DNA of 62,854 nucleotides from Nitrospira sp. (GTDB taxonomy: Bacteria; Nitrospirota; Nitrospiria; Nitrospirales; Nitrospiraceae). Location of the stretch: contig JACOEL010000025.1 of assembly GCA_024998625.1 (NCBI GenBank), positions 1 through 62,854 on the forward strand. Reading direction: 5' to 3'. Under the pieces are notes generated by a model. That model saw nothing but the letters and a program-made list of their open reading frames with translations. It searched no databases and was not told the origin of the DNA. Shown here one piece after another: positions 1 to 62,854 of the stretch; within the stretch, counting starts at the first letter, position 1; every line of letters begins with the position of its first letter. A program made the translations under genes and the position numbers.

Positions 1-40
1 GGTGTGAGGCCATCCATGCATAGACCGCAAGGGGAATAAA

Positions 41-223
41 TCAGAGCTTCCCTAATGCCTCGATTGCATTGACCTGGGTCGATGCAGAACCTGTCATAGA
101 TGGCTCTCCTAGGGCCGGTGAAACCCAAAGCATCACGAGGGTGGCTGTCAGTAGGTAATGCGCAGCAGGGATAGACATCGTCAAACCATAGGTTACACAA
201 AGGCGTCGCATGAGGGACTCCAT
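41..223 (-). CDS. short hypothetical secreted peptide (doubtful)
   Basis: A 60-residue frame begins with a basic stretch and a hydrophobic run (LLTATLVMLWVSPALG), which resembles a signal peptide with cleavage after ALG. The remaining 21 residues match nothing I recognise. It may be the start of a longer secreted protein whose frame is now broken, since it lies in a stretch that also holds a decayed Hpt domain. There is no convincing ribosome binding site and no partner gene. Treat it as a possible fragment. Confidence 0.2.
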   Translation of the reverse strand: MESLMRRLCVTYGLTMSIPAAHYLLTATLVMLWVSPALGEPSMTGSASTQVNAIEALGKL

Positions 224-395
224 GGGTTAAGAACTATCCCCTCGGTATCGGCCAAAGCAGCATCGAACTGAAATGGATGGTGTGATGGCTGGAGAAGCAC
301 ACGGTTGCTCGAGGCCTTATCGGGTGCAGGGGAATAGAATTGAGTGTGAAGGCTGCCTAGTGACCTCTGCGTTGCTACTCTCTGTGGTGATAGGC

Positions 396-692
396 CTAAA
401 GGCTTGCTGATGGATTTCGATGAGTTGGGAGGCCCTCGTCGAGACGCGCGAGGCGCCCCAGGGTTTCCAAGTCTCTGCAATGAGCGGCAGTGGTCAGGGC
501 GCCGAGCTGGGCGCTGCTGGATTTCAGCCGGTGGGAGGCCTGGGCGAGGGTGACAGGGTCATGGGCATGCACCGCGGTACGAATCTGGCCGACAAGAAGG
601 CGGGAATCGTCCAGGTAGGTAGCTATGACGGCGCCAAGATGTCGGGCCGCCCCAGGTGCCTCGTCAGGGCAGGCGCGGGGCGGCGAAGAATC
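396..692 (-). pseudogene. Hpt (histidine phosphotransfer) domain remnant
   Basis: Read on the minus strand, this frame contains YLDDSRLLVGQIRTAV, then ASHRLKSSSAQLGA, then CRDLETLGRLARL. This is the order of an Hpt four-helix domain, with the phospho-accepting His in SHRLKSSS. Hpt domains relay phosphate between hybrid histidine kinases and response regulators. No receiver or kinase domain precedes it: an in-frame TAA lies at 693-695, and no ATG lies between that stop and the domain. I infer the tail of a former hybrid kinase whose upstream part is gone. A short free-standing Hpt protein with an unusual start is less likely. Confidence 0.5.
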
Positions 693-926
693 TTAGCCTG
701 GTAATTCTGTTTGAGGATCCGCCATAGGGCCTTAACGATGCACAGACATTTCGTCGACCGAGCGGAAAACGGCGTCGAGCGCTCGACCTTCTCAACGAAC
801 TCAGCTTTGTCGGAAGGACCGTCGATGAGGTGTTTTTAAGGATCGTTCAGAAAAAGGGTTGGCAGTAAGTTGGGAAGTGCTTGAAAAGCCGCGGATGCTC
901 GTGTTGGAGCTCGCTGAGCAGGCAAT

Positions 927-1352
927 TTATGCCGGATATTTTGCTTCGATTACGCTTCGCAGACCCCCACGAGCAGCAAATTCACCGGTTACTGAGGCCT
1001 TGATTGGCCGACAGGCTCGTACGATGTCCTGAAGGATGCGGTTGACGGCATTCTCATAGAAAATTCCTACATTTCTATAGGCATGAATATACATTTTGAG
1101 AGCCTTCAGCTCGAGGCAATGCTGGTCTGGTTTGTACTGAAGGGTGATAGTTCCGAAGTCCGGGAGGTTGGTCTTGGGGCAAATGGCTGTGTACTCTGGG
1201 ATGACGATGGTAATTTCGTATCCCTTGTATTGATTGGGGAACGTCTCAATATCAGGCAGGGGAGTAGAGATTCCACTTTTGGCGTGCCTCTCGTTGTATC
1301 CCAGCCTTGTTGCCCCAGCGAGCTTCCGTTTTTTATTGCCCTTCGCCGTCAC
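927..1352 (-). CDS. queF: NADPH-dependent 7-cyano-7-deazaguanine (preQ0) reductase QueF
   Basis: QueF reduces preQ0 to preQ1 in the cytoplasm, the last free-base step of queuosine synthesis for tRNA. The protein matches the short type I form: ETFPNQY near the start, the nucleophile Cys in YTAICPKTNLPDFGT, and the signature LELKALKMYIHAYRNVGIF. The HEDAVN-like segment is present as YENAVN, and the C-terminus is rich in Gly and Arg. I chose the GTG at 1352 (141 aa), which follows a purine-rich stretch. A GTG at 1394 would extend it by 14 residues and overlap the upstream gene by 19 bp. No other queuosine gene is nearby. The family assignment is firm. Confidence 0.9.
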   Translation of the reverse strand: MTAKGNKKRKLAGATRLGYNERHAKSGISTPLPDIETFPNQYKGYEITIVIPEYTAICPKTNLPDFGTITLQYKPDQHCLELKALKMYIHAYRNVGIFYENAVNRILQDIVRACRPIKASVTGEFAARGGLRSVIEAKYPA

Positions 1353-1375
1353 CGGTTCACCCCGTTTTCTTGTTG

Positions 1376-1624
1376 TCAGACTTGCTTCATCCACTCCAGT
1401 TGGCCCAGTTCGTTCAATTTATTGTAGAGCGTGACCCACGGACAGGTCATTTCCGGGTAGACCTCGCAGAATCCACCTTTGCGGACGCCTCCGCATGGGC
1501 CATGGCTCATGAATTTTGGGCACTCGGCCTTGAGTGAGCCATCCGGGATTGGTGGTCGCTTGTGCACCCCTCCCGCATGTTGCTCGCCATGTTCTTCTCC
1601 CGGGACCAGTACTCGTATAGGCAT
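1376..1624 (-). CDS. small methylenetetrahydrofolate reductase C-terminal-domain protein
   Basis: This 82-residue protein has CPKFMSHGPCGGV, then FCEVYPEMTCPWVTLY. That is the cysteine-rich pattern of the MTHFR C-terminal associated domain, which normally accompanies corrinoid or MetF-type folate enzymes. It stands alone here, without the reductase TIM barrel. The four conserved Cys suggest a metal or Fe-S site; that is family knowledge plus inference. It sits just upstream of queF on the same strand and may be cotranscribed with it. The start is uncertain: ATG at 1624, or an internal GTG at about residue 20. Its substrate and partner are unknown. Confidence 0.65.
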   Translation of the reverse strand: MPIRVLVPGEEHGEQHAGGVHKRPPIPDGSLKAECPKFMSHGPCGGVRKGGFCEVYPEMTCPWVTLYNKLNELGQLEWMKQV

Positions 1625-1892
1625 GGGCGCAGTGTAGACGGAAACGCGTTAAGCAACAATGTTTACCCGCTTCTCGGGTCAACTGCAACTGAATTGCGTG
1701 ACGAATCGTGCTTGCAGCAGGAGCAAAATCTTCGCGTTCAAGCGGATTTAGGGCCAAGGGCCTAGCACAGTTATTTCTACTAGGCCTTCTTTCGTCCGGT
1801 GTGGGCCTTCTGCAAAGTTGCAATGCTTTTGTGGACTCTATAGACTCGCCATTGTCCTGAAGTGATGGGATCTTTTGCCGTACTGGTTGCGA

Positions 1893-1922
1893 TTGACAGA
1901 TTTTTTCGGGCTTTGTTACACT
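1893..1922 (+). promoter_or_regulatory. candidate sigma-70 promoter for the por operon
   Basis: TTGACA (1893-1898) and TACACT (1917-1922) are separated by 18 bp. The predicted transcript start near 1929 gives a leader of about 150 nt before porB. The rest of the 455-bp gap at 1625-2079 shows no gene, tRNA or obvious repeat. The -35 is perfect and the -10 matches 4 of 6. Confidence 0.4.
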
Positions 1923-2079
1923 CGACCACTACACGAAGTAATAACATTCCGTTCCGTGCCGGGAACACAGTTCGGTACTCAGTCCAATATAACGTCAAGA
2001 TAATCTGCACGTGGCTTTTTCTGGCCGCTGTTGTTGGTCCGAATAAAGTCCTCAGCTTATAAAAAGGGAGGGAGTCCTT

Positions 2080-2979
2080 ATGAGCCTTGATTACGTCAAG
2101 TTTTCAAGTGGCTTTGAAAAGTTCATGCCGAAAGAATATCGGGACATGGTTGAACATGGTCCCTTCGGGAAAAAGGTATCCGTTTCGCAAATGGGTTCTT
2201 TCAAAGAAGTGCTTGAAGAACACCCGATGTGCGCCGGCTGTGCAATGACCCTTTTCATCCGGCTCGCCATGATTGCCTTCCCCAATCCAGAGGATACTAT
2301 CACGGTTGGAACTGCCGGTTGTGGACGCCTGGCGATCTCACAGGCCGCCATTCCTTTTGTGTACGGCAACTACGGCGATCAGAACGGTGTGGCCAGCGGG
2401 TTGTCCCGTGGTTTGCGGCTTCGGTTCGGGGATAAGCCTAAGGACGTGGTTGTTATGGCCGGTGACGGTGGGACGGCTGATATCGGATTTCAGCAGGTCC
2501 TTCATTCCTGGTTCCGCAAGGAACGCTTTACCACCATCATGCTGGACAATGAAGTGTATGGGAATACCGGAGGGCAGGAAAGCGGTATGACCAATCGCGG
2601 CGCCGTGCTCAAGATGGCTCCGCTAGGGAAGAAGTTTGAGAAGATGGATATGCTGCAGATGGCCAAAGTTGCCGGCTGCGCCTACGTTGCGACGGTGGTG
2701 CCGAACAATCCTCGCCGTGTTGAGAGTGTCATTAAGAAGGCTGTATTGATCGCCAGAGAGGTCGGTTCGACCTATATTCAGGCCTATACTTCCTGCAACA
2801 TTGAGTATGCTATTCCGACCGACAAGGTCATGGAAGACGCAAAGAACGTTGAAAATGATCGCTATCAGTTCTCCGAATATATTACCGACGAGGCGAAGCA
2901 ATTTCTTACGGAACGGTATGGCTACAAGGAATTTCTCCCGAAGCCGGCTGCTCCCGCTCCTGGGCTTCCCAAGGCCTGA
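2080..2979 (+). CDS. porB: 2-oxoacid:ferredoxin oxidoreductase, beta (TPP-binding) subunit
   Basis: This is the beta subunit of a pyruvate- or 2-oxoglutarate:ferredoxin oxidoreductase, which carries thiamine diphosphate and part of the Fe-S wiring. The TPP motif GDGGTADIGF lies at about residues 128-137, followed by LDNEVYGNTGGQ. Cys51 and Cys54 (CAGC) plus Cys81 fit the beta-subunit cluster ligands. A strong ribosome binding site (gggagggag) precedes the ATG. It opens a five-gene operon in the order B-G-D-E-A. In the rTCA cycle such enzymes run reductively, fixing CO2 onto acetyl-CoA or succinyl-CoA. Sequence alone does not tell me which substrate this one uses. Confidence 0.88.
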   Translation: MSLDYVKFSSGFEKFMPKEYRDMVEHGPFGKKVSVSQMGSFKEVLEEHPMCAGCAMTLFIRLAMIAFPNPEDTITVGTAGCGRLAISQAAIPFVYGNYGDQNGVASGLSRGLRLRFGDKPKDVVVMAGDGGTADIGFQQVLHSWFRKERFTTIMLDNEVYGNTGGQESGMTNRGAVLKMAPLGKKFEKMDMLQMAKVAGCAYVATVVPNNPRRVESVIKKAVLIAREVGSTYIQAYTSCNIEYAIPTDKVMEDAKNVENDRYQFSEYITDEAKQFLTERYGYKEFLPKPAAPAPGLPKA

Positions 2980-3002
2980 GCAACGTTTAAGGAGGGTTGA
3001 GT

Positions 3003-3716
3003 ATGGCGACACGGTTCAATATTCGTATGGCGGGTGTGGGCGGCCAGGGCGTTGTGACCGGCTCGCACATTCTTAGTACGGCGGTTATTCATGCCGGAGG
3101 AGAAAGCACGATCGTTCCGTTCTACGGATCAGAAAAGCGCATGGCACCAGTTGAGAGTTATGTTCGAGTCTCGGATGAGCCTATCTATGAAATCGGTGAG
3201 ATCACCTTCCCGCACATCATCATCATCTTTCACCCGCAGGTCATCACTCACGGTAAGTCGTACACCATGCCGTTCTATTTCGGACTGAAGGAAAACGGGA
3301 TTGCCTTGATCAACAATGATGGCCCGATGAAGCTTCATCGCGACCAGGCGCGTGAGCTCGAAGAGCGCCATGCGAAGCTGTACTATTTTCCGGCTACGAA
3401 ACTTTCTTTGGAAGTAGCGGGAATGGACCTCGCCACGAACATGGCCTTGATGGGCTGCATCGGGGCTATCACGGGGCTGACCTCTGTTGAGGCCTTGGAG
3501 CAATCGGTGAAAGATCGGTTCCTCGGAAAGGGTTTTGTGGTTTCCGGCGGTACCGCGGCGCTGGACAGTGTCGTTGAGCGAAAATTCAAGAAGAAGCAAG
3601 AATTGATCGAGAAAAACGTGGCAGTTATTCGTGCCGGTTGGAATTATGCCGTTGACCATGGATGGGCGGCCCCATCTGTGAAGCGTTCGGAAGCGGCGGA
3701 GAGCGTCACCGCATAA
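3003..3716 (+). CDS. porG: 2-oxoacid:ferredoxin oxidoreductase, gamma subunit
   Basis: The gamma subunit family is shown by the N-terminal RMAGVGGQGVVTGSHIL glycine-rich motif and by FYGSEKRMAPVESYVR, both typical of PorG/KorC proteins. I chose the ATG at 3003 because AAGGAGG lies 7 bases upstream; a TTG two codons earlier is possible. The gene follows porB by 23 bp. The protein has 237 residues, longer than the usual 180-200, with an extra C-terminal helix-rich tail of about 40 residues. It is a structural subunit that helps bind CoA in the complex (family knowledge). Confidence 0.85.
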   Translation: MATRFNIRMAGVGGQGVVTGSHILSTAVIHAGGESTIVPFYGSEKRMAPVESYVRVSDEPIYEIGEITFPHIIIIFHPQVITHGKSYTMPFYFGLKENGIALINNDGPMKLHRDQARELEERHAKLYYFPATKLSLEVAGMDLATNMALMGCIGAITGLTSVEALEQSVKDRFLGKGFVVSGGTAALDSVVERKFKKKQELIEKNVAVIRAGWNYAVDHGWAAPSVKRSEAAESVTA

Positions 3717-3740
3717 TCCAGTTATGGACAAGGAGTTCTC

Positions 3741-4064
3741 ATGTATCTCGTAGCCGATATTAGTGTTGAGATCTGTGCCGCCAAGAGCTGTAAGCTGTGC
3801 ACTCAATATTGCCCGGAAGCCAATACCATTTTGTATAGCGATGAAATGGGCAAGGATAAGGGGTTCAAGTACGGCTCGGCTTATGTGGCGGTAGATCGGT
3901 GCAAGGGCTGCGCGCAATGCGTGTGGGTCTGTGACAATATGGCAAAGAACAACGCCATTAAAATGATCATGATCGATCAGCTGCCGGTTGCAGCGTTGAC
4001 GGATAACATTACCTATGGGGAAAAGAGCACGACGGCGACATTGGTCAGCCCCGTGGTTGGGTAA
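3741..4064 (+). CDS. porD: 2-oxoacid:ferredoxin oxidoreductase, delta (ferredoxin-like) subunit
   Basis: This is a 107-residue protein with two cluster motifs: Cys12, 17, 20, 24 (CAAKSCKLCTQYCP) and Cys54, 57, 60, 64 (CKGCAQCVWVC). It is expected to hold two [4Fe-4S] clusters that pass electrons between external ferredoxin and the TPP centre. The first motif is atypical, with four residues between its first two cysteines. A ribosome binding site (aaggag) precedes the ATG. The about 40-residue tail after the second motif has no Cys. Confidence 0.82.
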   Translation: MYLVADISVEICAAKSCKLCTQYCPEANTILYSDEMGKDKGFKYGSAYVAVDRCKGCAQCVWVCDNMAKNNAIKMIMIDQLPVAALTDNITYGEKSTTATLVSPVVG

Positions 4065-4085
4065 TTGCACGAAAGGGGAACGGGC

Positions 4086-4850
4086 GTGGGAACGACGCAA
4101 GATACGAGAGAACGGATTATCGTGCCGGGACCGGCAGGGTTCCATCCACCGTCAGCGGCTCAGCTGGGAGTCTCGCTCCCAGACCCTGGGCAGGGACTGT
4201 ATTATGGCTTGCTGGAGCCCAATGAAGACACCGTGATCGAAGAGATGGCTCGAAAGATGTTGACGAGCCAGAATGCGACCATTTTCCCGGGTCCTCTGGT
4301 CTTGTGGGCGTGGAACAACCATGCTGTAGAAAAGGCGCAAGCCGTTCTTGAAATTGCGGCCCAGATCCCAGACGTGATGATTATCCCCATGCCGGATTAT
4401 CGTCCCAAATACCCCAAAATCGACCCAGAAGAGGTGATCAACCCGAACCATCCGAATCTCACGATTTGGGGTAACAAGATTGAAGCCTGTATTTTTATCG
4501 GTGTTCACTGTCACTATGCCAATCTGACGCTGAAAATGATCCGGGCGGGGACGAACTGCTGCACCATGGCAATTTGTGCCGAGCAAGGGCACGAGGACGC
4601 CATGCTGACGATTCGCGATTCGGATACGTTGAAGCTGAAGAAGACTGCACAAATCTTCAAGAAGGTTCGCGAGGAAATGGGCATTAAACTTCCGGATAAT
4701 GGCGAGAACGTCCGATTCACTGGGACTCAATCCAAGGTCCATGATGGAAAGACGCACACGAATCCTATGACCTTTATGCCCTCTGCTGCAGGGGTAGGCA
4801 GCGCGGCTACATTTGGCCACTCGGCTGAACAGATGAAGCGAGAAGGCTAA
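4086..4850 (+). CDS. porE: epsilon-type subunit of the 2-oxoacid:ferredoxin oxidoreductase (CO dehydrogenase beta-like family)
   Basis: The 254-residue product resembles the extra subunit found in five-subunit oxidoreductases of Hydrogenobacter and Nitrospira, often labelled CO dehydrogenase beta subunit family. Visible features are GPLVLWAWNNHA near residue 70, FIGVHCHYANLTLKMIRAG and NCCTMAICAEQGHEDA. I chose the GTG at 4086, nine bases after GAAAGGGG, over a TTG at 4065. It sits between porD and porA, which supports a role in the complex. The biochemical role of this subunit is not known to me. Its neighbouring cysteines (CC) could bind a metal. Confidence 0.72.
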   Translation: MGTTQDTRERIIVPGPAGFHPPSAAQLGVSLPDPGQGLYYGLLEPNEDTVIEEMARKMLTSQNATIFPGPLVLWAWNNHAVEKAQAVLEIAAQIPDVMIIPMPDYRPKYPKIDPEEVINPNHPNLTIWGNKIEACIFIGVHCHYANLTLKMIRAGTNCCTMAICAEQGHEDAMLTIRDSDTLKLKKTAQIFKKVREEMGIKLPDNGENVRFTGTQSKVHDGKTHTNPMTFMPSAAGVGSAATFGHSAEQMKREG

Positions 4851-4888
4851 GGTTTTAGGCTAAGGCGATACAGTCAAGAGGTGCAACG

Positions 4889-6235
4889 ATGAGCGAAGCA
4901 TTGGAACCCAAACAAAAAACCAATCCGCAGGGCGACCCTACTACGAGCGTGTCGGCTCCCAAGGCCGAGACCAAGAAGGATCCGCACGCGGATGCGAAGC
5001 GGCAGAAGGTTGTCACTCCTGAGTATATGTTCCTGGAAGCTCCTCGAACGAAGGAATTCATCACCGGCAGCGAGGCCGCAAAAGAGGCTATACGCCGGTC
5101 AAACGTCGATCTTGCCATTGCCTACCCCATTACCCCCCAAAGTGAAACCATGCAGTTGGTCGGTGTGTTGTATGGTGAGGGGTACGTCAAGGAATATTAC
5201 CGTGGCGAAGAAGAAGTCGGCGTCATGGCGGCTATCGCCGGCGGGTCACGAGCGGGAGTTCGTTGTTATACGGCAACAGCCGGTCCAGGAACGCTGAGAG
5301 GGCTGGAAGGGATTGCTTCTTGGCCAGGGCACCGGCTACCAGTTGTGGCCATGTTCACTTGCCGAGTGGTGAATGCACCATTGGCCATTCAACCTGACAA
5401 CATCGAAGTTTCTTATCTGCTCAATTGCGGCATGATTGTGTTCCATGCCGAAAATCAGCAGGACATGTATGATTTCACGTTGGCTGGGTTTGTTATCAGC
5501 GAGAAGAATGATGTGACCCTGCCCGTCGGCGTGTGCTGCGACGGGTTTTTTGTGACGCACGCCCGTGGCTATGTACGTATGCAAGATCGTGGGATGAAGC
5601 TTCCCCCGCGCGAACCTTGGCGTGGAGCGGTGCCGGTGCTTGATGCTGAGAATCCTCCGGCACGACTCTCTCGCGACGCCCCCGTTCAGAAGTCCAATTT
5701 CATGGCCTATAACATTCACGCGGTGTGGCAGCAGGAAGTCTGGGCTGCGGTTGAGCGTTCCCGTAAGTACATCAACCAGTACATGGGCGGATTACTCACG
5801 GCTGAGAATGTGGATGATGCAGAGGCGGTTATTATCGCTTCAGGTAGTGCCGCTGCTCAATCACGCGAAGCGGTCCGTATTTGCGCCGAAAAAGGCATTA
5901 AGATCGGCCTGATCAAGATCCGATCGCTCCGCCCATTCCCGACTCAGGAATTGCGCAAACTCTGCGGGAAAGCCAAATTAATTGTTGTGCCTGAATTCAA
6001 CTATGTCGGATGGTTGGCAAAAGAAGTGGCGACTGCTATTTACGGTTTCTCAAATGCCAAGATTATCGGTGGCCCGAGAGTGTATGGTGGGCAGTCTATG
6101 CCAGTGGAATTGATCGTTGACGAAGTCGAGTCGGGGTTGACTGGGAAAAAGTCGACCAACGTAGCAATTTCACAAGTTATGGGCGCATCAGCTGCTGATC
6201 ATGAGGCCATGGGGCATTTCATGCGCAGCATTTAG
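4889..6235 (+). CDS. porA: 2-oxoacid:ferredoxin oxidoreductase, alpha subunit
   Basis: The alpha subunit binds the pyrimidine end of thiamine diphosphate and the 2-oxoacid. After a charged, low-complexity N-terminal extension of about 60 residues come ITGSEAAKEAIRRSNVD, YPITPQSETMQ, EYYRGEEEVGVMAAIAGGS and TATAGPGTLRGLEGIASW, all typical of PorA/KorA. A C-terminal transketolase-like region (SLRPFPTQELRKL) follows. A ribosome binding site (agaggtg) precedes the ATG. It closes the operon and is followed by a strong hairpin. It may be pyruvate- or 2-oxoglutarate-specific; related bacteria carry both versions. Confidence 0.87.
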   Translation: MSEALEPKQKTNPQGDPTTSVSAPKAETKKDPHADAKRQKVVTPEYMFLEAPRTKEFITGSEAAKEAIRRSNVDLAIAYPITPQSETMQLVGVLYGEGYVKEYYRGEEEVGVMAAIAGGSRAGVRCYTATAGPGTLRGLEGIASWPGHRLPVVAMFTCRVVNAPLAIQPDNIEVSYLLNCGMIVFHAENQQDMYDFTLAGFVISEKNDVTLPVGVCCDGFFVTHARGYVRMQDRGMKLPPREPWRGAVPVLDAENPPARLSRDAPVQKSNFMAYNIHAVWQQEVWAAVERSRKYINQYMGGLLTAENVDDAEAVIIASGSAAAQSREAVRICAEKGIKIGLIKIRSLRPFPTQELRKLCGKAKLIVVPEFNYVGWLAKEVATAIYGFSNAKIIGGPRVYGGQSMPVELIVDEVESGLTGKKSTNVAISQVMGASAADHEAMGHFMRSI

Positions 6236-6264
6236 ATCAAGAAGTAACGTCAGGGTAGAAACAG

Positions 6265-6297
6265 CAGGGCCCGTTCGGTTATACCGAACGGGCCCTG
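6265..6297 (+). terminator. hairpin terminator after the por operon
   Basis: A perfect 15-bp stem (6265-6279 with 6283-6297) closes a 3-base loop. It lies between porA and a gene on the opposite strand, so it may stop both. The T-tract after it is short (tgtattt). Confidence 0.8.
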
Positions 6298-6328
6298 TGT
6301 ATTTGGGGAGATGCTTGAACGTGGCTCC

Positions 6329-6577
6329 TCAGCCCTGAAGGTCTTCCTCGACTAGGTCAGGGTTTTCCGGCATCCCGTGAGCAACGTACTTGGCGTAGGA
6401 TAGATAGATCGATGCGCTATCGCGCATGGCTTTGGTCCCGTTGGCCATACGATGCAGCTTGTCTGAGCCAGGGGCTTCGGTCTTGCGGAGATGGTCGACA
6501 TGGTCATGCAGGACAAGCGTAAAGCGCTCCATGGCCATCTCTACCTCCCGATATGCTTGTAAAATAGTGTCAGTCAT
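6329..6577 (-). CDS. hypothetical helical protein
   Basis: This 82-residue, probably all-helical, cytoplasmic protein contains the heptad-like stretch MERFTLVLHDHVDHLRKTE and no Cys. The ATG has a good ribosome binding site (AAGGAGC), so it is probably expressed. I do not recognise a family. It is convergent with porA and divergent from the methyltransferase gene that follows, and neither suggests a role. Confidence 0.55.
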   Translation of the reverse strand: MTDTILQAYREVEMAMERFTLVLHDHVDHLRKTEAPGSDKLHRMANGTKAMRDSASIYLSYAKYVAHGMPENPDLVEEDLQG

Positions 6578-6643
6578 GTGAAGTGCTCCTTCTTTGATGA
6601 GAATACCCCAGCGTGCTTTTAGGGGTCAACCGAGGGTCCGTCT

Positions 6644-7849
6644 GTGTACCAACTATCTCTGGCAGTTTTGAGGGCTATCAGAAAGGTGGCCAAAGTAAAC
6701 CTCCTGGAGGACTCTCAGGGGCCACCACAATCAATCATTAAGGCTGTATTAAGGCTATCCGAAATGTTTACGCGTAGCGGGCAGGCGGGAAGCAGGGTTT
6801 ACTTCGAGGATCCTCAGTTGCGTGCAGGATACTTGGTCTACTACCTGCCGGTTAATCTCGCCAAAGTGCAGGTGCTCTTGGACGAACTGCAGTCAGTGCT
6901 TCCAGTCGCTCCGGACCAGGACTTTCGAGTATTAGACCTCGGTGGCGGGCCCGGAACAGGAGTCCTGGGAGTACTCGATTGGTGTCTTTCGAAGTCTGTG
7001 AGGGTGCCGTCTACCCTTCATATGATAGCCGCTGATCGTTCTCCCCAGGTCTTGCGGGCATCTATTGAGATTTGGCAGGCGTACTCTGACCAGCAGCGGG
7101 AGCAGTCCATCCCTCCGTTGAAAACCGTGGAGTGCAATCTTGAGCGCTCCTTGCCTTCTGCCATCCGTGAGGGCGGTGGTGTGAACGGTTACCAACTTAT
7201 TATTGTTCAGAATCTTCTCTCAGAGTTATTCGAAGGAAGTACGGATCCCGTGGGGCAACGGACCGCGTTGGTAAGCGAACTCCTGAATTGTTTGGCCCCT
7301 GAAGGGAGCCTAATGCTGATAGAGCCGGCCACGCGGTCTGCTTCACGGGAACTACATCAGGTGCGAGACAACCTTCTGGCAGGGCGGCACTGTTCTGTCT
7401 ATGCCCCCTGTCTCCATGACGCGCCCTGTTCTGCGTTAGTCAAGCCGGATGACTGGTGCCATGAAGAGCGGAAGTGGGAGAGTCCCGCCTGGATTGCTCA
7501 AGTGGATCGACAAGTCGGACTTATCAAGGACGCGCTTAAATTTTCCTATGTGATTTTGCGCAAGGACGGGAAAACGCTCGTGCCTCGAAATCCGGACTAT
7601 CACCGGGTCGTGAGCGAGTTACGTGTGATGAAAGGCGAAAAACGAGTGTGGTTGTGCGATCAAACCGGGAGGTCGGAGATTGGACGCCAGGACAAGGAAA
7701 GCTCAGTGTCGAACGTGGCCTTTGATGACTGGCATCGCGGGGCCATCATTCGGGTGAGCGATATTATCAGGAAGGAGCGAAAAGGGCGACCGGCCATGGT
7801 TGGCCGTATTATCTCGTCTGGCACCGTGGAGATCATACGCTCTGCGTGA
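6644..7849 (+). CDS. Rsm22/METTL17-type small-ribosomal-subunit methyltransferase-like protein
   Basis: A Rossmann methyltransferase motif VLDLGGGPGTG lies near residue 95 and binds S-adenosylmethionine. A cysteine set follows in CSVYAPCLHDAPCSAL and DDWCHEER, typical of Rsm22-family proteins, in which it binds an Fe-S cluster or zinc. Eukaryotic homologues act on mitochondrial small-subunit ribosome assembly; the bacterial role is less clear. The start is GTG with a weak ribosome binding site. A C-terminal segment rich in Arg and Lys could bind rRNA (inference). Confidence 0.72.
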   Translation: MYQLSLAVLRAIRKVAKVNLLEDSQGPPQSIIKAVLRLSEMFTRSGQAGSRVYFEDPQLRAGYLVYYLPVNLAKVQVLLDELQSVLPVAPDQDFRVLDLGGGPGTGVLGVLDWCLSKSVRVPSTLHMIAADRSPQVLRASIEIWQAYSDQQREQSIPPLKTVECNLERSLPSAIREGGGVNGYQLIIVQNLLSELFEGSTDPVGQRTALVSELLNCLAPEGSLMLIEPATRSASRELHQVRDNLLAGRHCSVYAPCLHDAPCSALVKPDDWCHEERKWESPAWIAQVDRQVGLIKDALKFSYVILRKDGKTLVPRNPDYHRVVSELRVMKGEKRVWLCDQTGRSEIGRQDKESSVSNVAFDDWHRGAIIRVSDIIRKERKGRPAMVGRIISSGTVEIIRSA

Positions 7850-7853
7850 AGAT

Positions 7854-8048
7854 CTAGTCAGCCTCAGGTTCTGAGGACCCGTGCTGATGAGATACCCGAT
7901 CCTCGTCGAAGAGTTCGGCCATTTCCGCTGCAATCATGTCCCGATCATTTGGGACGGAAATGAGCGGAATTTCCTTTCGGGGCTTCGCTTCAGTCTGGGG
8001 GACCGGAGGAGGAGTTTTCTGGGAGTCTGGCTTTGGCATGGTGCTCAT
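7854..8048 (-). CDS. small hypothetical protein, proline-rich N-terminus
   Basis: A short protein with a disordered Pro/Lys-rich beginning (PKPDSQKTPPPVPQ) and an acidic tail. I used the ATG at 8048 (64 aa). Other starts are the ATG at 8039 or a TTG at 8090 that overlaps the stop of the zinc-ribbon gene and could be translationally coupled to it. No family is recognised. Confidence 0.35.
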   Translation of the reverse strand: MSTMPKPDSQKTPPPVPQTEAKPRKEIPLISVPNDRDMIAAEMAELFDEDRVSHQHGSSEPEAD

Positions 8049-8082
8049 AATAACTAGTATACATGAAACTGCGTTCGGAAGG

Positions 8083-8442
8083 TTACTCAAACGCTTCCAA
8101 TGAAGAGCGTTCAGGGAACTGTGTTTGGCAGGCGTCGCAGGTGACGAAATAGATCGCTTCGCGGACGGACATGGTGATACGAAAGTCCAAGGCCACGCCT
8201 CGATGTTGGCAATTTGGGCAAGAAATCTCTTTCAGCCGATAAGGTACATCCGGTTGAGTCCGAAGGTAAAATTCCATATCTGTGTAGACGGGGAAATTAT
8301 ACCGACATTTTAAGCAGATCCCTCGACATTCCCCATCCGGCTGTAATGTGCGCCGGTCGACGCCGAAGGTATTGGCCTTACAGATTGCGCACTGGACACT
8401 CGCCAGTCGTTTTTCTACTGTTTCAAGCGACGTGTGAGCCAT
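8083..8442 (-). CDS. zinc-ribbon-rich hypothetical protein
   Basis: This 119-residue protein carries four Cys-x2-Cys pairs: CAICKAN, CLKCRYN, CPNCQHRG and CDACQTQF. The pairs could build two zinc ribbons. I chose the ATG at 8442 because GGAGGAC lies just upstream; a longer frame begins at 8526. Cytoplasmic nucleic-acid or protein binding is a guess from the fold class only. It is divergent from the phosphatase gene next to it. Confidence 0.6.
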   Translation of the reverse strand: MAHTSLETVEKRLASVQCAICKANTFGVDRRTLQPDGECRGICLKCRYNFPVYTDMEFYLRTQPDVPYRLKEISCPNCQHRGVALDFRITMSVREAIYFVTCDACQTQFPERSSLEAFE

Positions 8443-8563
8443 CAAGTCCTCCGCGAATAGCGGCACTGAGTATACGCACCGGTTTCTGCGATGTTCAACC
8501 GCTTTGCCAAAATTCAGAGGATTCACTTGACCAGGAGAGCATGCCCCCTATACTAACGACACG

Positions 8564-8992
8564 ATGCATATGATCAACAAACGTCTTCTGGTCGGCAATG
8601 CCGATGACGCCAGGAATCCTCCTCCCCAGGTAAGTGCCGTTCTCATGGTGGCTGAAGAACAAAATGTGACAGTTCCATCGCGGGTTATCTATGCCAAGAT
8701 TCCGCTCAAGGAGTTTGGTGAGCCGGCCGCGTCTGCTTTATATGAGGCTGTAGAATGGATTGCGGCACATGTGGCTGACAATCGATTGATGGTCTGTTGC
8801 CGGGTCGGCATGGGGCGATCGGTGTCAGTGGTAATTGCCTATCTATGCTGTGTCGAGGGAATGGCCTATACCGATGCGCTGAAGCTTGTCTTGACCAGGC
8901 GTCCAGGTGGCATGCCGTTGCCGCGCCTCCAAGAGACGATTCAGGATGTTTGTCGCCGACGGCAAGCTCAACTGAATTCATCAACGCCATAG
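8564..8992 (+). CDS. dual-specificity protein phosphatase-like protein
   Basis: The signature C-x5-R loop is present as CRVGMGRS, with Cys79 and Arg85, so the fold is that of a Cys-based phosphatase. Two features are unusual. The residue before the catalytic Cys is Cys78 rather than His. The loop where an acidic Asp is expected reads IPLKEFGEP, so Glu50 or Glu53 would have to act as general acid. The length of 142 residues is normal for a minimal domain. The substrate (phosphoprotein, RNA or nucleotide) cannot be told from the sequence. Confidence 0.75.
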   Translation: MHMINKRLLVGNADDARNPPPQVSAVLMVAEEQNVTVPSRVIYAKIPLKEFGEPAASALYEAVEWIAAHVADNRLMVCCRVGMGRSVSVVIAYLCCVEGMAYTDALKLVLTRRPGGMPLPRLQETIQDVCRRRQAQLNSSTP

Positions 8993-9066
8993 ACGCTACG
9001 CTGTCGGGGACATTCCGATTTGTCCTTCTTAGTCGGTATTCCACCCCCTTCGAACGCTCTGATTCT

Positions 9067-9227
9067 AGAACCTATCTCAAAGTCGATTTTGATGTGGTCG
9101 GGCTCACTCAACGCAGGGACTTGCCGTGCAACAGATCGCATTTGGCTGAAAATGCGCGTGCCACTCGCTTGGTCGCTGGAGCTTGCGCGCGCTCGCAACC
9201 ACGTTTTTCAATTTTGAGATAGGTTCT
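9067..9227. mobile_element. MITE-like element with 15-bp terminal inverted repeats
   Basis: The ends AGAACCTATCTCAAA (9067-9081) and its exact reverse complement (9213-9227) enclose 161 bp without a gene. The same 15 bp occur at 62804-62818, where they cut off a cation-efflux gene. This suggests a non-autonomous miniature of a larger element whose end is visible at the window edge. I see no clear target duplication. The element accounts for about half of the 349-bp gap between the phosphatase gene and mutM. Confidence 0.7.
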
Positions 9228-9341
9228 CGTCATCTATATTGATACTTTCTGGACTATTTCAGGCCGGAGTTGCATTTTGTCTCGACCCCATGGCGTAATT
9301 TGCCGTCGATAGGGTTCTCTCTGCCACCTCGAGAATATACG

Positions 9342-10205
9342 ATGCCTGAATTGCCGGAAGCCGAAGTGGCCGCGTATCAATTGCGCGAACGGGTCGTCGG
9401 AGCCACAGTCCGTGATTGCTGGATTGGTCGTGAAGACATTGTGCGAGAAGGACTGTCTTCTCTGGGGCAGTATCGGCAGGCCAAGATTACAGGGGTCGAG
9501 CGGAAAGGTAAAAGCGTGATTCTTCACTTCCTCTGCGGCAAGGAGGCGAGATTTCTCGTCGCAGAGTTAGGTATGACTGGATTGCTGCTATTCCGATCCA
9601 CCTCAACCAAGCATCCCCAGCACACACACTTTATCCTGTACCTCGATGGTTGTTGTGAGCCTGATATTAGATACTGGAATCCGCGGCGGTTTGGTCGCTT
9701 ATTGCTGCTTGACCAGGCGGGACTGGATCGATATGTCGCTCGCCGGTTCGGCCATGATCCCCTCACGATCAGTCATGAGCAATTTCTGTGTGTGCTCCGG
9801 GCGACACGGAGTCGGCTGAAGTCCCTCCTGATGCATCAACAGATCATCGCAGGGATCGGCAACATTTATGCAAATGAGATCCTCTTCCGTTCCCGTCTCC
9901 ATCCCAATCAGCCGTCGAATACGATTCCAGGGAAGGCGATCACGCGATTGCATCAAGTCATGGGGGAGGTGTTACGGGAAGCCATCGCAATGGGAGGGTC
10001 GAGTGTGCGGGATTATTTTGCACCGGATGGGACCGAAGGCCAGTACAAGTGCAGGCATCTGGTGTATGCCAAAGCGGGGGAGCCCTGTCCGAATGCCTGC
10101 GGTACGGTGATCTGTCGTTCCGTCGGCGAACGAAGTTCGTTTTACTGTCCCACATGCCAGAGAAACGGGCGTCGGCGTGTCACAAGGCTTGAAAAGTCTC
10201 GCTAA
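9342..10205 (+). CDS. mutM: formamidopyrimidine-DNA glycosylase (Fpg/MutM)
   Basis: MutM removes oxidised purines such as 8-oxoguanine and nicks the abasic site. The mature N-terminus PELPEAEV supplies the catalytic Pro and Glu; this fixes the start at 9342, since a longer frame from 9270 would bury that Pro. The Lys in RKGKSVILHF and the helix-two-turn-helix region (HQQIIAGIGNIYANEILF) are present. A C-terminal zinc finger is seen as CPNACGTVICRS and CPTCQRNGR. Length (287 aa) is normal. The gene appears to stand alone. Confidence 0.93.
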   Translation: MPELPEAEVAAYQLRERVVGATVRDCWIGREDIVREGLSSLGQYRQAKITGVERKGKSVILHFLCGKEARFLVAELGMTGLLLFRSTSTKHPQHTHFILYLDGCCEPDIRYWNPRRFGRLLLLDQAGLDRYVARRFGHDPLTISHEQFLCVLRATRSRLKSLLMHQQIIAGIGNIYANEILFRSRLHPNQPSNTIPGKAITRLHQVMGEVLREAIAMGGSSVRDYFAPDGTEGQYKCRHLVYAKAGEPCPNACGTVICRSVGERSSFYCPTCQRNGRRRVTRLEKSR

Positions 10206-10234
10206 CCTAAAACCTTGAAGTGTCGGAAACAATA

Positions 10235-10244
10235 ATAACGTTAT
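10235..10244. promoter_or_regulatory. AT-rich palindrome upstream of aclB
   Basis: ATAACGTTAT is a perfect 10-bp palindrome that extends to a near-palindrome of 14 bp. It lies in an AT-rich patch about 150 bp before aclB, in the 191-bp gap after mutM. It could be an operator for the citrate lyase operon. I could not place a confident -35/-10 pair beside it. Confidence 0.25.
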
Positions 10245-10396
10245 CAATTATTTATGATGATGAATCTTCAGTGCTCATTATGGTAGGACTTCTGTGCTCG
10301 CAGCTTGGGCCTTTTGGAGGATTGAGCTAATCAGCAGAATTCGGTACTCTACCTCTCCGTTTCTCTGCCCTATCACACACCAAGGAGTCGTCAATC

Positions 10397-11596
10397 ATGG
10401 CGAAAGTGCTGGAAGGTCCCGGGATGGGGCTGATGAAGAAGTGGGGAATCAATGTTCCCAACTATGTGGTCGTCACCTCCGTAGACGAGTTGACCAGGCT
10501 GGGTCAAGCCAATGAATGGTTGAAACGGTCCAAGCTTGTTGCGAAGGCACATGAGGCTCTCGGGTCGCGCTTCAAGTTGGGATTGGTCAAGATCGATCTG
10601 GACTTTAAGGCGGCGGAAGCCGCTACGAAAGAGATGATCGGTCGTCAAGTCGGCAGCATCACCGTGACTCAGGTGATCATCTCTGAGATGATCCCGCACA
10701 AGGAAGAATATTATTGCGCGGTGAAATCCACGCGCGAAGGCAGTGAGATCCTGGTTGCCAATTGCGGCGGGATCGAAGTCGAATCAAATTGGGAACGTGT
10801 CAAACGGTTGTGTCTTGAGATCGGACAATCTCCCTCTCCTGAATCCCTCGAAAAACTGTCGAAAGAGGCAGGATTTAGCGGAACACTCGTGAAGAAGATG
10901 GCTGAGTTTGCAGGGAAAATGTTTGCCTGCTTCGACAGTGAAGATGCGCAGTATCTCGAGGTGAATCCGGTCGTCCTTCGTGCCGCCGATGAAGAGCTGG
11001 TGGCGCTTGATGCTGTGACATTGCTCGACGGCGATGCCAAATTTAGACATCCGGACTGGAATTTCGCTTTTGCGGCGGAATTTGGCCGTGCCTATTCCAA
11101 GCAAGAGCTTGAGGTAATGGCTGTCGACAGCAAAATTAAGGGTTCAGTTAAATTCATCGAAATTCCTGGTGGGGATACGGCGATGTTGCCGGCGGGTGGT
11201 GGTGCCAGCGTGTACTACTCAGATGCGGTCGTGGCGCGTGGCGGCAAGTTGGCCAATTATGCCGAATACTCCGGTGATCCACCTGATTGGGCCGTCGAGG
11301 TCCTCACGGAAAAGGTCTGTTCTCTGCCGGGTATCCGGAACATCATTGTCGGTGGTGCGATCGCCAATTTCACCGACGTGAAGAAGACGTTCGGAGGGAT
11401 CATCAACGGTTTCAGGAAAGCGAAGTCCGAAGGGAAGTTGAAGAACGTAAAGATTTGGGTGCGTCGCGGTGGGCCGCGAGAAAAAGAGGGGCTTGATGCG
11501 ATGCGCGCCTTGAAAGAGGAAGGCTTTGACATCAATGTCTTCGACCGCAATACACCGCTCACCGACATTGTCGACAAGGCACTCCAAGCGAAGTAG
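10397..11596 (+). CDS. aclB: ATP-citrate lyase, beta (small, ATP-grasp) subunit
   Basis: With AclA this enzyme cleaves citrate to acetyl-CoA and oxaloacetate using ATP and CoA, a diagnostic step of the rTCA cycle. The 399-residue protein matches the small subunit of Chlorobium-type enzymes in length and layout: a SucC-like ATP-grasp part (MAKVLEGPGMGLMKKWGI, then YLEVNPVVL) and a CoA-ligase-like part (IPGGDTAMLPAGGGASVY). A glycine-rich IIVGGAIANFTDVKKTFGG segment lies near residue 310. AclA follows 42 bp downstream. The assignment is firm. Confidence 0.94.
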   Translation: MAKVLEGPGMGLMKKWGINVPNYVVVTSVDELTRLGQANEWLKRSKLVAKAHEALGSRFKLGLVKIDLDFKAAEAATKEMIGRQVGSITVTQVIISEMIPHKEEYYCAVKSTREGSEILVANCGGIEVESNWERVKRLCLEIGQSPSPESLEKLSKEAGFSGTLVKKMAEFAGKMFACFDSEDAQYLEVNPVVLRAADEELVALDAVTLLDGDAKFRHPDWNFAFAAEFGRAYSKQELEVMAVDSKIKGSVKFIEIPGGDTAMLPAGGGASVYYSDAVVARGGKLANYAEYSGDPPDWAVEVLTEKVCSLPGIRNIIVGGAIANFTDVKKTFGGIINGFRKAKSEGKLKNVKIWVRRGGPREKEGLDAMRALKEEGFDINVFDRNTPLTDIVDKALQAK

Positions 11597-11638
11597 CCTG
11601 CCGCCCATGACCAACCGAAGATAAGGGGAGATCCCGAG

Positions 11639-13459
11639 ATGAGTATTCTGGCAAACAAAGACACTCGTGTAGTGATCCAAGGTGGTCAAGCCGGTGTCAA
11701 CGCTGCCCGCCGCATGGCTGAGTTCTGTTATCTCATTAAGCGTCCGCTCAATGTTGAGGCGTTTGTCTATCCACCCGATGCCGGCAAGAGCAATGAGATC
11801 CCATACGGCAGCGGCCTGATTGCCATTCCGGTTTACAAGTCCATTGCTGAAGCCACCAAGCATCATCCGACCCTGAATACCAGTCTCGTATACATTGGCG
11901 CAGACCGTGCGATGAAGGGTGGTATGGAGGCGCTGGACGATTCTCGCATCAAGGTGGTCTCCATGATCACCGAGGGCGTGCCGGAAAAGGATGCCAAGAT
12001 TCTTGGCGCTCATGCGCGCAAGTTAGGGAAGGTCTTTAATGGTCCCTCATCCATTGGTATCATCTCTGCTGGAGCGTGTCGGCTTGGCGTGATTGGCGGT
12101 GCGTTCGACAATCTTGTTCTATCTAAGCTTTATCGCGAAGGATCGTTCGGTGTCATCACCAAGTCCGGCGGTCTCTCGAACGAAATCATTTGGATCTGCT
12201 CTCAATTTGCCGACGGGATCACGACAGCTATCGGTATCGGCGGTGATGCCTATCCAGGCACCGATTACGTCAGTTATCTCGAGATGTTCGAGAACGATCC
12301 CCAAACGAAGGCGGTCGTTATTGTGGGAGAGATGGGCGGCGATCTCGAAGAGCGCGCCGCAGAATGGTATGGTGCGAAAAAGCGGCGAGTGAAGTTGATT
12401 GCAGTGGTCTCAGGCTTCTGTCAGGAGAGTTTGCCGAAGGGGATGAAATTCGGTCATGCCGGCGCGAAAGAGGGTATGAAGGGTGAAGGATCAGCTCGCT
12501 CCAAATCCGATGCGCTGAAGAAAGCTGGCGCCCTCGTGCCGCCAACCTTTGGCGCGCTTGGTCCTGCCATTAAGGAAACTTATCAGGATCTCTTGAAGTC
12601 CGGCCAGGTCAAGGAACCGGTCGAGCCGGCTACGTTGCCCCGGTTACCAAAAACCGTCGAAGAGGCGATGAAGGCTGATGAGGTCATGGTCTCGCCGCTG
12701 ATCCGTACGACCATCAGTGATGACCGCGGCGATGAGCCCTGCTACGATGGATATCCTGCCTCAGAGCTGATTAACAAGGGCTACGAAATTCCTCACGTCA
12801 TCGGTCTTTTATGGGACAAGCGGCTGATCTCGAAGCAGGAAGCCGAGATCATTAAGCGCATCATGATGCTTTCCGCTGATCATGGTCCCTGCGTGAGCGG
12901 CGCCTACGCAACAATTCTCGCGGCTTGTGCTGGGATTGGGCTGTCGCAATCAGTTGCCGCAGGCATGATTATGATTGGTCCGCGCTTCGGCGGTGCGGTC
13001 ACTGATGCCGGACGATTCTTTAAGTATGCTGTCGATAACAAGATGTCGGTCGACGAATTCTTGGCCTACATGAAGAAAAACCATGGTCCAGTCCCTGGTA
13101 TCGGTCATCGAGTGAAAAGTCTGCGCAACCCGGACAAGCGTGTGAAGGAGTTGGTTGGATATGTGAAGAGCTTGAATATCAAGACTCCCTGTCTGGACTT
13201 CGCGCTTGAAGTGGAAAAGATTACCTCCGTGAAAAAAGACAATTTGATTCTGAACGTCGATGGGACCATGGCGGCCGTCCTAGTTGATATTGGTTTCCCT
13301 GTGGATAGCTTGAACGGATTCTTTATTCTTTCCAGGACGATTGGATTAATTGGCCACTGGGTCGATCAGAAACGTCAGGATAGTCGCCTGATTCGGCTAT
13401 TTGATTACCTGGTGAACTACGCGGCACCCAAGAGGCGGGAAGTTCCGCCGTTGAAGTAA
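11639..13459 (+). CDS. aclA: ATP-citrate lyase, alpha (large) subunit
   Basis: The 606-residue large subunit has a SucD-like N-terminal half ending in FGHAGAKEG, where His273 should be phosphorylated during catalysis. A citrate-synthase-like C-terminal half follows, with PRFGGAVTDAGRFF and GPVPGIGHRVKSLRNPD. Together they carry the phospho-His, citryl-CoA and cleavage chemistry. Length matches the 608-residue Chlorobium protein. The ribosome binding site is ggggag. The two-subunit bacterial form, rather than the fused eukaryotic form, is typical of Chlorobi, Aquificales and Nitrospira. Confidence 0.95.
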   Translation: MSILANKDTRVVIQGGQAGVNAARRMAEFCYLIKRPLNVEAFVYPPDAGKSNEIPYGSGLIAIPVYKSIAEATKHHPTLNTSLVYIGADRAMKGGMEALDDSRIKVVSMITEGVPEKDAKILGAHARKLGKVFNGPSSIGIISAGACRLGVIGGAFDNLVLSKLYREGSFGVITKSGGLSNEIIWICSQFADGITTAIGIGGDAYPGTDYVSYLEMFENDPQTKAVVIVGEMGGDLEERAAEWYGAKKRRVKLIAVVSGFCQESLPKGMKFGHAGAKEGMKGEGSARSKSDALKKAGALVPPTFGALGPAIKETYQDLLKSGQVKEPVEPATLPRLPKTVEEAMKADEVMVSPLIRTTISDDRGDEPCYDGYPASELINKGYEIPHVIGLLWDKRLISKQEAEIIKRIMMLSADHGPCVSGAYATILAACAGIGLSQSVAAGMIMIGPRFGGAVTDAGRFFKYAVDNKMSVDEFLAYMKKNHGPVPGIGHRVKSLRNPDKRVKELVGYVKSLNIKTPCLDFALEVEKITSVKKDNLILNVDGTMAAVLVDIGFPVDSLNGFFILSRTIGLIGHWVDQKRQDSRLIRLFDYLVNYAAPKRREVPPLK

Positions 13460-13573
13460 GACGACAATGGTTGGTCGTCCAGAGTGATTCGTCGATCCGT
13501 TCTTGGAGGTTTTGTATTCTCCGTCGGTTGACGGTTCTGCTCTGGCAACAGATATATTTTAAGGAGATAAGTC

Positions 13574-18077
<4,504 letters not shown>

Positions 18078-18100
18078 GGGCGAGTCCGTTAAATAAGCGT

Positions 18101-18130
18101 CGGGCGTGGGGCACGAATCCCACACGCCCG
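18101..18130 (+). terminator. hairpin between isocitrate dehydrogenase and the fumarate reductase genes
   Basis: CGGGCGTGGG (18101-18110) pairs with CCCACACGCCCG (18119-18130) with one bulged base. No T-tract follows, so it may be an attenuator or an mRNA-stabilising hairpin rather than a full stop. Confidence 0.4.
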
Positions 18131-18155
18131 GCTCTCAACGGTTGACGAGAGAAAC

Positions 18156-18866
18156 ATGGCACAAGAAGACACTAACGTGATCGATCAGCCGGAAGTGCTG
18201 CGCCACAAAATGGTGACGATTGAAATCTCCGGTAAGAAATATGAAGTGCCGGAAGGTATCACCGTCATCAAAGCATTGTGGCATACGGGTCAGGAGGTAG
18301 TGCGCGGAGCTGGTTGTCTCGGCGGGTTCTGTGGGGCCTGTGCGACCTACTATCGAACCAAGGATGATCCGAAGGTTCGGACCTGCTTGGCTTGCCAGAT
18401 GGCTGTGGAAGACGGCATGTCTTTCACCATCATGCCACCGTTTCCTGCTCGTAAGGCTCTGTATGACATCCAGTCGCTCAAAGATCCGAAGCAAGACCTC
18501 TTCAATCTCTATCCGGAAGCGCCACTTTGCCGCAATTGCAATGCTTGTACAGAAGCCTGCCCTCAGAAAATCGATGTGCGGGAAGGGGTGTGGAAGGCAG
18601 TGTTCGGTGATTTCAAGAGCGTCTCTGAGATGTTCATGGATTGCGTCATGTGCGGGATGTGCACGCCGGTGTGTATTGCCGACATCGCTCCCAATCTGGT
18701 CGCCCTGTACGTGAGCCGGGCGCAAGGTGCTCATTTCACCGAGAAACCGCAGGGGCTGGAAATCCGTATCAAGGAAATTCAAGACGGCCGTTTCAACGAT
18801 GAATGGAACAAAGTGCTCGCAATGAACGAACAGGAGCTGGCCGACCACTGCGCGACAGTGAAGTAA
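18156..18866 (+). CDS. fumarate reductase/succinate dehydrogenase-like iron-sulfur subunit
   Basis: The N-terminal domain has a plant-type [2Fe-2S] site (Cys54, 59, 62 in GCLGGFCGAC, and Cys77). Two motifs of the form C-x2-C-x2-C-x3-C follow, at Cys125-135 and Cys163-173. Classical FrdB/SdhB has C-x5-C-x3-C at the last site, which holds a [3Fe-4S] cluster; here the spacing predicts two [4Fe-4S] clusters. The flavoprotein gene follows after 69 bp, so the pair forms an electron-transfer unit. No membrane anchor gene is beside it. A heterodisulfide-reductase-like or soluble fumarate reductase role is possible. Confidence 0.72.
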   Translation: MAQEDTNVIDQPEVLRHKMVTIEISGKKYEVPEGITVIKALWHTGQEVVRGAGCLGGFCGACATYYRTKDDPKVRTCLACQMAVEDGMSFTIMPPFPARKALYDIQSLKDPKQDLFNLYPEAPLCRNCNACTEACPQKIDVREGVWKAVFGDFKSVSEMFMDCVMCGMCTPVCIADIAPNLVALYVSRAQGAHFTEKPQGLEIRIKEIQDGRFNDEWNKVLAMNEQELADHCATVK

Positions 18867-18935
18867 TGCCTCGTACCGTCCGCCGGTCTCGGGCAGATAT
18901 GCCCGAAGACTGCGCTCCGTGTTGAAAGTGAAACC

Positions 18936-20537
18936 ATGGATATTCACGCACTCCAACAGATTGTCCACCAGACTCGGGACGCTCGCCGTAAACAGACTAT
19001 CCCGAAGTTCTCCCCTGCCGATCGCGACCAGCTGATCCACAAATATCATCCTGATTATCGCACGAGCGCCTATCGTCCGATTCGATTTGGCCCGAACGCG
19101 AACGACAAGACGGTCGTCGAACTCGCTGCCCTTCTTGAAGGTGATAGCTCAATCGCAGACAATATTGATCTGGCCCCACACTACACCACGGATGTTTTGG
19201 TCGTTGGCGGCGGCGGTGCCGGGTGTGCGGCGGCGTTGCATGCTCATGGTACCGGTGCGAAGGTGATTCTTGCCACGAAGCTGCGACTCGGGGACTCCAA
19301 CAGTGTGATGGCTCAAGGCGGGATGCAGATTTCCGTTGCGCCGGAAGATTCTCCGGTCACCCATTTCCTTGACACACTCAAGGGTGGCCATATGCAGAAC
19401 GACCACGAATTACTCAAAGTCATGGTCGAGGATGGGCCTTCCATTGCCAAGTGGTTAATTGAATTGGGCGTACTTTTTGACCGGCAGGCCGATGGTAATC
19501 TGCACGTCAAGAAGGGGGGTGGGAGTTCTAAGCCGCGCCTTCTGACTTGCTCGGACTACACTGGGCTCGAGATCATGCGCGTCCTCAAAGACGAGGTGTT
19601 GAATCAAAAGATCCAACTTCTCGAATTCTGCGCCGCAGTGGAGTTGCTCAGTGATGACCATGGCCATTGCACGGGGGCGATCTTTAAGGATCTCGATAAC
19701 CACCGGCACGTCGTGGTAGCTGCGAAGTCGGTGATTCTTGCGACCGGCGGAATCGGTCGGCTCCATATTCAAGGCTTTCCCACCAGCAACCACTACGGCG
19801 CCACCGGTGACGGGTTGTGCCTCTCGTATCGCATGGGTGCGAAGCTCGATCACATCGATACGTTCCAATATCACCCGTCAGGAGCGGTCTATCCCGAGCA
19901 ATTGATCGGCGCGCTAGTGACTGAGGGGATCAGGTCGGAGGGTGGCCATCTCGTGAACGCTAACGGTGAGCGATTTGTGAATGAGCTCGATACCCGTGAT
20001 GTCGTCTCCTCCTCCATTATTCGTGAGTGCGAGGAGGGCCGTGGTATTCGCACCATGTCTGGTCGCGTCGGTGTGTGGTTGGATACACCGTTGCTCGATG
20101 CAGAGCATGGGCCTGGAACAGTAGAGAAACACTTTCCTGCCATGATGATGCAGTTCGAAAGATTTGGCATCGACATCAGTAAGGACCCTGTGCTCATTTA
20201 TCCGACATTGCACTATCAGAATGGCGGAGTGAAAATCGATGCAAATTCAGAAACCAACGTCAAAAATCTCTTCGTCGCCGGAGAAGCTTCCGGGGGATTG
20301 CATGGACGGAATCGATTGATGGGCAACTCGCTGCTTGACCTCATGGTATTTGGAAAGCGATCAGGTCTGACCGCAGCGTCGCGCGCCGGATCCATGCCGC
20401 AAGGGAAGCTCACGCTTCAACATCTGCAACGATTCCGAGCGGAGGCCAAGAAGCATGGCAGCCCCAGCGGTGTCATCTCTCCGATGATTCTCCCCGCCTA
20501 TACGCGAAAAGAACCAGAGCGTACGGTGAATGGCTGA
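18936..20537 (+). CDS. fumarate reductase/succinate dehydrogenase-like flavoprotein subunit
   Basis: An FAD-binding motif (VLVVGGGGAGCAAALHAHG) lies near residue 88, preceded by an unusual 80-residue N-terminal extension. MAQGGMQISVAP is the FAD-linked stretch of this family. HPSGAVYP and the active-site-like TEGIRSEGGHLVNANGERF match Frd/Sdh flavoproteins, as does LFVAGEASGGLHGRNRLMGN. At 533 residues it is shorter than most. With the Fe-S subunit upstream it would reduce fumarate to succinate in the rTCA cycle. The electron donor is not evident. Confidence 0.78.
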   Translation: MDIHALQQIVHQTRDARRKQTIPKFSPADRDQLIHKYHPDYRTSAYRPIRFGPNANDKTVVELAALLEGDSSIADNIDLAPHYTTDVLVVGGGGAGCAAALHAHGTGAKVILATKLRLGDSNSVMAQGGMQISVAPEDSPVTHFLDTLKGGHMQNDHELLKVMVEDGPSIAKWLIELGVLFDRQADGNLHVKKGGGSSKPRLLTCSDYTGLEIMRVLKDEVLNQKIQLLEFCAAVELLSDDHGHCTGAIFKDLDNHRHVVVAAKSVILATGGIGRLHIQGFPTSNHYGATGDGLCLSYRMGAKLDHIDTFQYHPSGAVYPEQLIGALVTEGIRSEGGHLVNANGERFVNELDTRDVVSSSIIRECEEGRGIRTMSGRVGVWLDTPLLDAEHGPGTVEKHFPAMMMQFERFGIDISKDPVLIYPTLHYQNGGVKIDANSETNVKNLFVAGEASGGLHGRNRLMGNSLLDLMVFGKRSGLTAASRAGSMPQGKLTLQHLQRFRAEAKKHGSPSGVISPMILPAYTRKEPERTVNG

Positions 20538-20621
20538 GGGCGGCTGGTCTGTGCAAGCCACCGCGCTGGGATTCACGCTCTACGTCATTTGTCATGGGCC
20601 ACTAGCTCTTATGAGGATTCA

Positions 20622-21800
20622 ATGAACGTTCATGAATTTCAGGCCAAGCAATTGTTCGCACAGTTTGGGGTTCCGGTGCCGAGGGGCAAGGAAATTACCT
20701 CACCCGAGGCAGCTACTGCCTGGGCAAGTGAACTGAATACTCCGGTCTTCGTGGTGAAAGCTCAGATCCATGCGGGTGGGCGTGGCAAGGCCGGTGGCGT
20801 CAAAATTACGAAAGACAAGGCGGCTGTCGCAGGACTCGCCAAGGAGTTGATCGGCAAAACCTTGATCACCCACCAGACTGGACCGAAGGGGAGAAAGGTT
20901 CATCGGCTGTTGCTCGAAGAGGGCGCCAATATTGCGAAAGAGTTATACCTGAGCATTCTTGTTGATCGCGACACCGGTTGGCCGACGTTTATCGCCAGCA
21001 CCGAAGGCGGGATGGAAATCGAAGAGGTGGCTGAAAAGACTCCGGAGAAGATTATCAAAGAAGCGATCGATCCAGCCGTTGGATTTCAGGGGCACAATGG
21101 GCGCAACGTCGCTTTTGCATTGGGATTGCAGAGGATGGAGCCGGCCGTCATCAATCCCTTCGTGCAGATGCTCGGTAATCTCTATCGCTTGTTCATGGAG
21201 AAACACGCAGCGCTCGTTGAGATCAATCCGTTGATTATCACCAAGGAGAAAACCTTGGTAGCATTGGATGGCAAGGTCTCATTTGACGACAACGGCGTTT
21301 TCAAGCATGACGATGTTCAGAAAATGCGGGATCTCAATGAAGAGGATCCGCTAGAAATCGAAGCGACGGCGAACAATCTGAATTACGTCAAGCTTGACGG
21401 CAACATCGGCTGCATGGTGAACGGCGCCGGTCTTGCGATGGCCACTATGGATGTCATCAAGCTGGCGGGCAGCGAGCCGGCGAACTTCTTGGATGTGGGC
21501 GGCGGAGCCACGAAGGACACGGTGGCAGCCGGATTCCGGATTCTGCTCAAGGACCCGAATGTGAAAGGTATCTTTATCAATATCTTCGGTGGCATTGTAC
21601 GGTGTGAGCGCATTGCGCATGGTGTGATCGAAGCTGCCAAGGAAGTGAAAATTACCGTGCCATTAGTGGTGCGTCTCCAAGGTACGAATGCAGATGAAGG
21701 CCGCAAACTTTTGGCAGAGTCTGGCCTCAAGTTGGAAGTTGCCAACGATCTGTGGGAAGCGGCGCAGAAAATTGTGAGGCTGACCGGCAAGGCGGCGTAA
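20622..21800 (+). CDS. sucC: succinyl-CoA synthetase, beta subunit
   Basis: SucC provides the ATP-grasp domain of succinyl-CoA synthetase. [20 protein letters not shown] is the family start and fixes the ATG at 20622, although a longer frame runs from 20589. [12 protein letters not shown] and the C-terminal [16 protein letters not shown] are also diagnostic. Length (392 aa) is normal. SucD follows after 11 bp. In the rTCA cycle the enzyme consumes ATP to make succinyl-CoA for the 2-oxoglutarate step. Confidence 0.95.
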
Positions 21801-21811
21801 AGGAGAAGACC

Positions 21812-22684
21812 GTGAGCATTCTCGTCAACAAGAATACGCGAGTGGTGGTGCAGGGGATCACAGGGAAGGAAGGGTCCTTTCACGCGACGCAATGCAAAGC
21901 CTATGGTACGAAGATGGTTGCCGGGGTGACCCCTGGCAAGGCCGGACAGGAAGTTGAGGGCATCCCCGTCTTTAACACCGTGGCCGATGCCGTGAAGAAG
22001 ACCGACTGCGACACTTCTTTGATTTTTGTACCGCCGCCATTCTGTGCGGATGCGATCCTGGAAGCCGCTGATGCGGGCGTCAAACTGATTATCTGCATCA
22101 CCGAAGGCATTCCGGTGAATGATATGGTGAAGGTGAAACGTGCGCTGCATGGACGTGATGTCCGATTGATCGGTCCGAACTGCCCAGGCGTCATCACAGT
22201 GGATGAAGCTAAGATCGGGATCATGCCCGGATTTATCCATAAACGTGGCGTAGTTGGCGTAGTGTCGCGCAGCGGCACCTTGACGTATGAGGCCGTTCAT
22301 CAACTGTCGACGTTGGGGCTGGGAGAAACGACTTGTGTGGGAATTGGCGGTGATCCCGTCAACGGCACGGGATTCGTCGACGTCTTGCCCTTGTTCGAAA
22401 AAGATTCTGAAACACAGGCGGTCGTGATGATCGGCGAAATCGGTGGCGATGCGGAAGAGAAGGCAGCCGAATATATTAAGAAGTACGTCAAGAAGCCAGT
22501 AATTAGTTTCATTGCCGGGATCACCGCCCCGCCAGGGCGCCGGATGGGGCATGCGGGCGCCATCATTTCAGGCGGCAAAGGGACGGCAACGGAAAAAATG
22601 AAGGCGCTAGAAGTTGCCGGTGTCCGAGTCGTGAAGAATCCCGCTGAAATCGGCCACGCCGTAAAGGCGGCCCTCGGTCGCTAG
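21812..22684 (+). CDS. sucD: succinyl-CoA synthetase, alpha subunit
   Basis: SucD binds CoA and carries the phospho-His, seen as His247 in [17 protein letters not shown]. The N-terminal [20 protein letters not shown] is typical. I chose the GTG at 21812 because AAGGAG lies just upstream; the longer frame from 21752 would overlap sucC. 290 residues is the standard length. A strong terminator follows, so it ends the rTCA transcription unit. Confidence 0.95.
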
Positions 22685-22702
22685 TCAGGTGTCTCTTCTT
22701 AG

Positions 22703-22735
22703 GAGGGCGTCGGATCTGATCCGACGCCCTCTTTT
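22703..22735 (+). terminator. intrinsic terminator after sucCD
   Basis: A 12-bp GC-rich stem (22703-22714 with 22720-22731) and a 5-base loop are followed by TTTT. This is a textbook Rho-independent terminator. The next 250 bases before the radical SAM gene show no gene. Confidence 0.9.
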
Positions 22736-22985
22736 CGTTTGCAGGCCAGGGCAATACCCGCAAGGGAAAGGTTCGGCAACGCCGTTGCTTCCCGTGTTTG
22801 ATGCCCTTTGTCAGAATCTTCCCTTTTTCCCTCCTTCGAGACGTGGTACTGTATGGTGCCTCACGGGGATCGAATGGCCTGAGTGATTTGGCCTCGCTGC
22901 AATTCGACCCTGGATTCTCCGCTCTCGAAACGACCTAGTGGCAGTCTGGGGATTCCGGTTATTGTCCCGATGAAAGGACGTTACT

Positions 22986-24620
22986 ATGCTGGTGTTTCTT
23001 ATTCATGTGCGTGATCCCCAGTTTTATGCCCTTCCGGCCAAGACACGAGCCAAGAACGGGCGTATCCGAGTCATGGGGTTTCCGCCCATCGGCATTATGT
23101 CATTGTCGTCGGTATTAAAGCGGTCGGGCCATGAATGTGTGATGTTCGACCAGGCGCATCCTGAGACCCCGAATGAGTTCATTATTGAAGAGATCAAACG
23201 GCGAAAGCCGGCCTTGGTGGGTCTTAGTTTCCTCAGTACAACCAGCTATCCCTATGCAAAAATTCTTGCTCGCCAGATTCGAGCAGCCGATAGCACCGTC
23301 AAGCTAGCCTTCGGCGGAGTATTTGCCAGTCTCAACGCGGGTTTGGTGAAGCTCCAGTGTCCGGAAGTCGATTTTGTGTGTCGAGGAGACGGGGAGCAGT
23401 TGTTGTTGGATTTGCTCGATCGTCTTGATGATCCGCAAGAGGTGGGCGGTGTCACCTGGGCGAAAGACGGCAAGGTGATCAATAACCCAAACCGCACAAT
23501 GGAGCGCCACCTGGATCAGTGGCCATTTCCTGACCGAGAAAGTCTGGAATTAGACTTTGTCGAGTCAATGCCGTTGGACGTGCCGGCCGTGCTATCGATG
23601 GAGCGGTTTACGACCATGCAGACTTCGCGGGGCTGCCCGTGGCCCTGTGTCTTCTGTGACATTCCCATATTCAATGAGGGGAAGTGGCGTGCGCGTAGTG
23701 CGCAGCACGTCGTTGATGAACTGAAGCACCTCGAGGCGAACGGGTATGGGTCGGTCTACTTCGTCGATGATCATTTTCTACTGCAGCCGAAGCGGATCGA
23801 TGCGATTTGTAAAGGGATCATCGATGCCAAACTGACAATCCAATGGGGAATCGAAGGCCGGGTTGATTCAGTGGCCCAGCACCTCTTCCCCGCCATGGCT
23901 CAGGCGCATTGCCGGACGGTGATGTTCGGCATCGAAAGCGGCAGTCAGAAAATTCTGGATCGCCTCCAGAAGGAGCAGACGCTCGCCGAGGTTGAGACCG
24001 CCGTTAGAAACGCCAAGAAGGCCGGGATCGAAATCGTTCACGGGTTCTTTACTGTGGGCAATCCAGACGAGACAGTCGAGGACATGCAGAAGACGTTCGA
24101 GTTCGCTTCAAAACTTCCGTTGGACACCTTCGGATTCAATCGACTGTGCGTCTATCGGGGCACGCCTCTGTGGCAGGAATATATCAAGCGTGGATTGGTG
24201 AGCGACGCCAACGATTGGTACAAGTATTTTAAGTGTTCGGAGATTGATCCGACCTGTTTGCCGGGGGCGGTCATTAATTCAGTTCGCCAAGAGGGGCTGA
24301 AGAAGCTGTTTCTTTATAAGCTCACCCGCTACCCAATTCAGACCTTCAAGCTGCTGCGCCGATTTTTGCGTTTCATGCCGTTCCGGGATGTGGCCTATCT
24401 CATCATCAAACCGTTCTTGGGCCAGAAGAAGGGGGCAACGAAGGCCGAAGTATTGTCGCGGGCGGTGGAGCATGCGGAGATGAAAGACGCCGCAGCACAA
24501 TTGACCCAGCTGAGTGATGAGTTGCTGCACAGTGTGCTGGAAGAGTCGAAAGCCGAGCGTCAGCGGATTCAGCAGGAGGCCGAAGGCTCCCGAGAACTTC
24601 CGATGGTCAACTCACGTTAG
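22986..24620 (+). CDS. B12-binding-domain radical SAM enzyme
   Basis: An N-terminal cobalamin-binding-like domain (residues 1-150, with FPPIGIMSLSSVLKRSGH and VGLSFLSTTSYPYAK) precedes a radical SAM core. The cluster ligands are Cys217, Cys221 and Cys224 (CPWPCVFC). VMFGIESGSQKIL and HGFFTVGNPDET follow the usual order. The last 120 residues are basic, then coiled, and lack a recognisable domain. Such enzymes methylate unactivated carbons or build cofactors. The window also makes hopanoids, so a hopanoid-methylating role is conceivable but not shown. It is a single gene with a good upstream sequence (gaaagga). Confidence 0.75.
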   Translation: MLVFLIHVRDPQFYALPAKTRAKNGRIRVMGFPPIGIMSLSSVLKRSGHECVMFDQAHPETPNEFIIEEIKRRKPALVGLSFLSTTSYPYAKILARQIRAADSTVKLAFGGVFASLNAGLVKLQCPEVDFVCRGDGEQLLLDLLDRLDDPQEVGGVTWAKDGKVINNPNRTMERHLDQWPFPDRESLELDFVESMPLDVPAVLSMERFTTMQTSRGCPWPCVFCDIPIFNEGKWRARSAQHVVDELKHLEANGYGSVYFVDDHFLLQPKRIDAICKGIIDAKLTIQWGIEGRVDSVAQHLFPAMAQAHCRTVMFGIESGSQKILDRLQKEQTLAEVETAVRNAKKAGIEIVHGFFTVGNPDETVEDMQKTFEFASKLPLDTFGFNRLCVYRGTPLWQEYIKRGLVSDANDWYKYFKCSEIDPTCLPGAVINSVRQEGLKKLFLYKLTRYPIQTFKLLRRFLRFMPFRDVAYLIIKPFLGQKKGATKAEVLSRAVEHAEMKDAAAQLTQLSDELLHSVLEESKAERQRIQQEAEGSRELPMVNSR

Positions 24621-24854
24621 TCTGCGCAGGGTTGGCACGACCTGTCAGTTGTCCCTGTGCTTTAGCAAGTGCTGTGCTTTGAAGGTACTCCCTCTGTTCT
24701 TCATTTCTACCGTAGCTACTCCTAATGTCCCGATCAAACCTAAGGCCTGTGGCGTGGTCGATTCATGACAATCGACCTCCAATACTTGTGAGGGGCCACG
24801 CCAGTTTCCCGGTCTGACCATGCGAAAATGACAGAAAGTTGGGAGAGAGTGCGT

Positions 24855-24946
24855 ATTCCGACCCAAGCCGGCCACTGATTCCGACGCAAGTCGGCCACCC
24901 ATTCCGACGGAACGCGGCCACTGATTCCGAGCCGAAGTCGGCCACT
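24855..24946. repeat. four 23-bp tandem repeats at the IS21 left end
   Basis: ATTCCGA recurs at 24855, 24878, 24901 and 24924, each copy ending in GGCCAC. Such multiple terminal repeats are transposase binding sites in IS21 elements. Confidence 0.85.
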
Positions 24947-25093
24947 TTTTCGAGCCTCCTCGGAATCGGGGGCCGACATCCTTCGGAATAAGCCGGCGAT
25001 CCGCCACGGGCTCCTGTCGGAGCCGTCCGCGACACAGGTCCTCGTTCATTTTCGGTCGGGTACCGCCTCCATGTTGTTGTGGAGGAGGGACCG

Positions 25094-26656
25094 ATGCCAG
25101 CGGAGCGAGTGACCATGCGACAGATCAAAGACATCCTTCGACTCAAATGGGCCTGTGGGCTCAGTAACCGGCAAGTGGCGGCCAGTTGTGGGGTGGCGCG
25201 CAGCACGGTGGCCGAGACCTTGTATCGCGCCACGGCGGCCGGATTGTCGTGGCCGTTGCCGGAGGATCTGGATGACGCGCAGCTGGAAACCCGGCTGTAT
25301 CCCACCGCGCCGTCGCCGACCGGCCCGCCGCGGGCCATGCCGGATTGGGCGACCGTGCATCAGGAATTGACGAGGAAAGGCGTCCCCCTGGCGCTGCTGG
25401 GGCAGGAGTATAAGGCGCAGCATCCCGACGGCTATCAGTACAGCCGTTTTTGCGATCTCTATGGCGCCTGGCGGGCCACCCTGGATCGGTGTCTGCGCCA
25501 GGAACATCGTGCCGGCGAGAAACTCTTCGTCGATTATGCGGGCCAGACCGTGCCGGTCCAGGACCGGCAGACCGGCACGGTGCGACCAGCCCAGATCTTC
25601 GTCGCCGTCCTGGGCGCGTCGAACGATACCTACGCCGAGGCGACCTGGACGCAAACGCTACCCGATTGGACCGGGTCCCATGTCCGGGCCTTCGCCGCGT
25701 TCGGCGGCGTGCCGGAGATCGTCGTGCCCGACAACTTGCGGAGCGGTGTCACCACGGCCTGTCGGTATGAACCGGAGCTGAACCCCACCTACGCGGATCT
25801 GGCCCGGCACTATGGGGTCGCGGTGATTCCGGCCCGCGTCCGCAAACCGCGGGACAAGGCGAAAGTCGAAGCAGGCGTCCTGTTGGTGGAGCGATGGCTC
25901 CTCGCCCGGCTGCGCCATCAGCCCTTCTTCAGTCTGGCGGAGTTGAATGCCGCGATCGCCGCCTGCTTAGACCGACTGAATCGCCGTCCCTTCAAGACAC
26001 TCCCCGGCTGTCGGCAGTCGCAGTTTGAGGCCGTGGACCGGCCGGCCCTGCAGCCGCTCCCGCTCGAGCCGTACGTCTAGGCCGAGTGGCGGACGGCGCG
26101 GGTCAATATCGATTCGCATCTCGAGGTCGAGGGCCACTACTACAGCGTCCCGTCGCCGTTGGTCCATACGGCCCTCGACGTGCGGCTGACCGTGACCACG
26201 GTCGAGTGCTTCCACAAGAGCCAGCGGGTGGCGAGCCATGTGCGGAGCGCCGAGCGTGGCCGGCACACCACGGTCGCCGCGCATCTCCCGTCGTCGCACC
26301 AACGGTATCTGGCGTGGTCGCCGTCACGGCTCATCCAGTGGGCCGACACCATTGGGCCCGCCACGGCGGCGGTGGTGAACACGCTCTTGACCCGCCGCCG
26401 GCATCCCGAACAAGGCTACCGGTCCTGTCTGGGGATTCTCCGGCTCGGCCGCGAGTACGGCCCGAGGCGGCTGGGAGCGGCCTGCCACCGCGCGCAGGCC
26501 CTGGAGGCGTTCGCCTACAAGAGTGTCCAGTCGATCCTCAAGACCGGGCTCGACCAGCAGCCGCTCTCCGAACCGATCCCGACGGTCCCGCTGCCGAGCA
26601 CCCACGATCATCTGCGCGGCACCACCTATTACCAACCCCACGAAGGAGGAGTCTGA
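25094..26656 (+). pseudogene. istA: IS21 transposase IstA interrupted by an amber codon
   Basis: The DDE transposase has an N-terminal helix-turn-helix (GLSNRQVAASCGVARSTVAE), then catalytic Asp in LFVDYAGQTV, Asp in IVVPDNLRSG and Glu in KAKVEAGVLLVERWLL. An in-frame TAG at 26078-26080 follows the catalytic domain. The same frame then resumes as AEWRTARVNIDSHLEVEGHY, which is the family's usual continuation, to 26656. The missing residue is probably Tyr (PYVYAEW in relatives), one base change from TAG. The start follows GGAGGAGGG. The upstream part (328 aa) would be made as a truncated protein. Confidence 0.88.
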
Positions 26657-27420
26657 TGTTACGTCATCCCACACTCGCCGCCCTGGAGGCCCTGAAGCTC
26701 ACCGGCATGGCCGCCGCCCTGATGGAACAACTGGCGATGCCTGAGGTGCAGCGGCTCAGCTTCGAGGAACGGCTGGGACTGTTAGTCGATCGCGAGTGCA
26801 CGGTCCGGGACAACCTCCGGTTGGCGCGGCGGCTGGCCCAGGCTCGGTTCCCCGGCAGCGCCACGCTGGAAGATCTCGATTATCGCCATCCCCGGGGCCT
26901 CGACAAAAGCGTGATCGCGTCCCTGGCCACGGGTCAGTGGATTCGCCGTCATGACCATGTGTTGATTGTGGGGCCCACTGGAGCGGGAACAACGTACCTG
27001 GCTTGTGCGTTGGCGCAGATGGCCTGTCGGCTGGGGCTCTCCGCCTTGTATCTGCGACTCCCGCGGTTCTTCCGGGAACTCGCGATCGCCAAAGGCGATG
27101 GCCGCTATGGGCGCGTGCTCCGGAGTCTCGCCAAGACCGACCTCGTGGTCCTCGATGACTGGGGCTTGGCTCCCTTAACCGACGAGCATCGCCGCGATCT
27201 CTTGGAACTCCTCGATGATCGCCATGGACGTCGGGCCACCCTCGTGGCCAGTCAACTCCCGATCGATCACTGGCATGCGGCGATCGGGGAGCCGACGCTC
27301 GCCGATGCCATTCTTGACCGGCTCGTGCACAATGCCTATAAGCTCACGTTGAAAGGAGAATCGATGCGCAAACGGTTAGCCAAAGCAGACGGAAGTCGGC
27401 CACTCAAGACCGAGCACTGA
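26656..27420 (+). CDS. istB: IS21 helper ATPase IstB with a defective Walker A motif
   Basis: IstB is the AAA+ helper that selects targets with IstA. The 254-residue product overlaps the istA stop by one base (TGATG). It has the N-terminal IstB region (LEALKLTGMAAALMEQL) and an intact Walker B, LVVLDDWGLAPL. Walker A reads GPTGAGTT, where the family has GKT or GKS: the essential Lys is replaced by Thr (codon ACA). This should abolish ATP binding, so the protein is probably inactive although the frame is open. Confidence 0.88.
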   Translation: MLRHPTLAALEALKLTGMAAALMEQLAMPEVQRLSFEERLGLLVDRECTVRDNLRLARRLAQARFPGSATLEDLDYRHPRGLDKSVIASLATGQWIRRHDHVLIVGPTGAGTTYLACALAQMACRLGLSALYLRLPRFFRELAIAKGDGRYGRVLRSLAKTDLVVLDDWGLAPLTDEHRRDLLELLDDRHGRRATLVASQLPIDHWHAAIGEPTLADAILDRLVHNAYKLTLKGESMRKRLAKADGSRPLKTEH

Positions 27421-27446
27421 GGCCCTGCGTCGCGGGGCTCCGAGAG

Positions 27447-27488
27447 GTGGCCGGATTCAGCGGAATCGGTGGCCGGATTCAGCGGAAT
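27447..27488. repeat. two 20-bp direct repeats at the IS21 right end
   Basis: The 20-bp sequence at 27447-27466 recurs exactly at 27469-27488, a 22-bp period. These copies mirror the left-end sites in inverted orientation. Confidence 0.85.
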
Positions 27489-27607
27489 ACGCAAGAGAGA
27501 GTAGTAGGAGCTTCCGGAGTGATTTGAGAAGTTCGCCCAGCCGCTGAGAATAGCACGGTGGATGGCCGGAGCCGCCACGAGAGCAACTCCGGCCTGCTCC
27601 GATAGAA

Positions 27608-30120
<2,513 letters not shown>

Positions 30121-30241
30121 TGTTCCCCCTGGAATTGAAGTGATACGAGGATGCGGCGGTTGAAGTCAGGTGGCACGGTGACTGTTTGTGGAAGACGCTG
30201 CGCTTAAGATGATCGGGCAACTCCGCAAAAAAACTAAGGCA

Positions 30242-30270
30242 ATAGTAGCTGACCGGTCGGTTTTTGTCCA
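30242..30270 (-). promoter_or_regulatory. sigma-70-like promoter for metK
   Basis: On the minus strand TGGACA (30270-30265) and TACTAT (30247-30242) are separated by 17 bp. The predicted start near 30234 leaves a leader of about 115 nt. I do not recognise a SAM riboswitch in it. The 399-bp gap 30121-30519 holds no gene. Confidence 0.55.
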
Positions 30271-30317
30271 CCGTTCTGGTGGAATTGATTGAGTCTCGCG
30301 CCGGACAAGCGTCTTGC

Positions 30318-30347
30318 TTGACAGCCCTTTAAGACGACTTGTAAGAT
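30318..30347 (+). promoter_or_regulatory. candidate promoter for the cytochrome c biogenesis operon
   Basis: TTGACA (30318-30323) and TAAGAT (30342-30347) are 18 bp apart on the plus strand. They lie about 170 bp before resB and back-to-back with the metK promoter. Confidence 0.4.
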
Positions 30348-30519
30348 AGCTTAATTTTCGCGTATTTGGAACATTTTTCATCATAAACGCTCCGCCCCGG
30401 CACTTCCAACCTCGTGGTACCGACCTGCATTGGCGCAGGATTCCACACGCAGCTCGTCATTGGGTATGATGATGGGATTTGCATGACAGCCAGGTCGAAG
30501 CAGCTAGGTATGTTGATTC

Positions 30520-31956
30520 ATGAACGATAAACCCGATGCAGCATCCGATGTGAGCGCATCCGCTCCGCGCACTTCCGGCCTTGGTTGGGAGGAGTTTTCG
30601 CGCGAGGTCGTGGATTTTTTTGCTTCGATCAAGCTGGCGATGTTTCTATTCATTGTGCTCGCCATGACCGCGACGATCGGCACGGTCATTCAGCAGGGCG
30701 AGCGCCCGGAAACCTATGTGCAGGAATATGGAGAAGAAGCCTATCGCTGGTTCCTACGATTGGGTTTTACCGATGTCTATCACACCTGGTGGTTTACCAG
30801 TCTGCTGGGGCTCCTGTGCGTCAATTCTCTCACTTGTTTCCATAAACGGTTTCCCAGTGTATGGCGGTCCATGCGTCAGGATAAGGTCAGTGTGTCGCTG
30901 GCGTTTATCCAGGGTATGAAGCAGCAGACCACCCTTTCGCTCAATCAATCGAGAGACGCCGTGGCTGAGAGACTTGTAAAACTCTTCGCTGAAAAAGGTT
31001 ATCGGGTGCTGGCCAAGAGCGATCCCGGCGAGGTGACGGTCTACGCGACCAAGGGGATTATGGGTCGGGTCGGCGCGCATGTAGCCCACCTCAGCGCCAC
31101 GGTCATTGTGCTCGGGGGGCTACTGGGTAGCTATTATGGGTTTCAGGAGTTCGGGGTGTGCCTCGAAGGACAAACTTACCACATCCCGCGTGGCAACTTT
31201 GATCTTCGTGTCGATAAGTTCTGGATCGATTACCATGAGAACGGATCGGTAAAATCCTACAACAGCACCTTGACCGTGATCGACCAGGGCACTCCCACCA
31301 CAACCAAGACGATTACGGTGAACGATCCCTTGGTCTACAAAGGGATCTGGTTTTACCAATCCAGCTATGGGGATGCGTGGGATCAGATCGAGGCGGCTCG
31401 AATCAACATTAAGGAGAAGGGCAGCGACAAGATTATCGCTACGGTCGATCTGGAATGGAATAAGGAAAAAGCCGTCGACGGACTTCCATTGAAGATGAAG
31501 ATGACGGATTTTGTTGCCGACTTCGCGTTTAATTCGACCGAGAAGAAGGTGTTTTCAAAAACCGCGGAGCATGCCAATCCCGCGATTCGGCTGGCGGTTG
31601 ATGAGCGGAGTAGTGTGCAGTCCACTCCCTGGGTCTTTTATCATTATCCCGACCTCTTTGAGATCAAGGACTCCGCATACCAATTCGAATTCATTGGATA
31701 TCAGCCGAAGAAGTTTACCGGGCTGCAGATTGCCAGAAACCCTGGCATCAATATGGTCTGGATCGGGTGTACGATGCTCGTGGTGGGCATGACTTTGTCG
31801 TCGCTGATTTATCATCGGCGGTTATGGGCGAAGATCATTCCCGGCGAGTCCGGTGTCACGCTCCATCTTGGCGGAACAACGCACAAAAGCCAGATTGATT
31901 TCCAGAAAGAGTTCAGGAAGTTGACGGAAAAAATTAACGCCCAGGCTCAATCATGA
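30520..31956 (+). CDS. resB: cytochrome c biogenesis protein ResB/Ccs1
   Basis: ResB and CcsA form the System II haem export and cytochrome c ligation complex in the cytoplasmic membrane. The 478-residue product has an N-terminal membrane segment (LAMFLFIVLAMTATIGTV, about 41-58), GVLQ-like EYGEEAYRWFLRLGFTDVYHT and a second segment near residue 95. A third lies near 185 (HVAHLSATVIVLGGLLG), and a large extracytoplasmic domain leads to a last segment near 415-435. This layout fits the family. CcsA follows in the same operon. Confidence 0.9.
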   Translation: MNDKPDAASDVSASAPRTSGLGWEEFSREVVDFFASIKLAMFLFIVLAMTATIGTVIQQGERPETYVQEYGEEAYRWFLRLGFTDVYHTWWFTSLLGLLCVNSLTCFHKRFPSVWRSMRQDKVSVSLAFIQGMKQQTTLSLNQSRDAVAERLVKLFAEKGYRVLAKSDPGEVTVYATKGIMGRVGAHVAHLSATVIVLGGLLGSYYGFQEFGVCLEGQTYHIPRGNFDLRVDKFWIDYHENGSVKSYNSTLTVIDQGTPTTTKTITVNDPLVYKGIWFYQSSYGDAWDQIEAARINIKEKGSDKIIATVDLEWNKEKAVDGLPLKMKMTDFVADFAFNSTEKKVFSKTAEHANPAIRLAVDERSSVQSTPWVFYHYPDLFEIKDSAYQFEFIGYQPKKFTGLQIARNPGINMVWIGCTMLVVGMTLSSLIYHRRLWAKIIPGESGVTLHLGGTTHKSQIDFQKEFRKLTEKINAQAQS

Positions 31957-32033
31957 AGATCGCTGCCGCGCGACCGAGAGCAACAGTTCATTCGGTCTGC
32001 GCTGCACGCTAGGATAGACAGACGGAGGTCCGT

Positions 32034-32948
32034 ATGATGCGATCACTGTTCCTATTCGATATGACGTTCTGGCTGTATTTAGCCGCGTTAGGGTTGTATG
32101 TGGCCTATCTGTTCGCAAAACGTCCTGCCATGCAGATGATTCCGGCCGGGCATCCGATAGAAGACCTTGAAGGACGTGATGGAGCATGGGCCACACAATT
32201 GGGGCAGGTGGCAACGCTCGTCACCGTGTTCGGGTGGGTGCTGAACACGGTGGCCCTTACGACGCGGGCATTTGAGCGAATGGAGCATTCAGGTACCTTC
32301 GCGCCCTGGTCCAACCAATTCGAGGCAATGGCCTATGTGTCATGGGCCATTATCCTGGGCTACGTGCTTCTCGAATTCCGCTACAGGATCAAGGCTGTCG
32401 GTGCCTTTGTGGTGGGAATCGGGTTTATTGCCATGGGCGCCGCATCGCTCCTGCCCTATCGATACCAGACGGCAGAGCCGCTTGTTCCGGCACTGAACAG
32501 CTACTGGATCTACATCCATGTCTCCGTCACGCTGACCAGCTACGCGGCATTTGCCATGGCCGGTGGATTGGGCCTGATGTATCTCTTCAAAGAACGGGCG
32601 GTCAATCGTGGCAGTCAATCGCGGTTTTATGCCGCCTTTCCCGATCTCGAAACCATCGATGAGCTTGGCTATAAGGCGATCATGCTGGGATTTCCCCTGC
32701 TGGCTTTCGGGATCATTCTCGGAGCGATGTGGGCGAACTATGCCTGGGGCGGGTACTGGAGTTGGGATCCCAAGGAGACCTGGTCGTTGATTGTATGGCT
32801 GATCTATGGCGCCTATATTCATGCTCGCATGACGCGAGGGTGGGAAGGCCATAAAGCGGCGATCTACGCGATCTTTGGATTTCTCATGGTCATTTTCTGC
32901 TTCTGGGGGGTGAATTTTCTGCTCTCCGGTCTGCATGCCTACGCCTAG
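32034..32948 (+). CDS. ccsA: cytochrome c biogenesis protein CcsA (haem-handling)
   Basis: This is an integral membrane protein of about eight helices with the Trp-rich haem-handling signature WGGYWSWDPKETWSL near residue 240. This motif faces the outer side and presents haem to apocytochromes. Length (304 aa) matches System II CcsA rather than CcmF. It follows resB and precedes two thioredoxin-like genes and ccdA, a complete thio-reduction and ligation set. It is needed for any c-type cytochromes of the respiratory chain. Confidence 0.92.
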   Translation: MMRSLFLFDMTFWLYLAALGLYVAYLFAKRPAMQMIPAGHPIEDLEGRDGAWATQLGQVATLVTVFGWVLNTVALTTRAFERMEHSGTFAPWSNQFEAMAYVSWAIILGYVLLEFRYRIKAVGAFVVGIGFIAMGAASLLPYRYQTAEPLVPALNSYWIYIHVSVTLTSYAAFAMAGGLGLMYLFKERAVNRGSQSRFYAAFPDLETIDELGYKAIMLGFPLLAFGIILGAMWANYAWGGYWSWDPKETWSLIVWLIYGAYIHARMTRGWEGHKAAIYAIFGFLMVIFCFWGVNFLLSGLHAYA

Positions 32949-32951
32949 ACT

Positions 32952-33575
32952 ATGACAGATTACATCAACCAGAGATCTGCTCATACTGCGCCGCGAACCG
33001 GCCCGTCCCGTATCCTCGTGGTAATTGCCGCTGCGGCCATTTTGGGCGTGATGTTTCTCGTAGTCTGGCTACAGAGTTCCAAGTATGAGCCATTGATAGT
33101 GGGCAAAGAGGCGCCGGACTTTCAATTACCCGACTTAAACGATAAGCAACTGCGGTTATCGGACTATCGCGGCAAAGTGGTCTTCTTGAATTTCTGGGCG
33201 ACTTGGTGCAAGCCGTGCCGTGAAGAAATGCCTTCAATGGAAGTGTTGTACAAGAACTTTGAGAAGGACGGCTTGGTAATTTTGGCGGTCAGTATTGACC
33301 GGGTGACGACGAAGAAAGAAATACCCCCGTTCGTGAAGGGTTTGAACCTCACGTTTCCCGTATTGGTTGATTCCTGGGGCCAGACCGACAAGCGCTACAA
33401 ATTGATGGGAGTTCCCGAAACTTACATCATTGATCAGCAGGGCGTTCTGCGTGAAAAAGTGATCGGGCCTCGGGATTGGACACGACTGGATAACCTCAAG
33501 GTATTGACCCAACTCCTCAAGCCCGCAGAGAAGGCCGCCCATGCGCCCCCTGCTCAGGCGCTTCCAGCGTCGTAA
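32952..33575 (+). CDS. membrane-anchored TlpA/ResA-type thioredoxin
   Basis: A single N-terminal helix (about residues 22-41) anchors a thioredoxin domain to the outer face of the membrane. The active site reads FWATWCKPCREEMPSME. EAPDFQLPDL and VPETYIIDQQG (cis-Pro region) are typical of ResA, which reduces the Cys pair of apocytochrome c before haem attachment. It starts 3 bp after the ccsA stop. A second thioredoxin gene follows at once. Confidence 0.88.
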   Translation: MTDYINQRSAHTAPRTGPSRILVVIAAAAILGVMFLVVWLQSSKYEPLIVGKEAPDFQLPDLNDKQLRLSDYRGKVVFLNFWATWCKPCREEMPSMEVLYKNFEKDGLVILAVSIDRVTTKKEIPPFVKGLNLTFPVLVDSWGQTDKRYKLMGVPETYIIDQQGVLREKVIGPRDWTRLDNLKVLTQLLKPAEKAAHAPPAQALPAS

Positions 33576-33577
33576 CG

Positions 33578-34144
33578 GTGATGATGACTCGTTGCTCAAT
33601 ACTCTTTATGGTTGGTGCGGTTATGATGCTCTGTGGAGGATTTTCTGCAGACGCCCGCGAGGCATTGTTTTCCTCGCCGGCCATGCCGATGCTGGTCGTC
33701 GAGCGCATTCCTCAGGTCGACGAAGAGGCGCCGAATTTCCTGTTGAGGGACTCCGAGGGGTTCAACGTCACGCTCGATCAGTTTCGAGGGAAAGTCGTGC
33801 TCTTGAATTTCTGGGCGACCTGGTGCGGGCCCTGCAAAATCGAGATGCCGGCGATGGAGCGACTGTATCGAAGCTTCAGTCGCAAGGATTTTGAGATTCT
33901 TGCAGTCTCGACCGACGCCCAGGGTGCAGCGGTGACCCGTCCCTTTCAGCGCGAAGTCGGTTTTACATTCCCGGTGCTCCACGATGCCGATTTTCGTATC
34001 GGGCTCCAATATGGCGCGCGTCAGCTCCCGATGACGTTTCTGATCGATCGCAAGGGCATCATTCGCAACCGGATTCCAGGGGCCAGAGACTGGAGCGCTC
34101 CTGCGGGGAAGCGTCTGGTTGAATCGCTGTTGCAGGGGTCCTGA
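33578..34144 (+). CDS. secreted TlpA-type thioredoxin
   Basis: A signal-peptide-like start (CSILFMVGAVMMLCGGFSADA) leads to a thioredoxin domain with FWATWCGPCKIEMPAME and the cis-Pro region LPMTFLIDRKG. A Cys in the signal region could make it a lipoprotein, but the lipobox is imperfect. The start is ambiguous among GTG 33578, ATG 33581 and ATG 33584. It may be a paralogue of its upstream neighbour with a different partner, for example haem-ligation intermediates versus CcdA relay. Confidence 0.82.
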   Translation: MMMTRCSILFMVGAVMMLCGGFSADAREALFSSPAMPMLVVERIPQVDEEAPNFLLRDSEGFNVTLDQFRGKVVLLNFWATWCGPCKIEMPAMERLYRSFSRKDFEILAVSTDAQGAAVTRPFQREVGFTFPVLHDADFRIGLQYGARQLPMTFLIDRKGIIRNRIPGARDWSAPAGKRLVESLLQGS

Positions 34145-34146
34145 GC

Positions 34147-34893
34147 ATGACCGACTCGGTGCAGTCGATTTCATTCGTTGCCGCCTTCTCTGCCGGGCTG
34201 CTGTCGTTCGTGTCGCCCTGCGTGCTGCCGCTCGTCCCCTCCTATATTTCCTACATCACCGGACTCTCGATTGAACAGCTCACGGACGTTTCCGAACGGA
34301 ACCGCTTCCGGAAAGCCATCATTTTGAATTCCCTGCTGTTCATCGCGGGATTTTCGACGGTGTTTGTCGCGTTCGGGGCATCGGCCAGCCTGTTGGGCCA
34401 GGTGTTGATTACCTACCAGGAGCATCTGCGCCGGTTCGGAGGCATTGTCGTGATTATCTTCGGCCTCTATCTCCTCGGTGTCTTGAATTTGAACTTTCTG
34501 AAAATGGAGCACCGGTATCAGTTCCGAAACCGCCCGGCCGGGTTTCTGGGTTCGTTCCTGATCGGCATCGCGTTTGCCGCAGGCTGGACGCCCTGCGTGG
34601 GACCTGTTCTGGGGACGATCCTGCTCTATGCCAGTACGACTGAATCGATGCTCAGCGGTGTGGTCTTGCTCACGTTTTATTCGCTGGGATTGGCCCTGCC
34701 GCTGTTTCTGACCGCGCTCGGCGTCGATCGATTTCTCAGTTACTTCAAAGAAGTGCGCGCATATCTCTGGGGTGTGTCGACGGTGAGCGGGGTGCTGCTC
34801 ATCGTGGTGGGTGTCATGATCTATGCCAATTCGCTGACCATGATCACGAGCTTTCTCGAACGCTATGGGATCGGCTGGTATCTCGGTCAGTAA
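34147..34893 (+). CDS. ccdA: CcdA-type thiol-disulfide membrane transporter
   Basis: CcdA carries electrons from cytoplasmic thioredoxin across the membrane to ResA/TlpA proteins. Six helices and the two catalytic cysteines are visible in FVSPCVLPLVPSYISY and GWTPCVGPVLG. Length (248 aa) is normal. It begins 2 bp after the preceding stop, so it is tightly coupled with the two thioredoxins it should reduce. Confidence 0.92.
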   Translation: MTDSVQSISFVAAFSAGLLSFVSPCVLPLVPSYISYITGLSIEQLTDVSERNRFRKAIILNSLLFIAGFSTVFVAFGASASLLGQVLITYQEHLRRFGGIVVIIFGLYLLGVLNLNFLKMEHRYQFRNRPAGFLGSFLIGIAFAAGWTPCVGPVLGTILLYASTTESMLSGVVLLTFYSLGLALPLFLTALGVDRFLSYFKEVRAYLWGVSTVSGVLLIVVGVMIYANSLTMITSFLERYGIGWYLGQ

Positions 34894-35012
34894 CGATGCT
34901 CCGTCTTCCCTTTTCTTATCGGGCTCTTCCTTGACGCCTGCGTTACCGTGCGTGTTCTATCCTTGGCTGACGCTAGGTCGGAGTGCTGCGTCCTTCAGCT
35001 GGTGGCTGCGGC

Positions 35013-36221
35013 ATGGCTGATAGGCAATTGGCCACAACCTACGATGTGATTATTGTCGGAATGGGGCCGGCGGGAGCGGTTGCTGCTGCGGCTCTCTGTC
35101 GCGGAGGCCTGACGGTGCTCGGTTTCGACAAGGACGCCCATCCCCGGTACAAGGTGTGCGGCGGGGGGCTCTCGGCCCGCATCGACCTGCTGTTAGAGCC
35201 CGGCTTCAAATCGGTTGTCGAACAGACGGTCAATGGGGTCCAGTTTGTCTATCGTGGACAGGATCCGCTGCTCATTGAATCCTCCCAACCGATCGCCTAC
35301 ATGGTCATGCGCGATCGTTTCGATCACTACCTTGTGCAACAAGCGATTCGAGCCGGAATCGAGCTCAGAACCGGTGAGGTGGTGGTCGAGGTCACCCAGG
35401 ATTCCGAGGGGGTGGACGTGGTGACGCAGGAAGGACGTTATCGCGCAAAGATGGTGATCGGTGCGGATGGCGCCAATAGTCTGGTTGCGCGGCAGCTGTT
35501 TTCCAACCGCTCCCTGTATCGGGCGCCGGCACTTGAAAGTGAGGTGCGGCTCGGGAATAGTCGACACTATCCGAGTACAACCACGATCCTTGTGGATGTG
35601 GGGGCTGCCCGTCAGGGGTACGGATGGATTTTCCCCAAGGAGAATGGTTTGTCTGTGGGGGTAGGAGAGTTCCGTCGCAAATCAAGCGGTTTACGTACGA
35701 CTTTCGATCGGTTTGTCAGCGAAGCGCGGGGACTGTCCGGCCGGACGGTGCCGCGCCCGATTGGGCATCCAATCCCTGCCTATTCAGACTCTGAAGGCGG
35801 TCAGCGTGAGGGCATCGGTTCCCCGTTCATCAGTGGTCGAGCGGCATTGGTGGGTGATGCCGGTCATTTGGTCGACCCGCTGTTCGGGGAAGGAATTTAT
35901 TACGCAGTTCGATCGGGACAGCTGGTTGCCAGGGCGATACTGGGGAATCGTCAAGATCATCGCGGATCGCTGGCCGACTATGCGGCCGCACTCGAGCGGG
36001 ATATCCTGCCGGATTTTCGAATCACGGCCAGAATCGCCCGGGTCATTTATGCTTTTCCCCGACTCGGCTTCAGGCTTCTCCGTCGCTACCAGGATGTGGT
36101 GCAGTCCTATTTCGAAGTTCTGCAGGGCCGCACCACGGCCGCACAATTTTTGCCCGACGCGAAGAAACGCCTGAAGGCGTCGGTCAACGACCTGCTGCTC
36201 GAAGCATTACATCTGCGATAA
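35013..36221 (+). CDS. geranylgeranyl reductase-family FAD oxidoreductase
   Basis: An FAD-binding start (YDVIIVGMGPAGAVAAAAL) and KVCGGGLSARI are typical of the geranylgeranyl/digeranylgeranylglycerolipid reductase group. GDAGHLVDPLFGEGIYYAV is the second FAD contact. The family reduces isoprenoid double bonds, and possible targets here are quinone or lipid side chains. I chose the ATG at 35013; a GTG at 34983 would add 10 residues. It follows the ccd genes after 119 bp and may be independent of them. Confidence 0.78.
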   Translation: MADRQLATTYDVIIVGMGPAGAVAAAALCRGGLTVLGFDKDAHPRYKVCGGGLSARIDLLLEPGFKSVVEQTVNGVQFVYRGQDPLLIESSQPIAYMVMRDRFDHYLVQQAIRAGIELRTGEVVVEVTQDSEGVDVVTQEGRYRAKMVIGADGANSLVARQLFSNRSLYRAPALESEVRLGNSRHYPSTTTILVDVGAARQGYGWIFPKENGLSVGVGEFRRKSSGLRTTFDRFVSEARGLSGRTVPRPIGHPIPAYSDSEGGQREGIGSPFISGRAALVGDAGHLVDPLFGEGIYYAVRSGQLVARAILGNRQDHRGSLADYAAALERDILPDFRITARIARVIYAFPRLGFRLLRRYQDVVQSYFEVLQGRTTAAQFLPDAKKRLKASVNDLLLEALHLR

Positions 36222-36387
36222 CAGGCAGGTGGACACGTCCGCCATTGGCGGTCTCGCATGACACTGGCGCCTCACCGTCCCGGCGGAGCCGCCACCCTAT
36301 CCCTCGTGGCGTCGATCTCGTAGCGGTCTGCGGGCGGCCTTTGGGGAACAGTTTGTAAGGAGAGGAGAATGCCAGGCTAGCTGCTGG

Positions 36388-37308
36388 TCAGCACCAGGCG
36401 CCGAGCCGGCACGAGACAAAAGACTGGCCAAGGGAGAGCGCCGGTGAATTCTTGAGGTTGGGGATGCTTGGTGAAACAGTCGGTGTGAAGCTCGACGATG
36501 GCACCGAGGCCGCGAGCAGCGTTGTCGAAGATTGATTCTGCGAAGCCGGTGCGTCGGTCTTGGCCGCGATGGTCGGCGCAGGTGGCGACGATTTCTTCTC
36601 CAACTTGGCCAGCAGCCGGCGGCCATCGCCCGTGAGTTCGCTGTTCGGATACTTCTCGGCTAGAAGTTGAAGTTTTTCCATTGCCCAATCATTGGCCCCG
36701 AGTTCCTGATAGGTGAGGGCCAGATAGTACAAGGCCTCCGGCGCCACCTTCTTATCCGGATAGTCTTTCATAATCTGATCGAATCGATGTGCGGCTGCCA
36801 GATAGGAGGCTCGACGATAGTAAAACTGACCGACGAACAGGTGCGTCTGAGCAAGCCAATCGTGGCAATCGGCAATACGCTGGAGCGCCTGCGCTTCGTA
36901 CTTGCTGCCGGGGAAATCCTTCCGCAGTTTTTCAAACGCGGCGATGGCCTTCTGGATCGGTTCCGGGTCCCGGTCGATCGACTTGGCCATCCGGAGGTGG
37001 CTTTCCGCTAAACGGAGCTGCGCATAGACGGCCAGTTGATGGGCTCGATGCAATTCCAGGAAATGCTGGTATTCGACGATGGCCTCGGCAAACTCTTCCT
37101 TGTCGAAGAACGCCTCGCCGCGCTTCATGATCACGTTGGGATCGTAGTTCTTTTCGATCGTGTCGCCAAGGAAGATCTGTTCATCCGTGCCGCTTACGGG
37201 TTTGGCGTTGGCGGTCGTCTTCGGTTTGCTGGAGCATCCAGCTGCAAACCATAACATTCCCACCACGATGGTGAGGCCGACACACAACCCCCTTGAATGC
37301 CTGTGCAT
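36388..37308 (-). CDS. bamD: BamD-type outer-membrane assembly lipoprotein
   Basis: BamD is the essential lipoprotein partner of BamA in outer-membrane protein assembly. The signal peptide ends in the lipobox WFAAGC, so the mature protein starts with Cys lipidated at the inner face of the outer membrane. TPR-like repeats follow (FDKEEFAEAIVEYQHFLELH; YLAAAHRFDQIMKDYPDKK). I chose the ATG at 37308 because of AAGGAG; the frame extends much further upstream, but that part is not BamD-like. A Ser/Pro-rich tail of about 60 residues is unusual. Confidence 0.82.
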   Translation of the reverse strand: MHRHSRGLCVGLTIVVGMLWFAAGCSSKPKTTANAKPVSGTDEQIFLGDTIEKNYDPNVIMKRGEAFFDKEEFAEAIVEYQHFLELHRAHQLAVYAQLRLAESHLRMAKSIDRDPEPIQKAIAAFEKLRKDFPGSKYEAQALQRIADCHDWLAQTHLFVGQFYYRRASYLAAAHRFDQIMKDYPDKKVAPEALYYLALTYQELGANDWAMEKLQLLAEKYPNSELTGDGRRLLAKLEKKSSPPAPTIAAKTDAPASQNQSSTTLLAASVPSSSFTPTVSPSIPNLKNSPALSLGQSFVSCRLGAWC

Positions 37309-37515
37309 CCAGCGACTCCTTCGGTAAATAGTCGAGAACTCGGACTGATCGTAACTACACAATTTTTCTAGCAGATCGGGAAACGAAAAGCAATGAATTC
37401 GGCTTGTGGAGGTTGACCCTCCTGGAGCTCGGGTCCTATAATCGCGCCGCACGTCGTCATGCAGTGTGGCATGCTGCCGTAGCCGGCCCCCAAGAGATGC
37501 TTCAATAGGAATCCC

Positions 37516-38508
37516 GTGAAGCGCAGTCGCATTGTCGGAACCGGTTCGTTCGTGCCCCCTCGGGTTGTCGACAACGAGGAGGTAGCGGCCCCGCTCGGCC
37601 TGGATCCGAATCAGATCGTGGCATTGACCGGCATTCGCACGAGACATTGGGTGGAGCCAGGCCAAGCTTCCTCCGACTTGGCGGTGGTGGCCGGGCAGCG
37701 AGCCTGCGAGGCTGCGGGGTTGGCTCCCAAGTCTGTCGATGCAATTCTGGTCTCAACAACCTCGCCGGACAGTGCGTTCCCTTCCACAGCCTGTCATGTG
37801 CAGCGCGCCTTGGGCGCCGACCCGGTGATGGCGTTTGACCTGTCGGCGTCCTGCTCGGGGTTTCTCTATGGGTTGTCGATGGCGGATGTCATGATCCGGA
37901 GCGGGCAAATTCGCTCCTGCCTGGTGATTGCCGCCGAAGTGAAATCACGGTTTCTCGATGGGACGGACAAAGAAACGGCCATGTTGTTCGGCGATGGAGC
38001 CGGCGCAGTATTGGTCGTGCAGGATGATTCGGTCCAACCGGATGCCCCAGGTATCCTCGGCGTGCGCCTCTATGCGGACGGCTCGGGCCACGGCCTGATC
38101 ACCATTCCCGCCGGAGGTTCGCGAAAGCCCAGCGGGGTGGAGACCCTCCGTGCGAACGAGCACGTGCTGCGTATGCAAGGCCGCGCGGTGTTTCGATCGG
38201 CGGTCCGTCGCCTGGAGCAGGCAATGATCGATGTCTTAAAAGAGTTCGGACTGGCGGCCGACGATGTGACAAGGGTCATTGCCCATCAGGCCAATGCGCG
38301 GATTTTGGAGCAGCTACGCCGTCGTCTCGGCCTCTCGCAGGAGGCTGTCTACTCGGTGATTGAACAGTATGGGAATACATCGTCGGCCTCCCTACCGATC
38401 GCGCTGGATCAGGCGGTGCGGACACAGCGACTTGCGGCAGGGGATCTGGTGTTGTTGGGCGCATTCGGCGGGGGCTTGACCTGGGCGACCGGAGTGGTGC
38501 GCTGGTAA
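37516..38508 (+). CDS. fabH: 3-oxoacyl-ACP synthase III (FabH family)
   Basis: The KAS III Cys-His-Asn triad is visible: Cys113 in DLSASCSGFLYG, His in VIAHQANARI, Asn in YGNTSSASLP. It would start fatty acid synthesis from acetyl-CoA and malonyl-ACP. The usual fab cluster (fabD, fabG, acpP) is not adjacent, so it may be a second FabH-like enzyme. It is divergent from bamD across 207 bp. Length (330 aa) is normal. Confidence 0.87.
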   Translation: MKRSRIVGTGSFVPPRVVDNEEVAAPLGLDPNQIVALTGIRTRHWVEPGQASSDLAVVAGQRACEAAGLAPKSVDAILVSTTSPDSAFPSTACHVQRALGADPVMAFDLSASCSGFLYGLSMADVMIRSGQIRSCLVIAAEVKSRFLDGTDKETAMLFGDGAGAVLVVQDDSVQPDAPGILGVRLYADGSGHGLITIPAGGSRKPSGVETLRANEHVLRMQGRAVFRSAVRRLEQAMIDVLKEFGLAADDVTRVIAHQANARILEQLRRRLGLSQEAVYSVIEQYGNTSSASLPIALDQAVRTQRLAAGDLVLLGAFGGGLTWATGVVRW

Positions 38509-38532
38509 CCCCTCGCAGCTAGAAAGGACGTT

Positions 38533-39150
38533 ATGTTCGGTCTCATTCCTCGGGAAGAAGCGTTTTTCGATTTGTTCAAGAATGCGGCACACAACATGAT
38601 CGAGGGGAGCCGGCTCCTGAAAGACATGACGGAGGATTTCCGGAATCCCGTCGAAAAGGCCAAACGCATCAAGGACGTTGAGCATGTCGGGGATGGTATC
38701 ACTCATGAGATTGCCAGGAAACTGAACCAGACATTCATCACGCCCATCGATCGAGAGGATATTCATGATCTCGCGAGTGCACTCGACGATATCCTGGATG
38801 TGGTCGAGGCCATCGCCGACCGATTTGTCCTCTATAAGGTGACGGCTCCCACGGAGTCGGCGGTCAGGCTGGCGAACGTGTTGTATCAGGCGGCGGTGGA
38901 AGTCGGGGCGACCGTGGACTTGCTGGGCAAGTCGCACCAGGCAGTCACGGAGTGCAGTGTGCGGGTCAATAGCCTGGAGAATGAAGCCGACCGCATTTCT
39001 CGCGATGCCATCTCCCTGTTGTTCGAGAAGGAGACGGATCCGATCGCCGTGATCAAGTGGAAAGAAATCTACGAAAACTTCGAAGCGGGTACGGACCGGT
39101 GCGAAGATGTCGCGAATATTCTTGAGCGCATCGCGCTCAAGCACACGTGA
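38533..39150 (+). CDS. PhoU-like DUF47-family protein
   Basis: This is a 205-residue helical protein of the DUF47/PhoU-like type, with KRIKDVEHVGDGITHEIARKL and DREDIHDLASALDDILDVVE. The acidic clusters could bind metals. Such genes commonly precede Pit-family phosphate transporters and are thought to modulate them. Here pit follows after 63 bp, supporting that role. Confidence 0.85.
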   Translation: MFGLIPREEAFFDLFKNAAHNMIEGSRLLKDMTEDFRNPVEKAKRIKDVEHVGDGITHEIARKLNQTFITPIDREDIHDLASALDDILDVVEAIADRFVLYKVTAPTESAVRLANVLYQAAVEVGATVDLLGKSHQAVTECSVRVNSLENEADRISRDAISLLFEKETDPIAVIKWKEIYENFEAGTDRCEDVANILERIALKHT

Positions 39151-39213
39151 GCGTCCTCCGCGTCTCCCTCGACACCAATCCTGATCATTATCTAAGGGTA
39201 GGAATCGGCATTC

Positions 39214-40206
39214 ATGGCTGAACTGAGCGGGTTGTTGTTGGTCGTCGTGATTCTGGCATTGCTCTTTGATTTTTCCAACGGCTGGCATGACAGCGCCAAT
39301 GCCATTGCGACCGTGGTGTCGACGCGTGTGGTGAGTCCGTCCACGGCGGTGCTGGTGGCGGGCGCGCTCAATGTCGCCGGGGCGTTCATGTCGACGGCCG
39401 TCGCCAAGATGGTGGGGACAGGGATCGTTGATCCGCAGTCGGTGACCCAGACGGTCGTGGCCTCGGCGCTGGCCGGCGCCATTGTATGGAATTTCATGAC
39501 CTTGTTGCTGGGGCTTCCGACCAGCTCATCGCATGCCCTTATCGGAGGCTTGGTCGGTGCTGCGCTCACACACGGAGGAATGGCAGCCGTCAAATTTTCA
39601 GGCCTGCGGTCGGTGCTTGAGGCGATGGTCTTGTCGCCGTTTTTCGGTTTCGCCATCGGGCTGGTGCTGATGATCGGCCTCAGCTGGATGTTTTTTCGGG
39701 TTCCGCGCGCCCTTGCCCTCCGACTGTTTTCGCGCCTGCAGCTGGTCTCCGCCAGTTTTATGGCGTTCAGCCATGGAGCGAACGATGCGCAGAAAGCCAT
39801 GGGGATCATCACGTTGGCGCTGGTGTCGGCCGGTGCGCTTCCCACCACAGAGGTGCCGACCTGGGTCATCGGCTCTTGCGCCCTCGCGATGGGGCTCGGC
39901 ACGGCAGTGGGTGGGTGGCGAATCGTGCGGACCTTGGGTATGCGAATCGTCAAGCTGGAGCCGGTCCATGGCTTCGCGGCTGAGACCGGGGCCGCAGTCG
40001 TGCTGCTGGCGACGGCCCATATCGGGCTTCCGGTCAGCACGACCCATACCATTACCTCCACCGTCATGGGCGTCGGGGCGGTCAAACGGCTGTCGGCGGT
40101 GCGTTGGGGCGTGACGAGGCGGATCTTATCGGCGTGGCTCTTCACCTTGCCGGGGGCTGCGCTGCTCTCGACTATGTGTTACCTGTTGCTGTCGAAACTG
40201 TTGTAG
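39214..40206 (+). CDS. pit: low-affinity inorganic phosphate transporter, Pit family
   Basis: This integral membrane protein of about ten helices carries the duplicated Pit signature: FSNGWHDSANAIATVVSTR near the start and FSHGANDAQKAMGI in the second half. GLPTSSSHALIGG and GLPVSTTHTITSTVMG are the internal repeats. It imports phosphate with H+ (as a metal-phosphate complex in the E. coli protein). Its 3' end overlaps the convergent sensor kinase gene by 35 bp. Confidence 0.92.
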   Translation: MAELSGLLLVVVILALLFDFSNGWHDSANAIATVVSTRVVSPSTAVLVAGALNVAGAFMSTAVAKMVGTGIVDPQSVTQTVVASALAGAIVWNFMTLLLGLPTSSSHALIGGLVGAALTHGGMAAVKFSGLRSVLEAMVLSPFFGFAIGLVLMIGLSWMFFRVPRALALRLFSRLQLVSASFMAFSHGANDAQKAMGIITLALVSAGALPTTEVPTWVIGSCALAMGLGTAVGGWRIVRTLGMRIVKLEPVHGFAAETGAAVVLLATAHIGLPVSTTHTITSTVMGVGAVKRLSAVRWGVTRRILSAWLFTLPGAALLSTMCYLLLSKLL

Positions 40207-42031
40207 ACGACTCCTGCGCGACGGGGAGGTGGACCACAAACCTGCTGCCCCTTGGCGTATTCCCTTCCACCCAGACCTGCCCGCTATGGGCCTCTACGAT
40301 GTGCTTCACGATGGCGAGGCCCAGCCCGGTCCCGCCAAGCTCGCGCGAACGGGCCTTGTCGACCCGGTAGAATCGTTCAAAAACACGCGGCCGGTCCGCT
40401 TCGGGGATACCGATGCCCGAGTCGGCCACGACGATCTCGATCATCGCGCGGGGCGGGGTCGTCCGGAGTTGTGTGGCGTTGCGGATGGTCATGGAGATCT
40501 GTCCCTGGTCCGGAGTGTATTTCACCGCGTTTTCGAGCAGGTTGATGAAGACCTGTACCAGCCGTTCCTCATCGCCCTCGACCACCCAATATTCGTCCGG
40601 CAGCGACAGCTCGATCGTGTGGTGTTTCTTGTCTGCCAGGGGTTTGATCACCGCTACGGTGCGTTCCAACAGCGCTCGTAAGTCCACTGGCTCGCGTCGA
40701 AACAGGACCTGTCCGGACTCGATTTGTGACAACTGCAACAGGTCATCCAGAATCAGATTCAGCCGGTTGCTCTGGCGCATGATGATTTCCAGGAAGGCCG
40801 TCGCCGTCGCCGGCTCGTCTTTGCCTCCATCCAGCAGCGCCTCGACATAGCCCTTGATGGACGTCAGCGGCGTGCGCAGTTCATGCGACACGTTGGCGAC
40901 GAAATCTTTCCGGATTTTTTCCAGCCGACGCAGTTCCGTGATGTCGTGAAACACAAATACGGCGCAGGCTTCCTGCTCGCGACTGCCTCCGGCGATCGAG
41001 GCTTCGACCCGGAGGCATCGCCCGCTGGGCGAGAGGGTAATTTCGCCGCCTTGCCCGGATCGGGTCTGCAGCACGGAGGAGACAAGGGCGGTCAGCCCTT
41101 CGTGCCGGATGAGTTCGGCATAGTGCCGGCCTCGCGATTCCGTCAGTCCCAAAGAGAACATCCGTTCCAGCGCCGGATTCACCTGGACTACGGTACCCCG
41201 ATAATCCAGCACCATGACGCCCTCGACCATGGCGATCAGCATGGCCAACAGTTGCGCGCGGTCGTCCGAAACCTCCTTGATTTTGGTTTCCAGCTGGTCG
41301 GTCATCTGGTTGAGGGTTTGCGCGAGCAGGCCGACTTCGTCCGTCGAGGAGACCACCAGACGGATGCCGGGCGTCCCGCCGGCAAGCTGGCGGGCGGCGG
41401 CAGCCATCTCTGAGAGCGGTTTCGTGAGATTGCGCGACACCCAGAGGCTCAGGGTCATGGCCAGCAGGAAGGCCGCGCCGAACGCCGTGACCAAGTCTTG
41501 CTGAATGTGTCGCACACGCTCATTGATCGAGGTCAGCGGAAGCCCGAGTCTGATGACAGGAATGCCGGGCTGCGCCGGCGTCGAGGCCGACAGCAGGCGG
41601 GCGACGTAATAGGTGCGTTCTCCAGTGGTCTGGCTGGCCCGGATATCCATCCCGCGTCCCGATCTCAGGGCCTGCGCGACTTCCGGCCGCGAGAGATGGT
41701 TTTCGACGTGAGTCAGCCCTTCAGTAGGGACGGCGCTGTCGGCGACGACGGTGCCGTCCTGCCGGATCACGGTGATGCGGAGGTGGGCCTGTTGGCTCAG
41801 GTCGCGAACGGTGGCGTGGAGCAGGGGGCCTGGCACGGTCGATCCGGACTGATCGAACAACGGCCGGAGGGTCATGGCGGCCAAGCCGCTGCTGGTCTCC
41901 AGCGTCTCCGCCATGCGGCTGAGTTCGGTTTGCTCCACCGAGCGGATGACCAGCCACCCCGCGACGGCCAAGCCGACGAAGACGGCGGCGAGGGTCCCCA
42001 GGGCGACTTTCCACCGGATGCCGAGGTTCAT
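40172..42031 (-). CDS. PhoR-type sensor histidine kinase
   Basis: Domains in order: a transmembrane helix near 10-30, an extracytoplasmic sensor to about 165, a second helix near 180-200, HAMP, a PAS domain (LDYRGTVVQVNPALERMFSL), then HisKA with His383 in NVSHELRTPLTSIKGY. The ATPase domain has INLLENAVKYTPD and GTGLGLAIVKHIVEAH. Its ATG overlaps the response regulator stop (ATGA), a coupled pair. The closeness to pit and DUF47 makes phosphate a likely signal, but that is inference. Confidence 0.9.
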   Translation of the reverse strand: MNLGIRWKVALGTLAAVFVGLAVAGWLVIRSVEQTELSRMAETLETSSGLAAMTLRPLFDQSGSTVPGPLLHATVRDLSQQAHLRITVIRQDGTVVADSAVPTEGLTHVENHLSRPEVAQALRSGRGMDIRASQTTGERTYYVARLLSASTPAQPGIPVIRLGLPLTSINERVRHIQQDLVTAFGAAFLLAMTLSLWVSRNLTKPLSEMAAAARQLAGGTPGIRLVVSSTDEVGLLAQTLNQMTDQLETKIKEVSDDRAQLLAMLIAMVEGVMVLDYRGTVVQVNPALERMFSLGLTESRGRHYAELIRHEGLTALVSSVLQTRSGQGGEITLSPSGRCLRVEASIAGGSREQEACAVFVFHDITELRRLEKIRKDFVANVSHELRTPLTSIKGYVEALLDGGKDEPATATAFLEIIMRQSNRLNLILDDLLQLSQIESGQVLFRREPVDLRALLERTVAVIKPLADKKHHTIELSLPDEYWVVEGDEERLVQVFINLLENAVKYTPDQGQISMTIRNATQLRTTPPRAMIEIVVADSGIGIPEADRPRVFERFYRVDKARSRELGGTGLGLAIVKHIVEAHSGQVWVEGNTPRGSRFVVHLPVAQESSTTVSTATGNT

Positions 42032-42744
42032 GCAGGTACGTCGGATTCGCGTAGTTTGTATCCGAGCGATTTGATCGAAATGATGGCGTCGTCCAGCAAC
42101 GGAAGTTTTTGTTTGAGTCGGCGCACGTGGACATCGACCGTGCGGGTGGTGCCGTAGTAGTCGTAGCCCCAGACAGCGCTGAGCAGCACGTCGCGCGTCA
42201 GCACCCGCCCGATGTTGCGCAGCAGGTGTTCCAGCAGGCCGAACTCTTTGGCCGTGAGCGCGACCTCCTGCCCATCCAGCCGGACCTCATGCCGGGAGAG
42301 GTCCACGGTCAAGGGGCCGTAGTGATATTGCGTCTGGGGGCTGGTCGCGTTCCGTTCCAGCCGTCGGAGGAGCGCCTTGACGCGCGCCACCAGCGCCTTG
42401 GGGCTGAAGGGTTTGGTGACGTAGTCGTCGGCGCCCAGTTCGAGGCCGATGACCGTGTCGGATTCCTCCGCTTTGGCGGTCAGCATCAGAATGGGAAGCA
42501 GGGCGGTCTCTTGATTGAGTCGGATTCGTTTGCAGACTTCCAGCCCGTCCAGTTCAGGCAACATGAGGTCGAGAATGATCAGGTCGGGATGCTCGGCTTT
42601 GACTTGGCGGAGCCCCTCTGTGCCGGTCATCGCGGAGACGGTGCGGAACCCTTCCTTCTCCAGATAGAGCTTGACGAGTTGGAGAATATCCTTCTCGTCT
42701 TCGACGATCAGAATTTTTTTATGTGTCGTTGCGGGGAGAGGCAT
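42028..42744 (-). CDS. PhoB/OmpR-type response regulator
   Basis: The receiver domain has the acidic pair Glu15-Asp16 (ILIVEDEKD) and phospho-acceptor Asp59 (LIILDLMLPELDG). A C-terminal winged helix is seen in LTAKEFGLLEHLLRN and VWGYDYYGTTRTVDVHVRRL. I chose the ATG at 42744, 8 bases after GGGAGA, over one at 42762. It is the upstream gene of the two-component pair and probably controls the pit/DUF47 genes or a wider phosphate regulon. Confidence 0.92.
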   Translation of the reverse strand: MPLPATTHKKILIVEDEKDILQLVKLYLEKEGFRTVSAMTGTEGLRQVKAEHPDLIILDLMLPELDGLEVCKRIRLNQETALLPILMLTAKAEESDTVIGLELGADDYVTKPFSPKALVARVKALLRRLERNATSPQTQYHYGPLTVDLSRHEVRLDGQEVALTAKEFGLLEHLLRNIGRVLTRDVLLSAVWGYDYYGTTRTVDVHVRRLKQKLPLLDDAIISIKSLGYKLRESDVPA

Positions 42745-42917
42745 AACGGGATTCTCCCACAATGGTTCCGCGGCCTCAACTGCTTTTGCTGTGGAGCGGG
42801 GCAGACGATCCGGTTGACGACAAGGGCGGGTCTGACGTAAGGTGACCGTTCAGTGAGACTGCGCGCTTTTCCCGGCAGGCCGGGCGGCCCTTCATGAGCG
42901 TGAGAGGGAACCAGCAG

Positions 42918-43880
42918 ATGAAGATTTATTTAGCCAATCCTCGCGGGTTCTGCGCGGGTGTCGACCGCGCCATAGATATCGTCGATTTGTCGCTCAAAAA
43001 ATACGGCGCACCGATTTATGTGCGCCATGAGATCGTCCACAGCCGGCACGTCGTGAACTCGCTGCGGCAGAAGGGCGCCGTGTTTGTGGAAGAGTTGAAC
43101 GAAGTGCCCGAAGGATCGGTCGTGATCTTCAGCGCCCACGGTGTGGCGAAATCGGTGTGGGAGGAGGCGCAGAGCCGCCGTCTGCATGTGATCGATGCCA
43201 CCTGTCCGCTGGTGATCAAGGTGCACAACGAAGTGAACCGCGACTATACGCAAGGGTATGAATTGATCCTCATCGGTCATGCGGGACATCCGGAAGTGAT
43301 CGGGACCTTGGGCCAGATCCCGGATAAGTTCCACCTGGTGTCCTCGGTCCGGGACGTGGAGAGCCTCCATGTCGAGAAGACGCAGAATCTTTCCTATGTG
43401 ACCCAGACCACGCTGAGCGTCGATGAATGTCGGGACATTGTCGAGGCGTTGCACCGGCGGTTCCCCAATATCAAGGGGCCGCACCAGGAGGATATCTGTT
43501 ATGCCACCCAGAACCGTCAGAATGCGGTCAAGTCGTTGTCGAAGCTGGTCGATGTGATTCTCGTGATCGGATCACCGAACAGCTCGAACTCGAATCGGCT
43601 TCGCGAATTGGGCGAGCATTGCGGCATTCCCTCCTATCTCATCGATGCGGCGTCGGACATCAATCCGGATTGGCTGAAAGACGCCAAGAGTGTGGGGTTG
43701 TCCGCCGGGGCTTCGGCTCCCGAAGTCCTGGTCACCGAAGTGGTGGCCTACCTGAAGCGTCTTGGTTCTTCGGAAGAGGTCGAGGAACTCACGGTCATCG
43801 AAGAAGATGTGGAGTTTCTCCTTCCCAAAGAACTGGTCACGATCGAATCGGCTTCGCGTGCGTCGGCTTCGGCGAACTAG
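42918..43880 (+). CDS. ispH: 4-hydroxy-3-methylbut-2-enyl diphosphate reductase
   Basis: IspH performs the last step of the MEP isoprenoid pathway, giving IPP and DMAPP. The three cluster cysteines lie in [21 protein letters not shown] and [10 protein letters not shown]; the [11 protein letters not shown] motif is intact. I chose the ATG at 42918 after GAGGGAA. A tail of about 35 residues extends past the usual end. Other pathway genes (dxs, ispG) lie at 56-59 kb. Confidence 0.95.
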
Positions 43881-43919
43881 TTTCGCCGGGCGCCGTCCGT
43901 TCTTCTTCCATACCGTTTT

Positions 43920-43950
43920 CGCCACTCCTCCATATGTTGGGGGAGTGGCG
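43920..43950 (+). terminator. possible terminator after ispH
   Basis: CGCCACTCC (43920-43928) pairs with GGAGTGGCG (43942-43950) around a 13-base loop. Only a weak T-rich stretch follows. Confidence 0.4.
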
Positions 43951-44069
43951 TCGTTATTCCCCCATATCAGGTGTTTTTCTTTGCATTGATTCTATCGCTG
44001 TGATAGAAGATTTTCGTTTTATTCCTCACAATCCGTCCCATCTCAACCTTCTTGCTCTGGAGGTCGCCG

Positions 44070-47000
44070 GTGTATCTGAAGTCATTGGAAATGCTCGGCT
44101 TCAAATCGTTTGCGGAGGCAAAGATCCAATTTCCGAAAGGCATCACGGCCATCGTGGGTCCGAACGGGAGCGGCAAAAGTAATGTCGTGGACTCCATCCT
44201 CTGGGTATTGGGTGAGCAAAGTACGAAGACGCTTCGAAGCGAGAAGATGGAAGACGTTATCTTTAACGGCACCGAGGTTCGCAAACCGTTGGGGCTGGTG
44301 GAGGTGTCGCTGGTGATTGGCGGGCTGGGAGAATTACGGCTGGATGCGATCTCCGGGCTACCAAGCGAACTGAGTGAATATCAGGAACTGATGATCACCC
44401 GCCGTCTGTATCGAAACGGGGACAGTGAATATCTCATCAATAAGACGCCCTGCCGGCTCAAAGACATTCGAAACGTGCTGATTGAAACCAGGGCCGGGTC
44501 CAAGGGCCATACCGTCATCGAGCAGGGGCGGATTGAGCAGATTTTGCAGGCCTCGCCGCAGGATCGCCGGGAGCTGATCGAGGAAACCGCGGGTATTGTC
44601 CGCTACAAAAAACAAAAGGCCGAAGCCCTTCGCAAGCTGGAGGCGACACAGCAGAATCTGGTGCGGGTGCGCGACATTGTGGCCGAGGTCAAAAAACAGT
44701 TGAACTCGCTGGAGCGTCAGGCCCGTCAGGCGCGTTCGTACCAAACGCTGCAGCAGGAGGCCCGCAGCCTCGAAATCGAACTCCTGTCCCGCGACTATCG
44801 CACCATGCATGCCGACCTAGAGTCCGTCGATCACGAAGCGCGCGAGGTGGAAGCGCAGGAAGCGGAACAGGTGGCCGAACAAGCCCGCCTGGATTCTGAG
44901 CAGGAATCGATCAGGCTGCGCATGAACGACGCGGCGGAGGCTATTGCGCGCGTGCGTGACACGTTGGCCGGTACTGAACAGCGGCAGTCGCAAGCGTTGA
45001 CGGCGGCGGAGGTTGAACGAAACCGGACCGAGTTGTTTGAACGTCAACGCATGCAGGCCGCGCAGGAGATGCAACGATTGGCGGCGGATCAGGAGCAGGC
45101 GCAGTCGGAAATCGAGACCCTTCGGGCGATGTTGCTTCAGCTGGAAGGAGACATCGTCGAACAGGAGGCGCAATTCCAGCAGGCGGATGTCGAGGCAAAG
45201 TCGTTGGCCGGCCATCGCGCGTCTGCGGTGGCGGAGGAAGAGCGTGCGCGGAAAGATGTGTTGAACCTGGCCGTCCTCGTGGCCAATACAGAGCAGAGCC
45301 TGACGCAGGTAACGGCCCGTCAACAGGAAACCGCCGCCCGGGCGGAGCGGGTCTCGCGCGAGCAGGAACAGCTGGCGGCGCAGGTGGCCGGATTGGATCA
45401 ACAGCGCGATTTGCTTGCCGCCCAGCGGGAAGAGGCCAGCGGGCGCATTCAGGAACTCATGGCCGAACGGCAGGCGGCGATCGAGCGGATCGAAGGGTTG
45501 GGCGGGCAGATCACCGGGTTGGACCGCGATATCGTGAAGTTTTCCGAAGACGTTGCCGGCGTGGAATCGCGCCTCGGCGCCCTGCAGGGGGTCGTGCGTG
45601 AGGAAATGGGATATGGCCGGGAAGGTGAGGAGGAAGGCACGGCGTTGAAAACGTGCGACGGCGTGCGCGAGGCGCTCGCCGAGTGGCTCGTGATTCCGCC
45701 GGGGCTGGACCGGGCCGTAGAGACGATTCTCGGGGAGCGTGTTCGCGGCTGGCTGGTGGATGAGCCGTCGGCGGCTTGTCGTGCGGTGGAATTTTTGAAG
45801 GGCAAAGAGCTGGGGCGCGGAGCCTTTCTCCCGCAGCAATTGCGATGGGCTCCTGAGCTGGCGACGACGGACTCATCGGCCTCGTGGTGGCCGGCGTTAA
45901 TCGGGCAGCCTGGCGTGGTGGGCCGCGCGACGGATTTGATCCGCGCGGAAGGCGCATCCGCCGCTACTTTGAGCTATTTGTTCGACGGGATTGTGTTTGT
46001 GGAATCGTTGGATGTGGCCTTGCAGCTGTGGCAGCAGCATCAATGGGCTGCTCCCGCCGGTCCAACGTATGTCACGTTATCGGGTGAGACGCTGGATGCC
46101 GCCGGTGTGATGACCGGGGGCGGCAGCAGCGCCAGCGGGGGTTTGCTCCAACGCCGGCGCGAAGTCTTGGAGCTGGAAGCCCGGAGGACTGCCGCGGTCC
46201 AAGCCCTTGAGCAGGCACGGGCGGCGCGGGAGGACGCGGCGGCCGAGTTGGGGCTCGGACGTGAAGATGAGCAACGCCTCGGCCGGGCGATCCGCGAAGC
46301 AGAGATGCTGGAGTTGTCGCTGCGGAAAGACGATGTGGGCGTGGAGCGCCAGCGCGGGGAATTGCACCGGCGGATGGAGGTATTGGCGGAAGAGTTGCAG
46401 CGGGGCTTGGCTGAGCAGGCGCGGCTTCAGGAAGAGTTTCAGTCCAGCCAGGCGCAGTTGGGGCAATGGGTGGCGGAAAAGGTCGGGCAGGAAACCGGGT
46501 TGCTGCAAGTGCGAGAACGGTTGGTGGTGATCGAAAGCCAAAGTCTGGCGATCCAGCAACGGTTGACCGAAGTCCGGTTGTCTCTGGAGAGCACGCGCGG
46601 GCGCCGGGAACATGCCACGAACGACATTGCACGGTTTACGCAACGACTCGATGCCGCGCAACGCCGCGCGACCGATTTGGAAGAGCAGGTGGCCGGGTTG
46701 GTGGAAGCGACTGAGAATAGTCGCGAAGAGCAGACCAGGCAGGAAGCATTGTGTCGGGAATTGGGTGCTGAGGTAGACGGAATCAAGGCGGAGTTAGTGG
46801 CGGCCCAGGAGCGGCAGGCACAGGAAATGGCCGGGTTGCATGCGGTGGAGGAAACTCTTAGCCAGGTACGGCAGAGCCTCTCCGCCTTGCATGATCGACG
46901 GATGAGGGCTGAAGTGCGAAAGGCAGAAGTGAAGGCGCATCTCTCCACGATTGAGAGCACGCTCGCCGGCACCTATCAGATCGAGCCGGCTACGCTGCTC

Positions 47001-47750
47001 CTGCCGGCGAGTGATCAGCCGGTACCGGAGGGTGAAGAACCGCCGGCCCCCGTCTCGATTCTTGAAACGCCGCAATTGCGGGAGCAGATTCAAAAAATCC
47101 GTGAGCGCCTGGACCGGATGGGCGCCATCAATCTGGCGGCCATCGACGAGCATCGTGAGTTGGAAGCGCGGTATCAGTTCCTGACGACGCAGGAGCAGGA
47201 CCTCTCGACCTCCATCGCGTCGCTGAAGGAGATCATCCAGCGGATCAACCGGACGACGAAGGACATGTTCGTGGAGACGTTCAACGAGTTGCAGCAGAAA
47301 TTCCGGGACGTCTTTTCCCAGTTCTTCCCCGGAGGTCGCGCTGAATTGCAACTGGTCGAAGAGCCGTTGGAAGAGGGCGTGGAAGACAACGGTGCGCGCG
47401 AGCCCGGTGTGGAGATTGTGGCCCAGCCGCCGGGGAAGCGTTTGAAGAGCATTACCATGTTGTCCGGCGGAGAGAAGACGCTGACCGCGATGGCGCTGCT
47501 CATCGCCAGCTTCCTGATCCGCCCGACGCCGTTCTGCATCCTGGACGAAATCGATGCGCCGCTCGACGAAGAAAACATCGGGCGTTTCACGAGCGTGTTG
47601 CGCAGCCTGTCGTCGACCGCTCAGTTCATGGTTATCACGCACAATAAGCGGACGATGGCGATGGCGGATTCGCTGTTCGGGGTGACGATGGAAGAGCCAG
47701 GTGTGTCGACGTTGATCTCGGTCAAGCTCGGTGATCTCCAGCCGGCGTAG
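44070..47750 (+). CDS. smc: chromosome segregation protein SMC
   Basis: This 1226-residue condensin ATPase has Walker A (GPNGSGKSN) near residue 33, long coiled coils at about 165-500 and 660-1010, and a hinge between them ([17 protein letters not shown] near 680). The ABC signature [14 protein letters not shown] and Walker [16 protein letters not shown] close it. I chose the GTG at 44070 after GGAGGT, which gives the typical [15 protein letters not shown] start. The coils are very rich in Gln, Glu and Ala. No scpA/scpB is nearby. Confidence 0.95.
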
Positions 47751-47830
47751 TCCGGGCGGGCATGAGTACGTAGGGGGCTGTTCCGGCAGGTGGGGAAGAC
47801 TCTCCCGGCGCCCTGCGGGGCGCGCTTCCC

Positions 47831-47859
47831 TTGACTGCCCAGAAACAGTTTGTTATACA
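47831..47859 (+). promoter_or_regulatory. sigma-70-like promoter upstream of shc
   Basis: TTGACT (47831-47836) and TATACA (47854-47859) are 17 bp apart. The predicted start near 47866 gives a leader of about 50 nt. This is the strongest promoter I see in front of the hopanoid and Mla gene run. Confidence 0.6.
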
Positions 47860-47916
47860 GAACTGCTAATGGTTATAACTGGTACTGTGCGGTTTCATGT
47901 GATCGCTGCCTGATCG

Positions 47917-50151
47917 ATGGAACCGTCTCGACTATCAATCCCGCCGTCTTTTTCAGATTCACGGCATCACGTTATGCGACTTCTCAAGAACCTGTTCAAT
48001 CGTTTGTCCGATAGTTTGCTGGTGTCGGTGCCGAGTCGAATCAGGGCGGCCCGCGACTTTGCCTCCGCTCCGGTGCTGCGGCTCGTCTCCAATAAGCCTG
48101 CGATGCCGGTTTCCGGCGACAATGCCGTCAAGCGGGTCCCGGCTCACTCCACAGGCCAGGTTGAGGCGCTGGACGAGGCGCTGCGGAAAAGCCAGGCCTG
48201 GTTTCTGGCGCGACAGGACGCGTCCGAAGGTTACTGGGTGGCCGAGTTGGAGGCCGATACCACGCTGACATCCGAATACCTGATGTTGCGCCGCTTTCTG
48301 GACTGCATCGATCCCGAGCGCGAGCGCAAAGCGGTTCGGTACTTAAAATCCGCTCAGTTGCCGGACGGTGGATGGCCGATTTATCACGGTGGCCCGGCGG
48401 AGATCAGCGCTTCGGTGAAGGCCTACTTTGCGTTGAAGCTCTCCGGCGTGTCCGCCGACGAGTCATTTATGGTGAATGCCCGCACCTGCATCCTGGACAA
48501 GGGGGGCGTGGTGGCGGCGAATGTCTTTACGAAAATCGCCCTGGCCCTGTTCGGTCAATATGACTGGCGCGGTGTCCCCAGCATGCCTCCGGAAATCATG
48601 CTGTTGCCGAAGCGGTTCTATTTCAGCATTTACGCGATTTCCTACTGGTCTCGCGCGGTGCTGATTCCGTTGTTGATCATATTCGCCAAACGGCCGGTAT
48701 GCCATGTTCCCAGCGAGCAGGGTATCGACGAGCTGTATACGCAGCCGCCGGCAGAGATCGACTACGGTACGGTGCCTCCGTTTAAGAAGGACCGGACGTG
48801 GTTTACGGCCAGAAACTTTTTCATCAATCTCGATGCGCTGCTCAAGATTTACGATCGCTCGCCCGTTGAGTGGGTTCGACAGAAGGCGCTCAAGTGCGCG
48901 GAGAACTGGATGCTCGACCACATGAAGGGCAGCGGAGGCCTCGGTGCGATTTATCCTGCCATGGCCAACTCCGTGATGGCGCTCCATTGCCTCGGATACA
49001 AGAACGATCATCCGCTTCTGGTAAAGGCCCTGCGGGAGATCGAAGAACTGGAAGTCCACGACACGGTGCAGGACAACGGCCAATGCGTCGATGCGATGCA
49101 TTTGCAACCCTGCCACTCTCCGATCTGGGACACAGCCTTGCTCATCAATGCCCTGATCGAGGCCGGCATGCCGCAGGACCATCCGGCGTTGCAGAAGGCT
49201 TCGACCTGGTTATTGTCCAAACAGACGAAGACCGTCGGTGATTGGATTATTTCCTCTCCCGGTGCCGAACCGGGCGGATGGTATTTCCAGTTCGAGAATG
49301 AATTGTTCCCCGATGTAGACGATTCCGCGGTGGTGTTGATGGCCCTGGCGAAAGTGCATCTCTCCGATGAGGCCCAGCAACGTCTGGCTATTCGTCGCGG
49401 TTGCCGCTGGGTGACCTCCATGCAGGGATCGGATGGGGGATGGGGCGCCTACGACGTCGATAATAATCGGATCGTGTTCAACTACATCCCGTTCGCGGAC
49501 CATCGGGCCCTGCTCGACCCGAGCACGGCTGACCTTGCCGGACGTTGTCTGGAGATGCTCGCGACGCTGGGATACGACTGGACCCATCCCGCCGTGGCTT
49601 CCGCGCTGACGTTTGTGAAAAACGATCAGGAGCAGGACGGCAGCTGGTATGGTCGTTGGGGCGTGAACTACATTTATGGCACCTGGTCCGTCCTGTCCGG
49701 CCTGCGGGCGATCGGTGAGGATCTCTCGTCCCCCTATATCCGCCGGGCGGTCAGTTGGGTCGAGTCCAAGCAAAACCCCGATGGCGGGTGGGGTGAGTCA
49801 TGCCTCTCGTATGGCGATGTCTCGCAGAGCGGTCGCGGTGACAGCACCCCATCGCAAACAGCCTGGGCGCTGTTGGCCCTGATGGCAGGCGGAGTGACGG
49901 ACTCCTTCAGCCTGGCCAGGGGGATCCATTACCTCATTCGGAATCAGCGGAAGGATGGGTCATGGGAAGAGGTGCGCCATACCGGAACTGGTTTTCCGCG
50001 CGTGTTTTACCTTCGTTATCATTGGTATTGCCAATACTTCCCCCTCTGGGCGCTGGCCATGTACCGCAATCTCAAGACTCGTGGAACGACGAGGGCCGAT
50101 GAATTGCGTCTGCAGGCCTATCAATCGGGACAATTCCGGTCGCCACGCTGA
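47917..50151 (+). CDS. shc: squalene-hopene cyclase
   Basis: Shc folds squalene into the pentacyclic hopene in one step at the membrane. The protonating motif is DVDD (Asp466-Val-Asp468-Asp469), in FPDVDDSAVV. Several QW repeats are visible (QNPDGGWGES, QRKDGSWEE, QEQDGSWYGRWG, LPDGGWPIYH). At 744 residues it is longer than most, with an extra N-terminal stretch of about 80 residues. A second ATG at 47974 is possible. The next gene, hpnG, follows after 54 bp. Confidence 0.94.
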   Translation: MEPSRLSIPPSFSDSRHHVMRLLKNLFNRLSDSLLVSVPSRIRAARDFASAPVLRLVSNKPAMPVSGDNAVKRVPAHSTGQVEALDEALRKSQAWFLARQDASEGYWVAELEADTTLTSEYLMLRRFLDCIDPERERKAVRYLKSAQLPDGGWPIYHGGPAEISASVKAYFALKLSGVSADESFMVNARTCILDKGGVVAANVFTKIALALFGQYDWRGVPSMPPEIMLLPKRFYFSIYAISYWSRAVLIPLLIIFAKRPVCHVPSEQGIDELYTQPPAEIDYGTVPPFKKDRTWFTARNFFINLDALLKIYDRSPVEWVRQKALKCAENWMLDHMKGSGGLGAIYPAMANSVMALHCLGYKNDHPLLVKALREIEELEVHDTVQDNGQCVDAMHLQPCHSPIWDTALLINALIEAGMPQDHPALQKASTWLLSKQTKTVGDWIISSPGAEPGGWYFQFENELFPDVDDSAVVLMALAKVHLSDEAQQRLAIRRGCRWVTSMQGSDGGWGAYDVDNNRIVFNYIPFADHRALLDPSTADLAGRCLEMLATLGYDWTHPAVASALTFVKNDQEQDGSWYGRWGVNYIYGTWSVLSGLRAIGEDLSSPYIRRAVSWVESKQNPDGGWGESCLSYGDVSQSGRGDSTPSQTAWALLALMAGGVTDSFSLARGIHYLIRNQRKDGSWEEVRHTGTGFPRVFYLRYHWYCQYFPLWALAMYRNLKTRGTTRADELRLQAYQSGQFRSPR

Positions 50152-50205
50152 CCGTGGGTGTTCATCGAGTTCAGCTTTTCCAGTTATTGTCTCACGGGAG
50201 TCGTT

Positions 50206-50961
50206 GTGACCGCGATCGGAGTCTTCGTGGCAACCCGGTGGGAGTTGGCCGCCGTGCGCCAGGCGTTTGCCGCGAGCCAGGTGCGGGTCGTCGCAGGGAT
50301 TCGTTGTGTCGTTGCACGGCAGGGTCAGGTCGAGTGGTGGGTCATTCCGATGGGTGTCGGTCCCGAGCGAGCCACTACGACCGCCGGACGGGTGCTCGCG
50401 GAACGGTCATTTGCCGCTGTGTGGTCCACGGGGTTTGCCTGTGCATTAGGTCAGGCTGGTATCGGCGAGGTCCTGATCGGCACTCACGTGACGATGGAGG
50501 GTGGCGTAGAGGCCGGGCGGTCCGTTCCCTGTGCGCCGGTGTTCGTGGACTGGGTGCTGCGGGCTGTGCAGGAACAGCGCCTGCCGGTGCAGTCCGGCCG
50601 GTTTGTGACGGTTCCACGGGTCCTCTGTCGAGCGCAAGAGAAGCATGAGATCGCTGTTCGAGCGGGAGGGATCGGACTCGACATGGAGAGTGCGGCGTTG
50701 GGGTTCGTGGCCGCGGAGCGGAAGATTCCATTTGTCATCGTACGTACGACCTCGGATCTTGTCGATGAAAACCTTCCGCTTGACTTCAATCTGTTTCTCA
50801 GGCGATCTGGATGGGTAAAAGGTGTCGCCGCTTGTCTGGCTCATCCGACGAGTCTGGTCGGACTCAATCGACTTCGTGTGCAAAGCCGCGTCGCCGGAAC
50901 ACAATTGACGACGGTATTCAAAGCCTGCGCCGACAAGGCGCTGCGCGGGGGACTGGCCTGA
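50206..50961 (+). CDS. hpnG: hopanoid-associated nucleoside phosphorylase (HpnG-like)
   Basis: This MTA/SAH nucleosidase-type fold has GLDMESAALGFVAAERKIPF and FVIVRTTSDLVDEN near the end. HpnG releases adenine from adenosylhopane on the way to bacteriohopanetetrol; that reaction is family knowledge. Its place right after shc supports it. I chose the GTG at 50206, six bases after GGGAG; an earlier GTG at 50158 would add 16 residues. The adenosyl-transferring HpnH is not in this window. Confidence 0.8.
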   Translation: MTAIGVFVATRWELAAVRQAFAASQVRVVAGIRCVVARQGQVEWWVIPMGVGPERATTTAGRVLAERSFAAVWSTGFACALGQAGIGEVLIGTHVTMEGGVEAGRSVPCAPVFVDWVLRAVQEQRLPVQSGRFVTVPRVLCRAQEKHEIAVRAGGIGLDMESAALGFVAAERKIPFVIVRTTSDLVDENLPLDFNLFLRRSGWVKGVAACLAHPTSLVGLNRLRVQSRVAGTQLTTVFKACADKALRGGLA

Positions 50962-51021
50962 CCGGGCCCAACGTGTTTCGACGGCTGAGTTCCGGATAGG
51001 TGGACGAGAGGAGAGCGTGGC

Positions 51022-51789
51022 ATGGAAGGCATTGCTCGTATCGGACGGTATACGATCGATCTGACAGCGCAGATGGGACGGATGATGTTGTTCGTCCTCT
51101 CCTCCTTTGCCTGGCTGACGCGTCCGCCGTTCCGGGTCTACCAAATCGTCAAACAGCTGAATTTCATCGGCTACAAGTCCACGTTTGTCGTCGTCCTCAC
51201 GGCCGTCTTTACCGGCATGGTTCTGGCGTTGCAGGGACATTACACGCTACGAAAATTCGGTTCTGAAGCAGTGCTCGGCTCTGCCGTGGCGCTCAGCATC
51301 ATCCGGGAATTGGGTCCCGTTCTGGCGGCGTTGATGGTGACGGCCAGAGCCGGATCCGCCATGACGGCGGAAATCGGCATCATGCGGATTACGGAACAGA
51401 TCGATGCTCTGGACACCATGGCCATCAATCCACTGCAATATCTGATCGGGCCTAAACTCGTCGCCAGTCTCATCGCCGTGCCACTTTTGGTCGCGCTCTT
51501 TGACGTCGTCGGGATTTATGGGGGGTACGTCGTCGGCGTGCAACTGTTGAACGGGAATGAAGGCGCTTACTGGAGTTCGATTGAGTCGGCCGTCGAGTGG
51601 AAGGATGTCTACGGAGGCATTTTGAAATCCATCAGCTTCGGCCTGCTGATCAGTTGGGTCTGTTGTTACAAAGGCTTTCACACCAAGCATAGTGCCGAAG
51701 GATTGGGGACCGCGACGACCGAAGCGGTGGTGCTCTCGGCAGTCTTGATCCTGGTGTGGGATTATTTTCTGACGTCGGTGCTGCTCTAA
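51022..51789 (+). CDS. mlaE: MlaE-type lipid ABC transporter permease
   Basis: The permease of an MCE-type ABC system moves lipids between the inner and outer membranes. About five to six helices are seen, with TARAGSAMTAEIGIMRITEQIDALDTM, the EQ-loop signature of the family, near residue 110-140. It opens the order E-F-D-C and follows hpnG by 60 bp, on the same strand. Length (255 aa) is normal. Substrate may be phospholipid or, from context, hopanoid. Confidence 0.92.
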   Translation: MEGIARIGRYTIDLTAQMGRMMLFVLSSFAWLTRPPFRVYQIVKQLNFIGYKSTFVVVLTAVFTGMVLALQGHYTLRKFGSEAVLGSAVALSIIRELGPVLAALMVTARAGSAMTAEIGIMRITEQIDALDTMAINPLQYLIGPKLVASLIAVPLLVALFDVVGIYGGYVVGVQLLNGNEGAYWSSIESAVEWKDVYGGILKSISFGLLISWVCCYKGFHTKHSAEGLGTATTEAVVLSAVLILVWDYFLTSVLL

Positions 51790-51864
51790 CACCGTGAAAC
51801 GTGAAGCGCATGAGGAGAATGCGTCCGCAACGGCAGGGGGCAGCTGCGGCTCGCGCGAGGCTCC

Positions 51865-52626
51865 ATGATTAAGCTGGTCGGCGTCGAAAAGACTTTGGGC
51901 AAGCAGCCGGTGTTGCGGGGGGTGGACCTGGCCATTCCCGCTGGAAAATTGACAACGATCATCGGGCGAAGCGGCGAAGGCAAGAGTGTGCTGCTGAAGC
52001 ATATCATCGGCCTCATGCAGCCGGATCGCGGTGAAGTCTGGATCGACGGGACGGACATCGCGCGACTCAAGGGGCAGGCCTTGAATGAGGTGCGCAAGAA
52101 GTTCGCCATGTTGTTCCAGGGGGCGGCCCTGTTCGACTCGATGACGGTGTTTGAAAATGTCGCCTTCCCCCTGCGGGAGAAACTTCGCTTGAAGGGCGAG
52201 ATCGTCACCCGACGGGTTGAGGAAAAGTTGGAGCAGGTGGGGCTGAAGGGCATGGGCCATAAGTTTCCCGCCGAACTGAGCGGGGGCATGCGCAAACGCG
52301 CCGGGTTGGCGCGCGCCCTGGTCATGGAGCCGGAGATCATTCTGTTCGACGAGCCGACGACGGGGCTCGATCCGTTGATGGCGAAAGCCATTCATGATCT
52401 GATCGTGACGATGCAGCAACAATTCAAGTTTACCGCCGTCATGGTCAGTCACGAGATTCCGGAAATTTTCGGGATCTCCGATTATGTGGCAATGCTCAAG
52501 AACGGACGGATCGCCGAAATGGCGCCTTCGAACGAGTTCGTGAAGACAACGGACGAAGAGATTCGGGAGTTTATTTTTGTCGCCGGGACCGTCACGCCGA
52601 AAGGGTTGCCGACCGCATCCTTCTGA
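51865..52626 (+). CDS. mlaF: MlaF-type ABC transporter ATPase
   Basis: This cytoplasmic ATPase has Walker A (GRSGEGKSVLLKHI), the signature LSGGMRKRAGLARAL, Walker B IILFDEPTTGLDP and the switch His (VSHEIPE). The Met-Arg-Lys-Arg form of the signature is typical of MCE-system ATPases. It lies 75 bp after mlaE and 11 bp before mlaD. It powers the lipid transfer by the MlaE/MlaD complex. Confidence 0.93.
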   Translation: MIKLVGVEKTLGKQPVLRGVDLAIPAGKLTTIIGRSGEGKSVLLKHIIGLMQPDRGEVWIDGTDIARLKGQALNEVRKKFAMLFQGAALFDSMTVFENVAFPLREKLRLKGEIVTRRVEEKLEQVGLKGMGHKFPAELSGGMRKRAGLARALVMEPEIILFDEPTTGLDPLMAKAIHDLIVTMQQQFKFTAVMVSHEIPEIFGISDYVAMLKNGRIAEMAPSNEFVKTTDEEIREFIFVAGTVTPKGLPTASF

Positions 52627-52637
52627 TAGGAGACGTT

Positions 52638-53081
52638 ATGGAACGCGCAAAGTTGGAATTGATGGTGGGAATCTTCGTGCTCGTCGGGATCGCCTGTCTG
52701 GGCTACCTGTCCATCAAGTTGGGAAAGCTGGAAATCATCGGCGGGCACAATTACCCGGTCGAGGCGGAGTTTACGTCTGCGTCGGGACTCAAGCCGGGGG
52801 CGTCGGTCGAAATCGCCGGCGTGGAGGTGGGACGTGTCCGGCATATCGGCCTGAGTAGCGACCGTGCACTGGTGGCACTGGCGATTCAAGACGGCGTGAA
52901 GTTGTATTCCGACACGATCGCCTCGATCAAGACTCGCGGGATTATCGGGGACAAGTATCTGGCCCTCTCGGTGGGCGGTGGCGGCGACCAGTTAAAACCC
53001 GGTGACAAGATCCGTGATACCGAGTCCGGACTTGATCTCGAGGAATTGGTCAGCCAGTATGTACACGGGAAGGTCAACTAG
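52638..53081 (+). CDS. mlaD: MlaD-type MCE-domain protein
   Basis: This short protein (147 aa) has one N-terminal helix (MVGIFVLVGIACLGYLSI) and a single MCE domain with EFTSASGLKPGASVEIAGVEVGRV and IGDKYLALSVGG. MlaD makes a hexameric ring in the periplasm that passes lipids to a soluble carrier. It precedes mlaC after 88 bp. Confidence 0.92.
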   Translation: MERAKLELMVGIFVLVGIACLGYLSIKLGKLEIIGGHNYPVEAEFTSASGLKPGASVEIAGVEVGRVRHIGLSSDRALVALAIQDGVKLYSDTIASIKTRGIIGDKYLALSVGGGGDQLKPGDKIRDTESGLDLEELVSQYVHGKVN

Positions 53082-53169
53082 CCGGATCGGTGTTAGCTGC
53101 CAGGAAACGGACGTGAACAACCTAGGCCGGTGGGGTACGGAACTCACCACTCAAAGGAGAGGTGTTGGA

Positions 53170-53784
53170 ATGCAGACAAGCCGTTGGATGATGATCGGGG
53201 CTGTGCTGGCCTTGCAGATAGTGGTGGGTGGGCTTTCGTCCGCCATGGCAGGACCGGCGACTGATTCGATTAAGGGCACCATCGACGAGGTGCTCAGGAT
53301 CTTGAACGATAAAGAATTAAAAACCCCGGCCCGTCAGGAGGACCGACGGCAGCGCTTAGAAAAAGTGGTGGCCCAGCGGTTCGACTATCCGGAAATGTCT
53401 CGGCGCTCGTTGGGCGCGCAGTGGAATCAATTGTCCGACAAGGACAAGCAGGAGTTCGTCGATCTGTTCCGGACGCTCTTGACCAATACGTACGCGGATC
53501 GAGTGGAGACCTATTCCGGCGAGGGTGTGCAGTATCTGAACGAGCGGACCGAGAAAGAATATGCGGAAGTCCGCACCAAGGTGCTCTCCGGGAAAACGGA
53601 AATCCCCATGGATTACCGGTTGCTGAACAAGAGTAACGATTGGCATGTGTACGATGTCGTGGTTGATGGCGTCAGTCTGGTGAATAATTACCGCGGGCAA
53701 TTTACAAAGATCCTCCACACCTCCTCGTATCCCGAACTCGTCGATCAACTCCGCAAGAAATCCGACAAGATCAAAGCTCCGTAG
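53170..53784 (+). CDS. mlaC: MlaC/Tgt2-type periplasmic lipid carrier (HpnM-like)
   Basis: The 204-residue product starts with a signal peptide ending in SSAMAG and then shows the MlaC domain: RFDYPEMSRRSLGAQWNQLSDKD and FVDLFRTLLTNTYADRVETY. The carrier shuttles lipid between the inner-membrane MlaD ring and the outer membrane. Its family also includes HpnM, a recurring member of hopanoid gene clusters. Given shc and hpnG upstream, a hopanoid cargo is a fair guess. I chose the ATG at 53170 after AAAGGAG. Confidence 0.88.
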   Translation: MQTSRWMMIGAVLALQIVVGGLSSAMAGPATDSIKGTIDEVLRILNDKELKTPARQEDRRQRLEKVVAQRFDYPEMSRRSLGAQWNQLSDKDKQEFVDLFRTLLTNTYADRVETYSGEGVQYLNERTEKEYAEVRTKVLSGKTEIPMDYRLLNKSNDWHVYDVVVDGVSLVNNYRGQFTKILHTSSYPELVDQLRKKSDKIKAP

Positions 53785-53818
53785 GTCCGGTAGGGAGCGA
53801 GCGATTCCGGCGAGCGCC

Positions 53819-55024
53819 ATGCAGTGTCACTATTTGTCGTCGATTCGAAGCTGTCTGGCGCTGGCCGGCCTTCTGCTCCTGAGCCTTCCGGCTCCGGCAG
53901 GCGCCGACACGCAGATTTTTCCGGTTCCCTCCGTCTCGACCAGCCGGAACGACGGTAACGATGCCGGCCTGATCGCGCCGATCCTGATTGCGGATCCGGA
54001 CGGAGAACTGAAGTATCTGATGGCACCCATGCTCATTCAGAACTCGATCGTGGGTACACGCGGGGTCTTCAATCTGTTCAAGTACGATCCGGGTGGACGC
54101 CAGATGCGATTCATCGCCTCGTTGACCGAACGGATTGAACGCAAGGTGTTATTCGATTATGTCGATCCGGCATTCGGCAATGGGCAATATTCACTCAATT
54201 TCGGCGGCACCTTTTTTAAGAACGCGACCTCGCGGTTCTTCGGCCTCGGCCAGGCGACGACCCAGGCCGCCGAGTCCAACTATACGGCCAGGGAAGCGCG
54301 CGCCTATTGGCGGCTCGGACTCTACGCGAATGAGGTGACGCAGATTTCTGTCGGCCAGCGGGTCCGGCAGGTGCAGCTCCAGCGAGGGGCGATCGATCTG
54401 CCCTTTTCGGTTGAGCAGTTTCCCACGGTTGACGGCATTCAAGGCGAATCCATCATCGTGGGCCACCGCGCCTCGTTTTATTACGACACCCGTGACAGCC
54501 TGGTGACCCCCACCGACGGCGTGGCCATCACCGCCTATGCCGAACTGAATCAAAATGTGAAAAACGGCGACCATCCGGTGTATTCACGATACGAACTCGA
54601 AGTCAAAAAATTATTCCCCAGCGAGTCCAAACGCGCCATCCTGGTGGTTCGCGCCGACCTGCAGGCGACGATCGGATCTCAGGTGCCGTTTTTCGAACAG
54701 TCTTCGCTCGGGGGGCAGAACAATCTGCGCGGGTTCGGCTTGGACCGATACATCGACAAACATCTGATTGCCTTCAGTATCGAAGAGCGAATCCACATCT
54801 TGAGGACGAAACTGGCTGGGGTGACCGCGGATTTCGAGGTGGCGCCCTTTCTCGACACGGGGCAGGTCTTCAACTCGTTCAAAGACGTCAGCTTTCAAGA
54901 TTATCGGATGACGCCGGGGGTGGGGTTTCGCGCCATCGTTCGTCCGAATGTCGTCGGCCGAGTAGATTACGGGTACAGTCGTGAGGGGGGAGCGGTCTTC
55001 GCAGGGTTAGACTTTCCCTATTAA
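53819..55024 (+). CDS. outer-membrane Omp85/BamA-type beta-barrel without POTRA domains
   Basis: A signal peptide (LAGLLLLSLPAPAGA) precedes about 370 residues with the C-terminal half of an Omp85 barrel: GHRASFYYDTRDSLVTPTDG, LGGQNNLRGFGLDRYIDK and a terminal aromatic (GLDFPY). The LRGF motif marks the BamA/TamA group. No POTRA repeats are present before the barrel, so it cannot be a standard BamA. It begins 34 bp after mlaC, so it probably belongs to the same operon as the lipid shuttle. Confidence 0.78.
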   Translation: MQCHYLSSIRSCLALAGLLLLSLPAPAGADTQIFPVPSVSTSRNDGNDAGLIAPILIADPDGELKYLMAPMLIQNSIVGTRGVFNLFKYDPGGRQMRFIASLTERIERKVLFDYVDPAFGNGQYSLNFGGTFFKNATSRFFGLGQATTQAAESNYTAREARAYWRLGLYANEVTQISVGQRVRQVQLQRGAIDLPFSVEQFPTVDGIQGESIIVGHRASFYYDTRDSLVTPTDGVAITAYAELNQNVKNGDHPVYSRYELEVKKLFPSESKRAILVVRADLQATIGSQVPFFEQSSLGGQNNLRGFGLDRYIDKHLIAFSIEERIHILRTKLAGVTADFEVAPFLDTGQVFNSFKDVSFQDYRMTPGVGFRAIVRPNVVGRVDYGYSREGGAVFAGLDFPY

Positions 55025-55054
55025 GTGCCACTGAGTGAACGGCCGGGGTTGCTC

Positions 55055-56053
55055 ATGCGGTACACAATTCATTGGTTCTGCCTCTTTGCACTCCTGAGTG
55101 TCCTGCCGCGTGCTGCCGGAGCGGAAGGCTTTGGTCCGTTTCCAGTCAGAAACTTTCAAGCGTTGGATCAACTGGTCCTGGCCATGCCGGGCGAGCGGGC
55201 GACGGTGCTTCGCAAGGGCGATTTCGATGTGCGGCTGGAAGTGGCGAATACGGCCAGCATTGCCAGAGATAGCGAGGCGCAGGCCAATGTGGCGATGAAG
55301 TTTGAAACGATTCGAGCCGGCCTCTTCTTGCGGTATGGTCTTACCGATCGATTGGAGCTCGGCGCAGAGATTCCGGGCTACCATCGGTACCGGGGCTTCA
55401 TGGAGGGGGCGATACTTGGGGTGGAACGGGGCACGACCGGCGTGGCGCCTCCGCGCAAGGCCCTGCGGGAGACTGGGTACGCGTTTCATATTGCGAACGG
55501 TGCCCGCACGCTGTTTCAGGGATCCGAAGGCGCGACTGGATTAGGAGACATCTCGTTTTACGGCAAGTACCAGATTCTCAAAGAAACCTCGAGTCTTCCA
55601 GCCCTGTCGGTTCGGGTCGGGGTCAAGGCTCCGACCGGAGACTCCGGCGAGGTGTTCGGCAGCGGGCATCCTGACGCCGGCATCGGCTTGGCGCTGGATA
55701 AGAAATTCGCGGGTAACTGGATTCTATACGCGAACCTCAACGGAGTGTTTCCCACGGGACGGATCGCCGGGTTGGACCTTCAGCCGGTAGTCAGCGGGTT
55801 GGTCGCCGTGGAATATCTCTGGACGGAGAACTTTTCCATCACGGCACAGTTCGATTATTATTCCCCGCCGTTTCACGGGACAGGAACGCGCGTCTTGGAT
55901 AAGGGCGTGACGGAGTCGGTCCTGGGGGTGAGTTACCGAATCCTTCCCGCTCTGCTCTGGCAGCTCTATGGAGTGGAGAATCTTGATTTCATCACCGGGA
56001 GCGCGGCGGATTTTACCCTCTCCACCGTCCTCACCTACCGGTTCCGGTCGTAG
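55055..56053 (+). CDS. DUF3187-type outer-membrane protein
   Basis: A signal peptide (FCLFALLSVLPRAAG) precedes alternating strands with GLTDRLELGAEIPGYHRYRG and VKAPTGDSGEVFGSGHPD, and the protein ends in an aromatic-basic YRFRS. It matches DUF3187 proteins, predicted barrels of unknown role. I chose the ATG at 55055 after GGGG; a frame from 55025 exists. It follows the Omp85-like gene by 30 bp, so the two barrels are probably cotranscribed. Confidence 0.72.
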   Translation: MRYTIHWFCLFALLSVLPRAAGAEGFGPFPVRNFQALDQLVLAMPGERATVLRKGDFDVRLEVANTASIARDSEAQANVAMKFETIRAGLFLRYGLTDRLELGAEIPGYHRYRGFMEGAILGVERGTTGVAPPRKALRETGYAFHIANGARTLFQGSEGATGLGDISFYGKYQILKETSSLPALSVRVGVKAPTGDSGEVFGSGHPDAGIGLALDKKFAGNWILYANLNGVFPTGRIAGLDLQPVVSGLVAVEYLWTENFSITAQFDYYSPPFHGTGTRVLDKGVTESVLGVSYRILPALLWQLYGVENLDFITGSAADFTLSTVLTYRFRS

Positions 56054-56236
56054 TCGGGAGGGCGAAGTTTTTGGTGCGGGGGAAGGCGAAATCTTGACAC
56101 AGGCAGTGCCATATGTGAGGATGAACCGATCATACGAAACTGCTTCGCTGCTTCGTCGCGACCTTCTCTATACGGCTTGTTCCCACTGAATGAATACCTG
56201 CGTCCAATTGTCATCATTTGACAAGGAGATTGTGCA

Positions 56237-58183
56237 ATGTCTCTGCTGAAAAATATCCACAGTCCCGCTGATTTGAAACGCCTCTCCCCTGAGCAGTTTC
56301 CGGAACTGTGCCAGGAGATCCGTGAGCAGATTCTTACGGTGGTTTCGAATGTCGGGGGGCACCTGGCCTCCAATCTGGGTGTGGTGGAGCTGACGGTTGC
56401 GCTGCAATATCTCCTGGATACGCCGAAAGATAAAATTGTGTGGGATACCAGCAATCAGGCCTATACCCACAAATTGTTGACTGGACGCCGGGAACAGTTC
56501 CATACGCTCCGGCAGTACGGCGGGTTGAGCGGGTTCTGTAAGCGTGAAGAGAGTGTCTACGATACCTTCAATGCCGGGCATGCCGGCACCGGTGTCTCCG
56601 CCGCATTCGGGATGGTGGAGGCGCGCGAGCAGCGGAACGAAAAACACAAAGTTGTCTGCGTGGTCGGTGACGGCGCCATGACGGCCGGGATGACCCTCGA
56701 AGGGTTGCACCATGCTGGCGGCACCAACAAGGATTTCATCGTCGTCCTGAACGACAATCAGATGTCCATTTCGAAGAACGTCGGGGCGATTTCGGCCTAC
56801 CTGAATCGGACCTTCACCGGCGAATTCTACGCGCGTATGCGGGAGGAAACCGGTCAACTGTTGCGGAAGATCCCCCACATCGGCCTTGAGGTGCAGAAAA
56901 TCGCCCGGCGCGCCGAGGAATTGGCCAAGGGGGCGATTCTTCCCGGTCTGTTGTTTGAGGAGTTGGGCTTCCAGTACGCCGGACCGATCGATGGCCATAA
57001 TTTTGAGCACCTGCTGCCGACCTTGGAAAACGTGCTCAAAATGAAGGGCCCGGTCCTCCTGCACGTGATCACGAAGAAGGGTTTGGGCTATCAGGCGGCC
57101 ATGGATAATCCGGTCTGGTTCCATGCCTGTCCGCCGTTCGTGCGTGAAACGGGCGTGCCGGCGAAAAAAGCCGTGCGCCCCAGCTACACCAGCCTCGCGG
57201 TCGATGCCCTGATCAAGGTCGCGCATCAAGACAAGCGGGTGGTGGCCATCACCGCCGCCATGTGTGAGGGCACCGGTCTGAATGCGTTCGAAAAAGTGTT
57301 TCCGGATCGGATTTATGATGTGGGCATCGCCGAGCAACATGCCGTCACCTTCGCCGCCGGTATGGCTGCGCAGGGCATGAAGCCCGTGGTCGCGCTCTAC
57401 TCCACATTCTTGCAGCGGGCCTACGACCAGGTGGTGCACGATGTGGCCACCCAGAACTTGCCGGTAACCTTTTGCATCGACCGGGGCGGCCTGGTGGCTG
57501 AGGATGGGACGACGCATCACGGTGCGTTCGATTTTGCCTTCCTGCGCCATGTGCCAAACATGGTGGTGGCGGCGCCGAAGGATGAAAACGAGCTGCAGCA
57601 CATGGTGAAGACCTGTGTGGCGCATGACGGGCCCGCCTCGGTGCGGTACGCGCGCGGCGTGAGTCTCGGCGTGCCGATGGATCCCGAACCGACGGCGTTG
57701 CCGATCGGCAAGGGCGAGTTGTTGCGGGAAGGCACGGATGTGGCGATTGTGGCGATTGGAGTCACCGTCTGGCCCGCCATGAAAGCGGCCGAACGGTTGG
57801 CGCAAGAGGGGATCTCCGCCGCGGTGGTCAACGCCCGTTTCGTGAAGCCCCTGGACACGGAATTGATCATCAAGACGGCGAAGAAGGTGCGCTGCCTGGT
57901 GACCGTCGAAGAAGGTTGCAAAATGGGTGGGTTCGGTTCCGCCGTCTTGGAAGCCCTATCCGAAGAAGGTATCACGAATCTCAAAACGAAGTTGATCGGC
58001 CTTCCCGATTGGTATATCGAGCAGGGACCGCAAGACCTGCTGCGCGAACGGTATGGCCTGACGGCCGACGGAATTTATAGCAAGGTGAAGGCGTTGTTCG
58101 GGGCCAGTGTGGCCACGGATGATGCCGCTCGGTTGGCATCGCTGGTGGGGAGCTTGCCGCACGGCGATGAGCAGGGCAGCTAG
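56237..58183 (+). CDS. dxs: 1-deoxy-D-xylulose-5-phosphate synthase
   Basis: DXS condenses pyruvate and glyceraldehyde 3-phosphate, the first step of the MEP pathway, using thiamine diphosphate. The TPP site is GDGAMTAGMTLEGLHHAGG with NDNQMSIS. The transketolase-like middle domain has VGIAEQHAVTFAAGMAAQGM and RGGLVAEDGTTHHGAFD. 648 residues is slightly longer than usual. The ribosome binding site is AAGGAG. ispG follows after 43 bp. Confidence 0.95.
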   Translation: MSLLKNIHSPADLKRLSPEQFPELCQEIREQILTVVSNVGGHLASNLGVVELTVALQYLLDTPKDKIVWDTSNQAYTHKLLTGRREQFHTLRQYGGLSGFCKREESVYDTFNAGHAGTGVSAAFGMVEAREQRNEKHKVVCVVGDGAMTAGMTLEGLHHAGGTNKDFIVVLNDNQMSISKNVGAISAYLNRTFTGEFYARMREETGQLLRKIPHIGLEVQKIARRAEELAKGAILPGLLFEELGFQYAGPIDGHNFEHLLPTLENVLKMKGPVLLHVITKKGLGYQAAMDNPVWFHACPPFVRETGVPAKKAVRPSYTSLAVDALIKVAHQDKRVVAITAAMCEGTGLNAFEKVFPDRIYDVGIAEQHAVTFAAGMAAQGMKPVVALYSTFLQRAYDQVVHDVATQNLPVTFCIDRGGLVAEDGTTHHGAFDFAFLRHVPNMVVAAPKDENELQHMVKTCVAHDGPASVRYARGVSLGVPMDPEPTALPIGKGELLREGTDVAIVAIGVTVWPAMKAAERLAQEGISAAVVNARFVKPLDTELIIKTAKKVRCLVTVEEGCKMGGFGSAVLEALSEEGITNLKTKLIGLPDWYIEQGPQDLLRERYGLTADGIYSKVKALFGASVATDDAARLASLVGSLPHGDEQGS

Positions 58184-58226
58184 TTGATGTCGAGGCGCAC
58201 TGAACAGGACATAAGCTGAGAAGCTG

Positions 58227-59432
58227 ATGCATATCACGAGAAAAAAGACGCGGCAGATTCAGGCGGGATCGGTCAAGATCGGCGGAGATGCGCCGATTTC
58301 AGTCCAGTCGATGTGCTCGACGGATACACGGGATGTGAAAGCCACGGTGGCTCAGATCCGTCAACTGGAAGAGGCCGGGTGCGAACTCATTCGTGTCGCC
58401 GTTCCTGATGAAGAGGCGGCGGCTGCACTTCCTCAGATCAAAGCCGCGATGACGGTTCCGCTGATTGCCGACATTCACTTTGACCACCGACTGGCCCTCA
58501 AGGCGGCGGAGGTGGTCGATTGCGTTCGCATCAATCCGGGCAACATCGGCGCGTGGTGGAAGGTGCAGGAAGTCATCAAGGCCGTCAATGAGCGGGGCAT
58601 TCCCCTGCGCGTGGGCGTGAACGGCGGTTCACTCGAACGTCCGCTGTTGGACAAATATGGCTGGCCCTCTCCCGAAGCCCTGTCTGAGTCGGCGTTAAAT
58701 GCAGTTCATGCCTTGGAAGACGAGGGCTTCACCAATATGAAGGTGTCTCTCAAAGCTTCCGACGTGCACCATGCCATCGACGCCTATTATTTGTTCTCCA
58801 CTCAGTCGAACTATCCGTTACATATCGGGATTACAGAAGCAGGGACGGCGATGACGGGAGCGGTCAAGTCCGCGATCGGCCTCGGATGGCTCCTCTCGCA
58901 GGGCATCGGCGACACCCTCCGAGTCTCGTTGGCGGCCGATCCGGTGGAGGAAGTCAAAGTCGGGTTTGAGATCCTCAAGTCGCTGGAATTGCGCCATCGC
59001 GGCATCAACGTGATTGCCTGCCCGACCTGCGGCCGCGTCGAAATCGACGTGGTACGCATGGCGAACGAGCTGGAAAAGAAACTCGGCCATATCAAGACGC
59101 CGTTGAATGTCTCCGTGCTCGGCTGTGTCGTGAACGGCATCGGGGAAGGCAAAGAAGCGGATATCGGCATTGCCGGCGGAGAGGGCAAAGGCATCCTCTT
59201 CAAGAAGGGCAAGTTGATGCGGAAGGTGCCCCTTGAAGAACTCATGGACACGCTGATTCAGGAAGTCGAATTGCTGGCCAAGGAAAAAGAGGCTGAAGCG
59301 GCCGGGACAGTTCAAGAGACGACTGGTTCGCAAAATGGCGATGCTGAGTCAGGCTGGGAGTTGATCGGCCATGCGCCGGATGAACATTCGACCATTGTCC
59401 GCGACATTCCTGTTCTCCCGTCCAAACGCTAG
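58227..59432 (+). CDS. ispG: 4-hydroxy-3-methylbut-2-enyl diphosphate synthase IspG
   Basis: IspG opens the cyclodiphosphate ring of MEcPP using a [4Fe-4S] cluster. Ligands lie in ACPTCGRVEIDV and SVLGCVVNGIGEGKEAD. The N-terminal TIM barrel has VQSMCSTDTRDVKATVAQI and VRINPGNIGAW. A 60-residue Glu- and Ser-rich tail is longer than usual and has no recognised function. It is cotranscribed with dxs, upstream of the tRNA-Cys gene. Confidence 0.93.
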   Translation: MHITRKKTRQIQAGSVKIGGDAPISVQSMCSTDTRDVKATVAQIRQLEEAGCELIRVAVPDEEAAAALPQIKAAMTVPLIADIHFDHRLALKAAEVVDCVRINPGNIGAWWKVQEVIKAVNERGIPLRVGVNGGSLERPLLDKYGWPSPEALSESALNAVHALEDEGFTNMKVSLKASDVHHAIDAYYLFSTQSNYPLHIGITEAGTAMTGAVKSAIGLGWLLSQGIGDTLRVSLAADPVEEVKVGFEILKSLELRHRGINVIACPTCGRVEIDVVRMANELEKKLGHIKTPLNVSVLGCVVNGIGEGKEADIGIAGGEGKGILFKKGKLMRKVPLEELMDTLIQEVELLAKEKEAEAAGTVQETTGSQNGDAESGWELIGHAPDEHSTIVRDIPVLPSKR

Positions 59433-59497
59433 CTTGTCGCAAGTTTCATCATGTGTGGTATGTTTCGAACATTCCTTCATTTCTCCGCTCTTCGCGG

Positions 59498-59527
59498 TTG
59501 AGTTCCTGAAGCTCCCCCTTCTATAAT
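59498..59527 (+). promoter_or_regulatory. promoter of tRNA-Cys
   Basis: TTGAGT (59498-59503) and a perfect TATAAT (59522-59527) are 18 bp apart. The predicted start falls a few bases before the tRNA. Confidence 0.7.
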
Positions 59528-59536
59528 CCGATCCGT

Positions 59537-59612
59537 GGCGCCGTACCCAAGTGGCTAAGGGAGCAGTCTGCAAAACTGCGATGCGGCGGTTCGAACCCGC
59601 CCGGCGCCTCCA
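59537..59612 (+). tRNA. tRNA-Cys (anticodon GCA)
   Basis: The acceptor stem GGCGCCG pairs with CGGCGCC, the discriminator base is T as in tRNA-Cys, and CCA is encoded. The anticodon loop reads CTGCAAA with anticodon GCA, and the T loop has GGTTCGAAC. The 3' part is the expected attachment site for the integrase gene that abuts it on the other strand. Confidence 0.95.
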
Positions 59613-60451
59613 CCCATTCCTATAGAAATCTCAGAGGGTTCGGTGATTCTGACCGGACCCTGTTCCACCCGCTGATTATCGCTACTCCCGGTTTTACTCC
59701 CGGTTCCACTCGAACTTTTCGCTGCAATGGCTCCCAAACTCGCTCGATTCACTGCTGTGCGTAAATGAGTTGGGGAGAGATGCGCGTACCGCATGGTCAT
59801 CGTGATCGTGGAATGGCCCATCAATTCTTGGACGGTCCGGATATCGACTCCTGCCATCACAGCCCGAGACGCGAAGGTATGCCGGAGGGTGTGCCAGGTC
59901 ACTCCTTCGATTTTTGCTCGTTTCAAGGCAGGTTCGTAGATTTTGACCACAAAGTTGCGCCCCTGCATCGGTTGTGCGGAGGTGAGAGGACTCGGGAACA
60001 GGAAAGGGCTGTGCATCCAAGAAGTGAGACCCTTTACGATTTCTAGCGCAGCATCCGTCAGAATAACGTGGCGGGTCTTGCCGGATTTACTCAGTGGAAT
60101 GGTCAGGATGCCCTGTTCGGAGTTCAGGCAGTCCCAGCGCGAATGAAACTGTTCGGTGAGGCGTAACCCTGTTTCGAGAGCGAAGGCCACAATCAACCAG
60201 TGCTCCGGAGGCAAGGTATCCCGGAGGCTGGAGATTTCCTTATTACTCAGGAAGCGAAGCCGCCCGGCAGGCTCGGAAAAGAACTTCACGCCTTTGATGG
60301 GATTGGCCGAAAGCAGACCATCGGCAATCGCCAAGTTCAGGATACGTCGTAAGGCTCCAAAGTAGCGGTTAATCGTTCGGGCGGTGCGTGTGCCCCTGTG
60401 TTTCATCTTGGCTTGGATATGCCGTAAGTCGTCGGCGGTAATCTCGGTCAA
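59555..60451 (-). pseudogene. tyrosine integrase, N-terminus broken by an IS5-type element
   Basis: The catalytic domain is intact: Arg in LETGLRLTEQF, His-x2-Arg in WHTLRHTFASR, and the nucleophile Tyr in TMRYAHLSPTHLR. A core-binding domain precedes it (RGTRTARTINRYFGALRRIL). The frame stays open into the flanking IS5 target site. It may continue across the element (KLLTEIT is preceded by LGR in frame), but I find no start codon on the far side. The C-terminal tail runs antisense into tRNA-Cys, as in tRNA-targeting integrases. The protein is probably non-functional. Confidence 0.8.
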
Positions 60452-60466
60452 AAGTTTCCGCCCTAG

Positions 60467-61299
60467 ATAATGTCGTCACGAGATATCAGCCCAGAGAGCG
60501 ATGCACCGGATTTGGACGGCGGCGAGGAAGGACGCTGAGTGTTTGGCATATCGCGTGGCGATGCCGCGCCACCGCTTGAGATGCAGGAAGGCGTTTTCGA
60601 TCAGGTGGCGCAGCTTGTACAGGTCTTCGTCATAGGACCTGGGCGTGGTTCTGTTTTTTCTGGGCGGGATCACCACGTTCATGCCCTGATTGCCAGCCTG
60701 CTCGACGATCGCCTTGCTGTCATAGCCCTTATCCGCAATCAGATGCTCTGCCGTGAGGCCTTCGATCAAGCGGCCAGCCGGCGTACAATCCGCTGTGGTA
60801 CCTTGCGTAATAACGACTCTGAGCGGCAGACCATGCGCATCCACGGCCAGATGTATCTTGGTGTTGAGCCCCCTTTTGTCCGGCTCATGTCCTGGTTGCC
60901 GCCTTTGGCGCCCGCCGCGTGCGGATGCACTTTGCAATGGCTGGCGTCAATCATCAGCCATTCATAGTCCGGCTCATCAATGAGGACATCCAACAATCCC
61001 TCCCAGACGCCCTTGTCCCGCCAGCGACAGAACCGACGCTGGACATTCTTCCAGTCGCCCAGGTCTGGCGGCAAATCCCGCCACGGGGCACCGGTGCGTA
61101 AAATCCAGACCACGGCATTGATGAACAAGCGATTATCCTTCGCGATCCCGCCCCAGACGCCCTCGCGTCCGGGTAAATGTGGCTCCAGCAATTTCCACGT
61201 TCTGTCGGAGATGTCGTGTCTTCGATGCGATGCGTTCATGCTCAACCTCCCTCGGTTCAGCATGATTCTACATCAATTCTCATCTCGTGACGACACTAT
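60467..61299. mobile_element. IS5-family insertion sequence (833 bp)
   Basis: Inverted ends ATAATGTCGTCACGAGAT (60467-60484) and ATCTCGTGACGACACTAT (61282-61299) match in 17 of 18 positions. They are flanked by a CTAG duplication (60463-60466 and 61300-61303), the usual IS5-group target. The element carries a two-frame transposase on the minus strand and interrupts the integrase. Confidence 0.9.
60476..61263 (-). CDS. IS5-type DDE transposase in two frames joined by -1 frameshift
   Basis: The first frame (61263 to 60766) has the helix-turn-helix region, WRDLPPDLGDW and the first catalytic Asp in LMIDASHCKVHPH. The second frame (60937 to 60476) has the second Asp in LIADKGYDS and the Glu in LIENAFLHLKRWRGIATRY. 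The frames overlap, and the homology crosses over at a run AAAAGGGGG (60869-60877 on the plus strand). A -1 slip there joins them, as known for the IS427 group. Spans given cover both frames. Confidence 0.85.
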
Positions 61300-61491
61300 C
61301 TAGTCTCGGAAAAGCGGAGTCCTCTGATGTCGGTTGTTGTGTAGCTGTGGAAATGACAGAAATGGTACGGATATTTTTTTCCTTCTTAATATCCAGCCTT
61401 TCTCGATTTAACCCCCTTGATCGTTACTGCTTTCGAGCCCATCATGTTCGAGGGTTTTTAACCAGCTCTTCCGGCAATACGAAGGTGGACT

Positions 61492-62235
61492 GTGTCCTCA
61501 TCAACGAGGACGATAGCGTGGGTGATTGCCACCATCGTCTTAGTAGGACTCGGAGTCTGGATCTCAGCCAAGGCAGCAGAGGGTCAATTTGGCACTCCCA
61601 AAGACAATGAGGGAACGCGTATTTTTAAAGCCACGGAACATCCCTATTACAGCGGAGCGTTTCACCTCACAGGTGGCCGAACCACGCTGGTGGGTAGTGT
61701 GCAAGGTCCGTCACCTTGGGATCATCTCGACTATGCGGGAAAGCATCTCACCCCGGTCCGGGGAACAATCGAAGTCGATGTCTCCGACTTAGCGAACACC
61801 GGGCGAGTGGTGGCTGAGTTTGCGGAGACAGCCGACCAATACCGAGTGGTCTTCGACCGGTTTGAAGGCGCCGCTCCGTATCAAGACGGAGGAATCGCCA
61901 CCCGCGTCTACGAACATGGAGACTCCAACCATGGCGATCCGCTCTATCCCAAAACCTGGCTCTATCTTGGGGGATGGGGGAAAGCCGATGTCTTCAAAAA
62001 TGGCCACCTCCTGTACAAAGACTACTCTGCGCATTTTATGGTCATGGAACAGTCGCGCGACCCCAAAACGCGTGAGGTGCATTATCCCGTGAAGCGAACG
62101 CTTCCTGGAGGGGAAACAGATCCAGCCGGGATGGAAATTGACCTGTGGGTCCGTTCAAAGGAACAAAACACCAAGAACTTTCCGCCGTTCGAGACCTTCG
62201 TCCACCTCTATTGGGAAGAAGTCACCTGGCGTTAG
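61492..62235 (+). CDS. hypothetical exported protein
   Basis: This 247-residue protein has an N-terminal hydrophobic helix (TIAWVIATIVLVGLGVWISAKA, about 7-28) and then a soluble, probably beta-rich domain facing outward. It has no Cys and shows PYYSGAFHLTGGRTTLVG, GTIEVDVSDLANTG, WLYLGGWGKADVF and a C-terminal FETFVHLYWEEVTWR. I do not recognise a family. The start is GTG after AAGGTGG. It lies between the IS5 element and a cation-efflux gene, 4 bp before it, so the two may be cotranscribed and linked to metal handling. Confidence 0.6.
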   Translation: MSSSTRTIAWVIATIVLVGLGVWISAKAAEGQFGTPKDNEGTRIFKATEHPYYSGAFHLTGGRTTLVGSVQGPSPWDHLDYAGKHLTPVRGTIEVDVSDLANTGRVVAEFAETADQYRVVFDRFEGAAPYQDGGIATRVYEHGDSNHGDPLYPKTWLYLGGWGKADVFKNGHLLYKDYSAHFMVMEQSRDPKTREVHYPVKRTLPGGETDPAGMEIDLWVRSKEQNTKNFPPFETFVHLYWEEVTWR

Positions 62236-62239
62236 ACAT

Positions 62240-62827
62240 ATGAATGCACACCATCATCCAAGTCAAAGCGAGGCGCACAGTCATTTCGGTAATCCCCCTG
62301 ACCATACCCACGGGACCGTCGATCCAACCATCCTGACCACAGAGAAGGGGATTTGGGCGGTCAAATGGTCGATGGTCGGTTTACTGCTAACTGCCCTCCT
62401 GCAAGCGGCGGTAGTCGTCGTCACCTCTAGCGTGGCTCTTCTCGCTGATACGATCCATAACTTTGGCGATGCGGCGACGGCTGTCCCTCTCTGGATTGCC
62501 TTCGTGATGGCCAGAAAAAGGCCGAGTAGGCGATTTAGCTATGGCTATGGCCGTGTTGAGGACCTCGCCGGAATCGTGATTGTGCTCATTATGTTCGCCA
62601 GCGGGCTGATGGCCGCTTACGAATCCCTAAGCCGACTGTTCCAACCTCACGAGATTCAGCACCTGAGCGCGGTAGTCCTCGCATCCCTGTTAGGCTTTAC
62701 CGGGAACGAACTCGTCGCGAGATTGCGGATTCGTGTCGGGAAAGAAATCAGCAGTGCGGCCCTCGTTGCGGATGGCTATCATGCCCGAACGGACGCGTTG
62801 ACTAGAACCTATCTCAAAATTGCTTGA
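62240..62827 (+). pseudogene. cation diffusion facilitator (CzcD-like), truncated
   Basis: A His-rich N-terminus (HHHPSQSEAHSHFGN) precedes the first metal site, SVALLADTIHNFGDAATAVP, and the second, SAALVADGYHARTDALT. These are the CDF-family His/Asp sites. The conserved part stops at TDALT; a seven-residue junk tail (RTYLKIA) ends the frame at 62827. The cut coincides with a terminal repeat at 62804, so a mobile element removed the last helices and the cytoplasmic domain. About 195 of some 300 residues remain. Confidence 0.85.
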
Positions 62828-62854
62828 GTAGCATGGTGATGGAGGCGAGCTGCA
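62804..62854. mobile_element. left end of an element running off the window
   Basis: AGAACCTATCTCAAA (62804-62818) is identical to both ends of the 161-bp element at 9067-9227. The 36 bases after it, to the window edge, are presumably the start of an insertion sequence. Its transposase, if any, lies outside the window. Confidence 0.6.

Follow-up and report, generated by a model that had tools for sequence, protein, structure and literature searches.

A candidate soluble, two-subunit fumarate reductase in the reductive TCA operon of a Nitrospira-like genome

Introduction

The rTCA (reductive TCA) cluster of Leptospirillum ferriphilum encodes a FrdAB pair for which no known membrane anchor was found (Levican et al. 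2008, PMC2607301). In the part of that paper drawn on here, the enzyme is called type E and described with covalent FAD, ubiquinol is taken for granted as its donor, and orf1 is proposed as its anchor. An Hdr/Flx-linked fumarate reductase has been described in the 'succinate operon' of Pseudoclostridium thermosuccinogenes (PMC7282089, citing the Koendjbiharie and van Kranenburg 2019 preprint), and in the rTCA clusters with aclAB of tubeworm symbionts and Thioflavicoccus the putative fumarate reductase genes tfrAB are interspersed with flxABCD-hdrABC according to the description in PMC6315080. The Leptospirillum pair with its missing anchor and the Hdr/Flx-linked fumarate reductases are already known.

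Nitrospira fixes CO2 by the rTCA cycle while respiring oxygen, and the donor to the fumarate reductase of such bacteria is unsettled in the literature considered here. A quinol-linked complex II has been proposed for Nitrospina (PMC3578206), and a highly expressed flavoprotein of N. moscoviensis has been left as 'SdhA or NadB' (PMC6606698). The sections of PMC9560492 and PMC5596200 considered here contain nothing on the donor, and 'fumarate' does not occur in the considered text of PMC10579370 and PMC13049253. Here, we compare a frdB-frdA pair from a Nitrospira-like genome with these systems.

Results

The window (the whole stretch of DNA analysed, 62,854 nt) carries the gene order aclAB-acn-icd-frdB-frdA-sucCD, which constitutes an rTCA operon; all features given here are on the + strand. 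The pair is preceded by aclA and aclB (ATP-citrate lyase, 10397..13459; ORFs with Pfam domains) and by aconitase (13574..15820) and a monomeric isocitrate dehydrogenase (15831..18077), both identified by domain matches, and is followed by sucC and sucD (succinyl-CoA synthetase, 20589..22684; ORFs with Pfam domains). FrdB, the iron-sulfur subunit of 236 aa (18156..18866), contains Fer2_4 and Fer4 dicluster domains and was confirmed by alignment, and FrdA, the flavoprotein subunit of 533 aa (18936..20537), matches FAD_binding_2 with 282 bits over residues 86-466 and has the expected catalytic residues; both ORFs lie exactly where the original prediction had placed them. A terminator-like hairpin of 15 pairs directly 3' of sucD (22701..22733), found with a consensus scan that gave 19 sites in the stretch versus 15.3 in shuffles, is likely the putative operon end. 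The window also contains 2-oxoacid:ferredoxin oxidoreductase genes (2080..6235), encoding the beta subunit, POR gamma, a small Fer4 protein, a 261-aa PF02552 protein and the alpha subunit.

FrdB was present in 140 of the 295 Nitrospirota genomes surveyed; from the same genus and family the survey table has 79 genomes, all but one of them (78) with FrdB. The aclAB-like or sucCD-like genes accompany FrdAB at 17 of 20 Nitrospirota loci. The L. ferriphilum pair likewise lies in an rTCA operon with sucCD (PMC2607301), and the gene order at four of our loci (L064, L065, L071 and L072) is, we infer, the one described for that cluster. In nine related genomes, elimination among the three homologous FAD proteins leaves FrdA as the probable identity of the N. 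moscoviensis protein NITMOv2_0695.

In an alignment of 27 FrdB rows, 12 cysteines are invariant and make up a [2Fe-2S] site (Cys54, 59, 62 and 80; 18315..18395) and two complete C-x2-C-x2-C-x3-C motifs at residues 125-135 (18528..18560) and 163-173 (18642..18674). Because of this invariance, and because both full motifs occur in 85/85 FrdB rows, the pattern is not a matter of chance. E. coli FrdB has C-x2-C-x2-C-x3-C at the first site only, and its second site is C-x5-C-x3-C, as in E. coli SdhB and in the type-B SdhB of another Nitrospiraceae genome. The second site here reads CVMCGMCTPVC, compared with CTFVGYCSEVC in E. coli FrdB, and does not fit the [3Fe-4S] pattern. Thus, of the earlier claim that both C-terminal sites are atypical, the two full motifs stand but the wording 'both sites' was loose, since the second site alone departs from the classical enzyme. 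Judged by its cysteine motifs, FrdB would hold two [4Fe-4S] sites as in type-E SdhABE, where a second [4Fe-4S] also replaces the [3Fe-4S]. The model of the C-terminal domain matches HdrC (8rwn_C; Z 11.8, rmsd 1.9, 86 residues), and a 100/100 branch separates the FrdB of the rTCA clade from other FrdB.

FrdA begins with a conserved extension (residues 1-82; 18936..19181) that contains HPDYR and GPN and is predicted to be folded, with ten-residue blocks across residues 1-80 averaging pLDDT 83-93. Pfam places the beginning of the FAD domain at residue 86, which bears out, at ~82 aa, the 80-residue extension noticed originally. The histidine that carries covalent flavin is replaced by Asn122 (19299..19301), and an Asn occupies this position in 91/91 FrdA rows, 70 of which come from a scan in which one pattern includes that Asn, while 21 Nitrospirota rows are independent of it. 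The helical and C-terminal domains are largely replaced by a short C-terminus (residues 487-533; 20394..20534), as seen in Pfam, structure and alignment comparisons; Succ_DH_flav_C has no match in FrdA, and the alignments contain no ESRGAH-like motif. The FAD is predicted from sequence to be non-covalent, in contrast to the covalent FAD described for L. ferriphilum. E. coli H232, E245, R248, R287, H355 and R390 are all retained, so that FrdA shares the catalytic His/Arg/Glu set of quinol:fumarate reductases of types A-D, and its model superimposes on E. coli FrdA (1kf6_A) with Z 36.6 and rmsd 3.7 over 425 residues in a VIA-align comparison that spans residues 67-518, i.e. the protein without its N-terminal extension. 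The original prediction was silent on the flavin-site Asn, the loss of the C-terminal domain and the position between icd and sucCD in the rTCA operon.

The pair falls outside the named families. FrdA scored under every cut-off among the best 25 of 54 NCBIfam families, and none of five FrdA proteins scanned exceeded an NCBIfam cut-off among the matches listed. The best match of FrdA was TfrA of the methanogen thiol:fumarate reductase TfrAB, yet with 370.5 bits against a cut-off of 718, and the TfrB model gave 29.9 bits with FrdB (cut-off 385). Methanogen TfrB carries a CCG domain, which is unmatched in FrdB. A weak Pyr_redox_2 match in FrdA (34.8 bits, above the cut-off) covers the FAD Rossmann region, and we attribute it to the common fold rather than to NAD(P)H binding; by Pfam, neither FrdA nor FrdB has a distinct domain for binding NAD(P)H or quinone.

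No FrdC or FrdD gene adjoins the pair, in agreement with the original prediction, and Sdh_cyt (PF01127), a model that does not cover all anchor types, has no match in the genome. The genome-wide search for separate anchor genes that the prediction had called for covered PF01127, FeS-cytochrome b561, SdhE and Leptospirillum orf1, with type-B cytochrome b558 outside the own-genome search, and gave no fitting candidate among those tested. We rejected FeS-cytochrome b561 as the anchor, as a survey scoring at most seven candidates per genome found a strong match in one genome (G219) of 295 and three weak ones beyond it, none of them in the own genome. Leptospirillum orf1 was rejected as well: it belongs to the PsiE family (30 bits against a cut-off of 23.9), and although 110 of 295 genomes have matches, complete genomes with FrdB, for example G145, G147 and G202, have none. 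In the own genome the homologues of orf1 lie on contig C9, unlinked to FrdAB. FrdAB thus differs from types A-D in that no FrdC/D or SdhC/D was found and that it has neither the C-x5-C-x3-C [3Fe-4S] site nor the covalent-flavin His.

The FrdAB family spans many phyla. Among the 70 of 80 outside loci that could be resolved (the ten lacking a clean FrdA ORF were excluded), 40 have an Hdr- or Flx-like gene within ~7 kb of FrdA; neighbour clusters are named by one representative each, cluster 4 ('FlxC?') having Pfam Fer4 but no NCBIfam match, and neighbours are under-called at L066 and partly at L067, where ORF picking was poor on GC-rich DNA. The Hdr/Flx-adjoining members have the N-terminal extension, the flavin-site Asn, the short C-terminus and the two full FrdB motifs in common with FrdAB. 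Our comparison with the P. thermosuccinogenes system rests on clostridial loci rather than on the proteins of that species, and these loci encode the same FrdA and FrdB families, alike in Asn, extension and short C-terminus, in the arrangement described in PMC7282089. At L069, L074 and L075 the relatives are membrane-linked, with an FeS protein that has membrane segments (cytochrome b561 in L069). FrdB is in tandem at 7 of 20 Nitrospirota loci, which makes the input side variable even inside the phylum. The family appears to combine interchangeable electron-input modules with one catalytic pair, and because its members are wired to Hdr/Flx-like or membrane-segment FeS proteins, the catalytic pair alone does not fix the donor. 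The FrdA tree is a quick-mode build in which both outgroup branches are very long, and its root is untrustworthy, so the order of Hdr-linked and orphan forms is not inferable from it.

Discussion

We propose, with a probability of roughly 0.6, that FrdAB is a soluble, two-subunit rTCA fumarate reductase that works one way and is fed by a soluble low-potential carrier, not by the quinone pool. Solubility and independence from quinol are argued by exclusion, as no anchor among those tested fits, and the predicted non-covalent FAD would make the enzyme essentially one-way, from fumarate to succinate. The original reading of a soluble enzyme with a low-potential donor is thereby supported in its first half; its second half, a low-potential donor, would be consistent with the paired [4Fe-4S] motifs and with FAD that is predicted to be non-covalent. 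Given the membrane- or Hdr/Flx-linked relatives, a partner of FrdAB encoded elsewhere could exist.

One such partner would be an HdrB/SdhE-like protein whose gene is on a different contig (C9:56101-57000), making FrdAB a type-E-like quinol:fumarate reductase. The two [4Fe-4S] sites would suit this, and the protein reaches 231.5 bits with the MFR anchor SdhE model, although the cut-off is 500. However, SdhE tracks SdhB rather than FrdAB: it adjoins SdhB in 38 of 48 genomes, chosen from 103 with both genes as those with strong SdhE outside the own family plus ten from the own genus and family, a set that excludes distant HdrB-like matches (< ~180 bits), possibly true HdrB. The own SdhB carries the type-E motif, SdhE is missing at E 1e-20 from 56 of 140 FrdB-positive genomes, and of the 112 own-class genomes with FrdB, 75 contain both SdhE and SdhB and 31 contain neither. 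An SdhE-like gene was seen at only one of the 20 Nitrospirota loci (L070), in an HdrCBA cluster that is not rTCA, and FrdA lacks the flavin His and C-terminal domain of type-E SdhABE. An HdrB-like subunit, which with matching conservation could have overturned the original prediction, is thus present as a gene but was rejected as a hidden third subunit, and we regard the type-E-like enzyme as improbable. Flavin-based electron bifurcation by FrdAB with HdrABC/FlxABCD, as proposed for the clostridial relatives, is suggested by the frequent Hdr- or Flx-like neighbours outside Nitrospirota. In the rTCA Nitrospirota we rejected this coupling, as HdrA is unmatched in the own genome and in all 112 genomes of its class that carry FrdB (top four candidates scored per genome; 4 of 28 outside the class have it). 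Further, no Hdr or Flx genes are among the operon genes, unlike in the tubeworm symbionts and Thioflavicoccus, and the rTCA FrdB forms its own clade, which leaves bifurcation scarcely credible.

Hydrogenobacter thermophilus has an NADH-linked FrdA-E on scattered genes. Such rTCA bacteria offer a precedent for an NAD(P)H-linked fumarate reductase in which a separate diaphorase, encoded far off, would pass electrons to FrdB; Aquifex FrdA-E is listed with scattered gene numbers in the part of PMC10052474 considered, and an FlxA-like NAD(P)H-flavin reductase homologue neighbours the clostridial FrdAB. We consider this unlikely, since no diaphorase gene is conserved in the operon across the annotated loci and HdrA finds no counterpart in the genome. 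That FrdAB might mainly oxidise succinate, as a succinate dehydrogenase, or resemble L-aspartate oxidase in function is prompted by the flavin-position Asn, which is common to NadB, and by the annotation of a gene of this sort in N. moscoviensis as SdhA or NadB (PMC6606698). Against this, the genome has its own SdhA, SdhB and NadB, all above their NCBIfam cut-offs (NadB 543.3 bits with TIGR00551, cut-off 452.75, where FrdA reaches 309.8), the pair sits in the rTCA operon, and fumarase genes adjoin FrdAB in several relatives; this role is very improbable.

For a soluble FrdAB with a low-potential carrier, reduced ferredoxin is the most likely donor, a choice made by exclusion. This is the weakest step of the argument and we put it forward tentatively, at somewhat less than even odds. 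By analogy with complex II, electrons would enter FrdB through the C-terminal [4Fe-4S] pair and pass via the [2Fe-2S] cluster to the non-covalent FAD of FrdA, where fumarate would be reduced; the ferredoxin would come from the pool that feeds the 2-oxoacid:ferredoxin oxidoreductases, and the opposite direction would be left to another enzyme, a succinate dehydrogenase of type E in this genome and of type B in certain relatives. Ferredoxin lies at -0.5 V or lower and fumarate at +0.03 V (PMC3578206), and spending ferredoxin on fumarate would be wasteful because a nitrite oxidiser makes ferredoxin by reverse electron flow. More tentatively still, FrdAB of the rTCA Nitrospirota may be a two-subunit ferredoxin:fumarate oxidoreductase, a catalytic core left without the Hdr/Flx or cytochrome b561 modules of its family.

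FrdAB is a candidate rTCA fumarate reductase, set apart from succinate dehydrogenase, for which the donor question becomes a simple assay. If the proposal is true, aerobic nitrite and iron oxidisers could reduce fumarate regardless of an oxidised quinone pool.

Gene context of FrdAB

The fumarate reductase-like pair of the original prediction, the Fe-S subunit FrdB (236 aa, 18156-18866, + strand) and the flavoprotein FrdA (533 aa, 18936-20537, + strand), is a real and conserved feature. In the source genome (4.42 Mb; gene content suggestive of Nitrospira), of which the window is one entire contig (G000:C23, 62,854 bases), the two genes lie in a reductive TCA cycle (rTCA) operon. It comprises, in this order and all on the + strand, aclA, aclB, the genes for aconitase and monomeric isocitrate dehydrogenase, frdB, frdA, sucC and sucD, with a terminator-like hairpin of 15 pairs (22701-22733) directly 3' of sucD. 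This position within an aclAB-sucCD operon is the expected place for an rTCA fumarate reductase. Upstream lies a 2-oxoacid:ferredoxin oxidoreductase cluster (2080-6235); within it, the gene at 4065-4850 encodes a protein with a 126-bit match to PF02552 (CO dehydrogenase beta/ACS epsilon), which may be the fifth subunit already known for this oxidoreductase. Downstream of the operon and a radical SAM gene are IS21-type insertion sequence genes (25079-27420): the ORF at 25079-26080 has an integrase core, and the product of the one at 26086-27420 strongly matches IstB over residues 199-431. A cytochrome c maturation cluster occupies 30520-34893, with genes for ResB-like protein, CcsB, two ResA/TlpA-like thioredoxins and a weakly DsbD-like protein starting at 30520, 32034, 32952, 33578 and 34147, respectively.

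Sequence and predicted structure of FrdA and FrdB

FrdA exceeded no NCBIfam cut-off among the best 25 of 54 families: the best match was TfrA (370.5 bits, cut-off 718), and the NadB (309.8 bits, cut-off 452.75) and SdhA/FrdA (306.2 bits, cut-off 567.3) models scored lower. As controls, SdhA and NadB of the same genome scored 771.3 bits (TIGR01812) and 543.3 bits. Likewise, FrdB passed the cut-off of none of its seven listed families, scoring 20.4 bits with TIGR00384 (cut-off 88), for which the control SdhB gave 239.6 bits. In Pfam, FAD_binding_2 spans FrdA residues 86-466 and Succ_DH_flav_C has no match. Alignment with E. coli K-12 FrdA and SdhA showed that H232, E245, R248, R287, H355 and R390 (E. 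coli numbering) are conserved, that the covalent-flavin His is replaced by Asn, and that FrdA terminates before the C-terminal domain bearing the ESRGAH motif. This Asn is present in all 91 FrdA rows (a pattern identified it in 80, an alignment in the other 11), although in the 70 rows from the GTDB genome-set scan it partly reflects selection, because one of the two search patterns contained that Asn; the 21 Nitrospirota rows were retrieved through FrdB and are unaffected. The predicted N-terminal extension of 80 residues was borne out as a conserved segment of ~82 residues, modeled with good confidence. Over residues 80-517, the FrdA model superimposes on E. coli FrdA (1kf6_A: Z 36.6, rmsd 3.7, 425 residues).

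The Fe-S subunit is indeed atypical. Two complete C-x2-C-x2-C-x3-C motifs occur in 85 of 85 FrdB rows, and twelve cysteines are invariant across 27 aligned rows. The extra Cys of the second site is missing in E. coli FrdB, E. coli SdhB and the type-B SdhB of another Nitrospiraceae genome, and is present in the presumed type-E SdhB of the source genome. In the FrdB model, the C-terminal region most resembles HdrC (8rwn_C: Z 11.8, rmsd 1.9, 86 residues) and the N-terminal region NuoG of complex I (7nz1_G: Z 9.9, rmsd 2.5, 74 residues); the whole chain matches SdhB weakly (2h89_B, TMq 0.29), which may reflect a misplaced domain orientation in the model.

Anchor candidates and succinate dehydrogenases

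The Sdh_cyt anchor (PF01127) has no match anywhere in the source genome. An SdhE-like (HdrB-like) protein is encoded on contig C9 (56101-57000), ~10 kb from sdhB (C9:67273-68244), with sdhA on contig C4; the five additional congeners examined show a spacing of 10-11 kb, and the scattered set is presumed to form a type-E succinate dehydrogenase. SdhE adjoins SdhB in 38 of 48 genomes, which we chose from 103 carrying both genes to comprise the strong SdhE matches outside the own family and ten of the own genus or family, excluding distant HdrB-like proteins (below ~180 bits). A survey of 295 Nitrospirota genomes detected FrdB in 140, SdhE in 127, SdhB in 139 and HdrA in 134. SdhE accompanies FrdB in 84 genomes and is missing from the other 56, so that in this survey the HdrB-like subunit does not share the conservation of FrdB. 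The 112 FrdB-positive genomes of the own class comprise 75 with SdhE and SdhB, one with SdhE alone, five with SdhB alone and 31 with neither; HdrA was found in none of these 112 and in four of the 28 FrdB-positive genomes outside the class.

Nine SdhE-negative genomes all carry FrdA (90-92% identity), a second homologue (36-39%) and a third that is weaker. In the six loci examined, the third homologue is SdhA, which retains the flavin His and has 637 aa or lies in a longer ORF; it is accompanied by SdhB with a classical second site in five and, by eye, by an adjoining sdhC-like gene in four. One of these SdhA proteins passes the B. subtilis-type model (916.7 bits, cut-off 541.35). Other Nitrospiraceae, as seen in these six loci, have type-B sdhCAB instead of the scattered type-E set. 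FrdAB thus occurs alongside type-E and type-B succinate dehydrogenases alike.

Electron-input wiring in the wider family

The GTDB scan found at least 581 relatives, of which 80 loci were retained (Clostridia, Chloroflexota, Thermodesulfobacteriota, one archaeon and others), 70 with a resolved FrdA ORF. Neighbor clusters were named by an NCBIfam scan of one representative each, one cluster having no match. An Hdr- or Flx-like gene lies within ~7 kb in 40 of the 70 loci, and HdrA-like genes occur in 33; fumarate reductases tied to Flx-Hdr have been described (PMC7282089, PMC6315080). A second, membrane-linked wiring is seen in three loci (L069, L074 and L075), where FrdAB and fumarase are accompanied by a nearby 309-326-aa protein that contains four CxxC and is predicted to have 2-4 membrane segments; Pfam assigns the L069 protein to Fer4 plus cytochrome b561. 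Several Chloroflexota loci have a soluble Fer4 protein of ~150 aa instead; in L080, L083 and L103, FrdBA stands with a small Fer4-type protein, fumarase and a gene that by eye resembles acyl-CoA dehydrogenase. The source genome yielded no match to HdrA or to the FeS-cytochrome b561 protein.

A branch with 100/100 support separates the 26 rTCA FrdB rows from the remaining 59. Seven of 20 Nitrospirota loci, all from deeper lineages (L059-L063, L066 and L067), have a tandem frdB duplication; both copies retain the two full motifs, and the second forms its own fast-evolving clade (support 100/99).

Discussion

As judged from sequence, FrdAB has the catalytic site and the cluster ligands and lacks the flavin His, and neither an anchor nor HdrA was found in the source genome; the enzyme would be soluble with a predicted non-covalent FAD. 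Succinate oxidation requires covalent FAD, and a fourth Cys converts [3Fe-4S] into a lower-potential [4Fe-4S]; therefore, FrdAB should run in one direction, driven by a low-potential donor. The quinone pool would be kept oxidized by nitrite respiration, making quinol a poor donor. In neither FrdA nor FrdB did Pfam detect a separate domain for binding NAD(P)H or quinone, the Pyr_redox_2 match of FrdA being weak and overlapping its FAD fold, which leaves a soluble carrier, most likely ferredoxin, as the putative donor. The main rival is a diaphorase encoded at another locus that would feed FrdAB from NAD(P)H; Hydrogenobacter has a soluble NADH-dependent fumarate reductase.

The account of the Leptospirillum rTCA operon reports frdA and frdB without a known anchor, describes an enzyme that has covalent FAD and uses ubiquinol, and proposes type E with orf1 as the anchor (Levican et al. 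2008, PMC2607301). In contrast, the present results speak against a covalently bound FAD and against a general partner role for orf1. For Nitrospina, type B and type E are described, with electrons drawn out of the quinone pool (PMC3578206), and a subunit list is given for the Aquifex fumarate reductase (PMC10052474). In N. moscoviensis, a single flavoprotein gene designated 'SdhA or NadB', NITMOv2_0695, is described with expression far above complex II (PMC6606698); by elimination, it is probably FrdA. The electron donor of FrdAB can be tested experimentally.
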